Origin: Aquisediminimonas profunda | GTDB taxonomy: Bacteria; Pseudomonadota; Alphaproteobacteria; Sphingomonadales; Sphingomonadaceae | Assembly (NCBI RefSeq): GCF_019443285.1 | Contig: NZ_CP080327.1 | Coordinates: forward strand, 3,158,001-3,222,000 | Reading direction: 5' to 3' | DNA: 64,000 nt | Shown: positions 1 through 64,000 of the stretch, piece after piece | Position numbering within the stretch: the stretch's first letter is position 1 | Layout: each line of letters starts with the position of its first letter | Notes under the pieces: model-generated | Seen by the model: the letters and a program-made list of their open reading frames with translations, nothing else | What the model was told of the DNA's origin: nothing | Database searches by the model: none | Program-made: the position numbers and the translations under genes

Positions 1-1097
1 CCGATGAGCCCGAACTTGTAGGGATTCACACCCATCTGCTGTTCCAGCAGGAGCCCGCGCTTCAGAGCCTCGCGGACATATTCGCCGGCAAACATGCTGG
101 GCACCTTCGGCTGGTTGCCGAGAAGATTGTTGAGCTCCCATCCGGCAACGCCGAAGCCCGCAAATTCGTCATTGGGTGACAGGAAGGGATGTGCCTCGCT
201 GTCTCCCTTGATCTGGGTGATTTCAACGACGGGTTCGTGCTGTGCCCGCCGCTTGGCATAGGCCGCGGTCATTGGTCCACCGCCGGGCTGGGTCAGTTCG
301 AACATCAGGCCATTCGAAAGGTTCGAATTGTGAGGAATTGCGAGAACCCTGCCACCTGTCGCCTTTTCATAGGCTTCCATGTAGTTCCAGATTTCATCAG
401 TTGTCGTCTTGTACGTCGGGTCGAGTGGCACGACCGTGCGGACGCGGTCCGGGCCGTCGCGGAAGATGATGTTGCGGTGCAGGTTGTTGCCGCCCTGCAT
501 CAACGTGTATTCAAAGCCGAAGAATGCCGTGAACTTGCCCGGCTCGTTATAGCGTTCGACCGTGTCGATATTGCTGTTCCAGACCGACTTCGTGCGCTCT
601 GCTGTGCCGTCCTGATTGAGCATGGCCTTTGGCAGCGCATTGCGGCCACGCGCATCGAGAATCTCGGCCATCGCGCGCTGCGATCCGGCCGGACCTTCGT
701 GCATCATGTCATACCAGCGCAGCATCGTCTCATCGCGGATGAGAAGCCGGGGCGCATCATACAGGGCCTTGGTCGCTCCCAACCCTTCGGCATGATCCGT
801 GACGACAAGGAAATCGAGCGGGCGGGGCAGCTTTGCCTTCAGACCCGTTGTGGACGTCACTTCCTCGCCACGGGCAAACCGCAATGCTTCTTCCGGCCCC
901 AGACGGACGCCAAAACCAAAAGCATCGACCGAGTTGGCGGTGTGCAAATGCGTATCGCCCCAAAGAACTCGCTCGGGAAATTCGGTTTCCTTGACGACGA
1001 CATCCTTGCCGCCCGCAACCTTTTTCAATTGGTCGCAGCCCGCAAGCAGGCCGCTTGTCCCCAGCAGCAGAGCCGCCACCATAAGTCTACGTCTCAT
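1..1097 (-). CDS. DUF3604 family lipoprotein, 3' end cut by window edge
   Basis: The minus frame is open from an ATG at 1097 to the left edge (365 codons), so the C-terminus is missing. A strong ribosome site (GGAGGAGGGG) lies just upstream. Residues 1-21 form a lipoprotein signal (basic MRRR, hydrophobic stretch, lipobox LAGC with Cys21). The mature part begins with WGDTHLHTANSVDAFG at about residues 47-62, then FLVVTDHAEG near residue 100; this HxH plus DHAE pattern is the PHP-like metal site of DUF3604 proteins. Further matches are FFGFEYTLMQGGNNLHRN and a histidine-rich AIPHNSN. The family is common in proteobacteria beside catabolic genes but has no firm function; a metal-dependent hydrolase anchored in the periplasm is a reasonable inference. 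The family call is confident, the reaction unknown. Confidence 0.85.
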   Translation of the reverse strand, partial: MRRRLMVAALLLGTSGLLAGCDQLKKVAGGKDVVVKETEFPERVLWGDTHLHTANSVDAFGFGVRLGPEEALRFARGEEVTSTTGLKAKLPRPLDFLVVTDHAEGLGATKALYDAPRLLIRDETMLRWYDMMHEGPAGSQRAMAEILDARGRNALPKAMLNQDGTAERTKSVWNSNIDTVERYNEPGKFTAFFGFEYTLMQGGNNLHRNIIFRDGPDRVRTVVPLDPTYKTTTDEIWNYMEAYEKATGGRVLAIPHNSNLSNGLMFELTQPGGGPMTAAYAKRRAQHEPVVEITQIKGDSEAHPFLSPNDEFAGFGVAGWELNNLLGNQPKVPSMFAGEYVREALKRGLLLEQQMGVNPYKFGLI

Positions 1098-1282
1098 AAC
1101 GCCCCTCCTCCGCCGCTTTGCCGGCTGCCTCGCCATGCAGGATGCCATGCTGGCTCCGCGCGTCAATCCTTCGTGTGAAAATCTTTGGTATCAATCTCGA
1201 GTGTCAGGGTTGCGGCCGTGACACACTCGGCAATGCGTTCATCCGCGTCGCGGTAATTGGCAAGCTGGTGGTGCCTGAAACG

Positions 1283-2701
1283 CTAGGCGAAAAGCAGCTC
1301 GGGTTCCTCGATCAGGGACTTGAGCGTGGCCAGAAACGCTGCCCCGGCCGCCCCGTCGATCACGCGATGATCGACTGACAAGGTCAGCTTGATCCGCGTT
1401 TCAACCGCAATTTCGCCGTCATCATCTTCTCGCAATTCGCGCGAAGCCTTGCCGACCGCGAGTATGGCGGCCTGCGGGGGGTTGATGATTGCGTCGAAGT
1501 CCTCAATGCCGAACATGCCGAGATTCGAAACCGAAAACGTTCCGCCGTCGAGATCGTCATAAGCCAGCCGCCCGGCCTTTGCCTTTTCAATCAAGGCGCT
1601 GCTGGCCGCCGCAAGCTGGTCGATCCGCATCCGGTCGACTTGCCGAAGGATGGGCGCGACGAGCCCCTTGGGTGAGGCGACCGCAATGGCCACATCCGCA
1701 TGTGGGAACCGATGAATTTCCTCGCCATGGACCTGCACATTGACATCGGGATGCCTGGCGAGCGCCTTGGCGGAGGCCCAGACAAGATAGTCGTTGATTG
1801 TCGCCTTGCTGCCAAGCACGAGGTTGGCCGTCTTGCGCATGGCCAGCAGATCATCGACGGCGGCCGACGTGCGCAGGTAGAAGTGCGGAATGTCCTGCTT
1901 GGCGGCCGAAAGCCGCTTGGCAACCACTTTCCTGATCTTGTCAAACGGCTCCACTTTCGGCGTATTGGCAACCGGCGCAAAGGCCTGAGACACGGGTTGG
2001 GCGTCTGCTTGCGGAACGAGGGCAAGGACGTCGCTTTTCGAGATACGGCCGCGCGGGCCGGTGCCACGAATGCCTGAGAGCTGCACACCGTGTATCGCCG
2101 CCAGCCGACGCGCCAGAGGCGACGCGAAGACCTTGCGGTCATCTTCGACCAGTTGCGCAGCCCCACGCCAGGCGCGCACGGCTTCGGGGCGGATGTGCTG
2201 CGTGACATCCTGAAATGTAATTCTGCCACCGCGACCCGAACCTTCGATCGCCGCGATGTCGACGCCCTCCAGTTCAGCCAGCTCAAGCGCCTTCGGGCTG
2301 ATCGGCCGATTGGTCTCGATCTTGACGGGCGCAGGCTTGCGCGCCTGCTCGGGCTCCGCTTCAGTCTTCGGGTCAGCGACCTCGATTACATCGGCACCGC
2401 CAGTTGCAGGGACATAGCCGGCAATGAAATCCGAAATTTCAGCCTCTGTCGCATCAGCATCGCCAAACACTGCAATCAGGGCGCCGACAGGGAGAGCGGT
2501 ATCACTCGCGGGATGAACGATCCGAAGGACCACGCCTTCGCGCTCTGCCTCCACCTCGTTGGTGATCTTAGAGGTTTCGATCAGGCAGAGAACATCACCC
2601 TTGGAAATGGTGTCACCATCCTTGACCATCCATTCCGCAATGGTGCCTTCGGTCATTTCGATGCCCCATTTGGGCATGCAGAAGGGGCGCAACTCTGACA
2701 T
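1283..2701 (-). CDS. 2-oxo-acid dehydrogenase E2 (dihydrolipoamide acyltransferase)
   Basis: This 472-aa protein is the acyltransferase core of a pyruvate/acetoin/branched-chain type dehydrogenase complex. A lipoyl domain covers residues 1-80 with the lipoyl lysine K45 in LIETSKITNEV. Two peripheral-subunit-binding domains follow, at about 133-170 and 192-228, and the catalytic domain (about 245-472) ends with the motif DHRVIDG. The reading frame extends upstream to 2920, but the start at 2701 gives the usual E2 N-terminus and lies 10 bp after the E1beta stop, so it is preferred. It is the last gene of the E1alpha-E1beta-E2 operon. No E3 lipoamide dehydrogenase is in the window. Two binding domains are more than most bacterial E2 proteins have. 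The oxo-acid substrate cannot be told from sequence. Confidence 0.9.
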   Translation of the reverse strand: MSELRPFCMPKWGIEMTEGTIAEWMVKDGDTISKGDVLCLIETSKITNEVEAEREGVVLRIVHPASDTALPVGALIAVFGDADATEAEISDFIAGYVPATGGADVIEVADPKTEAEPEQARKPAPVKIETNRPISPKALELAELEGVDIAAIEGSGRGGRITFQDVTQHIRPEAVRAWRGAAQLVEDDRKVFASPLARRLAAIHGVQLSGIRGTGPRGRISKSDVLALVPQADAQPVSQAFAPVANTPKVEPFDKIRKVVAKRLSAAKQDIPHFYLRTSAAVDDLLAMRKTANLVLGSKATINDYLVWASAKALARHPDVNVQVHGEEIHRFPHADVAIAVASPKGLVAPILRQVDRMRIDQLAAASSALIEKAKAGRLAYDDLDGGTFSVSNLGMFGIEDFDAIINPPQAAILAVGKASRELREDDDGEIAVETRIKLTLSVDHRVIDGAAGAAFLATLKSLIEEPELLFA

Positions 2702-2711
2702 GTGAGGCCCC

Positions 2712-3722
2712 CTAGCGCCAGCCGAGAACCCGGCGCGCAGCTGCTTCGACCTTTTCGGCCGAAGGCAGATATGCGAGCTCAAGCTCCTTGGCGAATGGAA
2801 CCGGCGTGTGGGGCGCTGTGACCATCTCGATCGGTGCCTTGAGGCTAGCAAAGGCCTTTTGGGCAACCAGCGCAGAAATGTCGGTCGCCAGGCTGCAGCG
2901 CTGTGGCGCTTCATCCACAACCACCAGACGCCCGGTCACTTCAACAGAATCCAGGATCGCTTCCTCATCAAGCGGACTTGTGGTCCGCGGATCGATCACG
3001 TCACAGCCGATCCCGTCCTTGGCGAGGGCATCCGCTGCAGCCTCGCATCGGCTGACCATTAAGCCGGTTGCAACCAGTGTAAGATCTTCGCCTGCACGTG
3101 AAAGCCGGGCATGGCCGAAGGGGATGGTATAATCGCCATCTGGCACTTCACCGCTCACACCGTAAAGCGCCTTGTGCTCGAGGAACATGACGGGGTCGTC
3201 GCCACGAATGGCCTCGCGAAGCAGGCCGCGAACATCTTCCGGGGTCGACGGCATGACCACCTTCAGGCCGGGCATCGCCGAGAGGAAGTGATGAACCGAT
3301 TGGCTGTGCTGCGCCGCAGCGTTGAAGCCTCCGCCATAGGCCATGCGGATGACCGCAGGACAGAGCGTCTTGCCGCCGAACATATAGCGGAATTTGGCAA
3401 TCTGGTTCCAGATCTGATCGAGGCTGACACCGATGAAATCCGCGAACATGAGTTCGGCAACCGGCCGCTTGCCGGCAAGCGCCAGACCGCCGGCCGCCCC
3501 GACAATTGCGCTTTCGGAGATCGGCGTATCGATCACACGATCCGCCCCAAATCGATCATAAAAGCCGGTGGACGTTGACCAGATGCCACCAATGGCTTCA
3601 GGCCCGCCGGCGGTCCCCATGCCGCCGACAACATCCTCACCGAGCACGACTACCCGATCATCGCGTTCCATCTCCTCGAAAATCGTGGAGCGGACTGCAT
3701 CGCGATACATCATCTTGGCCAT
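2712..3722 (-). CDS. 2-oxo-acid dehydrogenase E1 beta subunit
   Basis: The 336-aa protein is the E1 beta subunit of a thiamine-diphosphate 2-oxo-acid (acetoin or pyruvate type) dehydrogenase. It carries the usual N-terminal VVLGEDVVGGMGT, the TPISESAIVGAAGGLALAGKRPV stretch and the central AQHSQSVHHF segment expected of the family, followed by the C-terminal transketolase domain (DPRTTSPLDEEAIL). The start at 3722 has a GGGGA ribosome site. It sits 16 bp downstream of E1alpha and 10 bp upstream of E2, so the three are one operon. A second E1beta is encoded at 39.8-40.8 kb; the two are paralogues with clearly different sequences. Confidence 0.93.
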   Translation of the reverse strand: MAKMMYRDAVRSTIFEEMERDDRVVVLGEDVVGGMGTAGGPEAIGGIWSTSTGFYDRFGADRVIDTPISESAIVGAAGGLALAGKRPVAELMFADFIGVSLDQIWNQIAKFRYMFGGKTLCPAVIRMAYGGGFNAAAQHSQSVHHFLSAMPGLKVVMPSTPEDVRGLLREAIRGDDPVMFLEHKALYGVSGEVPDGDYTIPFGHARLSRAGEDLTLVATGLMVSRCEAAADALAKDGIGCDVIDPRTTSPLDEEAILDSVEVTGRLVVVDEAPQRCSLATDISALVAQKAFASLKAPIEMVTAPHTPVPFAKELELAYLPSAEKVEAAARRVLGWR

Positions 3723-3738
3723 TTGCAGATTTCCCCGC

Positions 3739-4710
3739 TCAATAGGTCACATACACGTCGGCGAGAACATCTTCCGCCGTTGGTCTTTCCGCATTTCGCG
3801 CCGCAACAACAGCAGCCTCGATCTGGTCGAGAACCTCGCGATCAATCTCGTCCAGTTCCTTTTCGTCGAGCAGTTTGGCACTCGCCACCTTGGCCCGGAA
3901 CTTTTGCAGGCAATCGCGTTCGGCCCGAATTTTCTCAAGCTCGCCCGGCCCACGGTACCTCTGCGGATCGCCCTCGAAATGCCCAAAGAAGCGCTCGGTA
4001 TCGAACTCGACGGCCGCAGGTCCGTTGCCGGCCCGAACATAGTCAAGCAGTTCGCGCATGGTTTCATAGACGGCAAAGAAATCGGTGCCGTCAGCCCGCC
4101 AAACCCTCATTCCGAATGCCTCAGCGCGACTGGCGATGTCCCGCTGCGTCCCAACTGCATAGGAAAAGCCGGTATGTTCGGAATAGTGATTGTTTTCAAA
4201 CACGAAAATGCAAGGCGCCTTGGTCACAACGGCAAGATTCATTGCCTCGAAGGTTGTGCCCTGATTGCAAGCGCCATCGCCGGAAAAGGTGACCGAGACC
4301 TTGCCCTTGCCATCCAGTTTCGCTGCCAGGGCTGCGCCCACAGCGATCGGAGCCCCTGCCCCGACGATGCCATTGGCGCCAAGCATCCCCTGATCGACAT
4401 CGGCAATGTGCATCGAACCGCCCTTGCCTTTGCAAAGTCCCTCGCGGCTACCCCAAATCTCTTTCATCATGCCTTCGACATCGCAGCCCTTGGCGAGGCA
4501 ATGGCCATGGCCCCGGTGCGTGGAGACAATCTTGTCGTCCTTATCCAGATGCTCGCACACGCCGACAGCGACCGCTTCCTGGCCGCAGTAAAGGTGCGTA
4601 AATCCGGCTATGGCGCCCGTGGCAATATCGATGTGCAGCCGCTCTTCAAATTCGCGAATGATCTTCATCCGCCGATAGGCCTGCAACATTTGTTCACGGC
4701 TCAGTTGCAT
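3739..4710 (-). CDS. 2-oxo-acid dehydrogenase E1 alpha subunit
   Basis: The 323-aa E1 alpha subunit binds thiamine diphosphate: the motif GDGACNQGTTFEA followed by FENN is the TPP/Mg signature. It also has the GHGHCLAKG and CKGKGGSMHI segments typical of acetoin/pyruvate dehydrogenase E1alpha. The open frame continues upstream to 4863, but ATG 4710 is chosen because it has a good GAGAGGAAA ribosome site and gives the normal family N-terminus. It is the first gene of the operon. A perfect 12-bp palindrome lies 26 bp upstream of the start. It converts a 2-oxo acid or acetoin to an acyl group on the E2 lipoyl arm; substrate unknown. Confidence 0.92.
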   Translation of the reverse strand: MQLSREQMLQAYRRMKIIREFEERLHIDIATGAIAGFTHLYCGQEAVAVGVCEHLDKDDKIVSTHRGHGHCLAKGCDVEGMMKEIWGSREGLCKGKGGSMHIADVDQGMLGANGIVGAGAPIAVGAALAAKLDGKGKVSVTFSGDGACNQGTTFEAMNLAVVTKAPCIFVFENNHYSEHTGFSYAVGTQRDIASRAEAFGMRVWRADGTDFFAVYETMRELLDYVRAGNGPAAVEFDTERFFGHFEGDPQRYRGPGELEKIRAERDCLQKFRAKVASAKLLDEKELDEIDREVLDQIEAAVVAARNAERPTAEDVLADVYVTY

Positions 4711-4735
4711 GTTTTCCTCTCGATCCGTTGGTCGG

Positions 4736-4747
4736 GCCTGCGCAGGC
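4736..4747. promoter_or_regulatory. Perfect 12-bp palindrome upstream of E1alpha, possible operator
   Basis: GCCTGCGCAGGC is a perfect palindrome 26 bp upstream of the E1alpha start codon, in the 287-bp divergent region between the E1/E2 operon and the MDR gene at 4998. The rest of that region shows no gene. Its position fits an operator for either operon, but no regulator is known and a chance origin is possible. Confidence 0.3.
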
Positions 4748-4997
4748 AAATTGTTCAGCCTGGAAGCCGCACGATGAACCCGCTGGTCATAGCGCAAGTC
4801 TAATGTGATGCGTGAGCAATTCTGCCCATTCGTCAAATTGCTAGGATTCTGCGTTTGGTTCATACCTGTTCAGTCGATATGCCTCGCGCCGGTCCGTTCA
4901 AACCTTGGTGCTTCTTCCTCACATATTGAATGGTTGTTGGCCAAACGCTCCGTGATTAGAGGTTTTAAGAATATCCCGGACAATCAGGAGAGAGACA

Positions 4998-6008
4998 ATT
5001 CCTTACGAAAATCGCCGCGTATTCATTCGGAATTACTCCGATGGAATGCCCACACTCGACAATTTCGGCGTGGCCACCGAGACAATCGAAAGCGTGCCCG
5101 ACGGTCAGGTTTTGGTTAAGGTCGACACTTTGTCAATCGACGCATGGATCCGCACGACGCTGAGCGATGGCGGCTTCCATGAGACCGCTGACCTCGGCAG
5201 CACGATCCGTGCTTTCGGCGTCGGCCAGGTGGTCGAAAGCAATGATGCCTCTCTCAAGGAAGGTGACTGGGCCTATGGCCTGCTGTCAGCCCAGACGCAC
5301 GCCTTGATGCCAGCGAAGGACTTGACCAAGGTTTCGCCGCAGCCGGGCATTGCACCAAGCGCCTTTGTCGGACCACTCGGCATAACAACCGGTCTCACGG
5401 CCTGGGTCGGCTTGATCGCGGTTGGCAAAGTGCAGGCCGGAGAAGTTGTATTGGTCTCAGGCGCGGCCGGTGCCGTTGGCTCCTGCGTAGTCCAGCTTGC
5501 CAAGGCACGCGGCGCACGGGTTATCGGGATCGCTGGCGGGGCCGAAAAATGCGCCTATCTCATCAATGAAATCGGCGCGGATGCGGCGATAGACTACAAA
5601 AAGGGTGACGTTGGCGGGCAGATACGGGCTTTGGCCCCCGATGGGATTGATGTTTTCTTCGACAATGTGGGTGGAGATATCCTTGATGCCGCGCTCGACA
5701 ATTTGCGTGAAACCGGAGGCTCCCGCGTCGTCATCTGCGGCGCGATTTCGCAATATCAGAATCTCAACGATGTGCGCGGCCCCAAGCTCTACCTGCGCAT
5801 TGCCGAACGCAATGCTGCGATGCTGGGCTTTGTCGTCAGCCATCACGCTGCCAGATTTGGTGAAGCGATGGCAGAAATCTCGGCTCTTATCCTTGATTCA
5901 AAGATGAACCTACGGGAACATGTTGTAGAGCCCATCGATCGTTTTCCGGATGCCCTGCTGATGCTGTTCGACGGAAGCCATATCGGCAATCTCGTTGTGC
6001 GCCCCTGA
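4998..6008 (+). CDS. Zinc-independent MDR oxidoreductase (quinone/enone reductase type), likely ATT start
   Basis: This NADP-dependent medium-chain reductase belongs to the PTGR/CurA-like branch that reduces enones; residues VLVSGAAGAVGSCVVQLAKA form the nucleotide-binding loop, followed by GIAGGAEKC and FFDNVGGDILD. The first ATG in frame (5046) would cut off the conserved N-terminus. Upstream the frame reads PYENRRVFIRNYSDG, which matches the NRRxxL start of this family, and the codon before it is ATT at 4998, exactly 7 nt after AGGAG (4986-4990). I therefore place the start at ATT, giving 336 aa. No ATG, GTG or TTG fits that position. It is one of four paralogues in the cluster and faces away from the E1/E2 operon. 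Substrate unknown. Confidence 0.85.
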   Translation: MPYENRRVFIRNYSDGMPTLDNFGVATETIESVPDGQVLVKVDTLSIDAWIRTTLSDGGFHETADLGSTIRAFGVGQVVESNDASLKEGDWAYGLLSAQTHALMPAKDLTKVSPQPGIAPSAFVGPLGITTGLTAWVGLIAVGKVQAGEVVLVSGAAGAVGSCVVQLAKARGARVIGIAGGAEKCAYLINEIGADAAIDYKKGDVGGQIRALAPDGIDVFFDNVGGDILDAALDNLRETGGSRVVICGAISQYQNLNDVRGPKLYLRIAERNAAMLGFVVSHHAARFGEAMAEISALILDSKMNLREHVVEPIDRFPDALLMLFDGSHIGNLVVRP

Positions 6009-6164
6009 CTGCTGCGAGGCTGTGCCTGAGCGGCGAGGCAACATCGCCAACGCCGAAAGCCAAGCAAAATTGACAATTGCTGGGCGTGGTTGATCTGGAT
6101 CATTGTGTTAAGGAACGAAATGTCGACAGCGGGCCGTTCATCCCGCGTGATTGAAAGGACAGCC

Positions 6165-7391
6165 ATGTCTCGCAGCCAGCTTTACGAAATGACACGGTCA
6201 TTGATCGCCCATGGCCAGGCAAAGACGATGGAACTGGCAGACAATGTCGTCTCGATACCGGCATCGGCCTATACCGATCCCGAGCAATTCGAGATTGAAA
6301 AGACCAAGATCTTCAAGCGGATGCCGCTCATGCTCGCGCCCTCATGCGAGTTGAGCAAGCCAGGCGACTTCAAGGCGATGACGGTGGTCGGCGTTCCTGT
6401 TCTGCTGACGCGCCAGAAGGACGGCAGTGTCGCGGCGTTCCTGAACATGTGCACCCATCGCGGAAATCCGCTGGCGCAGGGGTCAGGCAATGCCTCGCGT
6501 TTTGTCTGCGGATATCACGGCTGGATGTTCAGAAATGATGGCGATCTGCTCGGTGTCGCGTCACCCGGGGATTTTGGCCCGATCAACAAGGCGGAGCACT
6601 GCCTCACAAAGTTCCCTGTTCTTGAGCGCGCAGGCCTGATCTGGGTGATACTTGATCCGCATTCGACACTCGACATTTCAGACTTCCTGTGCGGCTATGA
6701 TGAATTGCTGGAGCATTTCGGCTTTGCTAACTGGACCCTGTTTGACAGTCGGCAACTCGACGGACCGAACTGGAAAACCGCGTATGACGGGTATCTCGAC
6801 TTTTATCATTTGCCGGTCCTTCATGCGAACACCTTCGGTTCGGACTTCTTCAACCGAGCCAATTATTTTGCGTGGGGGCCGCATCAGCGGCTGGCGTCTC
6901 CTTCGGTCAATGCGCAGAAAACTGGCAGCACCGAAACCGTCGACCTCAGCAAAATGCGCGAGGAAGACTGGCCGATTGATGCTCTGCTGCAGGGTGTCTG
7001 GACGATCTTTCCGCACATTTCGATTGCCAGCTTCTATGGGGGCGGTGGACGCGGGGCGATGATTTCGCAGCTGTTTCCCGGCAATACGGTCGGCGAGAGC
7101 GTGACAACCCAATTCTACGTCATGGAACATGCGCCAGACACTGACGCGGTCAGGCAAGGCGCGCGCGATCAGTTCGACTTCCTGAAGATCGTTGTCCGCG
7201 ACGAAGACTACACGACGGGCAAGCGGCAGCACGAAGCGCTGCAGTCAGGACTGATGGACCATGTCCTGTTCGGCCGGAATGAAGGTGGGGGCCAGGTTTT
7301 CCACCAATGGGTGGATCGCCTGACCCAAGCCAGCGACGATGAACTCCGGCTGATCTTTGCGAAGCAGAAGATCGCGGAGGCCGCTGAATAG
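6165..7391 (+). CDS. Rieske non-heme iron oxygenase, alpha subunit (first of three)
   Basis: A 408-aa ring-hydroxylating oxygenase alpha subunit. The Rieske cluster ligands are C96, H98, C115 and H118 (CTHRG ... CGYHGW). The catalytic iron site is in NWKTAYDGYLDFYHLPVLH, with bridging D212 and ligands H215 and H220. The start at 6165 has GAAAGGA five bases ahead; an in-frame ATG at 6120 also has a ribosome site (AAGGA), so a 15-residue longer form is possible. No beta subunit, ferredoxin or reductase is adjacent. TTGACAATT lies about 95 bp upstream. It should hydroxylate a ring or aliphatic carbon of the pathway substrate; specificity cannot be inferred. Confidence 0.9.
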   Translation: MSRSQLYEMTRSLIAHGQAKTMELADNVVSIPASAYTDPEQFEIEKTKIFKRMPLMLAPSCELSKPGDFKAMTVVGVPVLLTRQKDGSVAAFLNMCTHRGNPLAQGSGNASRFVCGYHGWMFRNDGDLLGVASPGDFGPINKAEHCLTKFPVLERAGLIWVILDPHSTLDISDFLCGYDELLEHFGFANWTLFDSRQLDGPNWKTAYDGYLDFYHLPVLHANTFGSDFFNRANYFAWGPHQRLASPSVNAQKTGSTETVDLSKMREEDWPIDALLQGVWTIFPHISIASFYGGGGRGAMISQLFPGNTVGESVTTQFYVMEHAPDTDAVRQGARDQFDFLKIVVRDEDYTTGKRQHEALQSGLMDHVLFGRNEGGGQVFHQWVDRLTQASDDELRLIFAKQKIAEAAE

Positions 7392-7406
7392 CCCTTCCGA
7401 ATTCGA

Positions 7407-8354
7407 TCAGCCGAACGCAGGCCGATGGTTGCTGTCGGTCCAATCCTGACGACCGATCCATTCCTTCATGGGTTCCAGCTTGCCTTCCAGTTCAGGGAAG
7501 CGCTCGTAGACATGATCCATGTCGACTTCGAACGGCTTGGTCGGTGCGGTGTTGTTATACTCGTAGAAGGCCTGAATCCCGGCAGCAAAGGCATCCCTTT
7601 CCTCCGCTGGCATTGAATCACCCGCAGCGTTGACAAGATAACGTCCAAACTCTGCCGGAGTGCAGGGATCATATTTGATCTCGCGCCCAAAATTGTCTGT
7701 CAGAAACTGTGCAACCTGCTTGCCGCGGAGACGCTCGGGTCCGCCGATATTGATCCAGGCGCCTTCCATGTCGGGCCTTTCCAATGAGGCCAGCATGAAC
7801 TTGGCAACATCGTCCAGGCTGATCCAGTTGGCCTCCAGCTGAGGATTGTGCGGATAAACATAGCGACTTTCGTTGACGATGAATGGCCTCGCCCAATTCG
7901 TCAGCAGATTGTCCATGAAAAGGACCGATCCGAAGACGGTGCCCGGCGCACCGGAACGCCACAATGCGTTGATGCCGGCCGTGTTGCCCGCGTAGGTGTG
8001 TGCGTCTCCCGGCTTGTCCGGAATCCAGCTCGATGTGTTCCATACGACGCGCTTGACGCCCAATGCCGCCGCTGCTGTCCCGATCTGCCCGACTAGAATT
8101 GCGCGATCCGCGCGAGCCTGCAGCGGATGGGTGTAGAAAATATAGTCACTGCCTTCGAGCGCAGGGCGATAGCTCTCGGTATCATAGAGGTCGATCGGCC
8201 GAACATCGATCCCTTCGATCCCCTCGATATCGGAGCCCGCAAAAGGATCCGCCTGCCTTGAGAGCGCGCGAACCTCGTACCCGGCCCGCAGTGCCTGCCG
8301 CACCTGCGCCATGCCTTGCCGGCCGCTTGCGCCTACGATTGTTATCAGTGGCAT
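7407..8354 (-). CDS. NmrA-type NAD(P)-binding protein
   Basis: A 315-aa atypical SDR of the NmrA/HSCARG branch. The N-terminus LITIVGASGRQGMAQ holds the GxxGxxG dinucleotide motif; the central YIFYTHPLQA and VWNTSSWIPDKPG are in the usual sheet positions, and no YxxxK catalytic pair is evident. The ATG has AAGGAG eight bases upstream. It is convergent with the Rieske gene (15-bp gap) and divergent from the MDR gene at 8480. A paralogue lies at 38651. Members either reduce quinones or substrates or act as redox sensors; role here unknown. Confidence 0.8.
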   Translation of the reverse strand: MPLITIVGASGRQGMAQVRQALRAGYEVRALSRQADPFAGSDIEGIEGIDVRPIDLYDTESYRPALEGSDYIFYTHPLQARADRAILVGQIGTAAAALGVKRVVWNTSSWIPDKPGDAHTYAGNTAGINALWRSGAPGTVFGSVLFMDNLLTNWARPFIVNESRYVYPHNPQLEANWISLDDVAKFMLASLERPDMEGAWINIGGPERLRGKQVAQFLTDNFGREIKYDPCTPAEFGRYLVNAAGDSMPAEERDAFAAGIQAFYEYNNTAPTKPFEVDMDHVYERFPELEGKLEPMKEWIGRQDWTDSNHRPAFG

Positions 8355-8479
8355 CTTTCATCTCCTTTGTCTCTATTCTTACGGTAAGCGATGCGCTCGG
8401 CGTTCGCGCCGGATAATATTGATAGCCCGAAGAGAATGTTGCGAAGGCGGCCAGCGGGCATGGTGAGGTTTGGACAATT

Positions 8480-9487
8480 ATGACAATGAACCGCTTGTGG
8501 CGCCTTGATTCAAGGCCAAGAGGAGAAGACTTCGCTTCGGCCTTGTCGCTGCAGGAGGTCCCGCTTGCTGATCCGGCGCATGGCCAAATCCTGATCCGGA
8601 ACCGTATGCTGTCCATGGATGCCGGTACGCGGATGTGGATGACCGATCGCACGGACGGCTACCAGCCACCCCTTGATCTTGGAACGCCAATGCAAGGCCT
8701 TGTCCTGGGTCAGGTTGTGTCCTCCCGGGCGTCAGAATTTGCCGAAGGCGATTGGGTTCGCGCATTCGGGACCTGGAGCGATTACAGTTGCGTTGACGCG
8801 CTCTTGTCAGGCGCGGTGAAGCTTGATCCATCCGTTTCGGACATGCGCGATCATCTTGGCCCTCTCGGCATGAATGGATGGACCGCGCTGTGGGGCATAG
8901 AGCGAACCTGTGCGGTCAAGGCCGGTGAAAACGTGCTGGTGTCGGCAGCTGCAGGATCGACTGGCCTGCTCGCTTGCCAGATTGCGCGCATTCTTGGCGC
9001 CAATGTCTATGGAATTGCCGGCGGGGAGCGGAAGTGCCGCTTGCTTGAAAGCGACTATGGTCTGGTCGCTGCCTTCGACTATAAATCGGGCTCGGTCGCC
9101 GAGGGCCTCAGCCGGATCGAAGGCGGAATCGATGCCTATTTCGACAATGTCGGGGGCGAAATTCTCGATGATGTGCTGGCCAACATGGCGCTCTACGGTC
9201 GCGTCGCGATTTGCGGGCTGATTGCCGAATATACCGGCGGACGCCAGCACGGCCCGCGAAACTTCGATCAGATCCTGATGAAGCGGCTGCGGATCGAAGG
9301 CTTTTTTTCGCCAGACTTCATGGATCAGGGCGAACAGTTGACGGCCCGGCTGCGGGGTTGGGTCGACGCCGGAAAATTGTCGCTTCCCTACGACGTGACG
9401 AGCGGTCTTGAGCACACGCTTGAAGCCTATGCCAAGCTGTTCACCGGTGCGAATATCGGGAAGGTTCTCGTGGAGCTTCAATCATGA
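8480..9487 (+). CDS. Zinc-independent MDR oxidoreductase (second paralogue)
   Basis: A 335-aa reductase of the same PTGR/CurA-like family as 4998-6008. It has VLVSAAAGSTGLLACQIARI as the nucleotide-binding loop, GIAGGERKC, and YFDNVGGEILDDV. The start may be ATG 8480 or ATG 8486 (MNRLWRL). GAGG lies 11 bases ahead of the first. The stop overlaps the next gene by 4 bp (ATGA), so the SnoaL-like gene at 9484 is translationally coupled. The divergent region to 8354 contains TTTGGACAATTATGACA next to the start codon. Confidence 0.87.
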   Translation: MTMNRLWRLDSRPRGEDFASALSLQEVPLADPAHGQILIRNRMLSMDAGTRMWMTDRTDGYQPPLDLGTPMQGLVLGQVVSSRASEFAEGDWVRAFGTWSDYSCVDALLSGAVKLDPSVSDMRDHLGPLGMNGWTALWGIERTCAVKAGENVLVSAAAGSTGLLACQIARILGANVYGIAGGERKCRLLESDYGLVAAFDYKSGSVAEGLSRIEGGIDAYFDNVGGEILDDVLANMALYGRVAICGLIAEYTGGRQHGPRNFDQILMKRLRIEGFFSPDFMDQGEQLTARLRGWVDAGKLSLPYDVTSGLEHTLEAYAKLFTGANIGKVLVELQS

Positions 9488-10026
9488 CACTTTCGCTGGC
9501 CGACAAGGATGCCATCCGCGATCTGATCGCCCTCTATGCCCATGCTATCGATCGTCACAGCTGGAGATTGATGGAACGGATTTTCCACCCCGATGCGACA
9601 TTTGCCTTTGGGCCGGTGCAAGGCGGGTGGCGCGATTTCGTCGGGCAGGCAACCGCAATCATCGAATCGTGCATTGCCACCCATCACCAGCTTGGCCAGA
9701 TGATCATCGTACCTCAGGGGCCCGATGCGGCAATTGCGGAAACCTATATGACGGCGATGCACATCGTGCCTGCCGGATACCCGCTGACTGCGGTCTTCCC
9801 CGATCGGGGCGAGGAATATTCCGCCATAATTGCCGGTCGCTATGTGGACGAATTCGTGCGCTTTGGCGAAGAGTGGCGCATCCTGAAGCGGACAGGCATA
9901 TATGACTGGCGCGAATTTAGGGCGATCGGCGAAGCGAGCCTTGCCTCGGTTCCGGCGGCTGCCCGCGGCGCGCATGACGAAAGCGACGCGGCGTCCGGCA
10001 TAGCCCGGTACTGGCAGGCATCCTAG
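9484..10026 (+). CDS. NTF2/SnoaL-fold protein (180 aa)
   Basis: The N-terminus LADKDAIRDLIALYAHAID followed by a HPDATFAFGP segment is the start of the SnoaL_4/NTF2-like fold, used by ketosteroid isomerase-like enzymes, dehydratases and Rieske oxygenase beta subunits. Its length (180 aa) is close to that of Rieske beta subunits. It is coupled to the MDR gene by a 4-bp overlap, and its stop overlaps that of the convergent thioesterase gene by 3 bp. It is one of four such proteins in the cluster (also 12694, 13059 and 22085). Reaction unknown; isomerase, dehydratase or oxygenase partner are all open. Confidence 0.8.
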   Translation: MTLSLADKDAIRDLIALYAHAIDRHSWRLMERIFHPDATFAFGPVQGGWRDFVGQATAIIESCIATHHQLGQMIIVPQGPDAAIAETYMTAMHIVPAGYPLTAVFPDRGEEYSAIIAGRYVDEFVRFGEEWRILKRTGIYDWREFRAIGEASLASVPAAARGAHDESDAASGIARYWQAS

Positions 10027-10433
10027 GTCTGTCGAAGGATTGTAAAGATGCCACTCATTGTCAGGATCACTTCATCGCCCCGTCGGATTTCTCCGCTGGC
10101 ATAGGCAATTCGCTTGCCGAGGCGATCGATCCGGCAATGTGCTTCCAGCCAGTCTCCGGTTTTGGCCCCGGCCAGGAAATTCGTCGTGAGCGTATTCGTC
10201 ACGACCGACAGCGCAGGACGCTCGCTATCGTGAACCTGAAACGAGAGCGCCACGTCAGCAAATGTTGAAAGCACCCCACCGTGCGCCACGCCCAGATAGT
10301 TGGCGTGCGTCTCGAGGATGCGCATCGCCACGATCGTTCCCTGATCCTGGGAACGCAGAAAATATGGCCCCGACAAGTCGAGAAATCCGCTCGAAAACTT
10401 TGCGGGCTTGAATCCGTCTGGGGGCGCAGTCAT
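10023..10433 (-). CDS. PaaI-type hotdog thioesterase
   Basis: A 136-aa hotdog-fold protein. The helix HGGVLSTFADVALSF, preceded by LGVAHGG, is the PaaI/thioesterase signature, and TTNFLAGAKTGDWLEA fits the next strand. It likely hydrolyses an acyl-CoA of the pathway, perhaps a dead-end one that ties up CoA. The reading frame is open to 10499, but ATG 10433 has AAGGAG eight bases ahead and gives the usual length. It is divergent from the acyl-CoA ligase gene across a 115-bp region with a candidate operator. Confidence 0.85.
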   Translation of the reverse strand: MTAPPDGFKPAKFSSGFLDLSGPYFLRSQDQGTIVAMRILETHANYLGVAHGGVLSTFADVALSFQVHDSERPALSVVTNTLTTNFLAGAKTGDWLEAHCRIDRLGKRIAYASGEIRRGDEVILTMSGIFTILRQT

Positions 10434-10493
10434 TCCACAAACTCCTTGATGTCTGTATCGTTCAAAGCGGCATTCAGGGGGCACTATGATTTG

Positions 10494-10504
10494 TGCCAAT
10501 GGCA
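10494..10504. promoter_or_regulatory. Palindrome TGCCAATGGCA in divergent promoter, candidate operator
   Basis: TGCCA-A-TGGCA is a perfect inverted repeat with one central base, 45 bp upstream of the acyl-CoA ligase start and 61 bp upstream of the thioesterase start. Nearly the same motif (TGCCAATGGCG on the opposite strand) occurs at 15379-15389 in another divergent promoter of the cluster. This suggests a shared regulator; no binding data are available. Confidence 0.4.
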
Positions 10505-10548
10505 GTCGCCTGCGGCAATCCTAGAAGCGAACGGCAAAGGAGCCCCAG

Positions 10549-12144
10549 ATGACACAATCGACACAGGCAATCGCCGATGCTGAGACGATTGTCGAGGTTG
10601 TCAGGAATCACGCACGAACGATACCCGACGCAATGGCGTTCACATTCGGTGACGAAGTCCTGAGTTTTGCCGAGCTCGACGCGGGCAGCAATCGTGCAGC
10701 GAATGGGCTTTTGGCCCAAGGCATCCAGCCGGGCGACCGGGTGGCCTACCTAGGCAAGAACAGCCATCTCTATTTCGAAATACTGCTGGGGGCATTGAAG
10801 GTCGGTGCCGCAATGACGCCGGTCAACTGGCGGCTTGCCGATCCTGAAATCATCTATGTGCTCAACGATTGCCAGGCCAGGCTGCTGTTCGTTGGCGACG
10901 GCTTTGCCGAGATGGCCGCACGCGTCGCGCCTAAACTTGAGTTCGTCAAGACAATCATCGGGGTGGATGCCCAGGATGGCAACCAGACCGATTATCGTAC
11001 TTGGCGTGACGGTTTCGCCGCAACCGACCCGCATCGCGAAGGCGGCAGGGACGATGATGCAGTCCAGCTCTACACGTCTGGCACGACGGGTTACCCTAAG
11101 GGTGCGGTCATGACCAATCGGTCGATCCTCGCATCGCGATCTGGCGCCTCTGAGGTGGAGCCGCTCGACTGGCAGGTTTCGGTTCCGGGGGAAGTGACCC
11201 TGCTCGCCATGCCGTGTTTTCATATCAGCGGAACAGGCACGGGTCTTGGGACCATGTTCGCCGGCACGGGCGCGATTGTCCTTCCGGAATATGATCCGAC
11301 CAAAGCGCTGGAAATGATCGAGCAATATAATATTTCGAAGATCTTCATGGTCCCGGCGGCCATCCAGATCATGCTCAACCACCCGCGCGTCCATGAAGTG
11401 GACTTCAGCAGGCTCAAATACATCACCTACGGCGCATCGCCGATCCCGCTGGAACTCATGCGTGCAGCGATGGAGCGGTTTGGCTGCGGCTTTGTTCAGA
11501 TGTACGGCATGACCGAAACCAGCGGCACAATCGTGACCCTCAACCCGGAGGATCATGTTCCCGAGGGCAGTCCGCGCATGCTCTCGGTCGGCAAGCCGCT
11601 GCCAGGCGTCGAAATCAAGATCATCGACAGTGAGGGGCAGGAATTGCCTGCAGGGCAGATCGGAGAAATTGCAACCCGCAGCGTCAAGAACATGAAGGGC
11701 TATTGGAACAATCCGAAGGCCACGGCCTCGACCATTGATGCGGACGGCTGGCTGAAGACCGGGGACGCAGGCTATGTCGATGAAGACGGCTACCTCTACA
11801 TCCGCGACCGCGTAAAGGACATGATCATATCCGGTGGGGAAAATGTCTATCCAGCCGAGGTCGAAAACGCGATCTATTCCCACCCGAAAGTCGCCGACGT
11901 GGCAGTGATCGGCGTGCCCGACGAAAAATGGGGTGAAGCCGTCAAGGCCTGCGTTGTGGTCAAGAAGAATGAGTCACTGACGGAAGCCGAAGTGATCGCG
12001 CATGCCCGCCAGCATATCGCCGGTTACAAATGCCCGAAATCCGTCGACTTCATCGATGTGCTGCCGCGCAATCCCTCCGGCAAAGTGTTACGCCGCGAAC
12101 TGCGCGCTCCTTATTGGGAAGGCAAGGACCGGGCCGTAAATTGA
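10549..12144 (+). CDS. Acyl-CoA ligase (AMP-binding, fatty acid/aromatic acid type)
   Basis: A 531-aa ANL-superfamily ligase that activates a carboxylic acid to its CoA thioester through an acyl-AMP. The ATP loop YTSGTTGYPKGAV lies near residue 182, the A5 segment QMYGMTETSG near 320, the hinge DGWLKTGDAGY and RDRVKDMIISGGENVYPAEVE in the last third, and the catalytic lysine in NPSGKVLRREL near the C-terminus. All core motifs are intact. The start has AAAGGAG six bases ahead. Its TGA stop overlaps the TTG start of the VOC gene (TTGA). It is the only CoA ligase in the window and so the best candidate for substrate activation. Confidence 0.93.
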   Translation: MTQSTQAIADAETIVEVVRNHARTIPDAMAFTFGDEVLSFAELDAGSNRAANGLLAQGIQPGDRVAYLGKNSHLYFEILLGALKVGAAMTPVNWRLADPEIIYVLNDCQARLLFVGDGFAEMAARVAPKLEFVKTIIGVDAQDGNQTDYRTWRDGFAATDPHREGGRDDDAVQLYTSGTTGYPKGAVMTNRSILASRSGASEVEPLDWQVSVPGEVTLLAMPCFHISGTGTGLGTMFAGTGAIVLPEYDPTKALEMIEQYNISKIFMVPAAIQIMLNHPRVHEVDFSRLKYITYGASPIPLELMRAAMERFGCGFVQMYGMTETSGTIVTLNPEDHVPEGSPRMLSVGKPLPGVEIKIIDSEGQELPAGQIGEIATRSVKNMKGYWNNPKATASTIDADGWLKTGDAGYVDEDGYLYIRDRVKDMIISGGENVYPAEVENAIYSHPKVADVAVIGVPDEKWGEAVKACVVVKKNESLTEAEVIAHARQHIAGYKCPKSVDFIDVLPRNPSGKVLRRELRAPYWEGKDRAVN

Positions 12145-12668
12145 CGCTGGCGGTTCGCCAGATTGCCTATTTCGTGGCGGACATCCGGGCGGCAGCCATG
12201 GCTCACCACAAGACATATGGTTCGGGCCCCTTCTTCATTCTTGACCATATTCCGCTCGTTCGATCTGAACACAGGGGTGTTTCGAGACCGCTCGATCACA
12301 GCAGTGCCTATGGTCAATGGGGCCAGGTAATGATCGAATTCGTGCAGCAGAATAATGCTGACCCAAGCGCCTATCACGATCTTTATCCGCAGGGCAGCGG
12401 CCGCTTCGGCCTGCACCATCTTGCCATTTTTGTGGACAAGCTTGATCAATCAATTGCGGACTATGAGAAGGCGGGCGTCCCGTTGGCTCAGTATGCCGAG
12501 ACCACCACAGGCACCGGCTTCGCCTTTGTCGATGCAACTGCCACGCTTGGCCATATGATCGAACTCTACGAGCCCTCGGATGGCCTGGTCGGCTTTTATG
12601 CTCATGTTGCTGGTGCAGCGGGCGGCTGGGACGGACAGGATCCGCTGCGCACACTCAACTCCGGATAA
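12141..12668 (+). CDS. VOC-fold protein (glyoxalase/epimerase-like), TTG start
   Basis: A 175-aa vicinal-oxygen-chelate protein starting LAVRQIAYFVADIRAAA. The metal-site positions are plausible: the second half begins GLHHLAIFVDKLD and ends with MIELYEP, the usual Glu position. The start is taken at TTG 12141, which overlaps the ligase stop; the frame upstream lies inside the ligase gene. The C-terminus WDGQDPLRTL is shared with the other VOC protein (36580), marking them as paralogues. VOC enzymes include methylmalonyl-CoA epimerase, glyoxalase and extradiol dioxygenases; the single-domain size favours an epimerase or isomerase over a ring-cleaving enzyme. Confidence 0.82.
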   Translation: MTLAVRQIAYFVADIRAAAMAHHKTYGSGPFFILDHIPLVRSEHRGVSRPLDHSSAYGQWGQVMIEFVQQNNADPSAYHDLYPQGSGRFGLHHLAIFVDKLDQSIADYEKAGVPLAQYAETTTGTGFAFVDATATLGHMIELYEPSDGLVGFYAHVAGAAGGWDGQDPLRTLNSG

Positions 12669-12693
12669 CCCCATCACGCGAAAGGAAATCAAT

Positions 12694-13047
12694 ATGGCCG
12701 GACAGGCTCAAGAGGTCATCGAGCAATTCTGGAAGATTCAGGATAGCGGCGACTATACGGCGCTCGTCTCACTGTTTGCGGACGATGCGCTGTTGGAAGA
12801 CCCGGTCTACGGAACCTATCGGGGGCGGGACGAGATTTTCAAATTCATGAGCAAGATGGTCGAGGTCATGGGTGAGCGAAAGATCCACTTCACGATCGAC
12901 GAAATCTGCGGAGACGATCACGCCGTCTGGTCACGCTGGACAATGCATTCTCCCGCAGGGTCCCGCGGCGGATGCGGTCTGTACAAGGTCGCCAACGGCA
13001 AGCTCACCTACTATCGCGATTACATGGACCCGACCGAGGGAGAATAA
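12694..13047 (+). CDS. NTF2/SnoaL-fold protein (117 aa)
   Basis: A short 117-aa protein with the SnoaL pattern: an N-terminal helix VIEQFWKIQDSGDYTALVSLF, then ADDALLEDPVYGTYRGRDEI, and a C-terminal strand GGCGLYKVANGKLTYYRDY. Size and layout resemble ketosteroid-isomerase-like proteins. ATG 12694 has AAAGGAAA ahead; the longer frame starts inside the VOC gene. It is in the same operon as the ligase and VOC genes. Function unknown. Confidence 0.82.
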   Translation: MAGQAQEVIEQFWKIQDSGDYTALVSLFADDALLEDPVYGTYRGRDEIFKFMSKMVEVMGERKIHFTIDEICGDDHAVWSRWTMHSPAGSRGGCGLYKVANGKLTYYRDYMDPTEGE

Positions 13048-13058
13048 GCCTTGAGGGT

Positions 13059-13568
13059 CTACATCGGCCGATAGGCTGGATGTCCCGAGCGAATGATCTC
13101 TAGAATGGGCAACGGAAAGGCGCCAACCGTCTTGCCATCCGCTTGGGACGGCAGCGGAAGGCTCCAGTCCATGACATAGTTGCGGCGCGAAATTCGCCAC
13201 TCGCCGCCCCGCTTTTCAAATGCGTCGAGATAGCGTCCGCCATAGAGGTTTCCGCTCCACTGGCCGTCATTGTTTCGCACCCCAGCCGCGAGGCCGTAGC
13301 ACTCGCCAATCGCTCGCGTGTCGGATTCCAGCTTGATCTGAAGACCCGACAGCATATGCCAGCGCCGCTGGCTGGCGCGCTCGATTTCCATGACGACCGG
13401 GACAAATTCCGCTGCCTTGCCGGTGAAAAATCCATAATCGATATCGGCGTCCGGCCAATAGCACTGCGCCTGCCCGTCATCATCCAGCCAGTCGAGTGTC
13501 CGGGAATAGCGCGCGATGACTTCGGAAATGGCTTGCTTGTCGAGCAAGTGTTGAAGGGCAGCATCCAT
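13059..13568 (-). CDS. NTF2/SnoaL-fold protein (169 aa)
   Basis: The protein begins LQHLLDKQAISEVIARYSRTLDW, the SnoaL_4 N-terminal helix, and has YGGRYLDAFEKRGGEWRISRRN in the C-terminal sheet. ATG 13568 has AGGAG eight bases ahead; the upstream extension to 13691 overlaps the next gene and is not needed. It is the last gene of the minus-strand P450-ABM-SnoaL operon. The aromatic-rich YWPDADIDYGFF segment lines the pocket position in this fold. Like its relatives in the cluster it could be an isomerase, a dehydratase or a Rieske beta-like partner. Confidence 0.8.
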   Translation of the reverse strand: MDAALQHLLDKQAISEVIARYSRTLDWLDDDGQAQCYWPDADIDYGFFTGKAAEFVPVVMEIERASQRRWHMLSGLQIKLESDTRAIGECYGLAAGVRNNDGQWSGNLYGGRYLDAFEKRGGEWRISRRNYVMDWSLPLPSQADGKTVGAFPLPILEIIRSGHPAYRPM

Positions 13569-13572
13569 GCAA

Positions 13573-13974
13573 TCAACTCCTGTTGGCCCACCATGTCGGG
13601 ATAGAAAGAGGAAACCGCGTTTGAGCGGTGCGCAAGTCGTCATCCGCATCCGGCGGAAGGGGCAAATCTTCAGTCCGGGCGAGGCCGCCACCCGCGCCGG
13701 TCACGGGATCGACATATTCCAGACGGATATCCGCAAGCACATCCGCGAAGTCATGGCCCTCGTGATGCGGCGACATCTGGTGGCGATAGAAAGCCCATTT
13801 GTCCGCAAAGGACAGGAGACAGTAATAGGCGTTTTCTTCCTGCCCCTTCCAATACTCATAGCGCGTCACGCCGGTTTCAGTAGCGAAGGTCTGCGCGACC
13901 ATGTCGGCCATGATTGCTTCCCATTTGGATTCCTTGCCGGGCTTGATCCGGATATGTGCGAGCAACGTCGTCAT
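13573..13974 (-). CDS. ABM-domain protein (antibiotic biosynthesis monooxygenase-like)
   Basis: A 133-aa ferredoxin-like-fold protein with the ABM pattern: LLAHIRIKPGKESKWEAIMADM, then TGVTRYEYWKGQEENAYYCLLSFADK. The C-terminal third (residues 90-133) is Pro/Asp rich and outside the domain. The ATG overlaps the P450 stop by 4 bp (ATGA), so it is coupled to the P450. ABM enzymes can oxygenate phenolic or quinone-like substrates without cofactor, but many are of unknown role. A second ABM protein lies at 22499. Confidence 0.8.
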   Translation of the reverse strand: MTTLLAHIRIKPGKESKWEAIMADMVAQTFATETGVTRYEYWKGQEENAYYCLLSFADKWAFYRHQMSPHHEGHDFADVLADIRLEYVDPVTGAGGGLARTEDLPLPPDADDDLRTAQTRFPLSIPTWWANRS

Positions 13975-15302
13975 TGGGCAGCCTCACTTGGTCTGGTGAA
14001 ATGGAGATTGAGTTTCAATGTGCCGAGCATGATGCCCGGCTGATGCATGAACTGATTGTCCGGAGCATAGGAAAGCGAATCCAGCCGGTGCACAAGCCGT
14101 TCCCAGGCGATCGTCTGTTCAAGTCGCGAAAGGCCAGCTCCGGGGCAGACACGCGGCCCTGCGGAAAAGGCCAGATGCCGCGTTATCGCCTTTCGCTCGA
14201 GGTCGAGCCGATACGGTTCCTCAAACTCTTCGGGATCGACATTCGCAGCGCCCCAGCGCAGGTGCAACGTTGAGCCCGCTGGAACCTTTACGCCCTGAAA
14301 CTCCTCGTCTCGGCTGGTTATCCGCGTCGACAGGCCCTGGGTGGGAGACCGCAGCCGCATCGACTCTTCAATAAACGGTCGAATGAGCGACGGATCCGCC
14401 TTCAGACGATCGAACAAGCCGTCGTTTTCGCACAGCAGCTGAGCCTGCTCGCAAATGGCATATTGCGTGGTCTCCAGCCCGCCGATGAGCATGGCATAGA
14501 CGATGCCGTTGATCTCTTCATCCGTCAGCCGCCGATCAAGCGCCTCATAATGGACCTGGGTGAGAAAGCTGATCATGTCGTCCGCAGGCTGCGCACGCTT
14601 TTCCTTCACCTTGGCGCGGACATAGTCGGAAAATCCGGCAAGCAGGCTGAACTTTTCCCGCGTCTGCTCTTCCGTCATGCGGTTGTTGTGACCGGTCCCG
14701 TGAACATAGGACATGACCTGGGCATTGCCCCAGATCTCGAGCTGGCCGATATCTTCCATCGGCAGTCCAAGAATCGTGGCCATCATGCGCTGCGGCAGCG
14801 GTCGGGCAAATTCGCGGACGAATTCGACCTCGCCCTTGTCGATCCATGCATCGATCAGGCTGTCGACATGAGAGACAATGGCATCGCGATTGCGCCCTGC
14901 CCCCGGCCCGACCCAGGGATCGGTCAGTTCCTTGCGGTGAGCACGCCAGAGCTCCGGTGTCGGGCGCAGCGAGAATATCGAAATCACCATCGCGTCAAGG
15001 TCGGGCATATGGTGCGGCAATCGACCCTGCTCCCGGATCTGGTCGAGCAAGAGCGAAAGCGTCGGCGGAAACCGTTCCCAGTCCCGCACGACGCGGGAAA
15101 TATCGGCGTGGCGTGTGAGCACGAAAGCGTCGCGATCCGGCGTCAGCCCTTCGCCGGGAAGCCGCAGGACCGGAGCCTCTTCATGCAATATGCCATAGGC
15201 CTCGTACCAATGCTCCGCGGCGCCGGGCCCAAACAGGTCCACGTCAGCGAGGCTCATGGGACAAGCCATGGCACTCAATTCATGGTTTTGGTGTTTTGTC
15301 AC
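13971..15302 (-). CDS. Cytochrome P450 (first of three)
   Basis: A 443-aa soluble bacterial P450. Visible marks are the I-helix segment YAMLIGGLETTQYA, the ExxR helix ESMRLRSP, and the heme loop FSAGPRVCPGAG with ligand C386; the usual Gly after Phe is Ser here. I take GTG 15302 as start because AGGAG stands six bases ahead; a TTG at 15332 would add 10 residues. It heads a minus-strand operon with the ABM and SnoaL genes and is divergent from the CMD gene; the region between has two candidate operators. Redox partners are not in the window. Confidence 0.92.
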   Translation of the reverse strand: MTKHQNHELSAMACPMSLADVDLFGPGAAEHWYEAYGILHEEAPVLRLPGEGLTPDRDAFVLTRHADISRVVRDWERFPPTLSLLLDQIREQGRLPHHMPDLDAMVISIFSLRPTPELWRAHRKELTDPWVGPGAGRNRDAIVSHVDSLIDAWIDKGEVEFVREFARPLPQRMMATILGLPMEDIGQLEIWGNAQVMSYVHGTGHNNRMTEEQTREKFSLLAGFSDYVRAKVKEKRAQPADDMISFLTQVHYEALDRRLTDEEINGIVYAMLIGGLETTQYAICEQAQLLCENDGLFDRLKADPSLIRPFIEESMRLRSPTQGLSTRITSRDEEFQGVKVPAGSTLHLRWGAANVDPEEFEEPYRLDLERKAITRHLAFSAGPRVCPGAGLSRLEQTIAWERLVHRLDSLSYAPDNQFMHQPGIMLGTLKLNLHFTRPSEAAQ

Positions 15303-15325
15303 CCTGAGCTCCTGCCCCGAACGAT

Positions 15326-15339
15326 TGTCCAATTCGACA
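15326..15339. promoter_or_regulatory. Near-perfect palindrome TGTCCAATTCGACA, candidate operator
   Basis: The 14-bp site is TGTC-CAATTC-GACA, with a palindromic AATT centre and only one mismatched pair. It lies 24 bp upstream of the P450 GTG start in the divergent P450/CMD promoter. The left 9 bases (TGTCCAATT) recur on the minus strand upstream of the third Rieske gene (around 37191-37199), and TGTCAATT occurs on the minus strand upstream of the first Rieske gene. A shared regulator is inferred. Confidence 0.4.
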
Positions 15340-15378
15340 GTTCAGGACCAACAGGGTTAGGTCTAACGATGATCCTTC

Positions 15379-15389
15379 CGCCATTGGCA
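15379..15389. promoter_or_regulatory. CGCCATTGGCA motif, candidate operator
   Basis: CGCCATTGGCA is the reverse complement of TGCCAATGGCG and matches 10 of 11 bases of the palindrome at 10494-10504. It lies 17 bp upstream of the CMD-family start, overlapping the expected core promoter, where a repressor would act. Confidence 0.35.
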
Positions 15390-15405
15390 GATTGGAGAGG
15401 AGTCG

Positions 15406-15993
15406 ATGAGCAGAATTTCAGCACTCGCGCCGGATCAATGGGATGCCCGGCTTGTCGAAGCAACGCGCCCCGATCAAGCGACGCCCCTTGAGCAGGGCCT
15501 CACACGCTACTTCGCGCATTGCCCCGATCAGGCGCTCGGATTGATGCAGTTCGGCGGTGCCTTGAAACGCAACCGGCAATTGTCGGAGCGACTTGTGGAA
15601 CTTGTGCGCCTGCGGATTGCCTTTTTCAATCAATGCCGCAGCTGCATGGCGATCCGGTACCGCGATGCCGTGGCTGATGGAGTTGACGAGGCAGCGGTCT
15701 GCTCCCTTGAGCGCCCGCATGAGGCCGAAAACCTCTCGGCGGCCGAAAAGGCTGCGATTCGGTACGGCGAACTGATGGCGACCGATCATCTTGCCATAGA
15801 TGATGCTGTCTATGCCGACCTGCGGCAGCATTTTTCAGAAAGCGAGATCGTGGAGCTGGGCATGACCTGCGCCTTCTTTGTCGGCTTCGGACGGCTTGCC
15901 GCCACCTGGCACATGGTCGAGGAATTGCCTGGCGCGTTTCAGACTGCCGCAACAATCGCCCCTTGGGGCCAGGAAAAAATCGAGGTGCGATAG
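15406..15993 (+). CDS. Carboxymuconolactone decarboxylase/AhpD-family protein
   Basis: A 195-aa all-helical protein with the AhpD-like core: LVELVRLRIAFFNQCRSCMAIR, containing the CxxC pair (NQCRSC) and a following basic helix, then SEIVELGMTCAFFVGFGRL. The CxxC suggests redox or peroxidase activity rather than true decarboxylation. The start has GAGAGGAG. It is 3 bp from the next P450 gene, so the run CMD-P450-Rieske (15406-18616) is one operon. Specific role unknown. Confidence 0.85.
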   Translation: MSRISALAPDQWDARLVEATRPDQATPLEQGLTRYFAHCPDQALGLMQFGGALKRNRQLSERLVELVRLRIAFFNQCRSCMAIRYRDAVADGVDEAAVCSLERPHEAENLSAAEKAAIRYGELMATDHLAIDDAVYADLRQHFSESEIVELGMTCAFFVGFGRLAATWHMVEELPGAFQTAATIAPWGQEKIEVR

Positions 15994-15996
15994 ACG

Positions 15997-17268
15997 ATGG
16001 GAAAGGAACAGCCGATCACGGTCAACTTGCTCGATCCTGAAGTGCAGCAATGTCCTTATCCCGCATATCGTACGCTGCGTGACGAATCCCCCGTTTACCA
16101 GCAGCCGGGCACCGGTGTTTATGTGGTGACGCGCTATGAGGATGTCCGCACTGTCCTGACCGATCCCGAGCGCTTTCCAAGCGCGTCAAGGGACACGCCA
16201 TTCCGGCCAAGCGTCACGAGTATCGAGCGCGCAAAAAAAGTCGCTGCGCGGTTCGAGGAAAAGGGCTGGATTCCTGCGCCGACATTGGCCGGAAGAGACG
16301 ATCCCAATCACAAGCAGATGCGGGCGATGTTCAATGACGCATTCAAGCCCAGCCGAATCAAGGACATCGACCCCCTGGTCCAATCCCTGGCCTATGAATT
16401 GATCGACGGCTTCATCGATGATGGTCATTGCGACTGGGTCGAACAGTTCGCTGTGCCCCTGCCCCTGTTCATTATTGGCGAGCAAATGGGCGCAAAGCGC
16501 GAGGACATGTGGCAGATCAAGCGCTGGACCGACGCCTTCTTCCAGCGCATTTCCATGATGCTTCCCGAAGAACTCGAACTGGAGATGGTCGATCGCGAGA
16601 TCGAAGCCCAGCACTACTTCCAGCCAATCTTCGAGAAACTGCGCAAGGAGCCTGATGGATCCCTGATCAGTGTCCTCGTCAATACAGTGATCGACGGCTG
16701 GGGCCGGCCGCTCAATGACAATGAGCTGCACGCCGAAATGATGGCGGATACCTTCGTTGGTGGCAGCGAAACGACCACCAACGCCCTCGCAGCGGGGATG
16801 AAGCTGCTCATCGAGAACAAGGACGTCTGGCACAAGCTGAAATCGGATCCCGATCGTTACATGAAAACCTTTGTCGAGGAGGTCGTCAGGCTTGAATCGC
16901 CTGTCCAGAGCCTGATGCGCTTTTGCGCCCGTGATACCGAATTGAGCGGCATGACCATCCCGGCGGGGGCTGTAGTCAACGTCCGGTTCGCTGCAGCCAA
17001 CCGCGATGAACGGGCATTCGAATGTCCGGACTCAATCGATCTTGATCGGCCACGGGCTGGCTCGCACATGGGTTTCGGCTCCGGGACGCACCATTGCCTT
17101 GGCGCCCCGCTCGCGCGGCGCGAGCTGACCTGGGGCTTCACGGCCGTCATCGACCGGTTCGAAGACATGGATTTTGCGGAAGGGAAGAATGATTTCCGCA
17201 TTCGCCCGCATTTCCTGCTTCGCAGCCTTGAAGCCCTTCATATCGTCTTCACCCCCCGAAAGCGCTAG
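15997..17268 (+). CDS. Cytochrome P450 (second of three)
   Basis: A 423-aa soluble P450. The I-helix reads DTFVGGSETTTNALAAG, the K-helix EEVVRLESPVQS (ExxR), and the heme loop FGSGTHHCLGAP with ligand C367. All consensus positions are intact. It follows the CMD gene by 3 bp and is 4 bp ahead of the second Rieske gene, so the two oxygenases are co-expressed. It is clearly a different P450 lineage from the one at 13971. Substrate unknown; electron donors must come from elsewhere. Confidence 0.93.
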   Translation: MGKEQPITVNLLDPEVQQCPYPAYRTLRDESPVYQQPGTGVYVVTRYEDVRTVLTDPERFPSASRDTPFRPSVTSIERAKKVAARFEEKGWIPAPTLAGRDDPNHKQMRAMFNDAFKPSRIKDIDPLVQSLAYELIDGFIDDGHCDWVEQFAVPLPLFIIGEQMGAKREDMWQIKRWTDAFFQRISMMLPEELELEMVDREIEAQHYFQPIFEKLRKEPDGSLISVLVNTVIDGWGRPLNDNELHAEMMADTFVGGSETTTNALAAGMKLLIENKDVWHKLKSDPDRYMKTFVEEVVRLESPVQSLMRFCARDTELSGMTIPAGAVVNVRFAAANRDERAFECPDSIDLDRPRAGSHMGFGSGTHHCLGAPLARRELTWGFTAVIDRFEDMDFAEGKNDFRIRPHFLLRSLEALHIVFTPRKR

Positions 17269-17272
17269 AACA

Positions 17273-18616
17273 ATGGCAACTCTGCTCGACACTCCCAAAG
17301 GTCCCGCCCGGATCGACATGGCCAAACAGGCCGAACCCAAATTGTCGAACCGCCCCATTTCTGGCGAACGCTATTGGTCGCAAGACTTCATGGCAGCGGA
17401 ATGGGATGCCATCTGGACGCGGGCCTGGCTGATCGGCGGGCTGGAAGAACAGATACCCGAAGCCGGAGACTATTTCACTTACGAGATTGGACGGGAGTCG
17501 ATTCTGGTCACGCGTGGCGAGGACGGGTTGGTTCGCGCCTTTTATAACGTCTGCCCGCATCGCGGTAACCGGCTGGTCGAAGCTGAGCAGGGTCATTCCA
17601 AGAACATAGCCTGTGCCTATCACGGCTGGCGCTTCGCGCCTGAGGGCAATCTCAAGTTTGTTCCCTGCCCCGAAGATTTTGCGGGCGGGTCCCCCTGCGG
17701 CAGGGTGACTCTCAAACCCGTGCGGTGTGAGACTTTTGCCGGCTTTGTCTGGGTCAATATGGACCCTGACGCAACGACGCTGGCGGAACATCTGGGCCCG
17801 GTGATGCCGCAGATTGAATGCTATCAGATGGAAAAGATGCGCCGGACGCATTGGGTCACACTTGACGGTGATTTCAACTGGAAGATCGTGCAGGACAATT
17901 TCAACGAGAGTTATCACCTGCCCTTTGTCCATCCCCAGACGCGCTACGTGATGGAGCAGAGTTACAAGGAATGTCAGTTCGACCTGTATGAACCTTATGG
18001 GCATGCCCGCATGTTCATGCCGGGATCCCGCCCGTCGCGTGCGCTTGCGGGCCACACGGATACTGTCCTGGCGATGATGGACCGCGAACTGCGCTATTGG
18101 GGACTTGATCCCAAGGACTTCGAGCAGGATCCGCTGTCAATCCGGGCCGCCTTGCAAAAGGCCAAGCGCGCAAATGGTGCCGCCAAGGGCTATGACTATA
18201 CGCGTTTTCACGACGACCAGTTGACCGACCATTATCATTTCACCGTCTTCCCGAACATCAGCTTCAGCCTGAAACCCGATGGCTGCATCTGGCTGCGGGC
18301 AGATCCGCATCCGACCGATCCGGAACGCTGCGTGTTCGACATGTGGTATTTCACCTGGTTCCCTGATGGCCAGAACGAATATTTCAGCTATTCCATGGGC
18401 GAAATGGTGGACCAGTCCAAGCCGGTCGAACACAAACGTGGGGCAGTCGGCGAACTGAGTTGCGGTCCGGGAATTGATCAGGATGTTTCCATCTGGTCAA
18501 ACCAGCAAAAGGGCTTGCGCTCGCGTGGTTATGACGGCGGCGTCCTTGCAGGACAGGAGGATCGCGTGCGCTTCTTCCATGATACGATCGACCGCTGGAT
18601 TCAGGCCGCGCGCTAG
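17273..18616 (+). CDS. Rieske non-heme iron oxygenase, alpha subunit (second)
   Basis: A 447-aa alpha subunit with Rieske ligands C94, H96, C114 and H117 (CPHRGN ... CAYHGW) and the iron site NWKIVQDNFNESYHLPFVH (E212, H215, H220). The start is ATG 17273, 4 bp after the P450 stop; a longer frame begins inside the P450 gene and is discarded. Only a weak ribosome site is seen, consistent with translational coupling. Size and sequence resemble aromatic or quaternary-amine Rieske oxygenases working without a classic beta subunit. It converges on the KstD-like gene with an 18-bp gap. Confidence 0.9.
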   Translation: MATLLDTPKGPARIDMAKQAEPKLSNRPISGERYWSQDFMAAEWDAIWTRAWLIGGLEEQIPEAGDYFTYEIGRESILVTRGEDGLVRAFYNVCPHRGNRLVEAEQGHSKNIACAYHGWRFAPEGNLKFVPCPEDFAGGSPCGRVTLKPVRCETFAGFVWVNMDPDATTLAEHLGPVMPQIECYQMEKMRRTHWVTLDGDFNWKIVQDNFNESYHLPFVHPQTRYVMEQSYKECQFDLYEPYGHARMFMPGSRPSRALAGHTDTVLAMMDRELRYWGLDPKDFEQDPLSIRAALQKAKRANGAAKGYDYTRFHDDQLTDHYHFTVFPNISFSLKPDGCIWLRADPHPTDPERCVFDMWYFTWFPDGQNEYFSYSMGEMVDQSKPVEHKRGAVGELSCGPGIDQDVSIWSNQQKGLRSRGYDGGVLAGQEDRVRFFHDTIDRWIQAAR

Positions 18617-18634
18617 AAAGCTGAATGCCGATCC

Positions 18635-20257
18635 CTAGATATTGTCGCGGCGGGCCGCGCTTTGCCCGGCGATGTAGCCAAAGGTCAGGGCCGGCCCAAG
18701 CGTGCCTCCGGCTCCGGCATAAACACCTCCCGTTGGGCAAGCGATGACGTTTCCGGCGCCATAGAGCCCGGCAATTGGCCGACCGTCATGCCCGAGGATC
18801 CGGGCAAAACCATCCGTCTTCGGGCCGCCATTCGTGCCCAGCATGCCCATGTGGACCTCAACGGCAAAATAGGGCGCGACTTCGATCGTCCCGAGCGTCA
18901 CAGCCGTCCCCTCTCGAGAACGGTCGCCATAGAAATGGTCGTAAGCACTCGTCCCACGGTGGAAGTCCGGATCGCTGCCGGCTCTGGCGTGACTGTTGAA
19001 CCGCTCGACGGTCGCGCCTAGCGCATCGCCATCGATCCCGATGCGGGCCGCGAGCGCCTCAAGCGTCGGCGCTTCAATGACCCAATCGGGCAGCGGGTCT
19101 TTCGGCATGACCATCTCGATCGGGTAGCGAGCACGATATTGCGCATCGAAGATCAGCCAGGCGGGCTGGTTCAGATAGTCATAGCTTTGGGGATCAAAGG
19201 TATGAAAGGCACCGGCGAGTGCAGAATAGTTTGCGGCCTCGTTGCAAAAGCGCCTGGCAGACCGATTGACCATGATGGAATGTGGCACCGTCCGTTCGAT
19301 CAGCATCGGTGAGGCACGCTGCTCTCCCCCGGCCCAGCGGCTGCCGCTTGGCGCCAGCGTCGGGGCCCACCAGGCGCTCGTCATGTTGCCAAGGCTCGCC
19401 CCTGCCGACATGGCCAGCGCAAGCCCTTCGCCGCGTGCAGTCGGGGGAGATGCGGGGTGGTTCGCCGGACCCCGCAAAAAGCCCTGCCGCAGATCCTTGT
19501 CCCATTCAAAGCCGCCGGTCGCCAGCACCACGCCGCGCGCCGCTTGCACTTCGAAGGCATGCCCGTCCTTCAGGGCGCGAATGCCGCAAATGCGACCGTC
19601 CTCGACGATGAGCGATTTGGTCTCCACGCCCAGCTCTGGCACGATCTTGCGATCCAGACATGCCTTGAGCAGCCGGGCCACCATGGCCTGGCCGAACCCA
19701 CGTTCATTGTGCGCCATGCGCCGACCGATTTCCTCTGGCGCGACGACGCCCGACCCTCCGCCCAGCGGCGTTTCGCGAAGCATCATCGGCTTGGGCTCTT
19801 CGATCGCGAAAATCCGGCCAGCCCAATCACCCAGATCATCGAGTGAATAGAGATCGTGATCGAGCGCGCGACCGCCCTCCGGCTTGGCGCCTGGCCGATC
19901 CAGATAATAGTCCGGATAGCCGGCAAGCAGGGCAACCTTGAGCGCCCCGATCGCTTCAAGAAACGCCAATGCTTCCGGGCCCGTATCCACAAAGGCCTCG
20001 ATCAGGTCATCGCGCAAGTCTCCGTGGTCAAGGGCCCGAAAATAGGAGAGCGCTTCCTCCCGGCTGTCAGCCAGGCCTGCGGCGCGCATGCGCGGATTGT
20101 CTGCCACCCAGATTACACCGCCGGAAACAGCGGAAGTTCCTCCAACTCGATCAAACCGCTCGATCAGACGAACATGCGCACCTGCTTCATGGGCCGCCAA
20201 TGCCGCAGTCATTCCCGCGGCACCGCTGCCAAGCACAATTATATCGCAATCACTCAT
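18635..20257 (-). CDS. KstD-family FAD-dependent oxidoreductase
   Basis: A 540-aa flavoprotein of the 3-ketosteroid-delta1-dehydrogenase/fumarate-reductase family. FAD binding: VLGSGAAGMTAALAAHEAG at residues 8-26 and GGTSAVSGGVIW near 45. The C-terminal part matches the KstD pattern: GTNGGPKTDGFARIL, then GLYGAGNVIACPTGG and GAGGTLGPALTFGYIAG. KstD enzymes introduce a double bond next to a ring ketone; relatives act on other cyclic ketones or reduce enones. The start at 20257 (MSDCDIIVLG) is chosen over the upstream extension to 20293. It stands alone on the minus strand and is divergent from an SDR gene. Substrate ring system unknown. Confidence 0.87.
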   Translation of the reverse strand: MSDCDIIVLGSGAAGMTAALAAHEAGAHVRLIERFDRVGGTSAVSGGVIWVADNPRMRAAGLADSREEALSYFRALDHGDLRDDLIEAFVDTGPEALAFLEAIGALKVALLAGYPDYYLDRPGAKPEGGRALDHDLYSLDDLGDWAGRIFAIEEPKPMMLRETPLGGGSGVVAPEEIGRRMAHNERGFGQAMVARLLKACLDRKIVPELGVETKSLIVEDGRICGIRALKDGHAFEVQAARGVVLATGGFEWDKDLRQGFLRGPANHPASPPTARGEGLALAMSAGASLGNMTSAWWAPTLAPSGSRWAGGEQRASPMLIERTVPHSIMVNRSARRFCNEAANYSALAGAFHTFDPQSYDYLNQPAWLIFDAQYRARYPIEMVMPKDPLPDWVIEAPTLEALAARIGIDGDALGATVERFNSHARAGSDPDFHRGTSAYDHFYGDRSREGTAVTLGTIEVAPYFAVEVHMGMLGTNGGPKTDGFARILGHDGRPIAGLYGAGNVIACPTGGVYAGAGGTLGPALTFGYIAGQSAARRDNI

Positions 20258-20357
20258 GATCCGCTTTGGACCGCTGATACTGCGCGACAACAACCCTTTA
20301 TTTTGATGAGGTGCGGCGCGCGCAATCCGGCGCTACGTGTCAATCAGGGAGAATGAC

Positions 20358-21134
20358 ATGAAACTCGAAGGCAAGATTGCAGCAATCACCGGCGGCACTG
20401 CCGGACTGGGACGCGGAATTGCGGAAGCATTCCTGGCCGAAGGCGCGAGCGTCGCACTGATGGCGCGAAACACGGAGAAGGGCCAACGTGTTCTCGACGA
20501 ACTTGGCGTTGGCGATCGCGCGATCTTCATTGCTGGCGATGCGATGGAACAGGGCGACATCGAGGGATTCATCGACCAGACGGTCACGCATTTCGGTGCG
20601 ATCGATATTCTCGTCAACAATGCGGGCGGAGCCGGCGATCTGCAGCCCATGGTCAACCTGTCTGACGAGGCCTTTGACCAGGCAATGAAATGGAACGTCT
20701 ACTCCACCTTCTGGGCGACGCGCCGCGCTTTGCGTCCAATGTTGGAACGCAAGAGTGGTCGGATCATCAACATCTCCTCAATGGAAGGCAAGCATGGCAA
20801 GCCGATATTCACGGCCTATACCGCAGCCAAACATGCCATCAACGGCATGACAAAGTCGCTGGCGCGCGAAGTCGGTGCTGATGGAATCACCGTCAATGCA
20901 ATCTGCCCGGGTATGGTCATAACGGATATCATCCGCGAAAACGGCCCGCTCGTTGCCAAGACCATGGGCATGGAGCTTGACGAAATGATCAATCTCTTTG
21001 CGCAGGAATCCGCAATCAAACGACCCAATACCGTAGAAGAAGTCGCTGCAGTTGCGCTGCTCCTTGCCTCCCACGAAGGCGGCGGCATCACAGGAGCGAT
21101 GATCAGCGTCGACGGGGGAACAGCTCAGTATTGA
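20358..21134 (+). CDS. Short-chain dehydrogenase/reductase (SDR 1)
   Basis: A 258-aa classical SDR: TGGTAGLGRG cofactor motif near residue 13, NNAGG, Ser-Tyr-Lys catalytic set in INISSMEGKHG and AYTAAKHAI, and the C-terminal GAMISVDGGTAQY. ATG 20358 has AGGGAG six bases ahead. It would oxidise or reduce a hydroxyl/keto group of a pathway intermediate. It is alone on the plus strand, 10 bp from the convergent SDR 2. Confidence 0.9.
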   Translation: MKLEGKIAAITGGTAGLGRGIAEAFLAEGASVALMARNTEKGQRVLDELGVGDRAIFIAGDAMEQGDIEGFIDQTVTHFGAIDILVNNAGGAGDLQPMVNLSDEAFDQAMKWNVYSTFWATRRALRPMLERKSGRIINISSMEGKHGKPIFTAYTAAKHAINGMTKSLAREVGADGITVNAICPGMVITDIIRENGPLVAKTMGMELDEMINLFAQESAIKRPNTVEEVAAVALLLASHEGGGITGAMISVDGGTAQY

Positions 21135-21144
21135 GCTGCCCCGA

Positions 21145-21954
21145 TCAGCCTTTGGCAGCAGCCATTGCAGCTCCAACGGAGCGTTCGATGTCCACAGCCT
21201 GCGGATTTCCGCGCAAGGTCAGGCCGCCATTTGGCTGGATGTTCTGACCTGTAACAAACGCTTCATCACTGCAAAGCCATAGGCAAGCTGCAGCAACGTC
21301 GTCCGACGTGTTGAGCCTGCCCAATGGATATTTCGGCAGGAATGCATCGACCAGTCCCGGCACGGCAAAAGACTGCGCGGTCATTGGCGATTCGGTAAAG
21401 GCAGGCGAAACAGTGTTCGCGCGAATGCCATACTGGCCATAATCATTGGCCACACAGCGGATCAGTGCCTCCGCCCCTGTCTTGGTGCCGATATAAGCTG
21501 CATGGTTGTTGATCAGGGCCTTGGTCGTCGCCGAAGAAAGTGAAATGAGTGATCCGCCCTGAGGCTTTTGGGCAATCATCTGCTCAACGAACGCTTGCAG
21601 GAAGTGGTGGACGCCCTTGAACTGCAGGTCGACGATTTGATCAAGCTGCTCTTCAGTGGTGTCAATAAGGCTCGCCAGAAGCCCCCATCCTGTCGCATTG
21701 ATTGCAGCATCGACACGCCCCATTTTCGAAGCCGCAGTCTCTGCCAGGGCCCGAACCTGCGCCCGATCGGAGATGTCGCACAGAGCCCAGTGGCCACCCA
21801 ATTCTTTTGCCAGTTCCTCGAGCGGACCAGCCTTGCGACCGGCAACCAGCACTTCTGCACCCTCTCTTGCGAAAAGCCGGGCGATTGTCTGGCCCATATT
21901 GTCCTTGCCTGCGGCACCCAAGATGACTGCCTTTTTTCCTGCCAAACGTGCCAC
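21145..21954 (-). CDS. Short-chain dehydrogenase/reductase (SDR 2), GTG start
   Basis: A 269-aa SDR with an unusual nucleotide loop GAAGKDNMGQTIARLF in place of the simple TGxxxGxG, catalytic SLSSATTK and AYIGTKTGAEAL (YxxxK present), and the C-terminal QNIQPNGGLTLRG. The GTG at 21954 has GGGAG nine bases ahead; a TTG two codons earlier is possible but poorly spaced. Divergent from the SnoaL gene at 22085. It probably acts on a hydroxyl/ketone or enoyl intermediate. Confidence 0.85.
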   Translation of the reverse strand: MARLAGKKAVILGAAGKDNMGQTIARLFAREGAEVLVAGRKAGPLEELAKELGGHWALCDISDRAQVRALAETAASKMGRVDAAINATGWGLLASLIDTTEEQLDQIVDLQFKGVHHFLQAFVEQMIAQKPQGGSLISLSSATTKALINNHAAYIGTKTGAEALIRCVANDYGQYGIRANTVSPAFTESPMTAQSFAVPGLVDAFLPKYPLGRLNTSDDVAAACLWLCSDEAFVTGQNIQPNGGLTLRGNPQAVDIERSVGAAMAAAKG

Positions 21955-22084
21955 AGCCAAAATCTCCCTATCCAGTTTAGAATGTCAGTGTAGCAGCCTG
22001 AATCGCATCGCGCCCTTCCCAAAAATAACCATTGTAGCGCAGGCGTGCTCGCAGCGATAAGCGATCCAGAAACGGGAGACAGTG

Positions 22085-22498
22085 ATGTTCATTGGGCCTT
22101 TGGAGGATCGCGTGGCGATCCAGGAACTTAACGGTACTTATGCGGACGGCGTTGTCCGGATCGATGCAGACACATGGGCCAGCGTATGGGCTGAAGACGC
22201 TCACTGGAGCCTGATGGGCATGGAAGTCGAGGGCCGCACGGCGATCGTCGAACTTTGGAAGGGCGCAATGAGCGGACTTACTGCCGTGAGCTTTCATTGC
22301 ATTCCATGCATGATCGAAATCGACGGCGATCGTGCGAAGGCGCGTGTCCAGACGCAGGAATTCATGTTGACGAAGGAAGGCAAGACGCGCGCGGTTGGCG
22401 GGCTCTATGAAGACGAGTTGGTCAAATCAGGCGGCCGTTGGCTTTTCACACGCCGCATTTTCCGCATCGTCGCCGAATATAATCCGCAGGAGGGATAA
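22085..22498 (+). CDS. NTF2/SnoaL-fold protein (137 aa)
   Basis: The sequence LEDRVAIQELNGTYADGVVRIDADTWASVWAEDAHW is a typical SnoaL_4 N-terminus, and GLYEDELVKSGGRWLFTRR the C-terminal sheet. A GTG codon precedes the ATG directly; the ATG at 22085 with GGGAG eight bases ahead is used. The stop is one base before the ATG of the ABM gene, so the two are one operon. The SnoaL plus ABM pairing repeats the order seen at 13059-13974. Function unknown. Confidence 0.82.
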   Translation: MFIGPLEDRVAIQELNGTYADGVVRIDADTWASVWAEDAHWSLMGMEVEGRTAIVELWKGAMSGLTAVSFHCIPCMIEIDGDRAKARVQTQEFMLTKEGKTRAVGGLYEDELVKSGGRWLFTRRIFRIVAEYNPQEG

Positions 22499-22840
22499 AT
22501 GGCCAAAATCGTAATTTCCGCTCAGATAGATCTCGAACCGGCTCAGCGCGATGACGCGCTGCGTTCCGCGCAGCCATGGATTGACGGTGCTTTGTCACAG
22601 CCTGGCTGCATCCATTATGACTGGAGCGCCGATCTCAACAATCCTTCGCGCGTCAATGTGTTCGAAGAATGGGAAAGCGAGGACGCACTGGCTGCGCACT
22701 TTGCTGGCCCGCAATATGCCGGCATGCTTGCCCATATCGGGCGTTCAGGCCTGACCAATGCTGTCAGCAAGAAATATCGCGTCGATGCCGAAGGGCCGGT
22801 TTATGGAGCAGAGGGCAAGCCGACCGAAAAATTTGGATAG
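22499..22840 (+). CDS. ABM-domain protein (second)
   Basis: A 113-aa monooxygenase-like ferredoxin fold: KIVISAQIDLEPAQRDDAL, then PGCIHYDWSADLNNPSRVNVFEEWESEDALAAHF, a standard ABM layout with the conserved PGCxxY and EEWxSxxALxxHF features. It overlaps no gene but starts directly at the SnoaL stop. It may oxygenate or isomerise a phenolic intermediate, or clear a reactive product. A bidirectional hairpin follows. Confidence 0.85.
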   Translation: MAKIVISAQIDLEPAQRDDALRSAQPWIDGALSQPGCIHYDWSADLNNPSRVNVFEEWESEDALAAHFAGPQYAGMLAHIGRSGLTNAVSKKYRVDAEGPVYGAEGKPTEKFG

Positions 22841-22856
22841 ACTAAGTCAGCACTTG

Positions 22857-22890
22857 GGAGCGCGACGGCCAATGCAAGACGTCGCGCTCC
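22857..22890. terminator. Strong hairpin between convergent genes
   Basis: GGAGCGCGACG (22857-22867) pairs perfectly with CGTCGCGCTCC (22880-22890) around a 12-base loop. It lies between the 3' ends of the ABM gene and the convergent MDR gene, so it can serve both strands. There is no T-run after the stem, so termination is likely but not certain. Confidence 0.55.
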
Positions 22891-22905
22891 TGAAGCTCGC
22901 GTCCA

Positions 22906-23907
22906 TTAAATCTGCAGCAACTGCTTCCCGCGGTTGTCTCCGGTGAAGAGCCGCTTGAGCGTGGTGGGCGCATTTTCGAAACCGTGCTGGATGTCTTCGC
23001 GATAAGCGAGATGGCCGTCCCTCACAAAGCCTTCCAAACGCTTGCGGATGGCAGGAAACTCGGGGGCCCAGTCGAGCACAATGAACCCGGCCATGCTTGC
23101 ACGCCGGAAGACCAGGTTGAAATAATTCTGCGGCCCGGCCGGGAGGCTGCCCGTTTCGTAACGGCTGATTCCCCCGCATATGACAACACGAGCACCTGTC
23201 GCAATCTGCGCAAGCATGTCATTCAGGATCGCACCGCCGACATTGTCGAAAATGACATCGACGCCATTCGGGCAATGCTCTTTGATTTGCCGGCGGACAT
23301 CGCCCGCCTTGTAATCGATCGCGGCGTCATATCCGGCCTCTTCAACAAGCCATTTGCACTTGTCAGCACCACCGGCAATGCCAACGGCGCGGCATCCGGC
23401 AATCTTCGCCAGCTGGCCTACAATCGATCCGGTCGCACCGGCCGCACCGGACACGAGAACGGTGTCACCCGCAACGGGCTTGCCGACCTTGAACAATCCG
23501 CAATAGGCCGTGACCCCAGTTGTCCCCAACACAGAAAGCACGGCAGTCGGGGAAAGGTCGGTTTCAATCCTGGTCAGCTCGGCGCCATCACTGACAAGGT
23601 GATCGGTCCAGCCTGTTGTTCCGAAAACCAGATCACCCTTCGAAAAGCGGCCGCCGTTGCTTTCAAGGACTTCGCAAATCCCCGAGCCGCGCATGACATC
23701 GCCAATCGCCATCGGCGCAACATAATCGGCGATATTCTCCATCCAGCCTTTCTGAGCCGGATCGAAACCAAGCCAACGGGTCTTCAGCAGCATTTCGCCC
23801 GGACCGGGATCGCGCAATTCAGTTTCGACCAGCTTGAAATCACTATCCAGAATGCCGCGGCCCCTCGGGTGTCCATTCAGCAACCACTGTCGCGCTACGA
23901 TCGTCAC
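22906..23907 (-). CDS. Zinc-independent MDR oxidoreductase (third paralogue), GTG start
   Basis: A 333-aa PTGR/CurA-like reductase: VLVSGAAGATGSIVGQLAKI, GIAGGADKCKWL and IFDNVGGAILNDML are present, plus the C-terminal FTGDNRGKQLLQ. I place the start at GTG 23907 (VTIVARQWLL), seven bases after GGAG; the frame also runs to a TTG at 23934. Divergent from the molybdopterin oxidoreductase. It resembles the MDR at 26211 most closely among the four, which suggests a duplication around the molybdenum gene. Confidence 0.86.
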   Translation of the reverse strand: MTIVARQWLLNGHPRGRGILDSDFKLVETELRDPGPGEMLLKTRWLGFDPAQKGWMENIADYVAPMAIGDVMRGSGICEVLESNGGRFSKGDLVFGTTGWTDHLVSDGAELTRIETDLSPTAVLSVLGTTGVTAYCGLFKVGKPVAGDTVLVSGAAGATGSIVGQLAKIAGCRAVGIAGGADKCKWLVEEAGYDAAIDYKAGDVRRQIKEHCPNGVDVIFDNVGGAILNDMLAQIATGARVVICGGISRYETGSLPAGPQNYFNLVFRRASMAGFIVLDWAPEFPAIRKRLEGFVRDGHLAYREDIQHGFENAPTTLKRLFTGDNRGKQLLQI

Positions 23908-24047
23908 ATGCCTTCTCCAAAATACCGATGTCAAAGAATCTCAGTGAAGCCGCTATGCACAGGCGGGGTGGGCGCACGCTACAGCCAAAATTGCCAGTCG
24001 CGTGGCCAGTTCGGGCCGCTAGTATCACAGTGAGAGGAGTTGCACCC

Positions 24048-26198
24048 ATGGGCATACAGACACACAAAACCTTCTGCCGATTTTGCCACGCCAATTGCGC
24101 GATGCTGGTCGATATCGAGGATGGCAAAGTAGCGGCTGTCCGGGGTGATCCCGACGATCCGGAGTATGGCGGATATACCTGCATGAAGGGACGCGAACTG
24201 CCCGATTCGCACAATGCAGAGCACCGCTTGCATCATTCGCTTGTCCGCGGCAGCGACGGTCAATTCAAGGAAACGCCGATGGAACAGGCGCTTGCGCATG
24301 TTTCGTCAGAGCTTCGGCGCATCATCGACAAATATGGGCCCGATAGCGTTGCTGTCTTCATGGGCTCCGGCGGGTATCAGAACAGCGCGGCTTGGGTCGC
24401 CTCATACAGCTTTGCCCAGGCGATCGGCACGAAGCACTTCTTCACTTCAGTCACGCTCGATCAGCCCGCGAAGGTCTTTACCACCGCACGCTATGGTAAG
24501 TGGGAAGGCGGCGTAAACAATTTTTCGGATGCGGACGTCGCCTTGTTCATTGGCAACAACCCCATCGTCTCTCACTATTCGCCGGTTGGCGGCGTGCCGC
24601 CATTCAGCCCGTCCAAGCGCATACGCGAACGCAAGAAGGAAGGTCTGAAGCTGATTGTGGCCGATCCCCGTCTTGCGGAGGTTGGTCTTTTGGCTGACAT
24701 CTATTTGCCGGTGAAGCCAGGCGAAGACCCGGCACTGCTTGCGGGTATGCTCAATGTGATCATCAATGAAGGCCTTTACGATCGTAACTTTGTTGCGGCG
24801 CATGTCGACGGCTTTGAAGAATTGAGCGCAGCCGTGGCAAAGTTCCCGCCAGAAGTGGCCGCAGAACGTGCAGGCGTCGACAAAGACGAGCTGGTGCGCG
24901 CTGCGCGGATGTTTGCCAGCGGTTCGAAGGGCTGCGCGGTTACGGGAACTGGTCCGGAAATGGCGGGCAATGGCACGCTCACCGAATATCTCGCCACGTG
25001 CATGAACACGATTTGCGCACGCTTTATCCAGGAAGGTGAAAAGGCCAGTGCGCCACGCGTCTTCACCTCGCCGCGGGCTCCGACGCGTGCCCAGGTCGCG
25101 GCCCCTGTAGAATTGTTCGGTGCCCCTGGCATGGCGAAAAGTCGTTTTCGCGGCCTTGGCCAGCTCGGCCTCGAGATGCCTTGCAACGTAATGGCCGACG
25201 AAATCCTGACGCCGGGCGAAGGCCAGATCAGGGCACTCATCTCGGTCGGCGGCAATCCTGAGGTTGGTTTTCCCAACCAACTCAAGATGCGCCGGGCGCT
25301 GGACGACCTCGAACTGTTTGTACAGGTCGATCCTTGGATGAGCGCAAGCGCGAAGCGTGCTGATGTAGTGCTCGCACCGAAACAATGCCTGGAACGTGAA
25401 GACATCACCAATCTTTCCGAATGGTGGCATGAGCGGGCCTATGCACGGTACACCGAAGCACTCGCCAAGGCGCCGGGCGATGTGATCGACGAATATGAGA
25501 TGTTCTGGCACTTGGCCAAGAACCTGGGGTTGCAAATTACCCTTGCTGGAGGACCGTTGCCTATGGATGGAGATTCGCCTCCCCCCAAGGAAGTGTTTCT
25601 CGATCTCATGACAGCGGGCTGCCTTGTGCCACCCAGTCAGGTTCGCAAGGATGCGGCCAAGGCCGGTGGCGCAGCTGTGATTTATGACGAATTGCATCCG
25701 TTGGTTGAAGCTGGCGATCCCGCCGAGCAAAATCGGTTCAACCTCGCCGCCGGGGCCATGCCCAGAGAGCTAGAGAAATATGGTGCTGATGCGGCCCGTC
25801 GCGCCGGTTTCGATTTCCGGCTCATCTCGCGCCGGTCGAAAGCGCGGTTCAATTCGATCGGGCAACCGCTCAAGAACCTCGGACGGAAAGTCACGACCAA
25901 CCCGGCCTACATGCACCCCGATCATCTTGCAGAGCGCGGATTGAAGGATGGCGACATCATCGAAATCACTTCGGCCCATGCCTCCATCCATGGGGTCGTG
26001 AAAGGCAGCGACCGCGTCCGGAGAGGTCTGATATCAATGGCGCACGCCTTTGGTGACAGTGAGGCAGGCAAACACAATGTTCGCGAGGTAGGAGGGTCAA
26101 CCAATCGCCTGACGAGCGATGAAGTCGATTTCGATCCGATCACTGGGCAAGCCCTGCAGAGCGCAATTCCTGTGAAAATTTCCGCTGCAAATTCCTGA
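24048..26198 (+). CDS. Molybdopterin oxidoreductase, single subunit, 4Fe-4S
   Basis: A 716-aa protein of the DMSO-reductase superfamily. The N-terminal iron-sulfur motif uses C10, C13, C17 and C45 (CRFCHANC ... YTCMKG). The central molybdopterin region (IGNNPIVSHYSP; SVGGNPEVGFPNQ) and the C-terminal MopB-CT barrel (HLAERGLKDGDIIEITS) are complete. There is no twin-arginine signal, so it is cytoplasmic. ATG 24048 with AGGAG is chosen; the frame upstream to 23928 is not family-like. No partner electron-transfer subunit is next to it; MDR and ThuA genes follow in the same operon. Substrate unknown: formate, thiosulfate and similar classes do not fit obviously, and a hydroxylase/dehydrogenase of the pathway is an inference from context. 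Confidence 0.9.
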   Translation: MGIQTHKTFCRFCHANCAMLVDIEDGKVAAVRGDPDDPEYGGYTCMKGRELPDSHNAEHRLHHSLVRGSDGQFKETPMEQALAHVSSELRRIIDKYGPDSVAVFMGSGGYQNSAAWVASYSFAQAIGTKHFFTSVTLDQPAKVFTTARYGKWEGGVNNFSDADVALFIGNNPIVSHYSPVGGVPPFSPSKRIRERKKEGLKLIVADPRLAEVGLLADIYLPVKPGEDPALLAGMLNVIINEGLYDRNFVAAHVDGFEELSAAVAKFPPEVAAERAGVDKDELVRAARMFASGSKGCAVTGTGPEMAGNGTLTEYLATCMNTICARFIQEGEKASAPRVFTSPRAPTRAQVAAPVELFGAPGMAKSRFRGLGQLGLEMPCNVMADEILTPGEGQIRALISVGGNPEVGFPNQLKMRRALDDLELFVQVDPWMSASAKRADVVLAPKQCLEREDITNLSEWWHERAYARYTEALAKAPGDVIDEYEMFWHLAKNLGLQITLAGGPLPMDGDSPPPKEVFLDLMTAGCLVPPSQVRKDAAKAGGAAVIYDELHPLVEAGDPAEQNRFNLAAGAMPRELEKYGADAARRAGFDFRLISRRSKARFNSIGQPLKNLGRKVTTNPAYMHPDHLAERGLKDGDIIEITSAHASIHGVVKGSDRVRRGLISMAHAFGDSEAGKHNVREVGGSTNRLTSDEVDFDPITGQALQSAIPVKISAANS

Positions 26199-26210
26199 AG
26201 GAAAAACAGA

Positions 26211-27224
26211 ATGACAGATAATCGCCGGTTTCTCCTCCGCCGTCGTCCGCAAGGAGAACCAGTGGCGCAGGACTTTGAACTGGTTACCGAGCCCAAGCCG
26301 TCAATTGCGGATGGACAGTTTCTCATTCGCAACCACTATGCTTCGCTCGACCCTGCAATGCGCGGCTGGATGGACGACGCGGATAGCTATATGCCGCCGA
26401 TTCCGCTGGGCGCGCCTGTGCGGGCCAGCACGATTGGCGTTGTCGAGGAGAGCCGGGCGGAAGGTTTCGTTCCCGGTCAATGGGTCATGGGGCTCCATGC
26501 CATCGAAGACTATTCCGTTTCCGCTGCCGGCGGTTTTACGCAACCGATCGATCCCGCAATCGTGCCCAGTGTGACCAACTATCTCTCTCTTTTCGGTGCA
26601 GTGGGAATGACAGCCTATTTCGGCTTGCTCGAAGTGTGCGAGCCGAAGGCCGGTGAGACTGTTCTTGTTTCCGGCGCGGCGGGGGCCGTGGGTTCAATCG
26701 TGGGGCAGCTTGCCAAGATCCAGGGCTGTCGGGTGGTCGGTATCGCAGGCGGTGCCGAAAAATGCGCACGCTTGGTGGACCGTTACGGCTTTGACGCAGC
26801 CATCGATTATCGGGGAAAGGACGAGGCAGCCCTTGTCGCTGCGATCGCCAAGGAAGCACCCAATGGTGTCGATGTGATTTTTGAGAATGTCGGTGGGATT
26901 GTCCTCGATGCCGGGTTGATGAACCTCAACATGCACGCTCGCGTTGGACTATGTGGCCTGATCAGTGAGTATAATTCGCCTGAACCGGTGGGCGCGCGCA
27001 ATCTGTGGAGACTGATCGTCAAACGCGCGTCCATTCGCGGCTTGCTCGTCGCTGATTATGTTGCGCGTTTTGGCGAAGGCGCGGCAAAAATGGGTGAATG
27101 GGCAGCACAGGGCCGTATTGTGGTCGACGAGCACATTGACGATGGCATTGAGCATGCATTTGATGCATTCATGCGCCTGTTCAGCGGAACCAATCAAGGC
27201 AAGATGATCCTGAGGATCGCCTGA
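26211..27224 (+). CDS. Zinc-independent MDR oxidoreductase (fourth paralogue)
   Basis: A 337-aa reductase starting TDNRRFLLRRRPQGEP, the standard N-terminus of this PTGR/CurA-like family. It has VLVSGAAGAVGSIVGQLAKI, GIAGGAEKCARLVDRYG and IFENVGGIVLDAGL. It is 12 bp after the molybdopterin gene, and its stop shares a base with the ATG of the ThuA-like gene (TGATG). Likely reduces a C=C bond conjugated to a carbonyl; which intermediate is unknown. Confidence 0.9.
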   Translation: MTDNRRFLLRRRPQGEPVAQDFELVTEPKPSIADGQFLIRNHYASLDPAMRGWMDDADSYMPPIPLGAPVRASTIGVVEESRAEGFVPGQWVMGLHAIEDYSVSAAGGFTQPIDPAIVPSVTNYLSLFGAVGMTAYFGLLEVCEPKAGETVLVSGAAGAVGSIVGQLAKIQGCRVVGIAGGAEKCARLVDRYGFDAAIDYRGKDEAALVAAIAKEAPNGVDVIFENVGGIVLDAGLMNLNMHARVGLCGLISEYNSPEPVGARNLWRLIVKRASIRGLLVADYVARFGEGAAKMGEWAAQGRIVVDEHIDDGIEHAFDAFMRLFSGTNQGKMILRIA

Positions 27225-27997
27225 TGCCTCGAGACTTACTCGTGCTGTCGGGAGGGCATCCCTATGACGAAGATGCTTTTGCCGATTTGCTCGGGAGCTT
27301 GACGGATTGGACTGTAACGCATCTGATCCACCCCGAAGCTGAGCGGATGGTTGCGGAGGGAACCGCGGCCAGCGCTGATGCCATGCTGTTTTATGACATG
27401 CCCGGCTATCGCTTCGAAAATGGCATTGTCGATGTGCAGCCACCCAGCGACGCGTTCAAGCGCGCCATGATCGACCGCTTTGAGAAGGGTCGCGGGGCAG
27501 TTGCCATGCATCATGCGATTGCCGGATGGGCTCTCTGGCCCGAATGGTCCGAGATTATTGGCGGCCGTTTCCTTTATCAGCCAGGAGAAGTTCGAGGTCG
27601 ACCAGTGCCGGACTCCGGGTACCGGCACGATGTAACCTATCGCGCCACAGTCATCGCCAGCCATCCAATTACAGAAGGCCTGCCTCCAGACTTTGAAATG
27701 ACGGACGAACTCTATCTCGCCCAGATCTTTGAGGATTCAATCTTTCCATTGATCAGGGCAGAGCATGATTTCCTCGCAGGCAATTTCTACTCTGCCGCTG
27801 CAGCGGTGGCTGGCCGGATGTTCGACAATAAGGGCTGGGACCATCCGACCGGCAGCAATTGCGTTGCCTGGACCAAGCCGGCCCGCAACGCCGACCTGGC
27901 CTATCTGCAATTCGGCGACGGGCCCGAAACCTATGCCAATCCAAACGTCCGGAGACTGATTTCAAACGCGCTCGGCTTTGTTGCGCGATCGGACTGA
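27224..27997 (+). CDS. ThuA-like protein (first of two)
   Basis: A 257-aa protein of the ThuA/trehalose-utilisation-like family, a class-I glutamine-amidotransferase-like fold without proven chemistry. Matches are LLVLSGGHPYDEDAF at the start, GRGAVAMHHAIAGWALWPEWSEIIGGRF in the middle, and HPITEGLPPDFEMTDELYL, the usual ThuA pattern of an acidic-E-L-Y segment. It is coupled to the MDR gene. A second, diverged copy is at 32746. Role in a catabolic cluster is unknown; members elsewhere are tied to sugar or ketone metabolism. Confidence 0.82.
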   Translation: MPRDLLVLSGGHPYDEDAFADLLGSLTDWTVTHLIHPEAERMVAEGTAASADAMLFYDMPGYRFENGIVDVQPPSDAFKRAMIDRFEKGRGAVAMHHAIAGWALWPEWSEIIGGRFLYQPGEVRGRPVPDSGYRHDVTYRATVIASHPITEGLPPDFEMTDELYLAQIFEDSIFPLIRAEHDFLAGNFYSAAAAVAGRMFDNKGWDHPTGSNCVAWTKPARNADLAYLQFGDGPETYANPNVRRLISNALGFVARSD

Positions 27998-28096
27998 ATT
28001 CCGGCAAAAACCGCAGCCTAACATTTTCATGCATCGCTTGCGGCACGTTGGACTGACTAAAGGGAATCTTGAGTAACTGCATTTCGGAGTCATTGC

Positions 28097-29332
28097 ATGG
28101 GCCACTACAGCAAGATGTTCTCGCATGAGACGCTGGTCGACCCTTTCGACTTTTATCGCGAAGTCCACGGTGAAGGGACGAAGGTCGCGCACATACCTGA
28201 AATGAACACGTTTATCGTGTTCAGTTATGACCTTTGTGCCGAGGCAACAGGCCGCCCCGAGGTCTTTTCGAATGATTTCGGTTCGTTGATGGCCAAACAG
28301 GATCCGGAGATTGATGCCATCCTTGCGGAAGGTTGGGACAATCCTCCAACGCTTCTCACCGCCGATCACCCTGTCCATACGCGCAATCGCAAACTGGTGA
28401 ACCTCGCATTCTCGGCTCCGCGGGTGAATGCAATCGAGGCAGACATGCGTGCAAAGTCGATCGAGCTGATCGAGTCCATGGCTGACAAGGGCGAATGCGA
28501 GTTTGTGGAGGCATTTGCGATTCCGCTGCCGGTGGCGATGATTGCCCAGCAGATCGGCCTCGACAACGATCCGAAGCAGGTCAAATACTGGTCGGATTGT
28601 GCTGTCGACCGGTTCAGCCAAATGATTGACCGTGAGCGTGAGATCGAATGTGCGCGAAGCTTTATCGAATATCAGAAATACATGAAGGGCAAGATCGACG
28701 ATCGCCGGGCAAATGGCGGTGACGATCTGCTCACTGATCTGGTCGAGGCGCGGATCGAGGGAGAAACGCCACTGACCGATGAGGAAATCATGTCGATCAT
28801 GCAGCAATTCATGGTCGCGGGGAACGAAACGACGACCTCTACTCTGGCGGGAGGCTTGCTGCAGTTGATCCGCAACCCCGACCAAATGGCCAAGGCAAAG
28901 GCAGCGGCCGGGGGGCGCGATCCCAAATTGATGCTCAATCTGGTCGAGGAAGCACTGCGCTACGAAACGCCAAGCGCGGGCATGTGGCGCGTCGTAAAAG
29001 AGGATGCAGAACTCGGCGGGGTCAAGATACCCAAGGGGGCGACAGTGCAATTGCGCTACGCCGCTGCCAACAGGGATCCCGCCAAATTCCCCGATCCTGA
29101 CAAATTCGACATTGAGAGATCCAATGCCAAGACACATTTGGCTTTCGGGCGCGGCCCGCACATGTGTGTCGGCAACATGCTCAGCCGCAAGGAATTGTTT
29201 GTCGCCTTTGACGAACTGCTCAATCGGCTGGATCATTTCGCAATCTCTGACGAATCGGGCATAAGGGTCCTCCCGAATATTCTCTTGCGCGGGGTGACGC
29301 GCTTGCCGATCACCTTCCGGAGGGCAGGATGA
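28097..29332 (+). CDS. Cytochrome P450 (third of three)
   Basis: A 411-aa soluble P450: I-helix QFMVAGNETTTSTLAGG (canonical AGxET), ExxR helix EEALRYETPSAG, heme loop FGRGPHMCVGNM with C357. It starts the long operon 28097-35636; its stop overlaps the acyl-CoA dehydrogenase start by 4 bp. Placement at the head of a beta-oxidation-like operon recalls CYP125/CYP142 or terpene P450s that oxidise a side chain before CoA activation, but that is analogy only. Confidence 0.93.
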   Translation: MGHYSKMFSHETLVDPFDFYREVHGEGTKVAHIPEMNTFIVFSYDLCAEATGRPEVFSNDFGSLMAKQDPEIDAILAEGWDNPPTLLTADHPVHTRNRKLVNLAFSAPRVNAIEADMRAKSIELIESMADKGECEFVEAFAIPLPVAMIAQQIGLDNDPKQVKYWSDCAVDRFSQMIDREREIECARSFIEYQKYMKGKIDDRRANGGDDLLTDLVEARIEGETPLTDEEIMSIMQQFMVAGNETTTSTLAGGLLQLIRNPDQMAKAKAAAGGRDPKLMLNLVEEALRYETPSAGMWRVVKEDAELGGVKIPKGATVQLRYAAANRDPAKFPDPDKFDIERSNAKTHLAFGRGPHMCVGNMLSRKELFVAFDELLNRLDHFAISDESGIRVLPNILLRGVTRLPITFRRAG

Positions 29333-30417
29333 ATTTCGACCTGTCCGAAGAGCAGACGCTGTTCAAGGCAACAGTTGAGCGCTTTTCGGCAAAGATGGAC
29401 GTGCCAGCGCGGCAACGGCTGAGGAAATCGGACGGTGCGTACGACCGCGAACGCTGGCGGGAGCTTGCAGGATTTGGTCTCATCGCACTTTGCGCAGATG
29501 AAGACGATGGCGGCATCGGCGGGTCCTCGATGGATCTCGCCATTGTTGCGGAATCGCTTGGTCACGGCCTGGCACCGGACCCCTGGATCGAAAATGCGGT
29601 ACTTCCACTGCGCCTGCTCACCGCAGCGGGGGCAACGGCCGGTATTGCACCCTTAATTGACGGCGACCGTATCGTGGCTGCGGCACTGGCTGAGCGACGT
29701 GGCCGATACAATCTTCAGCCACAAACCACGAAAGTTACTGTTCATGGTGGACGTCAAACCCTCCGCGGCGAAAAGACGTTTGTCTTGGGTGGCGCAATAG
29801 CGGATGATTTTCTGGTTTCCGCGACGAGGGATGGCACCCTCGTCCTCTGCCTCGTTTCCGGAGACAGTACGGGCGTCGACAGACACATATATCGGCTCGT
29901 TGATGGCAGTCTGGCCTGCGAACTGCGCCTCAACGACGTGGAATTGTCCGCAGACGCTGTCTTTGTTCTTGAACAGAACGCGTTGACGGGCATCGTGGCA
30001 GACGTACGGTTGATTGCGGCCGGCGAATTGCTGGGGCTAGCGCAGCGCCTGTTCGATGACACGCTGGATTACGTGAAGCAGAGGGAGCAATTCGGGGTTT
30101 CCATCGGTACATTTCAGGCAATCCAGCACCGTCTCGTCGATTGTTATGCGCAGCTCGAGCAAGCGCGATCGATGCTCTATCGGGCCGCCATGCAGGATCG
30201 CAGCGATGGAACGAGCTGGCACCGCAGTGCCGCCGGGGCGAAGGCCTTCATCGGGGAGCAGGCCGGCTTTATCGCGCGCGAAGCCGTCCAGCTTCACGGC
30301 GGGATGGGAATAACAGATGAATTGTCGATTGGTCACGGTTTGAAGCGCGTGATGCTGCTCAACGCGTTTCTGGGCGACAGCGACACCACATTAACGGATT
30401 ACGCGGAGGCCGCATGA
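29329..30417 (+). CDS. Acyl-CoA dehydrogenase-family protein (alpha of a likely heteromeric pair)
   Basis: A 362-aa ACAD: N-terminal helices FDLSEEQTLFKATVERFSAKMD, the flavin region, and C-terminal REQFGVSIGTFQAIQHRLVD with HGGMGITDELSIGHGLKRV. It is shorter than most homomeric ACADs. A second ACAD (33505) is in the same operon; in steroid catabolism such pairs form alpha2beta2 heterotetramers in which only one chain has the catalytic Glu. ATGA overlaps join it to the P450 and DUF35 genes. It would desaturate an acyl-CoA at the alpha-beta position. Confidence 0.88.
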   Translation: MNFDLSEEQTLFKATVERFSAKMDVPARQRLRKSDGAYDRERWRELAGFGLIALCADEDDGGIGGSSMDLAIVAESLGHGLAPDPWIENAVLPLRLLTAAGATAGIAPLIDGDRIVAAALAERRGRYNLQPQTTKVTVHGGRQTLRGEKTFVLGGAIADDFLVSATRDGTLVLCLVSGDSTGVDRHIYRLVDGSLACELRLNDVELSADAVFVLEQNALTGIVADVRLIAAGELLGLAQRLFDDTLDYVKQREQFGVSIGTFQAIQHRLVDCYAQLEQARSMLYRAAMQDRSDGTSWHRSAAGAKAFIGEQAGFIAREAVQLHGGMGITDELSIGHGLKRVMLLNAFLGDSDTTLTDYAEAA

Positions 30418-30818
30418 GCAGTCTGACACCAATTGCAAAGAATCTCTGGACGGAAGAGGCCGAGCCGCACCTGATTGGCGGACGCCTGCCTTCGGGCGAA
30501 ATTGTCTTTCCGATGCCGGAAGGGGATGCTGCGGCTGGTGTCGAACCCTATCCTTTGTTGAGGAAGGGAACATTATGGTCCTTCACGAGCCAGGAGTTCC
30601 GTCCAAAGTCGCCCTATGAAGGACCCGGCGAAGGGCCGCACGACTTCAAACCCTACTTGCTCGGCTATATTGAGCTGCCGGGCGAAGTCATCGTTGAAAG
30701 CCTTATTGTCGACGCGGCCATTGGAGACCTGAAACTCGGGATGCCGATGGAGTTCGTGATCGTCCCCTTTAATGCTGTCCATACCACTTTTGCATTCCGT
30801 CCGGAGAAGCAATCATGA
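30414..30818 (+). CDS. DUF35 (OB-fold) protein, thiolase/aldolase partner, zinc ribbon lost
   Basis: A 134-aa DUF35-type OB-fold protein lying between ACAD and thiolase genes, with ATGA overlaps at both ends. In the family the N-terminal rubredoxin-like ribbon carries four cysteines; here the matching stretch reads GGRLPSGEIVFPMPEGD and the whole protein has no cysteine, so no zinc site can form. The OB-fold part (LLRKGTLWSFTSQEFRPK ... PYLLGYIELPGEVIVESLI) is intact. In steroid side-chain degradation DUF35 domains activate Ltp2-type aldolases, which fits the neighbour at 30815. Partner role inferred from context. Confidence 0.82.
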   Translation: MSSLTPIAKNLWTEEAEPHLIGGRLPSGEIVFPMPEGDAAAGVEPYPLLRKGTLWSFTSQEFRPKSPYEGPGEGPHDFKPYLLGYIELPGEVIVESLIVDAAIGDLKLGMPMEFVIVPFNAVHTTFAFRPEKQS

Positions 30819-31960
30819 GCGACGTCTATATCATTGGTGCGGGTATTCATCCCTTCGGCCGGACAGCAGGTCGATCGGGTCGCGAACAGGGCGTTTTCGC
30901 TGTAAGACAGGCACTTGCCGATGCTGGGCTGGAGTGGAGCGATATCGGCTGCGCCTATGGCGGTTCGGCATCATCCGGCGCAGCTGATATCATGGTCAAT
31001 GAACTGGGTCTGACGAGTCTGCCCTTCGTAAATGTTGCCAACGGCTGTGCGACGGGGGGAAGCTCTCTTGCCTCTGCAAAATACGCCGTCGCATCCGGGG
31101 CGTTCGATCTCGCGCTGGCAACCGGGTTCGACAAGCATGATCGCGGCGCTTTTAATGCTGACCCGGCAAGTTATGGATTGCCAGCCTGGTATGGGCAAAC
31201 CGGCATGATGCTGACGACGCAATTCTTTGCGCTCAAGATTCAGCGTTACATGCAAAAATACGGCATCAGCCGCAAAACACTTGGCCTTGTGGCGGAAAAG
31301 GCCTTCCGTAATGGCGCAAAGACTGATCATGCATGGCGCCGCACTGAAGTGGACCTGGATACGATCCTCAATGCTCCGATGATCAATGATCCGCTGACAA
31401 AATTCATGTTCTGCTCGCCTGCTGAAGGCGGCGTGGCCCTGATCCTCGCGAGCGAGCGCAAGATGCGCGAACTGGGAGCAGATGGCGTCAAGATCGCGAA
31501 TATCTCGGTTCGCAGCCGTCCACCGCACAGCTTTGAAGTATTCCAGGCCGGAATCAGCGTAACTGAGGGCGGGAAGCCAACCGAGCTGGCATCAAAGGCC
31601 GCATTCGAAGGGGCCGGGATTGGTCCCGAGGATGTCGATGTTGCGCAGCTGCAAGACACCGAGAGCGGCGCCGAAATTATGCATATGGCGGAAAATGGCT
31701 TTTGTGCAGATGGTGACCAGGAACAATGGCTTGCTGAAGGTCGAACGGAGATTGGCGGGCGGCTGCCCGTCAATACCGACGGTGGTTGCCTTGCCTGCGG
31801 TGAACCCATTGGAGCATCGGGTCTTCGCCAGGTCTATGAGAATGTGCAGCAACTGCGCGGCCGTGGCGGGGCTCGGCAAGTGCCGGGCAACCCAAAGATC
31901 GGTTACAGCCATGTGTATGGGGCGCCGGGGCTTTCCGCTGTCGCGATCCTGGAACGCTAG
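30815..31960 (+). CDS. Thiolase-fold protein of SCP-x/Ltp2 type
   Basis: A 381-aa thiolase-superfamily protein similar to sterol-carrier-protein-x thiolases and Ltp2 retro-aldolases: VYIIGAGIHPFGR start, FVNVANGCATGGSSLASA with C78 at the thiolase cysteine position, and a C-terminal GGCLACGEPIGASGL. In true thiolases this last segment has GHP; here the His position is Glu (GEP). So normal thiolysis is doubtful, and a retro-aldol role with the DUF35 partner is plausible. ATGA overlap with DUF35; 9 bp to the next SDR. The family call is firm, the reaction is inference. Confidence 0.88.
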   Translation: MSDVYIIGAGIHPFGRTAGRSGREQGVFAVRQALADAGLEWSDIGCAYGGSASSGAADIMVNELGLTSLPFVNVANGCATGGSSLASAKYAVASGAFDLALATGFDKHDRGAFNADPASYGLPAWYGQTGMMLTTQFFALKIQRYMQKYGISRKTLGLVAEKAFRNGAKTDHAWRRTEVDLDTILNAPMINDPLTKFMFCSPAEGGVALILASERKMRELGADGVKIANISVRSRPPHSFEVFQAGISVTEGGKPTELASKAAFEGAGIGPEDVDVAQLQDTESGAEIMHMAENGFCADGDQEQWLAEGRTEIGGRLPVNTDGGCLACGEPIGASGLRQVYENVQQLRGRGGARQVPGNPKIGYSHVYGAPGLSAVAILER

Positions 31961-31969
31961 GAGTCTGAA

Positions 31970-32740
31970 ATGGGATGCGTCGAGGGTAAGGTTGCGCTGA
32001 TTTCGGGCGGTGCGGAGGGCATTGGGGCAGCAGCTGCCACAATGATCATTGCCGAAGGCGGAAGCGTGATGCTGGCAGATGTACAGATCGAAAAGGCCAA
32101 AGCCCTCGCCGCGAAGCTGGGGGCCAAGGCTGCCGCCGTGTCACTCGATGTCCGCGACCTCTCCCAGTGGCAAAATGCGGTCAAGGCTTGTGTCGACCGG
32201 TTTGGCAAGCTCAATATCCTTTTCAACGTCGCAGGCATCTCCGAACCTGGCAATGTCGTGGATGTCGATCTGGATAGCTGGCAGCGCACAATTGACATCA
32301 ATCTGACCGGAACCTTCTACGGCTGCAGGGCAGCACTTCCTGCTATGGAAGCAACGGGAGAGCCCGGTGCAATCGTCAATATCGGATCGATGCAAGCGAT
32401 CCGACCCGGCGCGACTTTTGCGGCCTATGGTGCTTCAAAAGCAGGTGTTCAGGCTTTGACGCGTACGATTGCCCTGGACTGCGCGGCGCGCGGTCTGCCC
32501 ATCCGGGCCAATTTGGTTCATCCCGGCGCCATTCGCACGGCCATGTATGACCGATACAAATTTTCCGGTCAGGCCGACCCCGACATGATCGAAACTCAAT
32601 TTGCGGCTGCGCACCCCATGAACCGGATCGGCGAGGCCGAAGAAGTCGCCCGCGCAATGGTCTTCCTCGCCAGCGATCAGGCAAGTTTCACGACCGGCTG
32701 CGACTTCACGGTCGATGGCGGCGGATCCATAAGGTCTTGA
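31970..32740 (+). CDS. Short-chain dehydrogenase/reductase (SDR 3)
   Basis: A 256-aa classical SDR: LISGGAEGIGAAAA cofactor loop, NVAGISEPGNV, catalytic IVNIGSMQAIRP and AAYGASKAGVQAL, and the C-terminal GCDFTVDGGGSIR. It is intact in all catalytic positions. In the operon it follows the thiolase-like gene and could be the 3-hydroxyacyl-CoA or ring-alcohol dehydrogenase of the pathway. Confidence 0.9.
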   Translation: MGCVEGKVALISGGAEGIGAAAATMIIAEGGSVMLADVQIEKAKALAAKLGAKAAAVSLDVRDLSQWQNAVKACVDRFGKLNILFNVAGISEPGNVVDVDLDSWQRTIDINLTGTFYGCRAALPAMEATGEPGAIVNIGSMQAIRPGATFAAYGASKAGVQALTRTIALDCAARGLPIRANLVHPGAIRTAMYDRYKFSGQADPDMIETQFAAAHPMNRIGEAEEVARAMVFLASDQASFTTGCDFTVDGGGSIRS

Positions 32741-32745
32741 ATGTC

Positions 32746-33501
32746 ATGAGCCATACACCTCCAAAACGTATCGACGCCCATTTCGTGGCCGCTGGAAAAT
32801 ATCATGACATTGATTATGCCCGGCTTGAATTGCTGAAGCTGCTCGCGGAACATCCCTATGTCCGCACGACCGTTGCCTGCGACTATGGCGACATAGACAG
32901 GATCAAGCAGTGCCGCTTTCTCGTCAGCTACACCTGCGATCTTATGCCAACCAAGGAAGAGGCCACTGCCATCCGCAGCTGGCTGGAAACCGGCGGAAAA
33001 TGGCTTGCTTTGCACGGCACCAATTCGATTCTTGTGTTCACGGAAAGCGGTCTGGTCGACGCGCCGAACGACAGGCCAGACGTCATGGAAATGCTTGGCA
33101 CCCAATTCAAGGCGCATCCGCCGATTGGTCCCTTCCGAGTGGAAGTCGTCAATCGCGACCATGAATTGACACGCGGGATTGACGATTTTGATGTCGTCGA
33201 CGAACTCTATTTGTCTCATACAACCGCGCCCATAGACACTCTCATGCAGACACATTTCGAGGGTGATGCGACGGGATTCGTTGATGGGAAATGGGGCGCG
33301 ACTTCTGTCCCGATTCTTTACACTCGTGATATCGGCAAAGGCCGGATCGTCTACAACGCCCTCGGACATTGCCGCGGGCACTACGACCTGCCGGGAATGG
33401 CCGATTTCTATCCGCACCCTGAGCGGTGCGCCTGGAACTACGATGTCTATTATGACCTGTTGCGGCGCGGCATTGAGTGGGCATTGCGTGAAGGGGATTA
33501 A
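32746..33501 (+). CDS. ThuA-like protein (second)
   Basis: A 251-aa ThuA-family protein: IDAHFVAAGKYHDIDYARLEL, LVSYTCDLMPTKEEA, WLALHGTNSILVF and RGIDDFDVVDELYLSH, followed by GKGRIVYNALGHCRGHYD. The frame is open from a TTG at 32737 that overlaps the SDR stop; the ATG at 32746, with AAGG eleven bases ahead, is used. It is in an operon with acyl-CoA enzymes, unlike the usual sugar context of the family. Reaction unknown. Confidence 0.83.
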   Translation: MSHTPPKRIDAHFVAAGKYHDIDYARLELLKLLAEHPYVRTTVACDYGDIDRIKQCRFLVSYTCDLMPTKEEATAIRSWLETGGKWLALHGTNSILVFTESGLVDAPNDRPDVMEMLGTQFKAHPPIGPFRVEVVNRDHELTRGIDDFDVVDELYLSHTTAPIDTLMQTHFEGDATGFVDGKWGATSVPILYTRDIGKGRIVYNALGHCRGHYDLPGMADFYPHPERCAWNYDVYYDLLRRGIEWALREGD

Positions 33502-33504
33502 CTG

Positions 33505-34713
33505 ATGGACATGCAATTCTCCTCCGAAGATCTTGCATTCCGCGAGGAAGTTCGGACTTTTCTTGCAGAGTCGCTGCCTGAGCGGCTGCGCGACGGAGCC
33601 CGCCGTTCTCCCGGGGTTTTCGTCGAGCCTGACATTGGCCTCGAATGGCACCGCATTCTCTATGAAAAGGGATGGGTCGCCTATCATTGGCCGAAGGAAG
33701 ATGGCGGAACAGGCTGGACCCCCACCCAGAAATTCATATTCGAGAAGGAGTGTGCGCTTGCCGGCGCTCCTGCCCTGTCAATTCTCGGGCTGCGTCTGGT
33801 CGGCCCTGTAATCTGCGCCTTTGGCACCCCAGAACAAAAGGCTCGTTTCCTGCCGGGCATATTGTCCGGAACTGTCTATTGGTGTCAGGGATATTCGGAG
33901 CCCGGCAGTGGCTCTGACCTGGCTTCCCTGTCGACGGGCGCACGCCTTGATGGCGACGAATATGTTATCAACGGGTCCAAGATCTGGACGACACATGCAC
34001 ACCATGCCGATTGGATATTTGCGCTGGTCCGGACCAATACCGAGGTCAAGAAGCAACAGGGAATCACGTTCCTGCTGGTCCCCATGGACCAGCCGGGCGT
34101 TGAAGTTGCTCCGATCATATCAATGTCGGGTGACCATGAAGTCAATCAGGTCTTTTTCACCGACGCCCGCACAGCTGCGAACAATCGGATTGGCGAAGAA
34201 GGCCAGGGATGGACGATTGCCAAGTTCCTTCTTGAAAACGAACGTGGCGGCTCCTGTTTCGCGCCCCGGCTTCTTCAGAATATTGCCGAACTCGAGGAGT
34301 TGGCGAAATCGCAGCCATCGGGCGTCAACGGAGCCATTGCGCACGATCCGCGCTTCCGGGACCGTCTTGCCCGGGTAAAATTGCAGGCTGAAGCGTTGGA
34401 AGTGACCGAACTGCGCATCCTCGCGGAACTGGCAAAGGGCCGCCAACCGGGGCCACAGACTTCTTTGACCAAACTCCTCGGTTCCAATCTCGGCCAGGCA
34501 GTCGATACGTTGCGCATTGAGCTTCTGGGCTATGATGCAATGCAATTGCCTCTTGAGCGGCCGCTCTATGGCAATCAGGCCCCTGAACCCATCGGCAGCG
34601 AACGCGCACAAACAACAATGGCGCGCTTCCTCAATAATCGTGCCGCAACGATTTTCGGCGGATCCGACGAAACTCAGAAGAACATCATCGCAAAGTCCGT
34701 GCTTGGTCTTTGA
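33505..34713 (+). CDS. Acyl-CoA dehydrogenase (beta of a likely heteromeric pair)
   Basis: A 402-aa ACAD with the flavin-binding WCQGYSEPGSGSDLASL and GSKIWTTHAHHADW segments and the C-terminal IFGGSDETQKNIIAKSVLGL. This is the FadE17/FadE26-like lineage often paired with a second, shorter ACAD in steroid degraders. It is the more canonical of the two ACADs here (see 29329). It lies 3 bp after the ThuA gene, in the same operon. Confidence 0.9.
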   Translation: MDMQFSSEDLAFREEVRTFLAESLPERLRDGARRSPGVFVEPDIGLEWHRILYEKGWVAYHWPKEDGGTGWTPTQKFIFEKECALAGAPALSILGLRLVGPVICAFGTPEQKARFLPGILSGTVYWCQGYSEPGSGSDLASLSTGARLDGDEYVINGSKIWTTHAHHADWIFALVRTNTEVKKQQGITFLLVPMDQPGVEVAPIISMSGDHEVNQVFFTDARTAANNRIGEEGQGWTIAKFLLENERGGSCFAPRLLQNIAELEELAKSQPSGVNGAIAHDPRFRDRLARVKLQAEALEVTELRILAELAKGRQPGPQTSLTKLLGSNLGQAVDTLRIELLGYDAMQLPLERPLYGNQAPEPIGSERAQTTMARFLNNRAATIFGGSDETQKNIIAKSVLGL

Positions 34714-34754
34714 GTCCATTCAAGAAAGTCACTGACATGGATACAGGGAAATTG

Positions 34755-35636
34755 ATGTTCCGAGAGGGACTGCTCGGCGACCGGCGCATTCTGATCACCG
34801 GTGGCGGGACAGGCCTTGGGCGTGAAATGGCGGAGGCCTTCGTCAAACTGGGCGCAACAGTTCATATTTGTGGCCGACGACTCAACAAGCTGGAAGAAAC
34901 CGCCGACGAGTTGATGACGGCGCACGGTGGCAAGGTCGTCCCTCACGCTTGTGACATCCGGGATGCCGATGCAATCAAGGTGATGGTCGATGCCATCTGG
35001 GCCGAAGGCGGCGCACTTGATGGCGTTGTGAACAACGCAGCCGGCAACTTTATAAGCCGAACGGAAGATCTGTCGGTCAATGGATTCAACGCCATTGCCG
35101 ATATTGTATTTCGTGGCACATTTTACCTCACGCTCGAAGTCGGCAAGCGCCAGATCGCAGAAGCAAAGCCCTGTAGCTTCCTCTCGATCCTGACAACATG
35201 GGTCTGGAACGGATCGGCCTTTGTTGTCCCTTCGGCAATGTCGAAGTCGGCCATCAACACGATGACGCAAAGCCTTGCGGTCGAATGGGGCCGTTATGGC
35301 ATGCGATTCAATGCAATCGCGCCAGGGCTGTTTCCAACCAAGGGCATGAGTGCACGTCTTTCACCAGAAGGGCGCGGTGGCAATTCGAACAATCAGCTCA
35401 ATCCGATGGGGCGCCATGGTGAGATGCACGAGCTCGCAAATCTCGCGGTGTTCCTGATGGGACCCGGGGCAGAATATGTAAACGGCCAGACCATTGCGAT
35501 CGATGGCGCAGGCTACCAGGCAACAGGCGGCACCTTCTGGCCTGCGTTGCACAGCCTTGGCGACGAAGATTGGGATCGTTTGCGGGCAATGATCAAAGGC
35601 ACAAACGAGAAGGACAAGGCTGATCGTTCTGCCTGA
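34755..35636 (+). CDS. SDR of 2,4-dienoyl-CoA reductase type (SDR 4)
   Basis: A 293-aa SDR close to the DECR branch: RILITGGGTGLGREMAEAF, NNAAGNFISRTEDLS, and SAFVVPSAMSKSAINTMTQS, where the Tyr of YxxxK is Ser as in mammalian DECR1, then LAVEWGRYGMRFN and APGLFPTKGMSARL. It would reduce a dienoyl-CoA with NADPH. Open frame reaches 34710; ATG 34755 is preferred because AGGGA stands seven bases ahead and family members begin MFRxxLL. It ends the 28.1-35.6 kb operon. Confidence 0.88.
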   Translation: MFREGLLGDRRILITGGGTGLGREMAEAFVKLGATVHICGRRLNKLEETADELMTAHGGKVVPHACDIRDADAIKVMVDAIWAEGGALDGVVNNAAGNFISRTEDLSVNGFNAIADIVFRGTFYLTLEVGKRQIAEAKPCSFLSILTTWVWNGSAFVVPSAMSKSAINTMTQSLAVEWGRYGMRFNAIAPGLFPTKGMSARLSPEGRGGNSNNQLNPMGRHGEMHELANLAVFLMGPGAEYVNGQTIAIDGAGYQATGGTFWPALHSLGDEDWDRLRAMIKGTNEKDKADRSA

Positions 35637-35746
35637 GCTTTCACGGCCAATCCCTTAACCTCCCCATGCGCTCGTGCATTTCGGGCGCGATTTTGCTAGT
35701 ATCGATTCGTCAGGGGCTCAAATAGCTTAGGATGAGGGGAGTTGTC

Positions 35747-36571
35747 GTGAAGGACCGAGCCAAAATGGGTAACGTTGTTGAATTGCGCACGCCGCAAGGG
35801 CGCGAGTCTCTTGGCCAGTTGCTCGAACTTGTTACCGTGAAAAGCCCTGAAGACATCCATGACGCGGCAGTCGTCATGGCCCGTGTCGCGCAAGAGCGCG
35901 GCCTCCAGGTCGCAATGTGCAGTGACATTTCCTCAAAGGAACCGATGGTCGATGCCGAAGGCACGATCCTGAATGCAGATATCTTCCGTTGGCTGTCCGA
36001 TGGTGCCCGTTGGTGGGAAGATCATCGGCTTGCCCTCCATTCTCCCTTGCCGCGCGCCTGCCGTTATGAAAGCGAACCCTTTTGGGTCAATCGGCACGGT
36101 TTCCATGGCCTTTGGCGCAACAATTATCTGAATGAAATTGACCTTAGGGAATTTGAACGGCGCTCGCTTTGCAAGGCTGCCATCGTCGTGCCGGTCCACC
36201 TGCCCTTTGGCCAGATATCCGCGAACAGCTTCATCAGCATGGACCGAGACAAGGAAGACCTGTCCGAGGAGTTCGCCGAGCACGGAGCCATGCTCGCTCA
36301 ACTCACACGCCGGTTTATCGCGGGATATGTCCAGGCAATCCGGGCAAAGCGTCGAATCCCGTCGGACTGTGTCCTTTCAAAGCGCGAGGTGGAGTGTCTT
36401 CGCTGGGCGGCCATTGGCAAGACCGACAAGGAAATCAGCATGATCCTCGATCGGAGCCATGCCACGATCCGCTACCATGTCCATCGCGCTGGGGAAAAGC
36501 TTGACTCGGTCAATCGCGCACAGACAATTTTCAAGGCGGCACAGCTCGGATATTTGGGCGCCAGCGACTGA
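35747..36571 (+). CDS. LuxR-family transcriptional regulator, GTG start
   Basis: A 274-aa protein with a C-terminal LuxR helix-turn-helix at about 210-270 (LSKREVECLRWAAIGKTDKE ... SHATIRYHVHRAGEKLDSVN) and an N-terminal region resembling the autoinducer-binding fold (WWEDHRLALHSPLPRACRYE). GTG 35747 is chosen for GGGGAG five bases ahead; ATG 35732 and ATG 35765 are alternatives. No luxI-type synthase is in the window, so it is a LuxR solo and may sense a pathway metabolite. It lies just downstream of the big operon and is the only regulator inside the catabolic cluster, so it is the best candidate for its control. Confidence 0.87.
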   Translation: MKDRAKMGNVVELRTPQGRESLGQLLELVTVKSPEDIHDAAVVMARVAQERGLQVAMCSDISSKEPMVDAEGTILNADIFRWLSDGARWWEDHRLALHSPLPRACRYESEPFWVNRHGFHGLWRNNYLNEIDLREFERRSLCKAAIVVPVHLPFGQISANSFISMDRDKEDLSEEFAEHGAMLAQLTRRFIAGYVQAIRAKRRIPSDCVLSKREVECLRWAAIGKTDKEISMILDRSHATIRYHVHRAGEKLDSVNRAQTIFKAAQLGYLGASD

Positions 36572-36579
36572 CCTCGCCC

Positions 36580-37113
36580 TTAGCCGAGCTTTCTTATCGG
36601 GTCGTTGCCGTCCCAGTTTTGGGCTGCCTGCTTGATCATGCCAAAAACTTCCGCCGTGCCGGGCTGAGGTTGAAGCATTTCCACCAATGTTCCCGGCCCG
36701 CCACCGGGATCGGCGTAAATCACGTGCCCGGTATCACCGACGCGGCCTTCGACGAGCACTTTGGCGCCATGTCTCGCACAGGCATCATAAGCCTCCGAAA
36801 TATCATCCAAAAGCAGGCAGGTATGGTGCAGGCGGTCGCGGACGGCATATTCGCCGCAGTAGATTGAGGGTGCATCATTCTCGGGACGGATCAACTCGAT
36901 CTGGGTGTCCCCCCAATAGGACAGCGCAAGGCTGAAGACAGCGTCGGTTGGCTTGCCCATATATCGCATGTCATTGAGCTGTATGTTTTCCATCAGGAAA
37001 AATGGTCCCACGCCCATGACTTCTGTCCAGTAGCGGACTGCAGCATCGAAATCGGGTGGCAGCCAGGCAAGCTGCATTACAGGTCCCAGCCGTGACAAAC
37101 CGCGTGCTTTCAT
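36580..37113 (-). CDS. VOC-fold protein (second)
   Basis: A 177-aa vicinal-oxygen-chelate protein: VMQLAWLPPDFDAAVRYWTEVMGVGPFFLMEN, then RLHHTCLLLDDISEAYDAC and GTLVEMLQP with the Glu ligand position. It ends WDGNDPIRKLG, matching the WDGxDPxRxL tail of the VOC protein at 12141, and both have the GPFF segment. ATG 37113 with GAGGAG seven bases ahead is preferred to the GTG at 37128. Divergent from the third Rieske gene. Likely epimerase/isomerase or lactonase-like; reaction unknown. Confidence 0.83.
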   Translation of the reverse strand: MKARGLSRLGPVMQLAWLPPDFDAAVRYWTEVMGVGPFFLMENIQLNDMRYMGKPTDAVFSLALSYWGDTQIELIRPENDAPSIYCGEYAVRDRLHHTCLLLDDISEAYDACARHGAKVLVEGRVGDTGHVIYADPGGGPGTLVEMLQPQPGTAEVFGMIKQAAQNWDGNDPIRKLG

Positions 37114-37213
37114 TTCCTCACTCCTCACAGTTACGCTAGGATGCGTTGACGATAAAATGTGGCATTTTTGGATCGTGGCAAACTAGGCAATTGGACAGTG
37201 AGGTTTCAGTCCC

Positions 37214-38632
37214 ATGAATGAAGTCAAGAAAATCACGCCTGCAGATCGCTGTCCGGCAATGAGCTACACTGAAATGCTCGAAGCCGACACGCGCAGGGTT
37301 CCGGACTATCTGTTCGAGGAATCGAACATCGAGATGCCAAACGATCCAATTGCGATTGAGCCATACATCAGCGCCGACTTTGCAACACTCGAGCAAGAGC
37401 GGATGTGGCCGAATGTCTGGCTCTTTGCTGCGCGCGAGGACGAGCTGCCCGATCCGGGCGACACAGTCGTTTTCGAAATCAATGACAAGTCGTTTCTGCT
37501 CGTACGGCAGCGGGATGGCAGCGTGAGGGCATTTTACAACGTTTGCCTTCATCGCGCCCGCAAGCTGCGCACCAAATCAGGTCCGTCAACGCAATTGCGC
37601 TGCAACTTTCACGGATTCACCTGGAACAACGACGGGTCGCTCAAGGAAATTCCCTGCGCCTGGGATTTCAAGCACCTTGAAGGCAAGGATATGAGCCTGC
37701 CCGAAGTTCGCGTCAATGTATGGCAGGGCTTCGTCATGATCACGGAAAATGACAAGATTGCCGATTTCAAGGACTGGGTCGGGCCGGTCCTAGACCAGTA
37801 CGAGAATTACGATTTCGAGAATCGCTACACTGGCATGTGGGTCGCGAAGAAGGTGGCTGCAAACTGGAAGGCAACGGCCGAAGCCTTCATGGAAGCATGG
37901 CATTCGGTTACGACCCACCCTCAACTTCTGCCATTCCTCGGCGATGCAAATACGCGGTATGATCTTTACGGCGACTTCTTCAATCGTGCGATCACGCCTT
38001 CCGGTGTCTTGAGCCCGCATATGTCGGGCAAGGACCAGCAATATGTGCTCGACAAGATGGCAGAGTTTTCTGGCGGAAGCGATGCAAAGACCAATCGTCG
38101 CTTCACAGCGAGCGGTGAGAAGGTAGAGCTTGACCCCAATGATCCGTTGCAGGCGCGCAAGCTGCTTGCCGAAGCCAGTCGTGCGGGCTTCACCGCCCAA
38201 TATGGCTATGACTATTCAGACAAGTCAGACGCCGAGATTCTCGACAACTTCACCTACAATATCTTCCCCAATTTTTCGCCCTGGATTGGATACCTTCCGA
38301 CACTCGTTTATCGTTGGCTGCCCGGCGATACTCCAGACTGGTGCATTATGGAAATACGCCTGTTGATGCCGACACCCAAGGGGCAGAAGCGTCCGCGCGC
38401 AGTGGAACGGGTCTACATTCCAGATGATCAGCCTTTCGCGTGGGCCAAGGAATATATGGGCGAAGCGCTCGCCGGTGTTTTCGATCAAGACCTTGCCAAT
38501 TTGCCTCACGTGCAGACTGGAATGAAGGCATCTGGGAATGGTGTGATGGAACTCGGCGCTTATCAGGATAGCCGCGTGCGCCATTTCCAGACCACTTTGA
38601 TGAAGTATATCAACGGCGAATTGCCCGCCTGA
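37214..38632 (+). CDS. Rieske non-heme iron oxygenase, alpha subunit (third)
   Basis: A 472-aa alpha subunit, longer than the other two. Rieske ligands C111, H113, C130 and H133 (CLHRAR ... CNFHGF); iron site NWKATAEAFMEAWHSVTTHP with H230 and H235. The N-terminal 45 residues precede the usual domain start. Upstream, GCAATTGGACAGTGAGG includes a 9-base match to the palindrome at 15326. An NmrA-type gene follows after 18 bp. Sequence differs strongly from the other two Rieske proteins, so each likely acts on a different intermediate. Confidence 0.9.
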   Translation: MNEVKKITPADRCPAMSYTEMLEADTRRVPDYLFEESNIEMPNDPIAIEPYISADFATLEQERMWPNVWLFAAREDELPDPGDTVVFEINDKSFLLVRQRDGSVRAFYNVCLHRARKLRTKSGPSTQLRCNFHGFTWNNDGSLKEIPCAWDFKHLEGKDMSLPEVRVNVWQGFVMITENDKIADFKDWVGPVLDQYENYDFENRYTGMWVAKKVAANWKATAEAFMEAWHSVTTHPQLLPFLGDANTRYDLYGDFFNRAITPSGVLSPHMSGKDQQYVLDKMAEFSGGSDAKTNRRFTASGEKVELDPNDPLQARKLLAEASRAGFTAQYGYDYSDKSDAEILDNFTYNIFPNFSPWIGYLPTLVYRWLPGDTPDWCIMEIRLLMPTPKGQKRPRAVERVYIPDDQPFAWAKEYMGEALAGVFDQDLANLPHVQTGMKASGNGVMELGAYQDSRVRHFQTTLMKYINGELPA

Positions 38633-38650
38633 GCGCTCAAGGGGGCGGAA

Positions 38651-39568
38651 ATGCCAATTACAAAAGTCATCGTGTTCGGCGCTTCCGCCGACCAGGGAAT
38701 CCCGCTTGTCAACGCGCTGCAGAGACGCGGCTTCGACGTTTGCGCCGGCGCACGGCGCGCAAACGCGATGGATGCCACACCCTTTCCCGATTTGCGGGTC
38801 GTGCAATGCGATATCAATGACAGCGACAGCCTGAAGCGCGCCTTCGAAGGCCAGGATGCCCTTGCGATGCACCTGCCGTTCGAATTTGACCGTGCGCGGG
38901 CCGCCGCGTTTGGCAAGAGCATCGCAGACGGCGCGCGCGGTTCGGGCCTGAAGAAGATTGTCTTCAACACAAGCTGCTTCGTTGCCGACCATGACCTTGA
39001 TCTGACCGCCCATGACGGCCGTAGGGACATAGAGCGATCCCTCGAAGAGACAGGTATTCCCTGCGTGTTCATCGAACCCACAGTCTTCATGAACAATATC
39101 ATCCGGGTGTGGACCAAGCCATTGATCGTCAATCGCGGCATATTTGCCTATCCGGCCAAACCTTCGCTTCGGATAAGCTGGATCGCGCTTGAAGACGTTG
39201 GCGAATATATGGCGGCAGCCCTTGAAACCAGCAAGGCCGATGGCCTGCATGTCCCCGTGGGCGGACCCGAGGCTCTTATTGGCGATGAAGTCGCAGAACT
39301 CATTTCCCGGGAAGTTGGGAAGCCCGTCAGGTTCTTAAGCCTCGACCCGGATGACTTTGCAGGCAACATGAGCGAACTGGTCACAGGCTCTCGCGAGATT
39401 TTGCCCGGCACACCTTATGCGGGAATGGCGAAATTCTACCGTTTCTACAATTCCCAGGCCGAGAGCCCCTTGGTTGTAGACCCTGCGGAGACGAGCAAGC
39501 TCCTCGACGTCATACCAATGCCGATGCGCGAATGGCTAAAGCGTTGGGATTGGTCGAAGCCGACCTAG
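38651..39568 (+). CDS. NmrA-type NAD(P)-binding protein (second)
   Basis: A 305-aa atypical SDR: KVIVFGASADQGIPLVNAL has the dinucleotide loop, VFNTSCFVADHDLD and PCVFIEPTVFMNNIIRVWTKPLIV follow the NmrA/HSCARG pattern seen in the paralogue at 7407. GGGGGCGGAA is the ribosome site. It is in an operon with the third Rieske gene, which suggests it reduces or dehydrogenates the oxygenase product, such as a diol or aldehyde; this is inference. Confidence 0.82.
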   Translation: MPITKVIVFGASADQGIPLVNALQRRGFDVCAGARRANAMDATPFPDLRVVQCDINDSDSLKRAFEGQDALAMHLPFEFDRARAAAFGKSIADGARGSGLKKIVFNTSCFVADHDLDLTAHDGRRDIERSLEETGIPCVFIEPTVFMNNIIRVWTKPLIVNRGIFAYPAKPSLRISWIALEDVGEYMAAALETSKADGLHVPVGGPEALIGDEVAELISREVGKPVRFLSLDPDDFAGNMSELVTGSREILPGTPYAGMAKFYRFYNSQAESPLVVDPAETSKLLDVIPMPMREWLKRWDWSKPT

Positions 39569-39584
39569 GATATCCAATCGGCAT

Positions 39585-39601
39585 GCGCCCATTTCAGGCG
39601 C
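39585..39601. terminator. Weak hairpin between convergent genes
   Basis: GCGCC-CATTTCA-GGCGC (5-bp stem, 7-base loop) lies between the convergent NmrA and lipoyl-protein genes, one base before the stop of the latter. No T-run follows. A modest terminator at best. Confidence 0.25.
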
Positions 39602-39832
39602 CTACTCAATCATACCGATCAGATCGCCGACCTGATAGACTTCACCCTCGACACCGGTCGGGCGAATAATGCCACTGGCTTGGGCCTCGATTTCCGTGGT
39701 GCTCTTGTCGGTTTCAACAGTATAAATGACCTGCCCGGCCTCGACAGCTTCACCGTCGCCAAACATCCACTCCAGCAATGTCATTTCGGTGGCGCTCATG
39801 CCCAGTTTAGGAATTCGGATTTCAGAGGACAT
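39602..39832 (-). CDS. Free-standing lipoyl-domain protein (76 aa)
   Basis: A single biotinyl/lipoyl domain: IRIPKLGMSATEMTLLEW start, and lipoyl lysine in VETDKSTTEIE at about residue 43. It is the whole protein, with no binding domain and no acyltransferase core. It lies 3 bp after the E1beta gene of the second 2-oxo-acid dehydrogenase set. It can carry the acyl or aldehyde group from this E1 to an E2 core or hydrolase elsewhere, perhaps the E2 at 1283. Confidence 0.88.
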   Translation of the reverse strand: MSSEIRIPKLGMSATEMTLLEWMFGDGEAVEAGQVIYTVETDKSTTEIEAQASGIIRPTGVEGEVYQVGDLIGMIE

Positions 39833-39835
39833 TGA

Positions 39836-40822
39836 TCAACCTCGTCCCATGCTTGCCTTGATCTGATCCACGATCTGCTGCTTGTTCGGGATCCAGGCCT
39901 GCTCCAGAACGGAAGCGAACGGCACAGGCGAAAAGGTCCCCCCGATACGCCGAACAGGTCCTTTCAGTGAATCCCAACATTTTTCCTGGATATTGGCTGC
40001 GATCTCGGCGCCCGTGCCAAAGGGCCTTACTGCTTCATGCAATGTGAGTGCCCGCCCGGTCTTTCTCACGGATGCCAGGACAGTCTCCTCGTCATAAGGC
40101 GCGATGGAACGCAGATCGATGACTTCCACCGAGATGCCTTCATTCGCGAGCTCCGAGGCAACCGCCAACGCATCAAGCACCGTTCGGCCATAGGTAATGA
40201 CAGAGATATCGCTGCCCTCGCGCGCAACAGCAGCCTTGCCCAGCGGAACGCGATAGCCTGGCCCGGGATCTTGCGACTTGAGACCGTAGCAAAGGATATT
40301 CTCGATAAAGATGACGGGATCATTGCAATCGATGCTTGCCCGCATGAGGCCTTGAGCATCAGCCGCATTGGAAGGCGTGACAACATGCAGCCCAGCCACA
40401 TGTGCAAACCACGCCTCGAGCATATCCGAATGCTGACCACCAAAGCCGACCCCAACGCCTGTCGTGGTGCGGATCACCAACGGAACATTGGTCTGGCCGC
40501 CTGACATGAAACGCAATTTTGCGGCGTGATTGACGATCTGGTCCATGCACACACCGACGAAGTTCATGAGCATGATTTCCGCAATGGGGCGCTGACCGGC
40601 GAGTGCGGCACCAACCGCTGCACCAACGATCGCGGTTTCGGAAATTGGTGTCGCCCTGATGCGGTGCTCGCCATATTTCTCGGTCAGGCCAGCCGTCACC
40701 TTGAAAACGCCCCCGCCCTGCTTGGCACCGACGTCTTCACCAAGACAGAAAACGCCGCTGTCTTCGGCCATCGCTTCGTCAATGGCACGGTTGAGCGCTT
40801 GAGCCATCGTGATCTCACCCAT
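39836..40822 (-). CDS. 2-oxo-acid dehydrogenase E1 beta subunit (second set)
   Basis: A 328-aa E1beta of the acetoin/pyruvate type: VFCLGEDVGAKQGGGVF, ATPISETAIVGAAVGAALAG, GVGFGGQHSDMLEAWF and DLRSIAPYDEETVL. The ATG overlaps the E1alpha stop by one base (TGATG). It is paralogous to the E1beta at 2712 but clearly diverged. It forms an E1 heterotetramer with the product of 40822. Confidence 0.92.
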   Translation of the reverse strand: MGEITMAQALNRAIDEAMAEDSGVFCLGEDVGAKQGGGVFKVTAGLTEKYGEHRIRATPISETAIVGAAVGAALAGQRPIAEIMLMNFVGVCMDQIVNHAAKLRFMSGGQTNVPLVIRTTTGVGVGFGGQHSDMLEAWFAHVAGLHVVTPSNAADAQGLMRASIDCNDPVIFIENILCYGLKSQDPGPGYRVPLGKAAVAREGSDISVITYGRTVLDALAVASELANEGISVEVIDLRSIAPYDEETVLASVRKTGRALTLHEAVRPFGTGAEIAANIQEKCWDSLKGPVRRIGGTFSPVPFASVLEQAWIPNKQQIVDQIKASMGRG

Positions 40823-41793
40823 CAGGCCGGCACCTTCTCGAAAACGTCAATCTGGAGTTCTTCCGGCCCGGGCGGATCGGCAGCCAGTGCCTTTGCCACA
40901 GCCTCGTCAATCTCTGCATCAATACCGGCGACAATGGCATCGAGTTCTACTTCTGTGAACTGGTGCTCGAGCATGACGGCGCGAAGCTTTGGCAACGGGT
41001 CTTCGCGTTGCATTTCCGCAAGATGTTCCTTTGGCATGTAGGAGAAATCGGCACCGAAGAAATGCCCCATCATGCGATAGCACATTGCCTCAATCAGGGT
41101 CGGCCCCTCCCCGGCTCTCGCGCGATCAACTGCATCCTTGGCCGCATGGTACATGGCAAAGACGTCATTGCCATCCACTCTGACGCCCTTCATCCCATAG
41201 CCCGCAGCTCGTCCGTAAATGGATTCGCTCTGCGTATGGTCTGCAAAGGCCGTATGCTCGCCATAGCGGTTGTTCTGACACAGGAAGACAACCGGAAGCT
41301 TGTAAAGCTGCGCCATGTTGAGGGCTTCGTGAAAGGCTCCGATGTTGGCCGCGCCGTCGCCAAAGCTCACCATTGTAACCTTGCCATCGCCTGTATTCTG
41401 GCTGGCCATCGCAAGTCCATTTGCAATGGGCAGGCCGGACCCGACAACCCCTGTAGTGACCATGATTCCCTTTTCAGGGTGTGTGATGTGCATCGTGCCA
41501 CCTTTGCCCTTGCAGGTGCCTGTCACCTTGCCGAGGCATTCGGCCCACCATTTTTCGGCTGGTATGCCCTTCGCGGTCTGCTCGCCCTGGCCGCGATATG
41601 TGCATACGACATAGTCTTCGTCTCTAAGAGCTGTCATCGCGGCGGCAGAGACAAGCTCCTGCCCGCGCACACAATAATACATGACGGCAACCTTGCCTTG
41701 CATCAGCAAGGAACGGAACTTTTCATCCGTCCGGTTGACCTTCATCGTGCGCGTGTAGATGTCGAGCAACGTGTCTCGATCAATATCTGCCAT
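40822..41793 (-). CDS. 2-oxo-acid dehydrogenase E1 alpha subunit (second set)
   Basis: A 323-aa TPP enzyme subunit: TGTCKGKGGTMHITHPEKGI, then GDGAANIGAFHEALNMAQL and CQNNRYGEHTAF, the TPP/Mg motif. The frame is open to 41895, but ATG 41793 has AGAGGCAGGA ahead and gives a normal length. It follows an SDR gene by 35 bp on the same strand. With E1beta and the lipoyl protein it forms a dehydrogenase set without its own E2 core or E3. Confidence 0.92.
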   Translation of the reverse strand: MADIDRDTLLDIYTRTMKVNRTDEKFRSLLMQGKVAVMYYCVRGQELVSAAAMTALRDEDYVVCTYRGQGEQTAKGIPAEKWWAECLGKVTGTCKGKGGTMHITHPEKGIMVTTGVVGSGLPIANGLAMASQNTGDGKVTMVSFGDGAANIGAFHEALNMAQLYKLPVVFLCQNNRYGEHTAFADHTQSESIYGRAAGYGMKGVRVDGNDVFAMYHAAKDAVDRARAGEGPTLIEAMCYRMMGHFFGADFSYMPKEHLAEMQREDPLPKLRAVMLEHQFTEVELDAIVAGIDAEIDEAVAKALAADPPGPEELQIDVFEKVPA

Positions 41794-41828
41794 GATCCTG
41801 CCTCTTGCCTTGTGCGACCGACAGCGCG

Positions 41829-42593
41829 TCAGAACTGGACGCGCTGGGTGAAGCCTCCGTCGATGACGATGTTGGCACCTGTCATATATGGGCATGCAGG
41901 GCTTGCGACAAACACGACGGCCTTTGCAACTTCATCCGGCTCGCCAAATCGTCCGGTCGGCATCTTTGCGAGCGTGCCGTCATAGAGCGCCGGCATGACC
42001 TTGCGGATCATTTCCCAATTTCCGCCTTCATAATAAATGGCGCCCGGCGACACTGTGTTGACCCTGATACCCTGCGCTGCAAGCGCCTGGCTCAATTGAC
42101 TGCCATAGGTGATGAGCGCGGCTTTGAGGGCGTTGAACGGTTGTGGTGCAATAAAGGTTTCCAAAGCAGCCGTTGAAGACATGAAAACAATCGACCCGGT
42201 GCTGGAATCAGCCAGTGCAGGCGTCAGGACTTCAACCGCAAGGGCGGCGCCCATAATGTCCATATCAAGCCCAGCCTGCCAGTCACCCGTTCCGCCCGTG
42301 CCTGACGAACTCGCCATGTGAACGAAAATGTCGCATCCGCCGAGTTCATCTGCAGCCTTTGCGAGCCAGGCCTTATATCCCTCGTGATTTCCGGCCATGT
42401 CGAGAACTTCGGCAAAAACCTTGCCGTTGCCGGCCTTTGCAATCGCATCACGCGCGGCGTCGATCTTATCCTGCTTGCGCGAGAAGAAGGCCACATCAGC
42501 GCCTTCCGCTGCAAAATGCTTGAGCGACGCGAGGCCAAGGCCATGCGCACCGCCGTTCATGATCACTTTTTTCCCTTTGAGCCCCAAGTCCAT
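41829..42593 (-). CDS. SDR-family protein with Phe at the catalytic Tyr position (SDR 5)
   Basis: A 254-aa SDR: KKVIMNGGAHGLGLASL at the cofactor site, IFVHMASSSGTGG, FMSSTAALETF, and the C-terminal GANIVIDGGFTQRVQF. The usual YxxxK reads FNALK (codon TTC), so the catalytic Tyr is missing while Ser and Lys remain. The cofactor loop is GGAHGLG instead of TGGxxGIG. It may be inactive, use another proton donor, or catalyse a different reaction. It heads the minus-strand operon SDR-E1alpha-E1beta-lipoyl. Confidence 0.85.
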   Translation of the reverse strand: MDLGLKGKKVIMNGGAHGLGLASLKHFAAEGADVAFFSRKQDKIDAARDAIAKAGNGKVFAEVLDMAGNHEGYKAWLAKAADELGGCDIFVHMASSSGTGGTGDWQAGLDMDIMGAALAVEVLTPALADSSTGSIVFMSSTAALETFIAPQPFNALKAALITYGSQLSQALAAQGIRVNTVSPGAIYYEGGNWEMIRKVMPALYDGTLAKMPTGRFGEPDEVAKAVVFVASPACPYMTGANIVIDGGFTQRVQF

Positions 42594-42681
42594 GTCTTAC
42601 TCCTCACCGGCCAGAAATTATCAGAGGAAAACTAGTCCACACACTCCGCGCCGTTAACCCGCAAATGTAACAGGAGCGGAA

Positions 42682-42957
42682 ATGGTTGTGCCAAATGCTT
42701 CAACTAGGGCTGATGCAACATTGGCTCGAATGTAATCCCCGTCAGCGGGCAACAACAGGGCAATCCATCTTTGGCAACTTATCGAGCCGATGAATGAATA
42801 CCCTCGGACATTGCCGCGTCTTGAGAACATTGCAATGGGCCGCGATGGCGACCTCCGAACTCTGCATTTCACTCCATCCCGGGGCAGAAGGATAATAGAA
42901 TTGCTCAACGCAAAAGCTGAACGCACCTTCGGTGTGATTTCAGGCCCAACTATTTAA
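42682..42957 (+). pseudogene. Possible decayed SRPBCC (START-like) gene fragment
   Basis: An ATG at 42682 has a good ribosome site (CAGGAGCGGAA). After 17 codons there is TAA at 42733, but the same frame then stays open to TAA at 42955. The second part reads IHLWQLIEPMNEYPRTLP, then GRDGDLRTLHFTPSRGRRII and AERTFGVISGP, which follows the SRPBCC/polyketide-cyclase pattern (xVWxLIxDF ... GDGxxRTL ... ERxx ... YxIxxGP) and stops where the family would continue. This suggests a gene broken by a nonsense codon and truncated at the edge of the adjacent AT-rich region. The similarity is by eye and weak. Confidence 0.4.
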
Positions 42958-44114
42958 TTTGAAGGTGTTGCCGATTGTGCTGCTGGATCACCGGTATCAA
43001 TGATGCGCGCAAGTTCGCGCGCAAGTCTTTTATCATTCTCAGGAGTGAAATGGCTGTCTGGAAGATAATTATGCGGGTTGTCAGGTGCCACGAATTGCGC
43101 AGAGTTTAGAAAGGGAATCCGATTTTTGTATAGAGTGGAACTAACGGCTTGAAACATTTGATCTTGGTAGCCAAGATTGTTTATTACGTAGATGACCGGC
43201 AGCAACCCCTCCCGTCTCGCATCTGCCGCAAACTGACGAATGATGGCATTTGCCACGCGAATGGCTTCACTTTCGAAGTCAATCCTGCCATCTCTCAGTA
43301 CAGCCTTGCGTGTCTCATGCTCTCGTTTTTGCGCATATGCGCGACGCAGCAGCCGAACAACGGTTGAATTGTCGAGTACTGTATCTTCAACCAAAAAGGC
43401 ATCGTAAAAGGTGTCATTCTTGGCAAATGCCGCCCTAACAGTGGCCCATTTCTCTGGGCTGGAAAATGCTCGAACATATGCTTCAAAGCTTTCGAAAGGT
43501 GGCTTCGTCACATGCAAGGCACCGTCTGGCCCGACACTATAGCGGTCTGCGGTATAGGGCATCGCAAAACTGGTATTCCAGGTGACGGGCCCCATTGTGG
43601 TTATCATGGGAAGTGTAGTGGACATGATAGCCAGGACCACAGCTTTGCCCTTCTTGCGGCCCACGTCCCGACGGAAGGCGCCGTAAGCCCAGTTCGTGGT
43701 CGCACCCGGCGCACCCACACTTCGAACAGAATATTTGTTGCTTTCTGCCTGCACAGCATCTGCCAGCAAGACGGCATGCGACATGCCATAGACCGTAATG
43801 ACTTCGCCGTTGGCCTTGACGGGCCTTTCAACGACTTCAAGCGGGTCATACCAGCCTGACAAGGTGATTGGAGCGGTTTCGTTACGGTTGACGCGGGTGG
43901 CTCGCTTCAAACGTCCTTCCATCGAACGCCCATAATCAAAGAAAAGAGCCAATTTTCCGGGATTGAGTTCGCGAGGATTTTTTGGATATGGGAATGCGAC
44001 CCCCACGAGAACGTCGAGGAAAATCAAGCAAATCAAGCTCCAGTAGAAGACCTTCCAGGCCTTGCGGCGAGAGGGCAAATCAGAACTGGAAGTAGATGAA
44101 CTGGGCAGGCTCAT
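42954..44114 (-). CDS. Membrane-anchored SGNH-type hydrolase/O-acetyltransferase
   Basis: A 386-aa protein with one N-terminal membrane segment at about residues 22-42 (VFYWSLICLIFLDVLVGVAF) and a periplasmic domain. A serine motif YGMSHA (S112) near the N-terminus and PDSHF (D353, H355) near the C-terminus fit the SGNH catalytic triad layout and the DxH of AlgJ/AlgX-like proteins. Its start overlaps the MBOAT gene by 35 bp, so the two are coupled: MBOAT passes an acyl group across the membrane and this protein transfers it. AT-rich compared with neighbours. Target glycan unknown; no polysaccharide genes are adjacent. Confidence 0.72.
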   Translation of the reverse strand: MSLPSSSTSSSDLPSRRKAWKVFYWSLICLIFLDVLVGVAFPYPKNPRELNPGKLALFFDYGRSMEGRLKRATRVNRNETAPITLSGWYDPLEVVERPVKANGEVITVYGMSHAVLLADAVQAESNKYSVRSVGAPGATTNWAYGAFRRDVGRKKGKAVVLAIMSTTLPMITTMGPVTWNTSFAMPYTADRYSVGPDGALHVTKPPFESFEAYVRAFSSPEKWATVRAAFAKNDTFYDAFLVEDTVLDNSTVVRLLRRAYAQKREHETRKAVLRDGRIDFESEAIRVANAIIRQFAADARREGLLPVIYVINNLGYQDQMFQAVSSTLYKNRIPFLNSAQFVAPDNPHNYLPDSHFTPENDKRLARELARIIDTGDPAAQSATPSN

Positions 44115-45714
44115 TGCTCATTCCCATAAATATCAAGAACATCATTGCTGCAATAAACAGACCAATCGCTGGAGCAGGCCACCGCTGATAGTAACGCGGA
44201 CTGCCATTACCTGCATTGTACTGCGCAATTTCAAATCCGCCGAGCAGCAGGATTCCGAGCAGTGCCGAAAGCGCCGGCACTCGCGGCCCAATCGTGAAGT
44301 TGCCCAAATCAGCAAAAATTATCCTCGTGAATTCGGAAACCTGATGGAAGGACCGGGCGCGAAACAAAAGCCAACCATAAAGGGTTACAAAACCGAAGCT
44401 GACAATCTTCACGGTGCTTATGATACGGCCTTGCAAAAGGTTTGCTTCGCCCCTGACCGAGACCAACACCCTGTGAATGCTCAATATGCTTCCGTGATAG
44501 AACCCCCAGAGCACATAATTCCATGCTGCTCCGTGCCAAAGCCCGCCAAGCAGCATGGTCAGCATCAGGTTGCGACAGGTAAACGCTAAACTTCCGCGGC
44601 TCCCGCCAAGCGGCTTATAAAGGTAATCACCCAGCCACGTTGAGAGACTAATGTGCCATCTCTGCCAAAAGTCACGCGGGCTTTTTGCAAAATAGGGCTG
44701 CCGAAAATTGACCATCAGCTCCACACCAAGCAATCGTGCTGTTCCGCGGGCAATGTCCGAGTATCCGGAAAAGTCGGCATAAATCTGCACTGCGAAAAGT
44801 ACCGTGGCTAACACCACGTCAGCCCAGCTGACGTTGCCCGAACTATTGTAAACCTGGTCCACAAAGGGCGCGACCCCGTCTGCGATGGCAACCTTCTTGA
44901 ACAATCCAAGGACAATCAGGAAAAGCCCTCTGGTTGTAACGAGGAAGTCGATTGGCCGCGGCCTCGACAATTGAGGGATCAAATTACGGGCCCGCTCGAT
45001 GGGACCGGCTACGAGCTGCGGAAAAAATGACACAAAAAGAGCAAAGTCGAGAAACTTGTCGGTCGGTCGAATTTCCCGACGATAAATATCAATCGTGTAG
45101 CTAAGGGATTGAAAAGTATAAAATGAAATCCCCACGGGGAGTACTATATTAAAATGCCCTGGTGAAACGTTGATTCCGACAGATTGCAAAGATTCAACCA
45201 GGCTTTCGGCAAAGAAATTAAAATATTTGTATACTGCCAGAATCCCCAGCTGGATTGTCAAACTTATCAGGACACAAATCTTGCGACGAATTCTCTCATC
45301 CATTGGCAACACGATTTTGTAGATAAAAAATCCGGCCAAAAAAAGTGCTGGTCCCCCAATCAATATCCAGGTCATCTGGGGCGAAATTACAGAATGGGTA
45401 GGAATTTGACCGACCAACGCGTGCATAACGGCGGAAAAGTCCAACCCGACGAGCAATAACGCCGCAACGAAGACAAAGGTCGCCGGAAACAAGGCTTGCC
45501 AACGCGTCAGCTTACCCCGGTCGAGCAGAAGGCCGACCCAAAAGTCTACCGTTGTGGAAAAGATCATCAGGGCAAGGAAGCGCCAGTCCCACCAACCATA
45601 AAAAATGTAACCGGCCACCAACAGCATGCGATTCTGCGCACGGAACGGCAGAACTCGATACAAACCATAGACAACAAGCAGGAATGTTAGAAATTCGAAT
45701 GAATTGAACAGCAA
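44080..45714 (-). CDS. MBOAT-family O-acyltransferase (AlgI-like)
   Basis: A 544-aa polytopic membrane protein. The MBOAT signature is clear: ISFYTFQSLSYTIDIYRRE, FFPQLVAGPIERARN, DFSGYSDIARGTARLLG, DFWQRWHISLSTWLGDYLY, and GGLWHGAAWNYVLWG with catalytic H394. AlgI-like members move acetyl groups from cytoplasmic donors for O-acetylation of exported polysaccharides. It overlaps the downstream SGNH gene. The gene is distinctly AT-richer (some 60-base stretches are near 35-40% GC) than the flanking core genes, consistent with transfer. Confidence 0.92.
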   Translation of the reverse strand: MLFNSFEFLTFLLVVYGLYRVLPFRAQNRMLLVAGYIFYGWWDWRFLALMIFSTTVDFWVGLLLDRGKLTRWQALFPATFVFVAALLLVGLDFSAVMHALVGQIPTHSVISPQMTWILIGGPALFLAGFFIYKIVLPMDERIRRKICVLISLTIQLGILAVYKYFNFFAESLVESLQSVGINVSPGHFNIVLPVGISFYTFQSLSYTIDIYRREIRPTDKFLDFALFVSFFPQLVAGPIERARNLIPQLSRPRPIDFLVTTRGLFLIVLGLFKKVAIADGVAPFVDQVYNSSGNVSWADVVLATVLFAVQIYADFSGYSDIARGTARLLGVELMVNFRQPYFAKSPRDFWQRWHISLSTWLGDYLYKPLGGSRGSLAFTCRNLMLTMLLGGLWHGAAWNYVLWGFYHGSILSIHRVLVSVRGEANLLQGRIISTVKIVSFGFVTLYGWLLFRARSFHQVSEFTRIIFADLGNFTIGPRVPALSALLGILLLGGFEIAQYNAGNGSPRYYQRWPAPAIGLFIAAMMFLIFMGMSNEPAQFIYFQF

Positions 45715-46261
45715 AGGCGCGCCCCCAACCTAGCCTGCGAGTCAATGCCACTCCTCCAAGCAATTCACCTCAAAGGCAACTGCAATTTTGTGTGACTTGT
45801 GTGCTTTATTGGGAAAAGCGGATCACTTTAACGACCAAAAAAAAATTGCTTGTTCCGCTGGACAGATTGCCAATAAATGAGAGTTAACCAATTTTCCGAT
45901 TTCGCTCTTCCTTCTGGGTCTCGGAGATCTCGAACCCCGGCACGAAGTGCAAAGTTTTCTCGAGTCAGCCATTGCGATTTCTCAGATGGTCATCTGTGCA
46001 ATTTGCTTGATGGGACTTGGGCCTTGCAACATCACGATATCGTTTCTTGTTGGCGCCATCGAAGCTATAAGAATGTTTCGTAAGCCAACCAATGCCGACA
46101 GTCTGACCCTGTTCCGAACAATGCTCACGCGCTACTCACCGCAATGGTTGCGATCTAGGCAGGGCACCGCGCTGATTGTCTCCCATTGGAAATGCGCCAA
46201 GAGCCCACCGCCGTCCGCAACCCCCTAGGCCTTACGCATTCGGCTCAAGCAATCTGAGCGC
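45715..46261. other. 547-bp gene-poor, AT-rich stretch
   Basis: No convincing gene. The plus frame from about 45878 to 46228 is open and contains a hydrophobic piece (SQMVICAICLMGLGPCNIT), but it has no good ribosome site and no family pattern, so I read it as remnant or non-coding. An A-run (nine A) is at about 45837-45845. A weak hairpin GCTCA-AGCAATC-TGAGC (46243-46259) just past the tRNA 3' end could end the tRNA transcript. The promoter of the MBOAT operon should lie near 45720-45850. Confidence 0.5.
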
Positions 46262-46350
<89 letters not shown>

Positions 46351-46385
46351 GGGGCAACATATTTGTCGCACGGGAACGAGGCGCG

Positions 46386-46414
46386 CGGTTACGGCGGCGG
46401 TTGCTGCTTGTCAA
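46386..46414 (-). promoter_or_regulatory. Probable promoter of tRNA-Leu
   Basis: On the minus strand TTGACA (46414-46409) and TAACCG (46391-46386) are separated by 17 bp, about 36 bp ahead of the mature tRNA 5' end. The -35 match is perfect, the -10 match weak. Confidence 0.4.
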
Positions 46415-46473
46415 TGCGCTGCGCGGTCGGCATGGGCAGATTTCACACATGGTCAATATGCAGGCAGGTTGCG

Positions 46474-47403
46474 ATGATCGAAACAGTAACAGTCTTTGGC
46501 GGTGACGGATTTGTCGGTCGTTATGTGGTTCAGGCCCTTCTACGGGACGGTCATCGCGTCCGGGTTGCCAGCCGAAATCCGAAGCGTGGCTGGTTTCTCA
46601 AGGCACAGGCCAATCTCGGACAGATTGCCTATATCGCTGCGGATGTTACACGCCCCGAGACCCTGAAGCACGCCGTCGCAGGCGCTGCCGCTGTCATCAA
46701 TCTGGTCGGAGTGCTCAAGGGCGATTTCGATGCCGTACACCGTCAGGGCGCAGCCAATGTCGCGTCCGCTGCGAAATTGGCAGGTGCAAAATGTCTCGTC
46801 CAGGTTTCTGCAATTGGCGCAGATGCGGGAAGTCCTTCAGCATACGGCAAGAGCAAAGGTCAGGCCGAACAAGCTGTGCGCGATTCATTTCCGACTGCGA
46901 CCATCCTGAGACCTTCGATCATCTTCGGCCGAGAAGACCAGTTCATAAACCGGTTTGCAAACCTGATACGGATGCTGCCTGTCGTACCCGTCATTGGTGG
47001 AGGAACAAAGTTCCAGCCGGTCTTCGTTGGCGACGTCGCGCATGCAGTGGCCGCGGTTGTGAGAGACCCTGCCGCCCATTCCGGCAAGACCTACGAACTT
47101 GGTGGACCAGACGTCATGACCATGAAAGAGATCAACAGCTGGATTGCCAAGTCCACCGGGCGCCATCGCGCCATGATCGACGTACCTGACAACATCTCGG
47201 CCCTGCTCGCGACACTGACCGGTTGGCTGCCCGGCGCTCCTATCACGCACGACCAATGGCTCATGCTGCAAAAGGACAATATTGTTGAGGCGAAATCCAA
47301 GGGCCTTGCTGCTTTGGGCATTGCCGCAACACCGCTAGATGCGGTCGCGCCGGGTTGGCTTGTACAATATCGCAAGCACGGCCGCTTCGGGGCGGCAGCA
47401 TGA
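46474..47403 (+). CDS. Complex I NDUFA9-like NAD(P)-binding protein
   Basis: A 309-aa atypical SDR of the NDUFA9/39-kDa type: VTVFGGDGFVGRYVVQALL dinucleotide loop, AAVINLVGVLKGDFDAVH, QVSAIGADAGSPSAYGKSKG and ILRPSIIFGREDQFINRFA are typical. Alphaproteobacterial members are linked to complex I or quinone metabolism. The frame is open from inside the tRNA, so ATG 46474 is used. The stop overlaps the uppP start by 4 bp. Confidence 0.85.
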   Translation: MIETVTVFGGDGFVGRYVVQALLRDGHRVRVASRNPKRGWFLKAQANLGQIAYIAADVTRPETLKHAVAGAAAVINLVGVLKGDFDAVHRQGAANVASAAKLAGAKCLVQVSAIGADAGSPSAYGKSKGQAEQAVRDSFPTATILRPSIIFGREDQFINRFANLIRMLPVVPVIGGGTKFQPVFVGDVAHAVAAVVRDPAAHSGKTYELGGPDVMTMKEINSWIAKSTGRHRAMIDVPDNISALLATLTGWLPGAPITHDQWLMLQKDNIVEAKSKGLAALGIAATPLDAVAPGWLVQYRKHGRFGAAA

Positions 47404-48200
47404 ACGACCTGCTGACCGTCGTTCTTCTCGGGATTGTCGAGGGACTGACGGAATTCATTCCGGTTTCGTCAACCGGACACCTTGTCCTCGCCGGAGCCCT
47501 GCTCGGGTTCAAGGATGGCTCTGGCGGCGCGTTCGATATCGTGATTCAGCTTGGCGCGATCCTATCCGTCATCGTGCTCTATTGGAGACGGTTTTGGGAT
47601 GTCGCGGTTGGACTGTTCGGCTGGAAGGATGGCCCAGTCGCCTTTGTCCGGAATATCCTGCTCGGATTTCTGCCATCGGCCGTCATTGGTGCTCTGGCAT
47701 ACAAATTCATCAAGGCCATGCTTGGAGCGCCGTCTGTCGTTGCCTGGGCCCTCATCCTGGGCGGCATTGCCATTCTGGTGATCGAAAAAATGACCAAGAC
47801 AATCCAGACCGAGAGTGTCGAAGGCATGAACTGGAAGACCGCGCTCGGAATCGGCTTCATCCAATGCCTTTCGATGATCCCCGGCGTCAGCCGTTCCGGT
47901 GCAACGATCATGGGGGCGCTTCTGCTTGGCGTCGAACGAAAGACTGCGGCGGAATTCAGTTTCTTTGTCGCTGTCCCGACAATGATGGGTGCTACCGCAC
48001 TCGCCTTGTACAAGGAGGGCGCCGCCCTTGCCGCGGCGGACATTTCGAACATTGCGATCGGGTTCGCGATTTCATTTGTCGTCGCAGCCGCCGTCATCAA
48101 GGGCTTCCTCGCAATTGTCACGCGATACGGTTTTGCACCATTTGCCTGGTATCGGATTGTGGTGGGTATAGCGGCGCTGATTTGGCTCAATGCCCTTTGA
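47400..48200 (+). CDS. uppP: Undecaprenyl-diphosphatase UppP (BacA)
   Basis: A 266-aa integral membrane protein that recycles undecaprenyl diphosphate to the monophosphate carrier for peptidoglycan and other envelope glycans. Both signature motifs are present: EGLTEFIPVSSTGHL near the N-terminus and SMIPGVSRSGATI in the second half. Length is normal for the family. The ATG overlaps the stop of the NDUFA9-like gene (ATGA), so translation is coupled. Confidence 0.96.
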   Translation: MNDLLTVVLLGIVEGLTEFIPVSSTGHLVLAGALLGFKDGSGGAFDIVIQLGAILSVIVLYWRRFWDVAVGLFGWKDGPVAFVRNILLGFLPSAVIGALAYKFIKAMLGAPSVVAWALILGGIAILVIEKMTKTIQTESVEGMNWKTALGIGFIQCLSMIPGVSRSGATIMGALLLGVERKTAAEFSFFVAVPTMMGATALALYKEGAALAAADISNIAIGFAISFVVAAAVIKGFLAIVTRYGFAPFAWYRIVVGIAALIWLNAL

Positions 48201-48258
48201 TGGCGAATAGCCAACACGAGCTGCATTAAGCAGGGTGACGCGCAGCTGAGTGGACGCT

Positions 48259-48945
48259 ATGGATTCGCGCTCCATGTGGCTCCTGTATCAATTCCCGCTC
48301 TGTCCATTTTCACGCAAGGTCCGGCTGCTGTTGGGCGAAAAAGGCGTGGGCTACGAACTTGTCCGCGAATATCCATGGGAGCGCAGGGACGAATTCCTTG
48401 ACCTCAACCCCGCAGGTCAAACGCCGGTGCTTGTGGAACGCGACAGAAATATCGCTGTCATGAGCTCAAACGCGATCTGCGAATATTTCGAAGAAACGGT
48501 GGACAAGGCTCCCATGATCTCTGGAACCGCCACGAACCGGGCTGAGATCAGGCGCCTGACATCCTGGTTCGACGAGCAGTTCTATGGCAATGTGGTTGCC
48601 CCGTTGATGCACGAACGGATGTTGAAACGTATCCTGCATCGCTCAACTCCCGATGGCGCGACTTTGCGCGAAGCCATGAAAAGCGCCAATCAACTCATGG
48701 ATTATGTCGACTGGTTGCTTGACCACCGCAATTGGCTGGCAGGAGCCACGCTCAGCCTCGCCGATTTGGCAGCCGCCGCGCACATTTCTGTTGCAGACTA
48801 CCTCGGTGGCATCGACTGGCGCAGTCATGAGCCGACCAAGGCCTGGTATTCAGGCCTCAAGTCGCGCCCAAGTTTTCGGCCATTGCTCAACGAACGCATG
48901 GACGGCGTTGCGCCACCAGACTATTACGACAAGGTCGATTTCTGA
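48259..48945 (+). CDS. Glutathione S-transferase family protein, probable FzlA
   Basis: A 228-aa GST-fold protein. The N-terminal thioredoxin-like domain reads LLYQFPLCPFSRKVRLLLGEKG and NPAGQTPVLVE; the C-terminal helical domain has DWLLDHRNWLAGATLSLADLAAA. Alphaproteobacterial FzlA, a GST-like FtsZ partner in cell division, shows the same short, chromosomally conserved type and WERxxEFxxLNPxGxxPVL pattern, so this is a likely orthologue, not proven. Start may be GTG 48250, ATG 48259 or ATG 48274. Confidence 0.8.
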   Translation: MDSRSMWLLYQFPLCPFSRKVRLLLGEKGVGYELVREYPWERRDEFLDLNPAGQTPVLVERDRNIAVMSSNAICEYFEETVDKAPMISGTATNRAEIRRLTSWFDEQFYGNVVAPLMHERMLKRILHRSTPDGATLREAMKSANQLMDYVDWLLDHRNWLAGATLSLADLAAAAHISVADYLGGIDWRSHEPTKAWYSGLKSRPSFRPLLNERMDGVAPPDYYDKVDF

Positions 48946-48952
48946 CGCTCCT

Positions 48953-48971
48953 GGGCCGGCCTTGACGGCCC
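48953..48971. terminator. Hairpin between convergent GST and ubiG genes
   Basis: GGGCCG (48953-48958), a 7-base loop, then CGGCCC (48966-48971). It lies in the 39-bp gap between two convergent genes. No T-run, so termination strength is uncertain. Confidence 0.45.
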
Positions 48972-48984
48972 GATTGTGCGGCCT

Positions 48985-49716
48985 TCAGTCCCGAGCGAGC
49001 GTCATCAAATAATTGAGTGACATGTCGCCGGAAAGTTGGAATCCCGCCGAAACACTGAAAGAGATCCCCTGCCGATCCAATACTTTCAGCCCCGCGGCTT
49101 GAGCAAAGGCTTCTAGCTCATCCGGCGTCAGGAACTTGTTCCAATCATGCGTGCCTCTGGGGATCGCGCCCAGACCTTCGCCGAGTGTGATCATGGCAAG
49201 TCGCGACAGACCAGTCCGGTTGGGCGTCGAGAGGATCATCAGTCCACCGGGTGCCAATCGTGAGCCGAGCGCCGACAGGAAAGCTCCGGGGCTGGTGACA
49301 TGTTCAATCACCTCCATCGAACACACCAGATCAAATTGACCGCTGAAATCGGCGATATCGCGCTCAACATAGTTGATCGACATGCACTGCCCGGCGGCAT
49401 GCTGCCTTGCAACTGCGATGTTTTCGGCCGCAGCATCAATTCCCGTGACGGCGGCACCCAGCCGTGCGAGAGGTTCGGACATCAGGCCCGCCCCACAGCC
49501 GACATCAATCGCGGATTTTCCTGCCAGTGGTTTGAGAACGCGTGGATCAAGACCCCAATGAGCATTTATGCGATCACGCAGATAACGGAGACGAACAGGA
49601 TTGAGTTTGTGCAACATGGCGGAAGACCCTTTGGGGTCCCACCACTCGGCGGCCAGAGCGCCAAAATGTTCGGCTTCTGTCGGATCGATCGTTGTTGCGT
49701 GTCTTGCCTTTGCCAT
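48985..49716 (-). CDS. ubiG: Ubiquinone biosynthesis O-methyltransferase UbiG
   Basis: A 243-aa SAM-dependent methyltransferase for the two O-methylations of ubiquinone synthesis. SAM motif I is SAIDVGCGAGLMSEPLARLG at 68-87; the UbiG N-terminus (DPTEAEHFGALAAEWWDPKG) and the GTHDWNKFLTPDELEAF segment are diagnostic. Divergent from lysC, as in many alphaproteobacteria. Confidence 0.95.
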   Translation of the reverse strand: MAKARHATTIDPTEAEHFGALAAEWWDPKGSSAMLHKLNPVRLRYLRDRINAHWGLDPRVLKPLAGKSAIDVGCGAGLMSEPLARLGAAVTGIDAAAENIAVARQHAAGQCMSINYVERDIADFSGQFDLVCSMEVIEHVTSPGAFLSALGSRLAPGGLMILSTPNRTGLSRLAMITLGEGLGAIPRGTHDWNKFLTPDELEAFAQAAGLKVLDRQGISFSVSAGFQLSGDMSLNYLMTLARD

Positions 49717-49783
49717 ACCCCTTCCCTAACAGGGCGGCGCTCTTTGGCCAAAGGGCTTTTCAACTGTAACGCAGGGATGTTTC

Positions 49784-51025
49784 GTGGCCAAAATCGTAAT
49801 GAAGTTCGGCGGCACATCAATGGCGGGGACGGAACGGATCCGCAACGTCGCCGCGCGGGTCAAGAAAGAGGTTGATGCCGGCAATCAGGTGGCAGTCGTT
49901 GTGTCCGCAATGGCAGGCGAAACGGACCGCCTTGTGAATTTTTGCCGCGAAGCCGCTCCGCTGCACGATACCAAGGAATATGATGTTGTCGTCGCTTCGG
50001 GTGAGCAGGTAACGTCGGGATTGCTAGCCATGACCCTGCAAGCCATGGGCGTGCCTGCACGAAGCTGGCTTGGCTGGCAATTGCCGATCAGGACGTCTGA
50101 TGCACACGCCTCTGCACGCATTGAAGACATCGACTGCACTGCACTCAACGCAGCCCTTGCCAGCGGCGAAGTGGCCGTCATTCCGGGATTCCAAGGTGTC
50201 ACCATGGACAACCGGGTCACCACTTTGGGACGCGGAGGCTCCGACACTTCGGCAGTTGCCATGGCAGCGGCCATGAAGGCAGACCGCTGCGACATTTATA
50301 CTGATGTAGACGGCGTTTATACGACAGACCCGCGCATCGTCCCTCGGGCGCGCAAGCTCGACAAGGTGACTTATGAGGAAATGCTCGAACTGGCGAGCGT
50401 TGGCGCAAAGGTGCTGCAGACCCGGTCGGTGGGGCTCGCAATGAAGGAAAAGGTACGTTTGCAGGTCCTGACGTCGTTTGATGACAGGCCTGGAACGTTG
50501 ATCGTCGGTGACGATGAAATTGGAGAAAATGACGTGGAACGCCAGGTGATAACGGGCATCGCCCATGACAAGAATGAAGCCAAGATCACACTCACCAATG
50601 TGCCTGATCGGCCAGGCGCGGTTGCGAGCATCTTCACACCGCTCGCCGAAGCCAGCATCAATGTCGACATGATCATCCAGAATATTGCGCATGATTCCGG
50701 CTCCACTGACGTGACCTTCACTGTTCCTGGTGCCGAACTTGCACGAGCTTTGGACGCGCTTGAAAAGGGCAAGGATACGATTGGCTATGAAAGGCTGCTG
50801 CACGATACCAAGGTCGCGAAAATCTCCATCGTTGGCGTAGGTATGCGCAGCCATGCAGGCGTAGCCTCGACAATGTTCAAGGCTTTGGGATCGCGAGGGA
50901 TCAACATTCAGGCTATCTCAACGAGCGAGATCAAGGTGTCGGTCTTGATTGACGAAGATGAAACCGAACTTGCAGTTCGCGTGCTGCACACGGCCTATGG
51001 GCTGGACGCAGAGGATGCGGCGTGA
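49784..51025 (+). CDS. lysC: Aspartate kinase
   Basis: A 413-aa aspartokinase, first step of the lysine, threonine and methionine pathways. Residues 3-11 give MKFGGTSMA; the catalytic GRGGSDTSAVAMA and the YTDVDGVYTTDPRIV segments are intact. Two C-terminal ACT domains (about 265-410) bind feedback inhibitors. The start codon is GTG with AGGGA upstream. Its stop overlaps the next gene's GTG by 4 bp (GTGA). Confidence 0.96.
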   Translation: MAKIVMKFGGTSMAGTERIRNVAARVKKEVDAGNQVAVVVSAMAGETDRLVNFCREAAPLHDTKEYDVVVASGEQVTSGLLAMTLQAMGVPARSWLGWQLPIRTSDAHASARIEDIDCTALNAALASGEVAVIPGFQGVTMDNRVTTLGRGGSDTSAVAMAAAMKADRCDIYTDVDGVYTTDPRIVPRARKLDKVTYEEMLELASVGAKVLQTRSVGLAMKEKVRLQVLTSFDDRPGTLIVGDDEIGENDVERQVITGIAHDKNEAKITLTNVPDRPGAVASIFTPLAEASINVDMIIQNIAHDSGSTDVTFTVPGAELARALDALEKGKDTIGYERLLHDTKVAKISIVGVGMRSHAGVASTMFKALGSRGINIQAISTSEIKVSVLIDEDETELAVRVLHTAYGLDAEDAA

Positions 51026-52032
51026 GCAAACTTGACGCGCTGATGAAGCGCGGGCGCGAGTTTCTTGGTTCCGAAATTGCGGTGATGGCTGGGGCCATGT
51101 CCTGGATCAGTGAGCGCAATCTGGTCTCCGCCATGTCGAATGCGGGTGGCTTTGGTGTCATTGCCTGTGGCGCGATGCCGCCAGACCTGCTCGATGCTGA
51201 AATTGCCGCGACCAAGGCAATGACGGACAGGCCATTTGGCGTGAACCTCATTACAATGCATCCAAATCTCGATGAACTCATTTCAATTTGCGCAAAGCAT
51301 CGCGTGTCACATGTTGTGCTGGCAGGCGGCCTTCCACCGCCTGGATCTATTGACGCTATCAAGGCAAACGGAGCCAAATTGATCTGCTTTGCCCCGGCGC
51401 TGTCGCTCGCAAAAAAGCTTGTCCGTTCCGGTGTGGATGCCCTGGTGATCGAAGGGATGGAAGCTGGCGGCCATATTGGCCCTGTTTCCACGTCCGTCCT
51501 TGTCCAGGAGATTCTGCCGGAAATCGGGCCGCAGGTTCCGGTTTTTGTTGCTGGGGGGATAGCCAGGGGAGAAGCGATCGCCTGCTTCCTCGAACTTGGT
51601 GCCGCTGGCGTCCAGATTGGAACGCGACTGGTTTGTGCCACCGAATGTATTGCGCACCCGGCCTTCAAGAAGGCCTTCCTCCGTGCATCCGCGCGGGATG
51701 CTGTTGCCAGCGTCCAGATCGACCCCCGCCTTCCGGTCATCCCCGTCCGTGCTCTGAAGAATGCCGGCACTGAAGAATTCACCCGCAAGCAGGTCGAAGT
51801 TGCGGCAATGCTTGATCGAGGTGAAGTCGACATGGGCGCAGCGCAGCTTGCAATCGAGCACTTCTGGGCTGGAGCCTTGCGTCGTGCGGTCATTGATGGC
51901 GATGTGGAAAATGGCTCGCTGATGGCCGGTCAGTCAGTCGGCATGGTCAAGTCGGAAGAGCCAATAGCCCAAATTTTGCAGACACTGGTGGACGAAGCTC
52001 AGGCAGCATTGGAATCACGCGCAACAATCTGA
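51022..52032 (+). CDS. Nitronate monooxygenase-like FMN protein
   Basis: A 336-aa TIM-barrel flavoprotein of the NMO/2-nitropropane dioxygenase and FabK group: IAVMAGAMSWISERNLVSAMSNAGGFGVIA start, IEGMEAGGHIGPVST phosphate-binding segment, VFVAGGIARGEAIACFLELGAAGVQIGTR. The GTG start overlaps the lysC stop. It could detoxify nitronates or act as an enoyl reductase; the coupling with lysC is seen in other sphingomonads as far as I recall but does not tell the function. Confidence 0.88.
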   Translation: MSKLDALMKRGREFLGSEIAVMAGAMSWISERNLVSAMSNAGGFGVIACGAMPPDLLDAEIAATKAMTDRPFGVNLITMHPNLDELISICAKHRVSHVVLAGGLPPPGSIDAIKANGAKLICFAPALSLAKKLVRSGVDALVIEGMEAGGHIGPVSTSVLVQEILPEIGPQVPVFVAGGIARGEAIACFLELGAAGVQIGTRLVCATECIAHPAFKKAFLRASARDAVASVQIDPRLPVIPVRALKNAGTEEFTRKQVEVAAMLDRGEVDMGAAQLAIEHFWAGALRRAVIDGDVENGSLMAGQSVGMVKSEEPIAQILQTLVDEAQAALESRATI

Positions 52033-52038
52033 TAGCGA

Positions 52039-54309
52039 ATGCGGATGATCGCTGCCGCCTCCGCCCGTGAAATCCTGACTGGCCTCCACGAAGTCATGGC
52101 TTCGCGCGCAACTGCGCAGGCCAAACTGAACAAGGTCGTGCAGATCATTGGCGAAGCGCTCGCCAGCGAAGTCTGTTCGATTTACCTGCGCCGCGAAGGT
52201 GTGCTTGAACTTTTTGCGACCCGCGGCCTGAACCAGGAGGCTGTTCACGTCACGAAATTGGCGATGGGGGAAGGCCTTGTCGGCACGATTGCCGAACAGA
52301 TCGCTACCCTCAACCTCGACGAAGCGACCAGCCACCCCGACTTTGCCTACAAGCCGGAAACCGGCGAGGAACTCTTCCATAGCTTTGCCGGCGTGCCAAT
52401 CATCCGCAAGGAAGACGCCGTGGGCGTGCTCTGCGTCCAGCATGCGGAGCCAAGGCGATATGAAGAAGTCGAAATCGAGGCATTGCAAACTGTTGCGATG
52501 GTCCTATCCGAGCTGATTGCAAATGCGGGTCTCATCGACAATGCGGAGGCCCGTGGATCAAAAGTCCAGAACACGGCGGCTTTGCGGCTCAACGGGCTGA
52601 AACTGGTCGATGGCATGGCAAAGGGGCATGCGGTCTTTCATCAGCCCCGCATCACGATCGAACACACCGTCGCCGAGGACATCGAAGCCGAACGCCATCG
52701 TGTCTATTCCGCATTCGACAAGATGCGTGAGCAGATTGACAAGATGGCAAGCCAGGCCGAATTCGGCGGCGAAGGCGAACATCGCGACGTCATCGAGATG
52801 TACAAGATGTTCGCCTATGACGAAGGCTGGTCGCGGCGGATCAATGAGGCCATAGACAGCGGCCTCACCGCTGAAGCCGCAATTGAGCGCGTCCAGCAAC
52901 GCACCCGAATGCGCATGCGCCAGATCGACGATCCACTCCTGGCGGATCGCATGCATGACCTTGAAGACATGTCCAACCGTCTGCTGCGGATCGTTTCCGG
53001 TCAGCTCGCATCGGCAGCTCAAGCGGGTCTTCGTCGGGATGCGATCCTGATAGCGCGCAATCTTGGGCCAGCTGAGCTGCTCGAATATGATCGTCGTCGC
53101 CTAAAGGGAGTCATTCTGGAAGAGGGATCGCTGACCGCGCACGTCATTATTGTGGCGCGGGCGATGGGCATTCCCGTGCTCGGACGAGTCAAAGATGTTC
53201 GGCGCCTCATTTCGGAGGGCGATCTGCTGCTCGTGGATGTTGGCCAGTCAGCGGTCTTCGTTCGCCCGACTGCCGCCATGGAAGAGGCGTTTGAAACCCA
53301 GTTGGCCGTTACACAAAAGCGGCGGGCAGGTTTTGCAGCACTGAAGCGTGAGGCCCCGGTTTCTAAGGACGGCTTGCGCGTTGCTCTTATGATCAATGCA
53401 GGCCTCCGCGACGACATCGCAGCCCTGGACGCTACGGGAGCAGATGGGATTGGCCTTTTCAGGACCGAGTTTCAGTTTCTTGTTTCAGCAACCATGCCTC
53501 AGCGCGAACGGCAATTGCGGCTCTATCGCGATGTGATTGAAGCGGCGGGCAAGAAGCCGGTTGTCTTCAGGACCGTTGATATCGGTGGCGACAAGGCCCT
53601 TCCCTATTTGCGGCAGGATGAGGAGGACGAGGAAAACCCTGCGATGGGTTGGCGCGCGATCCGGATTGCACTGGAGCGCGATGGGCTGATGAAAGCACAA
53701 GCACGTGCCTTGATCGAGGCTGCGGCAGGAACCACATTGAACGTTATGTTCCCGATGGTCTCGGAGCCATGGGAATTCGAGCAGGCGCGCGCTATATTCG
53801 AGAAGCAGCGCGAATTCCTGATTGAGCGCGGCAAGCGGGTACCACGTGAGATTCGATATGGTGCGATGCTCGAAGTCCCTGCCCTTGCCGAATGTCTCGA
53901 TTTGCTGCTGCCGAAGCTCGAATTCATTTCGATTGGAACGAATGATCTGACGCAATTCCTGTTCGCCGCGGACCGTGCTCATCCCAAGCTGGCGGAACGT
54001 TTCGACTGGCTATCGCCAGCTATCCTGAGATTCTTGTCACGGGTGGTCAAACAATGCGATGAAGCCAATGTGCCGGTCACTGTGTGTGGTGAGATGGGTG
54101 GCCGAGCTCTCGAAGCGCTCGCCCTGCTCGGAATAGGAATTGAACGACTGTCAATCACGCCGGTGTCTGTAGGCCCGATAAAGGCCATGATCCGTTCGCT
54201 TAACGTCGCAGATGCGCGATCGGTCTTGGCAGACTATCTCAAAAAGCCGCCCGCGAGCATTCGCGCCGCACTTGGTGAATGGGCGTTGCAAAACAAGGTC
54301 GAAATCTGA
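52039..54309 (+). CDS. ptsP: Phosphoenolpyruvate-protein phosphotransferase PtsP (EI-Ntr)
   Basis: A 756-aa enzyme I of the nitrogen PTS. An N-terminal GAF domain (about 1-165, with VCSIYLRREGVLELFATRGL) senses small ligands, as in NifA. The phospho-His domain has GSLTAHVIIVARAMGIPVLG with H368, and the PEP-binding barrel has GLFRTEFQFL, FRTVDIGGDKALPYL and ISIGTNDLTQFLFA. It starts the phosphorelay to NPr and EIIA-Ntr, which control nitrogen, potassium and stress functions. Six bases after the NMO-like gene. Confidence 0.96.
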   Translation: MRMIAAASAREILTGLHEVMASRATAQAKLNKVVQIIGEALASEVCSIYLRREGVLELFATRGLNQEAVHVTKLAMGEGLVGTIAEQIATLNLDEATSHPDFAYKPETGEELFHSFAGVPIIRKEDAVGVLCVQHAEPRRYEEVEIEALQTVAMVLSELIANAGLIDNAEARGSKVQNTAALRLNGLKLVDGMAKGHAVFHQPRITIEHTVAEDIEAERHRVYSAFDKMREQIDKMASQAEFGGEGEHRDVIEMYKMFAYDEGWSRRINEAIDSGLTAEAAIERVQQRTRMRMRQIDDPLLADRMHDLEDMSNRLLRIVSGQLASAAQAGLRRDAILIARNLGPAELLEYDRRRLKGVILEEGSLTAHVIIVARAMGIPVLGRVKDVRRLISEGDLLLVDVGQSAVFVRPTAAMEEAFETQLAVTQKRRAGFAALKREAPVSKDGLRVALMINAGLRDDIAALDATGADGIGLFRTEFQFLVSATMPQRERQLRLYRDVIEAAGKKPVVFRTVDIGGDKALPYLRQDEEDEENPAMGWRAIRIALERDGLMKAQARALIEAAAGTTLNVMFPMVSEPWEFEQARAIFEKQREFLIERGKRVPREIRYGAMLEVPALAECLDLLLPKLEFISIGTNDLTQFLFAADRAHPKLAERFDWLSPAILRFLSRVVKQCDEANVPVTVCGEMGGRALEALALLGIGIERLSITPVSVGPIKAMIRSLNVADARSVLADYLKKPPASIRAALGEWALQNKVEI

Positions 54310-54371
54310 CTTCGGACATTGAAGCGCAATTGAGGCAGCGCCCTTTTCTGAATATCGCGCGGCTTCGTCCC

Positions 54372-54890
54372 CTAGCTATGATGTAGCAGCAGAACGCATC
54401 CACTCTCGGTTGTGCCTTCATTGTGACGTGTTCCTTGAGGCGAAAACAGACAGTCTCCTTGTCCGAACCGTGTACCTTCAATCGTGAAATCGCCTGCCAG
54501 CACCGCGAGGTATTCATCATGATGGTGATGATGCGCAGGAATCACCGAGATCGGAGCACATCTCAGCAGTTTCGGGCCACTAACCCACAGCTCTTTCATA
54601 TCAACACCTGGAAAGATTTTGCGCCAGCTGCCGGAAACAAAGGGATAATAATGCTTACCTTCGGCCTCGCCAATCTGGACCTGCTGGACCGCGTTGAGAA
54701 CACGGTCCTTCAGTCCGGCAGGCGGTCTTGCGCAACCTGCCATTCCGGCAAGCGGAGACAACGCTGCTTCGGCATCGTCGATCATGCGGTCAAGTTCTGG
54801 GTCATACAAACGCTGACGCGCAACATCTGCTCGCTCGGCTGGCGAGAGCAGGCCAATAGCAAATTTGTCCGAAAGGGAGATATCAGTCAT
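54372..54890 (-). CDS. Cupin-containing anti-sigma factor (ChrR-like)
   Basis: A 172-aa soluble protein coupled to the ECF sigma gene by an ATGA overlap. Residues 1-75 (LLSPAERADVARQRLYDPEL ... PPAGLKDRVLNAVQQ) follow the RskA-type zinc-free anti-sigma N-terminus, without the HxxxCxxC zinc site of ChrR. Residues about 90-170 form a cupin: PAHHHHHDEYLAVLAGDFTI with a metal-binding His cluster, and a final RHNEG. So it likely senses a small molecule or metal through the cupin and holds the sigma factor inactive until then. Confidence 0.82.
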   Translation of the reverse strand: MTDISLSDKFAIGLLSPAERADVARQRLYDPELDRMIDDAEAALSPLAGMAGCARPPAGLKDRVLNAVQQVQIGEAEGKHYYPFVSGSWRKIFPGVDMKELWVSGPKLLRCAPISVIPAHHHHHDEYLAVLAGDFTIEGTRFGQGDCLFSPQGTRHNEGTTESGCVLLLHHS

Positions 54891-55453
54891 CGCAGCATTC
54901 GTTCCTTCAATGTCAACATCCCCCGCCGCACCCAGCTTTTCGCGGTGCCGAGAGGGACAGAAAGATGTTCGGCCAGTTCAGAATGGGTGAGGCCGTAAGT
55001 ATAGGTCAGCACAATTGCGTTCCGCTGATCCGCTGGCAGCTGCTTGAGACAATGGCCCAGACGGGAATCAGGCGGATCAACAGGCGCTACGGGAATATCC
55101 AGGTCGTCAATTGGTTCGGTCGGGCGGTCTGCACGGATCATATTGAGTGCAACGTTTCGGACGATCACACTCATCCAACCAATCGGACTTCCGCGGGCGG
55201 GGTCATAAAGCTTGGCCTTGCGCCAGATATTCACATAGGCTTCCTGCGTCGCATCCTGCGCTACCGCTTCATCGCGCAAGATCCGGAATGCGATCGCAAA
55301 AAGCCGGGGAGACGTTATGTCATAGAGACGAGCAAACGCCTCCATCTGACCTTCTGCAACCTGCGCAAGCAGCTGCTCCAGGGTAGCGGGCGGCATGGCT
55401 TCAATCTTCGGTTCAGCTTTCACCAACTGAATAACCCCTATCATTTGCTTCAT
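54887..55453 (-). CDS. ECF RNA polymerase sigma factor
   Basis: A 188-aa group IV sigma factor: region 2 FARLYDITSPRLFAIAFRILRDEAVAQDATQEAYVNIWRKA and region 4 LPADQRNAIVLTYTYGLTHSELAEHLSVPLGTAKSWVRRG. The ATG at 55453 is taken, nine bases after GGGGGAT; an ATG at 55483 is an alternative but its Shine-Dalgarno touches the codon. It resembles EcfG/RpoE-like sigma factors paired with ChrR. Its anti-sigma factor follows directly. Target genes unknown. Confidence 0.9.
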   Translation of the reverse strand: MKQMIGVIQLVKAEPKIEAMPPATLEQLLAQVAEGQMEAFARLYDITSPRLFAIAFRILRDEAVAQDATQEAYVNIWRKAKLYDPARGSPIGWMSVIVRNVALNMIRADRPTEPIDDLDIPVAPVDPPDSRLGHCLKQLPADQRNAIVLTYTYGLTHSELAEHLSVPLGTAKSWVRRGMLTLKERMLR

Positions 55454-55830
55454 GTGAGCATGATCCCCCAGTGAACGCTTCATTCCTTGGCATCAGTGCA
55501 TATCGCGGCCTCCCAACGAACGCTGAGAATGCGGGGACACTTTCCAAGGATAATCTGGAGCCTTGGGCCCTTAGGCGCGCGAAATAGGCCCGCGCGCGTG
55601 CAGGATAGTGCCCCAAACGGGGAAGCACAGAGATCTTGTCCTCGCCCGGTCCGGCGAGGCCACAATTGGTCAATTCACTCACCTCGGGCCGCGCATCGAT
55701 GCGCTCTCGCCACATTTACGTCCGAAACGGAGGAATGGATGCAGCTGCGCGTGTGTCCGCGAACAAATTTCGTGTTTAAGTTCGGCCGACCAAGCTAGGA
55801 TCACCTTGTGTCTGGGGAGTCTTACAAGCA
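55454..55830. other. 377-bp intergenic stretch upstream of the sigma gene
   Basis: No convincing gene: the frames that stay open here give low-complexity products without a ribosome site. A hairpin CCTCGCC-CGGTCC-GGCGAGG lies at 55640-55659. The promoters of the sigma gene and of the small lipoprotein must lie in this region; I cannot assign them. Confidence 0.5.
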
Positions 55831-56118
55831 ATGAATCGTCGGAGGATGATAGCGCTGGTCTGCATTTGTGCAGGTGGGCTCGGTTCTTGCGACCGCCTTG
55901 ATCCGCAATGGAAGGGGTGGGTCTATCCTGATCGGAAGGACACATCAGTCGATTGGAAGCTGGGCAGTTTCGCAACGCTCAAGGAATGTCGAGAAGCAGC
56001 GCAAAGCATGATTGACTGGTTACCAGACCCGACTGCCGCAGACTATGAGTGTGGCTATCAATGCAAGCCTTCCGACTTTTTGAGCAGGCTGGATGTGTGT
56101 GCGGTCACGCGGCGCTAG
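55831..56118 (+). CDS. Small lipoprotein of unknown function (95 aa)
   Basis: A signal sequence MNRRRMIALVCICAGGLGSC with a lipobox GLGSC (Cys20). The mature 75 residues contain four more cysteines (KECREA, YECGYQCKP, LDVCAV), suggesting two disulfides, and several Trp. No family recognised. It ends at an inverted repeat shared with the convergent LysR gene. A GGGGAG ribosome site is 11 bases ahead. Confidence 0.7.
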   Translation: MNRRRMIALVCICAGGLGSCDRLDPQWKGWVYPDRKDTSVDWKLGSFATLKECREAAQSMIDWLPDPTAADYECGYQCKPSDFLSRLDVCAVTRR

Positions 56119-56138
56119 TAGTACAGAGTGTCTAGCGC
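56112..56138. terminator. Inverted repeat spanning both convergent stop codons
   Basis: GCGCTAG (56112-56118) and CTAGCGC (56132-56138) pair around a 13-base loop. The TAG stops of the lipoprotein gene and the LysR gene lie inside the two arms. It can act as a bidirectional terminator; no T-run is seen. Confidence 0.4.
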
Positions 56139-57172
56139 GATTGAGCAACACCTGAAGACATGCGGTCCATCATATGCGCAAACAGGCTAACCACGCCGTC
56201 GTTGCTGGCCTGAAACTTGTGGAAATCTTCAGGATGAACAAATTGATCCGAAAACCAGGGATATTGGGAAGAATCGAATGAAGCCCGAAGCCAGTCGATA
56301 GCCTCGCGAAGCACGAGGCAATCCTTGGCCTCCGCCCGATAAAAATAATACAGCGCGACACGCATTTGCGGTAGCACGGGTAGTGGCACCAAGGTTGAGG
56401 TGATGGCGCGCGTGTAAGACGGCAAGAGGGCGATTCCGGCGCCATTTGCAGCGGCATAGGCCTGGGTCAGGGAAGAGTTTGTGCGGATCGATGTCATGGA
56501 TCGCGGCCTGTCCGAACCCAAAAGCAGGTCAATGGCTGTATCATTGTATCCTGGCGAGGCTTGTTCAACGATCACATGGTTTCTCAAGTCATCGATCGTG
56601 CTTGGCACTCCATTTGCGCGAAGATAGTCGGGCGACGCGAACAGCATCATGTGGATAGTCGCCACTTTTGCGACGATGAGATTGGCATCCGCCGGCGGTC
56701 GATACGCCAAACCAAGATCGACAAGGCAGCTCCGATCTCGCTTGAGATCATAATCGAACTGCATGTTGATGGTCGTTGGCCGAATCTGGTTGGATAATGC
56801 GGCGACCCGCGGTGTGAGCCAACTTGTGCCGACACCTTCAGTGCATCCAAAGGTAAATGTCCCGGGTTCAAGGAGTCCTTTTCCCCTAGAGTCGGCACCA
56901 TCGATGGCTGTTCGACCAAGAGCTGCCGCCGCGTGATAGAGCCTTTCGCCAACTTTCGTCAGTTTCGCCCCGGAAAGGCCGCGACTGACAACAGCTTCGC
57001 CCGCAACCTGTTCCAATTTGGCAAGGTGCGCGCGCACCGTGTTCACAGAGACCCGCTGACGCCTGGCTGCTTCCCTCAGGCTCCCGGCATCCCCAACTTC
57101 GACAAGGAACTTCAAATCTGACCAATCAAGATCAGCGACTGACAGAACCTTCCTCTCAGCCGGGGTGTTCAT
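56132..57172 (-). CDS. LysR-family transcriptional regulator
   Basis: A 346-aa LysR regulator: helix-turn-helix LKFLVEVGDAGSLREAARRQ and RVSVNTVRAHLAKLEQ in residues 15-60, then a substrate-binding domain with LVDLGLAYRPPADANL and GAGIALLPSYTRA. The open frame reaches a TTG at 57268, but ATG 57172 keeps the operator outside the gene and fits the family length; the exact start is uncertain. Divergent from the GNAT gene, which it probably controls, across a region with four CGAT/ATCG half-sites. Confidence 0.85.
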   Translation of the reverse strand: MNTPAERKVLSVADLDWSDLKFLVEVGDAGSLREAARRQRVSVNTVRAHLAKLEQVAGEAVVSRGLSGAKLTKVGERLYHAAAALGRTAIDGADSRGKGLLEPGTFTFGCTEGVGTSWLTPRVAALSNQIRPTTINMQFDYDLKRDRSCLVDLGLAYRPPADANLIVAKVATIHMMLFASPDYLRANGVPSTIDDLRNHVIVEQASPGYNDTAIDLLLGSDRPRSMTSIRTNSSLTQAYAAANGAGIALLPSYTRAITSTLVPLPVLPQMRVALYYFYRAEAKDCLVLREAIDWLRASFDSSQYPWFSDQFVHPEDFHKFQASNDGVVSLFAHMMDRMSSGVAQSR

Positions 57173-57222
57173 CGCCTGAACAGGCGGTTCAATTTTCTCT
57201 ATCGCTTCCAAATCTTCCCAGT

Positions 57223-57262
57223 CGATTAAGAAATTTATCGTAGTCAGGTTTCGATCATATCG
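57223..57262. promoter_or_regulatory. Four alternating CGAT/ATCG half-sites, candidate LysR operator
   Basis: CGAT (57223-57226), ATCG (57237-57240), CGAT (57252-57255) and ATCG (57259-57262) alternate in the divergent LysR/GNAT promoter, giving inverted pairs with 10-, 11- and 3-base spacers. ATCG-N11-CGAT fits the T-N11-A dyad of LysR operators. A further ATCG is at 57201-57204. Regulation by the LysR product is inferred. Confidence 0.5.
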
Positions 57263-57281
57263 TTGCAAGGGGAGACACGCA

Positions 57282-58520
57282 ATGCGTCATGACGTCATGA
57301 AAGACGCTGAAATTCAGCTGAAGCAGGACGGACTGTGCTTTTGGGATGGATTGCTCAACGATCGCGCGCGCAATACGCTTGGAAAATTGGGGTCAAAAGC
57401 CACGCGCCTCGACCTCGCCAGCGAAGACGAAGCATTGGACTTCTTCGCTCGAGCAAGTGAGAATCTGACGCTAGCCGCTGAAGCGTCGATACGTCGCATG
57501 CTGCACAAGAATCCGAATCTGGTGCACGTGATTCGTCGCGAGAACGGCGGCCCTGCACTCGGCCTTTTCGCCTGTTTGCCGCTGAACGAGTTTGGTGCCG
57601 CCTCCATTGCAAATGGCCAATTTGATGGCACCAACCCGGATCCCGCCTGGATCGTCCGCAGTGGCGAAACGCCCGTGGCCATCTATGAGTGGCTGTTTTA
57701 TGGACCCGGTCTATACCTGAAGACCATGCCTGCAGTGGGGCGGCTCTACAGGTCCTTATCTCAAGTTGACTGCCCCGTTTTTTCCAAGGGCACGACGGAC
57801 TTTTCGGCTCGACTTTTGCTCAGCCTAGGGTTCCTCGAGGCGCGCACAATTTATCCCAATGCCCAAGAGGGCTTTGTCGTCGTCCTTCCACAGTGCAGTG
57901 ACTCCTGGTCAACCAAGCTCAGTGGCAAGCGGACCGAAGTCCGTCAGGTTCGCAGTTTTGAGGAACTGGCACATGTCATTTCCATTCGATCCGCAACCTA
58001 TCTTGCCGAACAGTTTCCGCTCTATTCTGAGGAATTTGACGGCAACGATTTTTGCGCCACGCATTTGGTCGGTTATATTGACGGCGATCCTGCCGGTGCG
58101 ATCCGCATGCGGTATTTCGGAGACTTTGCAAAAGTTGAGCGGCTTGCCGTCAAACTTGAGTATCGCAAGAGCAGGTTGGCCTTCCAATTGGTCAAGGCGG
58201 CAGTTGCACACGTTCGGCGCAAAGGATTCACGCGGGTTTATGGGCATGCCAGTGCCGAGATTGCGCCATTCTGGAAGCTGATGGGCGCGAGCAAGATGGA
58301 AAACCGCAAGCCATTCCGGTTCGCCAATATCGAATATCATGAAATGGGCGCAGAGTTGGAGCCTGATCCCCTGGCAATCCGTTACGGCGCTGCGCCCATG
58401 GTGACCATTCGTCCAGAAGGACTTTGGGACGAGCCTGGTGCTCTCGACTGGTCAAACATCGTGTCAGATCCGATGCGTGCCGAACTCATGATCGCGGGAA
58501 GCCGCAGTGGTGCATCATGA
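57282..58520 (+). CDS. GNAT-family N-acetyltransferase with unknown N-terminal domain
   Basis: A 412-aa protein. Residues about 220-345 form a GNAT domain: LVGYIDGDPAGAIRMRYFGDFAKVERLAVKLEYRKSRLAFQLVKAAVAHVRR, then GHASAEIAPFWKLMGASK, with the acyl-CoA loop altered (EYRKSRLAFQL instead of QxxGxG/A). The first 200 residues are not recognised, though a second, decayed GNAT half is possible. The start has AAGGGGAGA six bases ahead. Its stop overlaps the winged-helix gene by 4 bp. Substrate unknown. Confidence 0.72.
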   Translation: MRHDVMKDAEIQLKQDGLCFWDGLLNDRARNTLGKLGSKATRLDLASEDEALDFFARASENLTLAAEASIRRMLHKNPNLVHVIRRENGGPALGLFACLPLNEFGAASIANGQFDGTNPDPAWIVRSGETPVAIYEWLFYGPGLYLKTMPAVGRLYRSLSQVDCPVFSKGTTDFSARLLLSLGFLEARTIYPNAQEGFVVVLPQCSDSWSTKLSGKRTEVRQVRSFEELAHVISIRSATYLAEQFPLYSEEFDGNDFCATHLVGYIDGDPAGAIRMRYFGDFAKVERLAVKLEYRKSRLAFQLVKAAVAHVRRKGFTRVYGHASAEIAPFWKLMGASKMENRKPFRFANIEYHEMGAELEPDPLAIRYGAAPMVTIRPEGLWDEPGALDWSNIVSDPMRAELMIAGSRSGAS

Positions 58521-58894
58521 AAATGACAGAATTCAAATCAAGCCATTTTGACAGCAGGGCAGTTGCCAGGACACTGCTACGCAAATCTCGGGCCAGAGCG
58601 CAGTATTTTGACGCAGACTTGCTGGGCGACCCGGTCTGGGAACTGCTTCTCACTCTCTTTGAAGCTGAAGAGTCGAAGCATGTTTGCGCGATTAGCGATT
58701 TGCGCCAAGGTTCGACCATGTCTGCTGACACGCTGCAACGATGGATAAAGGTCCTGGAACGACGCGGATTGCTGACAACAATCGCGGATGCCGGAATGCT
58801 GAATGCGGGTCTGGTTAAACTTACCGGGCAAGCACATCGCGCGATGGCAAGCTATTTGATGGACATTACGCATCTCGACCCAGAGCGCTTCTAA
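58517..58894 (+). CDS. Winged-helix (MarR-like) DNA-binding protein, 125 aa
   Basis: The central part ESKHVCAISDLRQGSTMSADTLQRWIKVLERRGLLTTI is a MarR-type helix-turn-helix with a recognition helix and wing. The ATG overlaps the GNAT stop (ATGA). It is short for MarR (usual 140-150 aa) and lacks part of the dimer helices. Co-transcribed with the GNAT gene, so it may be a regulator of the locus or a sensor. A strong terminator follows. Confidence 0.75.
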   Translation: MKMTEFKSSHFDSRAVARTLLRKSRARAQYFDADLLGDPVWELLLTLFEAEESKHVCAISDLRQGSTMSADTLQRWIKVLERRGLLTTIADAGMLNAGLVKLTGQAHRAMASYLMDITHLDPERF

Positions 58895-58909
58895 CCGTTT
58901 CTCGCGACT

Positions 58910-58948
58910 GTGGCGTGCATGGCGACAATCCGTGCACGCCACTTTTTT
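58910..58948 (+). terminator. Rho-independent terminator
   Basis: GTGGCGTGCATGG (58910-58922) pairs with CCGTGCACGCCAC (58930-58942) through 13 positions including one T-G, around a 7-base loop CGACAAT, followed by TTTTTT (58943-58948). It is an intrinsic terminator for the GNAT/winged-helix operon; the stem could also stop gltD reading from the other side. Confidence 0.9.
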
Positions 58949-60384
58949 CAATAGGGAAGTTCGGTTTCACCCATGAGAAAAAGGTCCACAGCGCGAGCGC
59001 ACTGTCGCCCCTCGCGAATTGCCCACACAACCAGACTCTGACCGCGCCGCATATCCCCGCAAGCAAAAATGCTTTCCACGCTTGTTGAATAGTCTTTCGT
59101 ATTGGCAGCAACATTACCGCGTTGATCCATCGCGACTTCTGTCTGTTCAACAAAACCCTGCGTTCGCGGGCCGACAAACCCCATGGCAAGAAAGATCAAG
59201 TCTGCCTTGAGCGTGAATTCGCTGCCCGGAATCTCACGCATCTGGCCATCCACCCATTCGACCCGGACACATTCCAGTCCTTCGACGGCACCATTTGAAC
59301 CGATGACCCGTTTGGTCAGGATGGACCAATCGCGCTCGCAGCCTTCCTCATGGCTGGTAGATGTCCTCAACTTCATCGGCCAATCGGGCCAGGTCAGTGC
59401 TTTATCCGCCTTGACCGGAGGCTTTGGCATGATCTCGATCTGAGTGACAGAGGCAGCACCCTGACGGTTTGACGTGCCGACGCAGTCCGACCCCGTATCG
59501 CCGCCGCCAATGACGATCACATGTTTGCCGGTCGCGGAAATTGTTCCGCGCGGCGCAGCGCGCACTTCATCATCTCCCGCATTGCGCTTGTTCTGCTGTG
59601 TAAGAAATTCCATGGCGAGACGAACACCCGGCAGTTCATAGCCCGGAATTTCAAGCTTTCGCGGCATTTCGGCACCGCCCGCCATCACAATCGCATCAAA
59701 ATTCGCTCGAAGCGATTCAACAGAAACGGAAACACCGACCTCGGTGCTGGTTCGCAGTTCGACGCCTTCTGCTTCCATCTGCACCAGTCGACGATTGATC
59801 AGATGCTTTTCCATCTTGAAGTCAGGGATACCGTAGCGAAGCAAACCGCCCATCCGGTCGTTCTTCTCAAACAGCGTAACGCTGTGCCCAGCGCGCGCAA
59901 GCTGCTGGGCGCACGCCATGCCAGCCGGCCCGGATCCGACTACAGCAACTGATTTCCCGGTCTTGCTCTTCGGGAGCTGTGGGGAAATCCAGCCTTCCTG
60001 CCACCCTCGGTCAACAATAGCGCATTCAATCGACTTGATGGTAACAGGGGCATCGTCGATATTCAGCGTGCAGCTTTCTTCACAGGGCGCTGGACAAATT
60101 CGACCGGTGAACTCGGGAAAGTTGTTCGTCGAATGCAGCAGTTCAAGCGCATTTTTCCAATCACCCTCATAGACCAGATTGTTCCAGTCGGGGATCGTAT
60201 TGTTCACCGGGCAGCCGGTGTGACAATAAGGTATCCCGCAATTCATGCATCGTGCTGCCTGATCGCGAAGCGCAGGATCTGGCATTGGAATTGTGAACTC
60301 GCGATAATGCGTCAGCCGTTCTGCAGGCTTCGCATAGCCGCGATCCTTCCGCTCGATTTCAAGAAAGCCGGTAACTTTGCCCAC
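58948..60384 (-). CDS. gltD: Glutamate synthase small subunit
   Basis: A 478-aa NADPH-binding subunit of glutamate synthase. The N-terminal Fe-S cysteines are [17 protein letters not shown] and [15 protein letters not shown] and NADPH loops follow ([20 protein letters not shown] and [16 protein letters not shown]). It passes electrons to GltB for glutamate formation from glutamine and 2-oxoglutarate. It follows gltB by 20 bp. Confidence 0.97.
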
Positions 60385-60404
60385 AATTCACTCCAATAAA
60401 ACGA

Positions 60405-63400
60405 CTACTCTGCAGCCACGGAAGCTGCAGCGAGACGCTCCGCCTCCAACTGCTTGAGCGCACGCGCATAATCACGTGGCATGATCTTGACGAAGCGCTT
60501 GAGCGATTCTTCCCAATCATCCAGAATCGCCCGGGCGCGCTTGCTGCCGGTGTAGAGATGATGCCGCTCAAGCATGATCCGCAGACGTTCTGCACTGTGG
60601 CGCAACATGTCTCCCATGCCCGTATCGTGCACGTCGATTGCACGCTGGCTCGGGCGGCCCGTACCTTCGTCGCCTTCGGCGTCAGGCAGGATTGGTTCGA
60701 CATCAACCATTGCCATGTTGCAACGTTCGCGGAAAAGGCCGTCTTCGTCATAGACATAAGCAACACCGCCAGACATGCCTGCAGCAAAGTTGCGGCCAGT
60801 CTTGCCCAGCACAACCACGACGCCACCTGTCATATATTCGCAGCCGTGATCGCCGGTTCCCTCAGCGACCGCAACCGCGCCAGAGTTGCGTACGGCAAAG
60901 CGCTCCCCCGCAACTCCGTTGAAATAGGCCTCCCCGGCAATTGCTCCATAGAGAACTGTATTTCCGACAATGATATTTTCCGTCGGCTCGCGCTTTACAT
61001 GGGATGGTTGCTTTACAATCACGCGGCCACCGGAAAGCCCCTTGCCGACATAGTCATTGGCATCACCCGTGAGTTCAAGTGTAACGCCATGCGCCAGAAA
61101 AGCGCCAAAGCTTTGTCCTGCGACACCTGTAAAGGCGATGCGGATCGTATTGTCCGGCAAACCTTCATGCCCGTAGCGTCTTGCCACTTCACCCGAGAGC
61201 ATCGCGCCAACGGTCCGATTGACATTTTTCACCTCTCGCTCGATCCGAACGGCTTCACCGCGCTCAAGCGCAGGAGCAGCGGCGGCAATCAACTCACGAT
61301 CCAGAGCCTTGTCGAGGCCATGATCCTGTGTTTCGGTCTGATGCCGCGCAGTCTCTTCAGGCAGATCCACTTCATGAAGAATGCGGGTCAGGTCGACGCC
61401 ACTCGCTTTCCAATGATCAACTGCCCGACGCATGTCGAGCCGGTCCACGCGACCGATCATGTCATCAACCGTCCGGAAGCCCATTTCCGCCATGATCTGA
61501 CGCAACTCTTCGGCAACGAAGAAGAAATAGTTGATCACATGCTCAGGCTGGCCAGTGAAGCGCTTGCGCAAAACCGGATCCTGCGTGGCCACGCCCACAG
61601 GACAGGTGTTCAGATGGCATTTGCGCATCATGATGCAACCGGCGGCAATTAGAGGGGCCGTGGCAAAACCAAATTCGTCAGCACCGAGCAGCGCTCCGAT
61701 CGCAACGTCGCGACCGGTGCGAAGCCCTCCATCGACCTGGACCGCAATCCGAGACCTGAGACCGTTCAGAAGCAAGGTTTGCTGGGTTTCGGCAAGACCG
61801 ATTTCCCACGGCGAGCCCGCATGAGTGAGAGATGTCAGGGGAGAGGCGCCGGTTCCGCCCTCATAGCCCGATACTGTGACATGATCAGCCCGGGCCTTGG
61901 CAACCCCGGCGGCAACGGTGCCAACCCCTACTTCGGACACAAGCTTCACGGAAATCCGCGCAGTCGTATTGACGTTCTTCAGGTCATGGATGAGCTGCGC
62001 CAGATCTTCGATCGAATAAATGTCATGATGCGGCGGCGGCGAGATGAGTCCCACGCCCGGTGTCGAATGACGGACGCGCGCAATGTTCTTGTCGACCTTG
62101 TCGCCGGGAAGCTGGCCACCTTCGCCCGGCTTTGCACCCTGCGCCATCTTGATCTGGATATCGTCGGCGTTGACCAGATATTCGGTGGTCACGCCAAAGC
62201 GACCGCTCGCAACCTGCTTGATCGCGGAACGCATGGAGTCCCCATTTGCAAGAGGCTTGAAACGATCGGCCTCTTCCCCACCTTCCCCGGTGTTCGACCG
62301 GGCCCCGATGCGGTTCATGGCAATTGCAAGCGTCGTATGCGCCTCCCGACTGATTGACCCGAAGCTCATGGCTCCTGTCGCAAACCGCTTCACGATCTCA
62401 CTTGCAGGCTCGACCTCATTGATATCGAGCGGCTGATCGGACTTCTTCAGTTCCATCAGGCCACGAATGGTCAGCAGGCGCTCACTCTGCTCGTTGATCG
62501 ATTTGGCAAACTCTGCATAGTTTTTCGGATCATTGCCGCGCACCGCATGCTGTAAGCTGGCAACGTTGCCCGGCGTCCAGGCGTGCTCTTCGCCACGAAC
62601 GCGATACCCGTAGATGCCCCCTGCATCGAGCATGTTCCGATAAATTGGGTTGTCGCCATAGGCGGCAGCATGGCGGCGCACCGTTTCTTCAGCGATCTCT
62701 CCAAGCCCGGCGCCTTCGATGGTCGTTGCCGTGCCAGTGAAATATTTGTCCACAAATGCCGTTGAGAGGCCAATGGCATCGAAAATCTGGGCCCCGCAAT
62801 AGGACTGGTAGGTCGAAATGCCCATCTTGGACATCACCTTCAGTATCCCTTTGCCAATCGCCTTGATGTAGTTCTTCTGCACTTGCTCGGCCGAGAGCGA
62901 AAGTCCACGACGGACGCGAATTTCCTCAAGCGTTTCAAAAGCGACGTAAGGATTTACGGCTTCCGCCCCATAGCCCGCCAGAACACAGAAATGATGCACT
63001 TCGCGCGCTTCGCCTGTTTCGACGACCAAGCCGGTTTGCATGCGAAGGCCCTGACGGACAAGGTGGTGGTGCACTGCCGCAGTCGCGAGCAATGCCGGCA
63101 TCGCAATGCGATCCGAGCTTTGCGACCGGTCTGAGAGGATCAAGATATTCCGATCGGCAAGGACGGCCTCCGTCGCTGCCCAGCACATTTCCTTAAGGGC
63201 CAGTTCAAGACCGGCAGCCCCAGTGGACGCATCCCAAGTCATATCGATCGTCTCGGTTCGGAACGCGCCGTCAAGTGTCTCTTCGACCGACCGGATCTTC
63301 TCGATGTCGGCATTTGTCAGGATCGGCTGGTCAACTTCCAGGCGCTTGTGGGTACCTGCTTCATGCCCCAGCAGATTTGGCCGCGGCCCAATCATCGAGA

Positions 63401-64000
63401 CAAGAGACATGACCAACTCTTCACGGATCGGATCAATCGGCGGGTTGGTGACCTGCGCAAAATTCTGCTTGAAATAATCGTAAAGCAATCGCGACCGTGA
63501 CGAGAGAACCGCAATTGGCGTGTCCGTCCCCATCGATCCGATCGGGTCTTCGCCGTTTGTGGCCATGGGCTCAATGAACTTGGCAATGTCTTCCTGAGTA
63601 TATCCGAATGCCTGCTGGCGATCGAGCAACACGGAAGGATCGTTGATAATTGGCTCTATGGGGGCGTCCGCAGCACCAAGGTCCTTGAGCTTGTACTGCG
63701 CGGATTCAAGCCACTTGGCATAGGGCTCTGCTGCAGCAAGCTGGGCTTTGATTTCCTCGTCCTCGATGATCCGTCCCTGCTCCATATCGATGAGCAGCAT
63801 CTTGCCCGGCTGAAGGCGCCATTTACGAACGATATTGTCTTCCTTGACGGGAAGGACACCCGATTCCGAGGCCATGATGACATGGTCATCATCAGTGACA
63901 CAGAAGCGAGCCGGCCGAAGGCCGTTGCGGTCCAGTGTCGCGCCAATTTGGCGGCCATCGGTAAAGGCCACAGCTGCCGGCCCGTCCCAAGGCTCCATCA
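60405..64000 (-). CDS. gltB: Glutamate synthase large subunit, 5' part cut by window edge
   Basis: The frame is open from the right edge (about 1198 codons visible), so roughly the first 300 residues with the glutaminase Cys are outside the window. The visible part has the central domain, the FMN/glutamate synthase barrel ([50 protein letters not shown]), the 3Fe-4S loop [17 protein letters not shown] and the C-terminal beta-helix ([20 protein letters not shown]). Forms the GltBD enzyme of nitrogen assimilation. Confidence 0.97.

Follow-up and report, generated by a model that had tools for sequence, protein, structure and literature searches.

The locus described here occupies positions 28097-35636 of the window, by which we mean the whole 64,000-nucleotide stretch of Aquisediminimonas profunda DNA analysed (contig positions 3,158,001-3,222,000), and contains eight head-to-tail genes encoding a cytochrome P450, a small-type acyl-CoA dehydrogenase (ACAD), a DUF35 protein, a thiolase-like protein, an SDR, a ThuA-domain protein, a large-type ACAD and an SDR resembling dienoyl-CoA reductases. 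All eight open reading frames lie where the initial annotation had placed them and belong to the families it named, the ThuA and SDR genes that it counted as extra members matching PF06283 and PF13561, and its assignment of the host to the Gram-negatives is supported by inference. The reductase and ThuA genes on its upstream side (26211-27997), and the LuxR, VOC and Rieske genes that come after it, probably belong to the unit too. Throughout, the 80 related loci are the best 80 of at least 587 confirmed relatives, so that conservation counts describe the close family, and counts of neighbouring genes are lower bounds because many of the loci span less than 21 kb.

1283..4863, minus strand: TPP-dependent 2-oxoacid/acyloin dehydrogenase set, E2, E1-beta and E1-alpha (E1 in at least 28 and E2 in at least 27 of the best 80 loci)
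26211..27224, plus strand: ene-reductase-like MDR, probable first gene of the unit (ADH_N_2; at least 28 of the best 80 loci)
27224..27997, plus strand: ThuA-domain protein 1 (PF06283; at least 17 of the best 80)
28097..29332, plus strand: cytochrome P450 (PF00067; heme motif FGRGPHMCVG; at least 26 of the best 80)
29329..30417, plus strand: small (beta) ACAD subunit lacking the catalytic Glu (NCBIfam pimD_small below cut-off; PDB 6wy8_A)
30414..30818, plus strand: DUF35/OB-fold partner lacking Zn-ribbon cysteines (PF01796)
30815..31960, plus strand: thiolase-fold protein with the signature C78, Q280-D281-T282-E283, G329-E330-P331
31970..32740, plus strand: SDR dehydrogenase, candidate 3-hydroxyacyl or ring-alcohol dehydrogenase (PF13561; at least 38 of the best 80)
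32737..33501, plus strand: ThuA-domain protein 2, TTG start uncertain (PF06283; at least 37 of the best 80)
33505..34713, plus strand: large (alpha) ACAD subunit with catalytic Glu246 (NCBIfam pimC_large below cut-off; PDB 4x28_A)
34710..35636, plus strand: SDR akin to 2,4-dienoyl-CoA reductase, TTG start uncertain (NF005811 below cut-off; at least 17 of the best 80)
35732..36571, plus strand: LuxR-type regulator (PF00196; at least 51 of the best 80)
36580..37128, minus strand: VOC/glyoxalase-like protein (PF13669; at least 36 of the best 80)
37214..38632, plus strand: Rieske oxygenase alpha subunit (PF00355/PF00848; at least 28 of the best 80)

The coupling of the genes by ATGA overlaps, which had been claimed for the operon, holds at three junctions (P450/ACAD, ACAD/DUF35 and DUF35/thiolase) but not at the other four, two of which overlap (TTGA) only with TTG starts, the remaining two being gaps of 9 and 3 bases. 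Similarly, the product of the last gene, previously called a dienoyl-CoA reductase, is an SDR that indeed matches 2,4-dienoyl-CoA reductase best within NCBIfam, but with a score below the cut-off, and the P450, SDR and DECR assignments should be read at the family level only. The top solved chains for the P450 were of the CYP142 (197.7 bits) and CYP125 types, followed closely by PikC-like chains (about 181 bits), and the top NCBIfam match of the MDR, below cut-off, was curcumin reductase.

The complete eight-gene order recurs in at least 15 of the best 80 related loci, with protein identities of 47-86%, so that the arrangement is more than chance, and the module is common to many sphingomonads and no local oddity. 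Its spread is patchy, the thiolase-like gene being carried by 37 of the 199 family genomes sampled. Relatives of the E1/E2 genes share a gene run with the DUF35-thiolase pair in other sphingomonads, and in five of the seven sphingomonad plasmid records examined they lie downstream of the DUF35, thiolase and ACAD genes; one of the other two records begins at the thiolase and has E1/E2, and the other is without them. TonB receptors are present in the relative records examined. Some clusters of additional conserved neighbours proved to be meaningless antisense ORFs. Among the titles and abstract starts of the matches listed by a literature search, we recognised no description of this cluster.

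The proposal that the two ACADs are of the alpha2beta2 type agrees with their sequences: all 63 alpha rows have the catalytic Glu (E246), and none of the 31 beta rows has a Glu at beta position 226, although eight of these 31 have one a place earlier (225). The large subunit best matches 4x28_A and 6wy8_B, and the small subunit 6wy8_A. As in the ACADs Tcur3481-3483 (6wy8) and ChsE4-ChsE5, which we take to be PDB 4x28, there is one catalytic Glu per pair, although here, unlike in those two systems, four genes separate the two ACAD genes. From these residues the large and small proteins look like one alpha2beta2 enzyme, in line with the rule, given in the available text of earlier work, that only one subunit of a heteromeric ACAD carries the catalytic Glu.

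The DUF35 protein, a single domain lacking any hydratase domain, has the OB fold, scores 42.4 bits against PF01796 (cut-off 27.1) and is the only PF01796 match in the genome. Its pairing with the thiolase-like protein is borne out by gene order: the DUF35 gene lies immediately upstream of the thiolase-like gene in 78 of the best 80 loci, with 0-137 bases between the aligned ends, and the remaining two loci, whose starts are 69 and 1 bases away from where the thiolase match begins to align, are cut off too close to show a DUF35 gene. The Mycobacterium branderi record has no DUF35 gene directly before the thiolase. The C4 (or C3H1) zinc ribbon is absent from the window protein, which contains no Cys at all, and two CxxC motifs were found in none of the 78 related DUF35 rows from the best 80 loci (75 with none, 3 with one); a zinc ribbon is present in the DUF35 proteins of two Rhodococcus loci (L041 and L044). 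When the DUF35 model was compared by fold, DUF35 subunits took nine of the ten top places (Z 10.3-12.9, rmsd 3.3-4.5, 18-24% identity); they come from the BbsAB, acetoacetyl-CoA thiolase/HMGS, PhlB-type, MucABC, Ltp2 and Sal complexes, and the Trf factor took the remaining place (Z 10.4). Matches to P450 BM3 in a single-sequence PDB search were weak (best E 0.04) and were read as chance.

The active site of the thiolase-like protein sets it apart from its solved relatives. C78, Q280, D281, T282 and E330 are identical in all 92 rows of the close family (the window, the best 80 loci and 11 plasmid records), so that the nucleophilic Cys of SCP2-type thiolases is kept, and both thiolase histidines are gone, the HDxF and GHP motifs reading QDTE/QDTD and GEP. 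The aldolase tyrosines are missing as well. In Ltp2, according to the available text of PMC12329534, the catalytic residues are the YDHF Tyr294 and the acid Tyr344, and in Sal they are Tyr302 and Cys304 of YDCY, with Gly at the nucleophile place; by motif and offset to these Ltp2 residues, the equivalent places hold Gln280, followed by D-T, and Glu330 in 92 of 92 rows, and neither the Sal-type Tyr/Cys pair nor its Gly is present. The thiolase Cys is moreover described, in the part of the literature available, as missing from Sal and Sal2/Ltp2 homologues. Judged from these residues, the protein fits neither the SCP2-type thiolase site nor those of Ltp2 and Sal. Nor is it an ordinary thiolase, and since one thiolase catalytic residue is kept and the others replaced, a cleavage enzyme of this kind may act by an undescribed mechanism. 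Ordinary thiolysis is doubtful with both histidines replaced. A kept Cys does not in itself prove covalent catalysis.

Among solved structures, SCP2-type thiolases, archaeal thiolases (of which one belongs to a DUF35 complex) and BbsB come first both in sequence and in fold (Z 48.9-50.2, rmsd 1.8-2.5, 350-356 aligned), ahead of Ltp2 (Z 43.0, rmsd 2.5, 354 aligned) and Sal (Z 40.8, rmsd 3.2, 356 aligned); the low-confidence stretches of the model are 112-117, 120-133, 190-194 and 240-250. The alignment sets A1 (12 rows) and A2 (35 rows) were hand-picked from the available loci, and a tree that left out three wrong-strand rows of 33 united the QDTE/GEP group (100/100), the only grouping used because of long branches. 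Farther from the close family there are relatives with QDND/GEP and HDxF (L024 and others).

Several characterised systems resemble the pair in part. The benzoylsuccinyl-CoA thiolase BbsAB (PDB 7pxp), which ranks near the top in the sequence and fold comparisons, likewise joins a thiolase-fold subunit with Cys at the nucleophile place to a small DUF35 subunit, but BbsB keeps HDAF and GHP where we find QDTE and GEP, and the DUF35 Zn ribbon is lost here. SCP2-type thiolases (PDB 6hrv/6hsj) share the fold and the place of the Cys nucleophile, whereas the His and Cys of HDCF and the His of GHP are all replaced in our protein and a DUF35 partner is encoded alongside. The steroid aldolase Ltp2-ChsH2(DUF35) (PDB 6ok1) has the fold, the DUF35 partner and a heteromeric ACAD in its pathway in common with the locus, but uses Tyr294 and Tyr344 where our protein has Gln280 and Glu330, in addition to Cys78; the bile-acid aldolase Sal-Shy(DUF35) (PDB 9myr) has the fold and the partner, but uses Tyr302 and Cys304 and has Gly at the nucleophile place (residues from the available text of PMC12329534). 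IpfDE of sphingomonad ibuprofen degradation, compared by description only, combines a thiolase-like activity with an OB-fold protein and yields isobutylcatechol and propionyl-CoA, its paper stating, in the text available, that the literature does not report which residues form the active site. The analysis draws on the available parts of PMC12329534, PMC10653915, PMC11347016, PMC8399759, PMC8540908, PMC12882949 and PMC12175502.

As had been noted initially, no MaoC gene lies by the DUF35 gene. The window holds no PF01575 match, both matches in the genome falling outside it at 1.66 and 1.70 Mb, and therefore no MaoC domain or gene fused or adjacent in the manner of Ltp2-ChsH2; none of the 18 crotonase (ECH_1, PF00378) matches of the genome falls in the window either.

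What the sequence itself shows is which genes are present and that they are linked, together with the split ACADs, the DUF35-thiolase pair and the altered active site. Placing them in a pathway, we give a little under even chances to a conserved sphingomonad catabolic module that would shorten or open a bulky acyl-CoA, probably terpenoid or otherwise polycyclic, and in which the DUF35-thiolase complex, as a Cys-dependent variant of such complexes without the histidines, would cut a C-C bond through a covalent Cys78, in a manner like BbsAB or SCP2-type thiolases and not like Ltp2. The P450, Rieske enzymes, reductases and SDRs would oxidise the substrate, and either the ligase at 10549 or the E1/E2 complex would make its CoA ester. 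With Glu246 of its alpha subunit as the base, the alpha2beta2 ACAD would then introduce the alpha,beta double bond, a hydratase encoded elsewhere would add water, and an SDR (SDRs able, at family level, to make a 3-keto group are encoded in the operon) would oxidise the 3-hydroxy group before cleavage via an acyl-enzyme on Cys78. In thiolases a His/Asn holds the oxyanion-hole water and the catalytic His is the acid/base; here Gln280 would stand in for the former and Glu330 for the latter. Points that speak against this pathway are the lack of a PF01575 or PF00378 hydratase gene in the window, the replaced thiolase histidines, the Glu at 225 in eight of the 31 beta rows, the low-confidence stretches of the thiolase model and the M. 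branderi record.

A retro-aldolase, as the initial annotation had it, would release an acyl-CoA from a 3-hydroxyacyl-CoA as in Ltp2-ChsH2(DUF35) or Sal-Shy. It would here need Glu330, at the place of Tyr344/Gln352, and Glu283 as new acid/base residues, and is in our view unlikely. The partner architecture and the heteromeric ACAD context are those of steroid aldolases, a tertiary alcohol would need no oxidation, and the 50 residues from Q280 to Glu330 equal the spacing of Tyr294-Tyr344 in Ltp2 and of Tyr302-Gln352 in Sal; yet the Ltp2 reading is not supported by the residues themselves, since the essential Tyr of YDHF/YDCY is Gln in all 92 rows and a Cys is kept where Sal has Gly, and the DUF35 protein brings no hydratase domain. 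In two Rhodococcus operons, moreover, a separate Gly/YDCF homologue lies beside the thiolase-like gene, so that the two types are probably not interchangeable. We hold it equally unlikely that the scaffold performs another reaction, such as a Claisen-type condensation, acyl transfer, decarboxylation or hydrolysis of a ring 1,3-dicarbonyl. PhlABC and HMG-CoA synthase illustrate that the superfamily is capable of such chemistry, and a Cys plus Glu lacking the thiolase His, as found here, resembles Claisen-type members; for the thiolase-like protein, its fold neighbours include PhlC- and MucABC-type proteins, and the E1/E2 linkage would fit a keto-acid route. However, the context looks degradative (P450, Rieske, ACADs, and TonB receptors in the relative records) and the nearest sequences are thiolases.

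The module could also be the missing steroid side-chain cleavage system of Sphingomonadaceae, which we consider rather improbable. A review, in its available part, describes bile-acid-degrading Sphingomonadaceae as lacking Sal/Ltp2 homologues, their side-chain enzymes not being known. The P450 matches of CYP142/CYP125 type and a KstD-like flavoprotein at 18635-20293 in the window point the same way, as does the commoner occurrence of KshA_C in carriers of the thiolase-like gene, a positive but moderate association, stronger at the looser threshold, in a test that ignores kinship and genome size (16/37 carriers against 32/162 non-carriers at the search's own threshold, p 0.005; 10/37 against 20/162 at E 1e-20, p 0.039). 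Against it, KshA_C gave no match whatever in the host and 20 further carriers of the 37, and no strong match in 27 of the 37; TIGR03213 (extradiol dioxygenase) and IpdE2 match the host genome only below cut-off, and a cholate-induced side-chain cluster of Caenibius is described, in the text available, with other genes. With the tested steroid-ring markers thus absent in the host, the steroid label of the initial annotation is unproven; a canonical steroid pathway in this host is unsupported by the nucleus markers, though a divergent one may exist. An ordinary fatty-acid or branched-chain beta-oxidation operon, whose usual parts would be ACADs, a thiolase-like protein and SDRs, is hardly credible given an ACAD divided over two subunits of which only one has the catalytic Glu, the non-canonical thiolase site, the P450/Rieske/ThuA linkage and the patchy distribution.

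Returning to cleavage through Cys78, a wider claim that we put forward with more doubt is that the pair may represent a new thiolase-superfamily class, a Cys-Glu (no His, no Tyr) C-C-cleaving complex of sphingomonads and actinobacteria, with a DUF35 subunit lacking the zinc ribbon in sphingomonads, whose natural substrate would be one not yet recognised and which may supply the missing side-chain step of Sphingomonadaceae. The analysis marks out a widely shared Sphingomonadales catabolic module and offers a concrete candidate gene set for a stated gap in sphingomonad side-chain degradation. The records that we opened label the family of the thiolase-like protein 'thiolase family protein' or 'acetyl-CoA acetyltransferase'.

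The initial annotation was confirmed in what it had observed, an operon of eight tightly packed plus-strand genes of the families named below (positions 28097-35636 of the window), and partly supported in its interpretation. The thiolase-like protein and its DUF35 partner are best regarded as a new form of the DUF35-thiolase kind, set inside a conserved module.

Genes of the operon

28097-29332, plus strand: P450
29329-30417, plus strand: acyl-CoA dehydrogenase (ACAD), small
30414-30818, plus strand: DUF35 protein
30815-31960, plus strand: thiolase-like protein
31970-32740, plus strand: SDR
32737-33501, plus strand: ThuA
33505-34713, plus strand: ACAD, large
34710-35636, plus strand: dienoyl-CoA-reductase-like SDR

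The coupling through ATGA overlaps that had been ascribed to the operon holds for the three junctions linking the first four genes (P450, ACAD, DUF35 and thiolase-like), the others being overlaps only if TTG starts are used (two) or gaps of 9 and 3 bases. On the 5' side lie an ene-reductase-like MDR (26211-27224) and a second ThuA gene, and on the 3' side a LuxR regulator, an opposite-strand VOC protein and a Rieske oxygenase. Elsewhere the window encodes two further P450s and two further Rieske oxygenases, together with a KstD-like flavoprotein, a CoA ligase, two E1 dehydrogenase sets and three additional MDRs, which places the operon within a catabolic island. All four MDR reductases of this island (5046-6008, 8480-9487, 22906-23934 and 26211-27224) carry an ADH_N_2 domain. 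A formate dehydrogenase/nitrate reductase-type molybdopterin oxidoreductase that bears an Fe4S4 domain (23928-26198) also lies amid the oxygenases, and a homologue of it is present in 23 of 80 related loci.

The predicted model of the thiolase-like protein (mean pLDDT 82.1) matched an SCP2-type thiolase best (Z 50.2), followed by archaeal thiolases (49.3 and 49.2) and BbsB (48.9), and then by PhlC-type, SLP, Ltp2 (Z 43.0) and Sal (Z 40.8) folds. Whereas the SCP2-type thiolase and BbsB have a Cys, HDCF/HDAF and GHP, this protein has Cys78, QDTE (from Gln280) and GEP (with Glu330). According to excerpts of PMC12329534, the active site of Ltp2 comprises Tyr294, within YDHF, and Tyr344, and that of Sal comprises Tyr302 and Cys304, within YDCY, with Gln352 at the place of Tyr344 and Gly at that of the thiolase Cys. 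Gln280 and Glu330 stand instead of these two pairs (Tyr294/Tyr344 and Tyr302/Gln352), at a spacing equal to that in both enzymes. Cys78, Gln280, Asp281, Thr282 and Glu330 were invariant in 92 of 92 aligned rows, residue 283 being Glu in 91 and Asp in one, and residue 366 His in 78 and Gln in 14; in a 30-row tree a branch supported at 100/100 set the QDTE/GEP group apart from the other rows. Judged by these active-site residues, the protein fits neither the Ltp2/Sal aldolases nor ordinary thiolases, which argues against the Ltp2-type retro-aldolase proposed previously, and the retained Cys would favour a covalent, thiolase-like route. A relative with 37% identity (locus L024) carries QDND and GEP, so the QD/GEP trait extends beyond the close family. 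In two Rhodococcus operons a Gly/YDCF "lipid-transfer" homologue is encoded by a gene of its own in addition to a QDTE/GEP protein, which suggests that the two catalyse different reactions within one pathway. These homologues lie beside a DUF35 gene in the gene run of the QDTE/GEP protein (L041:10118-11299 and L043:11719-12900), and their Gly at the thiolase Cys place together with YDCF is, in sequence terms, a Sal/SLP-like aldolase signature.

The DUF35 gene is the sole PF01796 match in the host genome. The predicted model of its product (mean pLDDT 89.6) matched the DUF35 subunits of the BbsAB, acetoacetyl-CoA thiolase/HMGS, PhlB-type, Ltp2, MucABC and Sal complexes, and also the Trf factor (Z 10.3-12.9; rmsd 3.3-4.5). 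The protein has no cysteines, and two CxxC motifs were found in none of 78 related DUF35 rows (75 had none and three had one); the DUF35 proteins of Rhodococcus loci L041 and L044 retain CxxC...CxxC.

The best NCBIfam matches of the large and small ACADs, both below cut-off, were the large and small subunits of pimeloyl-CoA dehydrogenase, respectively. Among solved structures the two came closest to different subunits of heteromeric ACADs, the large to 4x28_A and 6wy8_B and the small to 6wy8_A. In all 63 rows the large subunit has Glu246, whose counterpart in 4x28_A is residue 247, taken to be the catalytic Glu of ChsE4. Position 226 of the small subunit, aligned with the Glu of the YER motif in 4kto, was Glu in none of 31 rows, with Glu at 225 in eight. 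One catalytic Glu per alpha-beta pair is, according to a review, the rule for heteromeric ACADs. The alpha2beta2 heterotetramer suggested in the initial annotation thus finds support in the subunit matches and in the Glu pattern. Three further ACAD matches lie on the minus strand just beyond the window end (G000:C1:3224823-3227550, in the host contig).

Scanning the genome collection with the family alignment of the thiolase-like protein confirmed at least 587 relatives, the best 80 of which, by title, were mostly from Sphingomonadales (Erythrobacter, Porphyrobacter, Blastomonas, Sphingopyxis, Novosphingobium, Sphingobium, Croceicoccus and others), the remainder including a SAR92 bacterium and Gemmobacter and Parvularculaceae MAGs. 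Around the gene in these 80 loci (≥38% identity over half of the query) we counted DUF35 in 75, large ACAD in 63, LuxR in 51, SDR in 38, ThuA in 37, VOC in 36, small ACAD in 30, Rieske in 28, P450 in 26 and dienoyl-CoA reductase in 17, and the first-set E1 alpha, E1 beta and E2 in 28, 28 and 27. A looser rule raised DUF35 to 78, the other two loci (L061 and L074) starting 69 bases and 1 base from the thiolase match. All eight genes stood in order on a single strand in 15 of the 80. The run DUF35, thiolase, ACAD, E1 alpha, E1 beta and E2 occurs in five of seven sphingomonad plasmid records examined; a sixth begins with the thiolase but contains the remaining genes, and the seventh is without E1/E2. 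Homologues at 49-62% identity are present on Rhodococcus, Streptomyces and Mycobacterium plasmids; the DUF35-thiolase pair adjoins ACADs and adenylate-forming ligases in the three Rhodococcus records examined, and in that of Mycobacterium branderi the thiolase is followed by two ACADs, but a DUF35 gene is found no closer than about 2 kb upstream. Among the titles and abstract beginnings listed, mostly outside subscription papers, we recognised no account of the module.

That the operon is a steroid side-chain system is a minority reading. Among solved structures its P450 best matched CYP142/CYP125 types, other P450s scoring nearly as well, and a review describes as unknown the enzymes that act on the side chain in bile-acid-degrading Sphingomonadaceae. 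Among 199 sampled genomes of the host's family, 37 carry the thiolase-like gene (host included), and KshA_C, a steroid-ring-degradation marker, was commoner in carriers than in non-carriers (16/37 versus 32/162, odds ratio 3.1, p 0.005; at E 1e-20, 10/37 versus 20/162, odds ratio 2.6, p 0.039; kinship ignored in both). However, 21 of the 37 carriers had no KshA_C match and 27 no strong one, and the host genome gave no KshA_C match and none above cut-off for the further markers TIGR03213 and IpdE2. The cholate-induced side-chain cluster of Caenibius is described, in passages of a 2026 paper, without a thiolase or DUF35 gene. The KstD-like FAD protein at 18635-20293 has 3-oxosteroid 1-dehydrogenase as its nearest PDB entry and 4-oxocyclohexanecarboxylate 2-dehydrogenase as its nearest NCBIfam family (below cut-off), a possible hint at a ring-ketone substrate.

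The absence of a MaoC hydratase noted previously was upheld, the window containing neither PF01575 nor PF00378 (crotonase) hydratase matches; since 18 ECH_1 matches occur elsewhere in the host genome, a hydratase could act in trans. Linkage to the E1/E2 genes suggests a 2-oxo acid or acyloin as a possible source of the acyl-CoA on which the ACAD acts. The E1 alpha/beta genes form two separate sets (1283-4863 and 39836-41895), with an E2 gene seen only beside the first.
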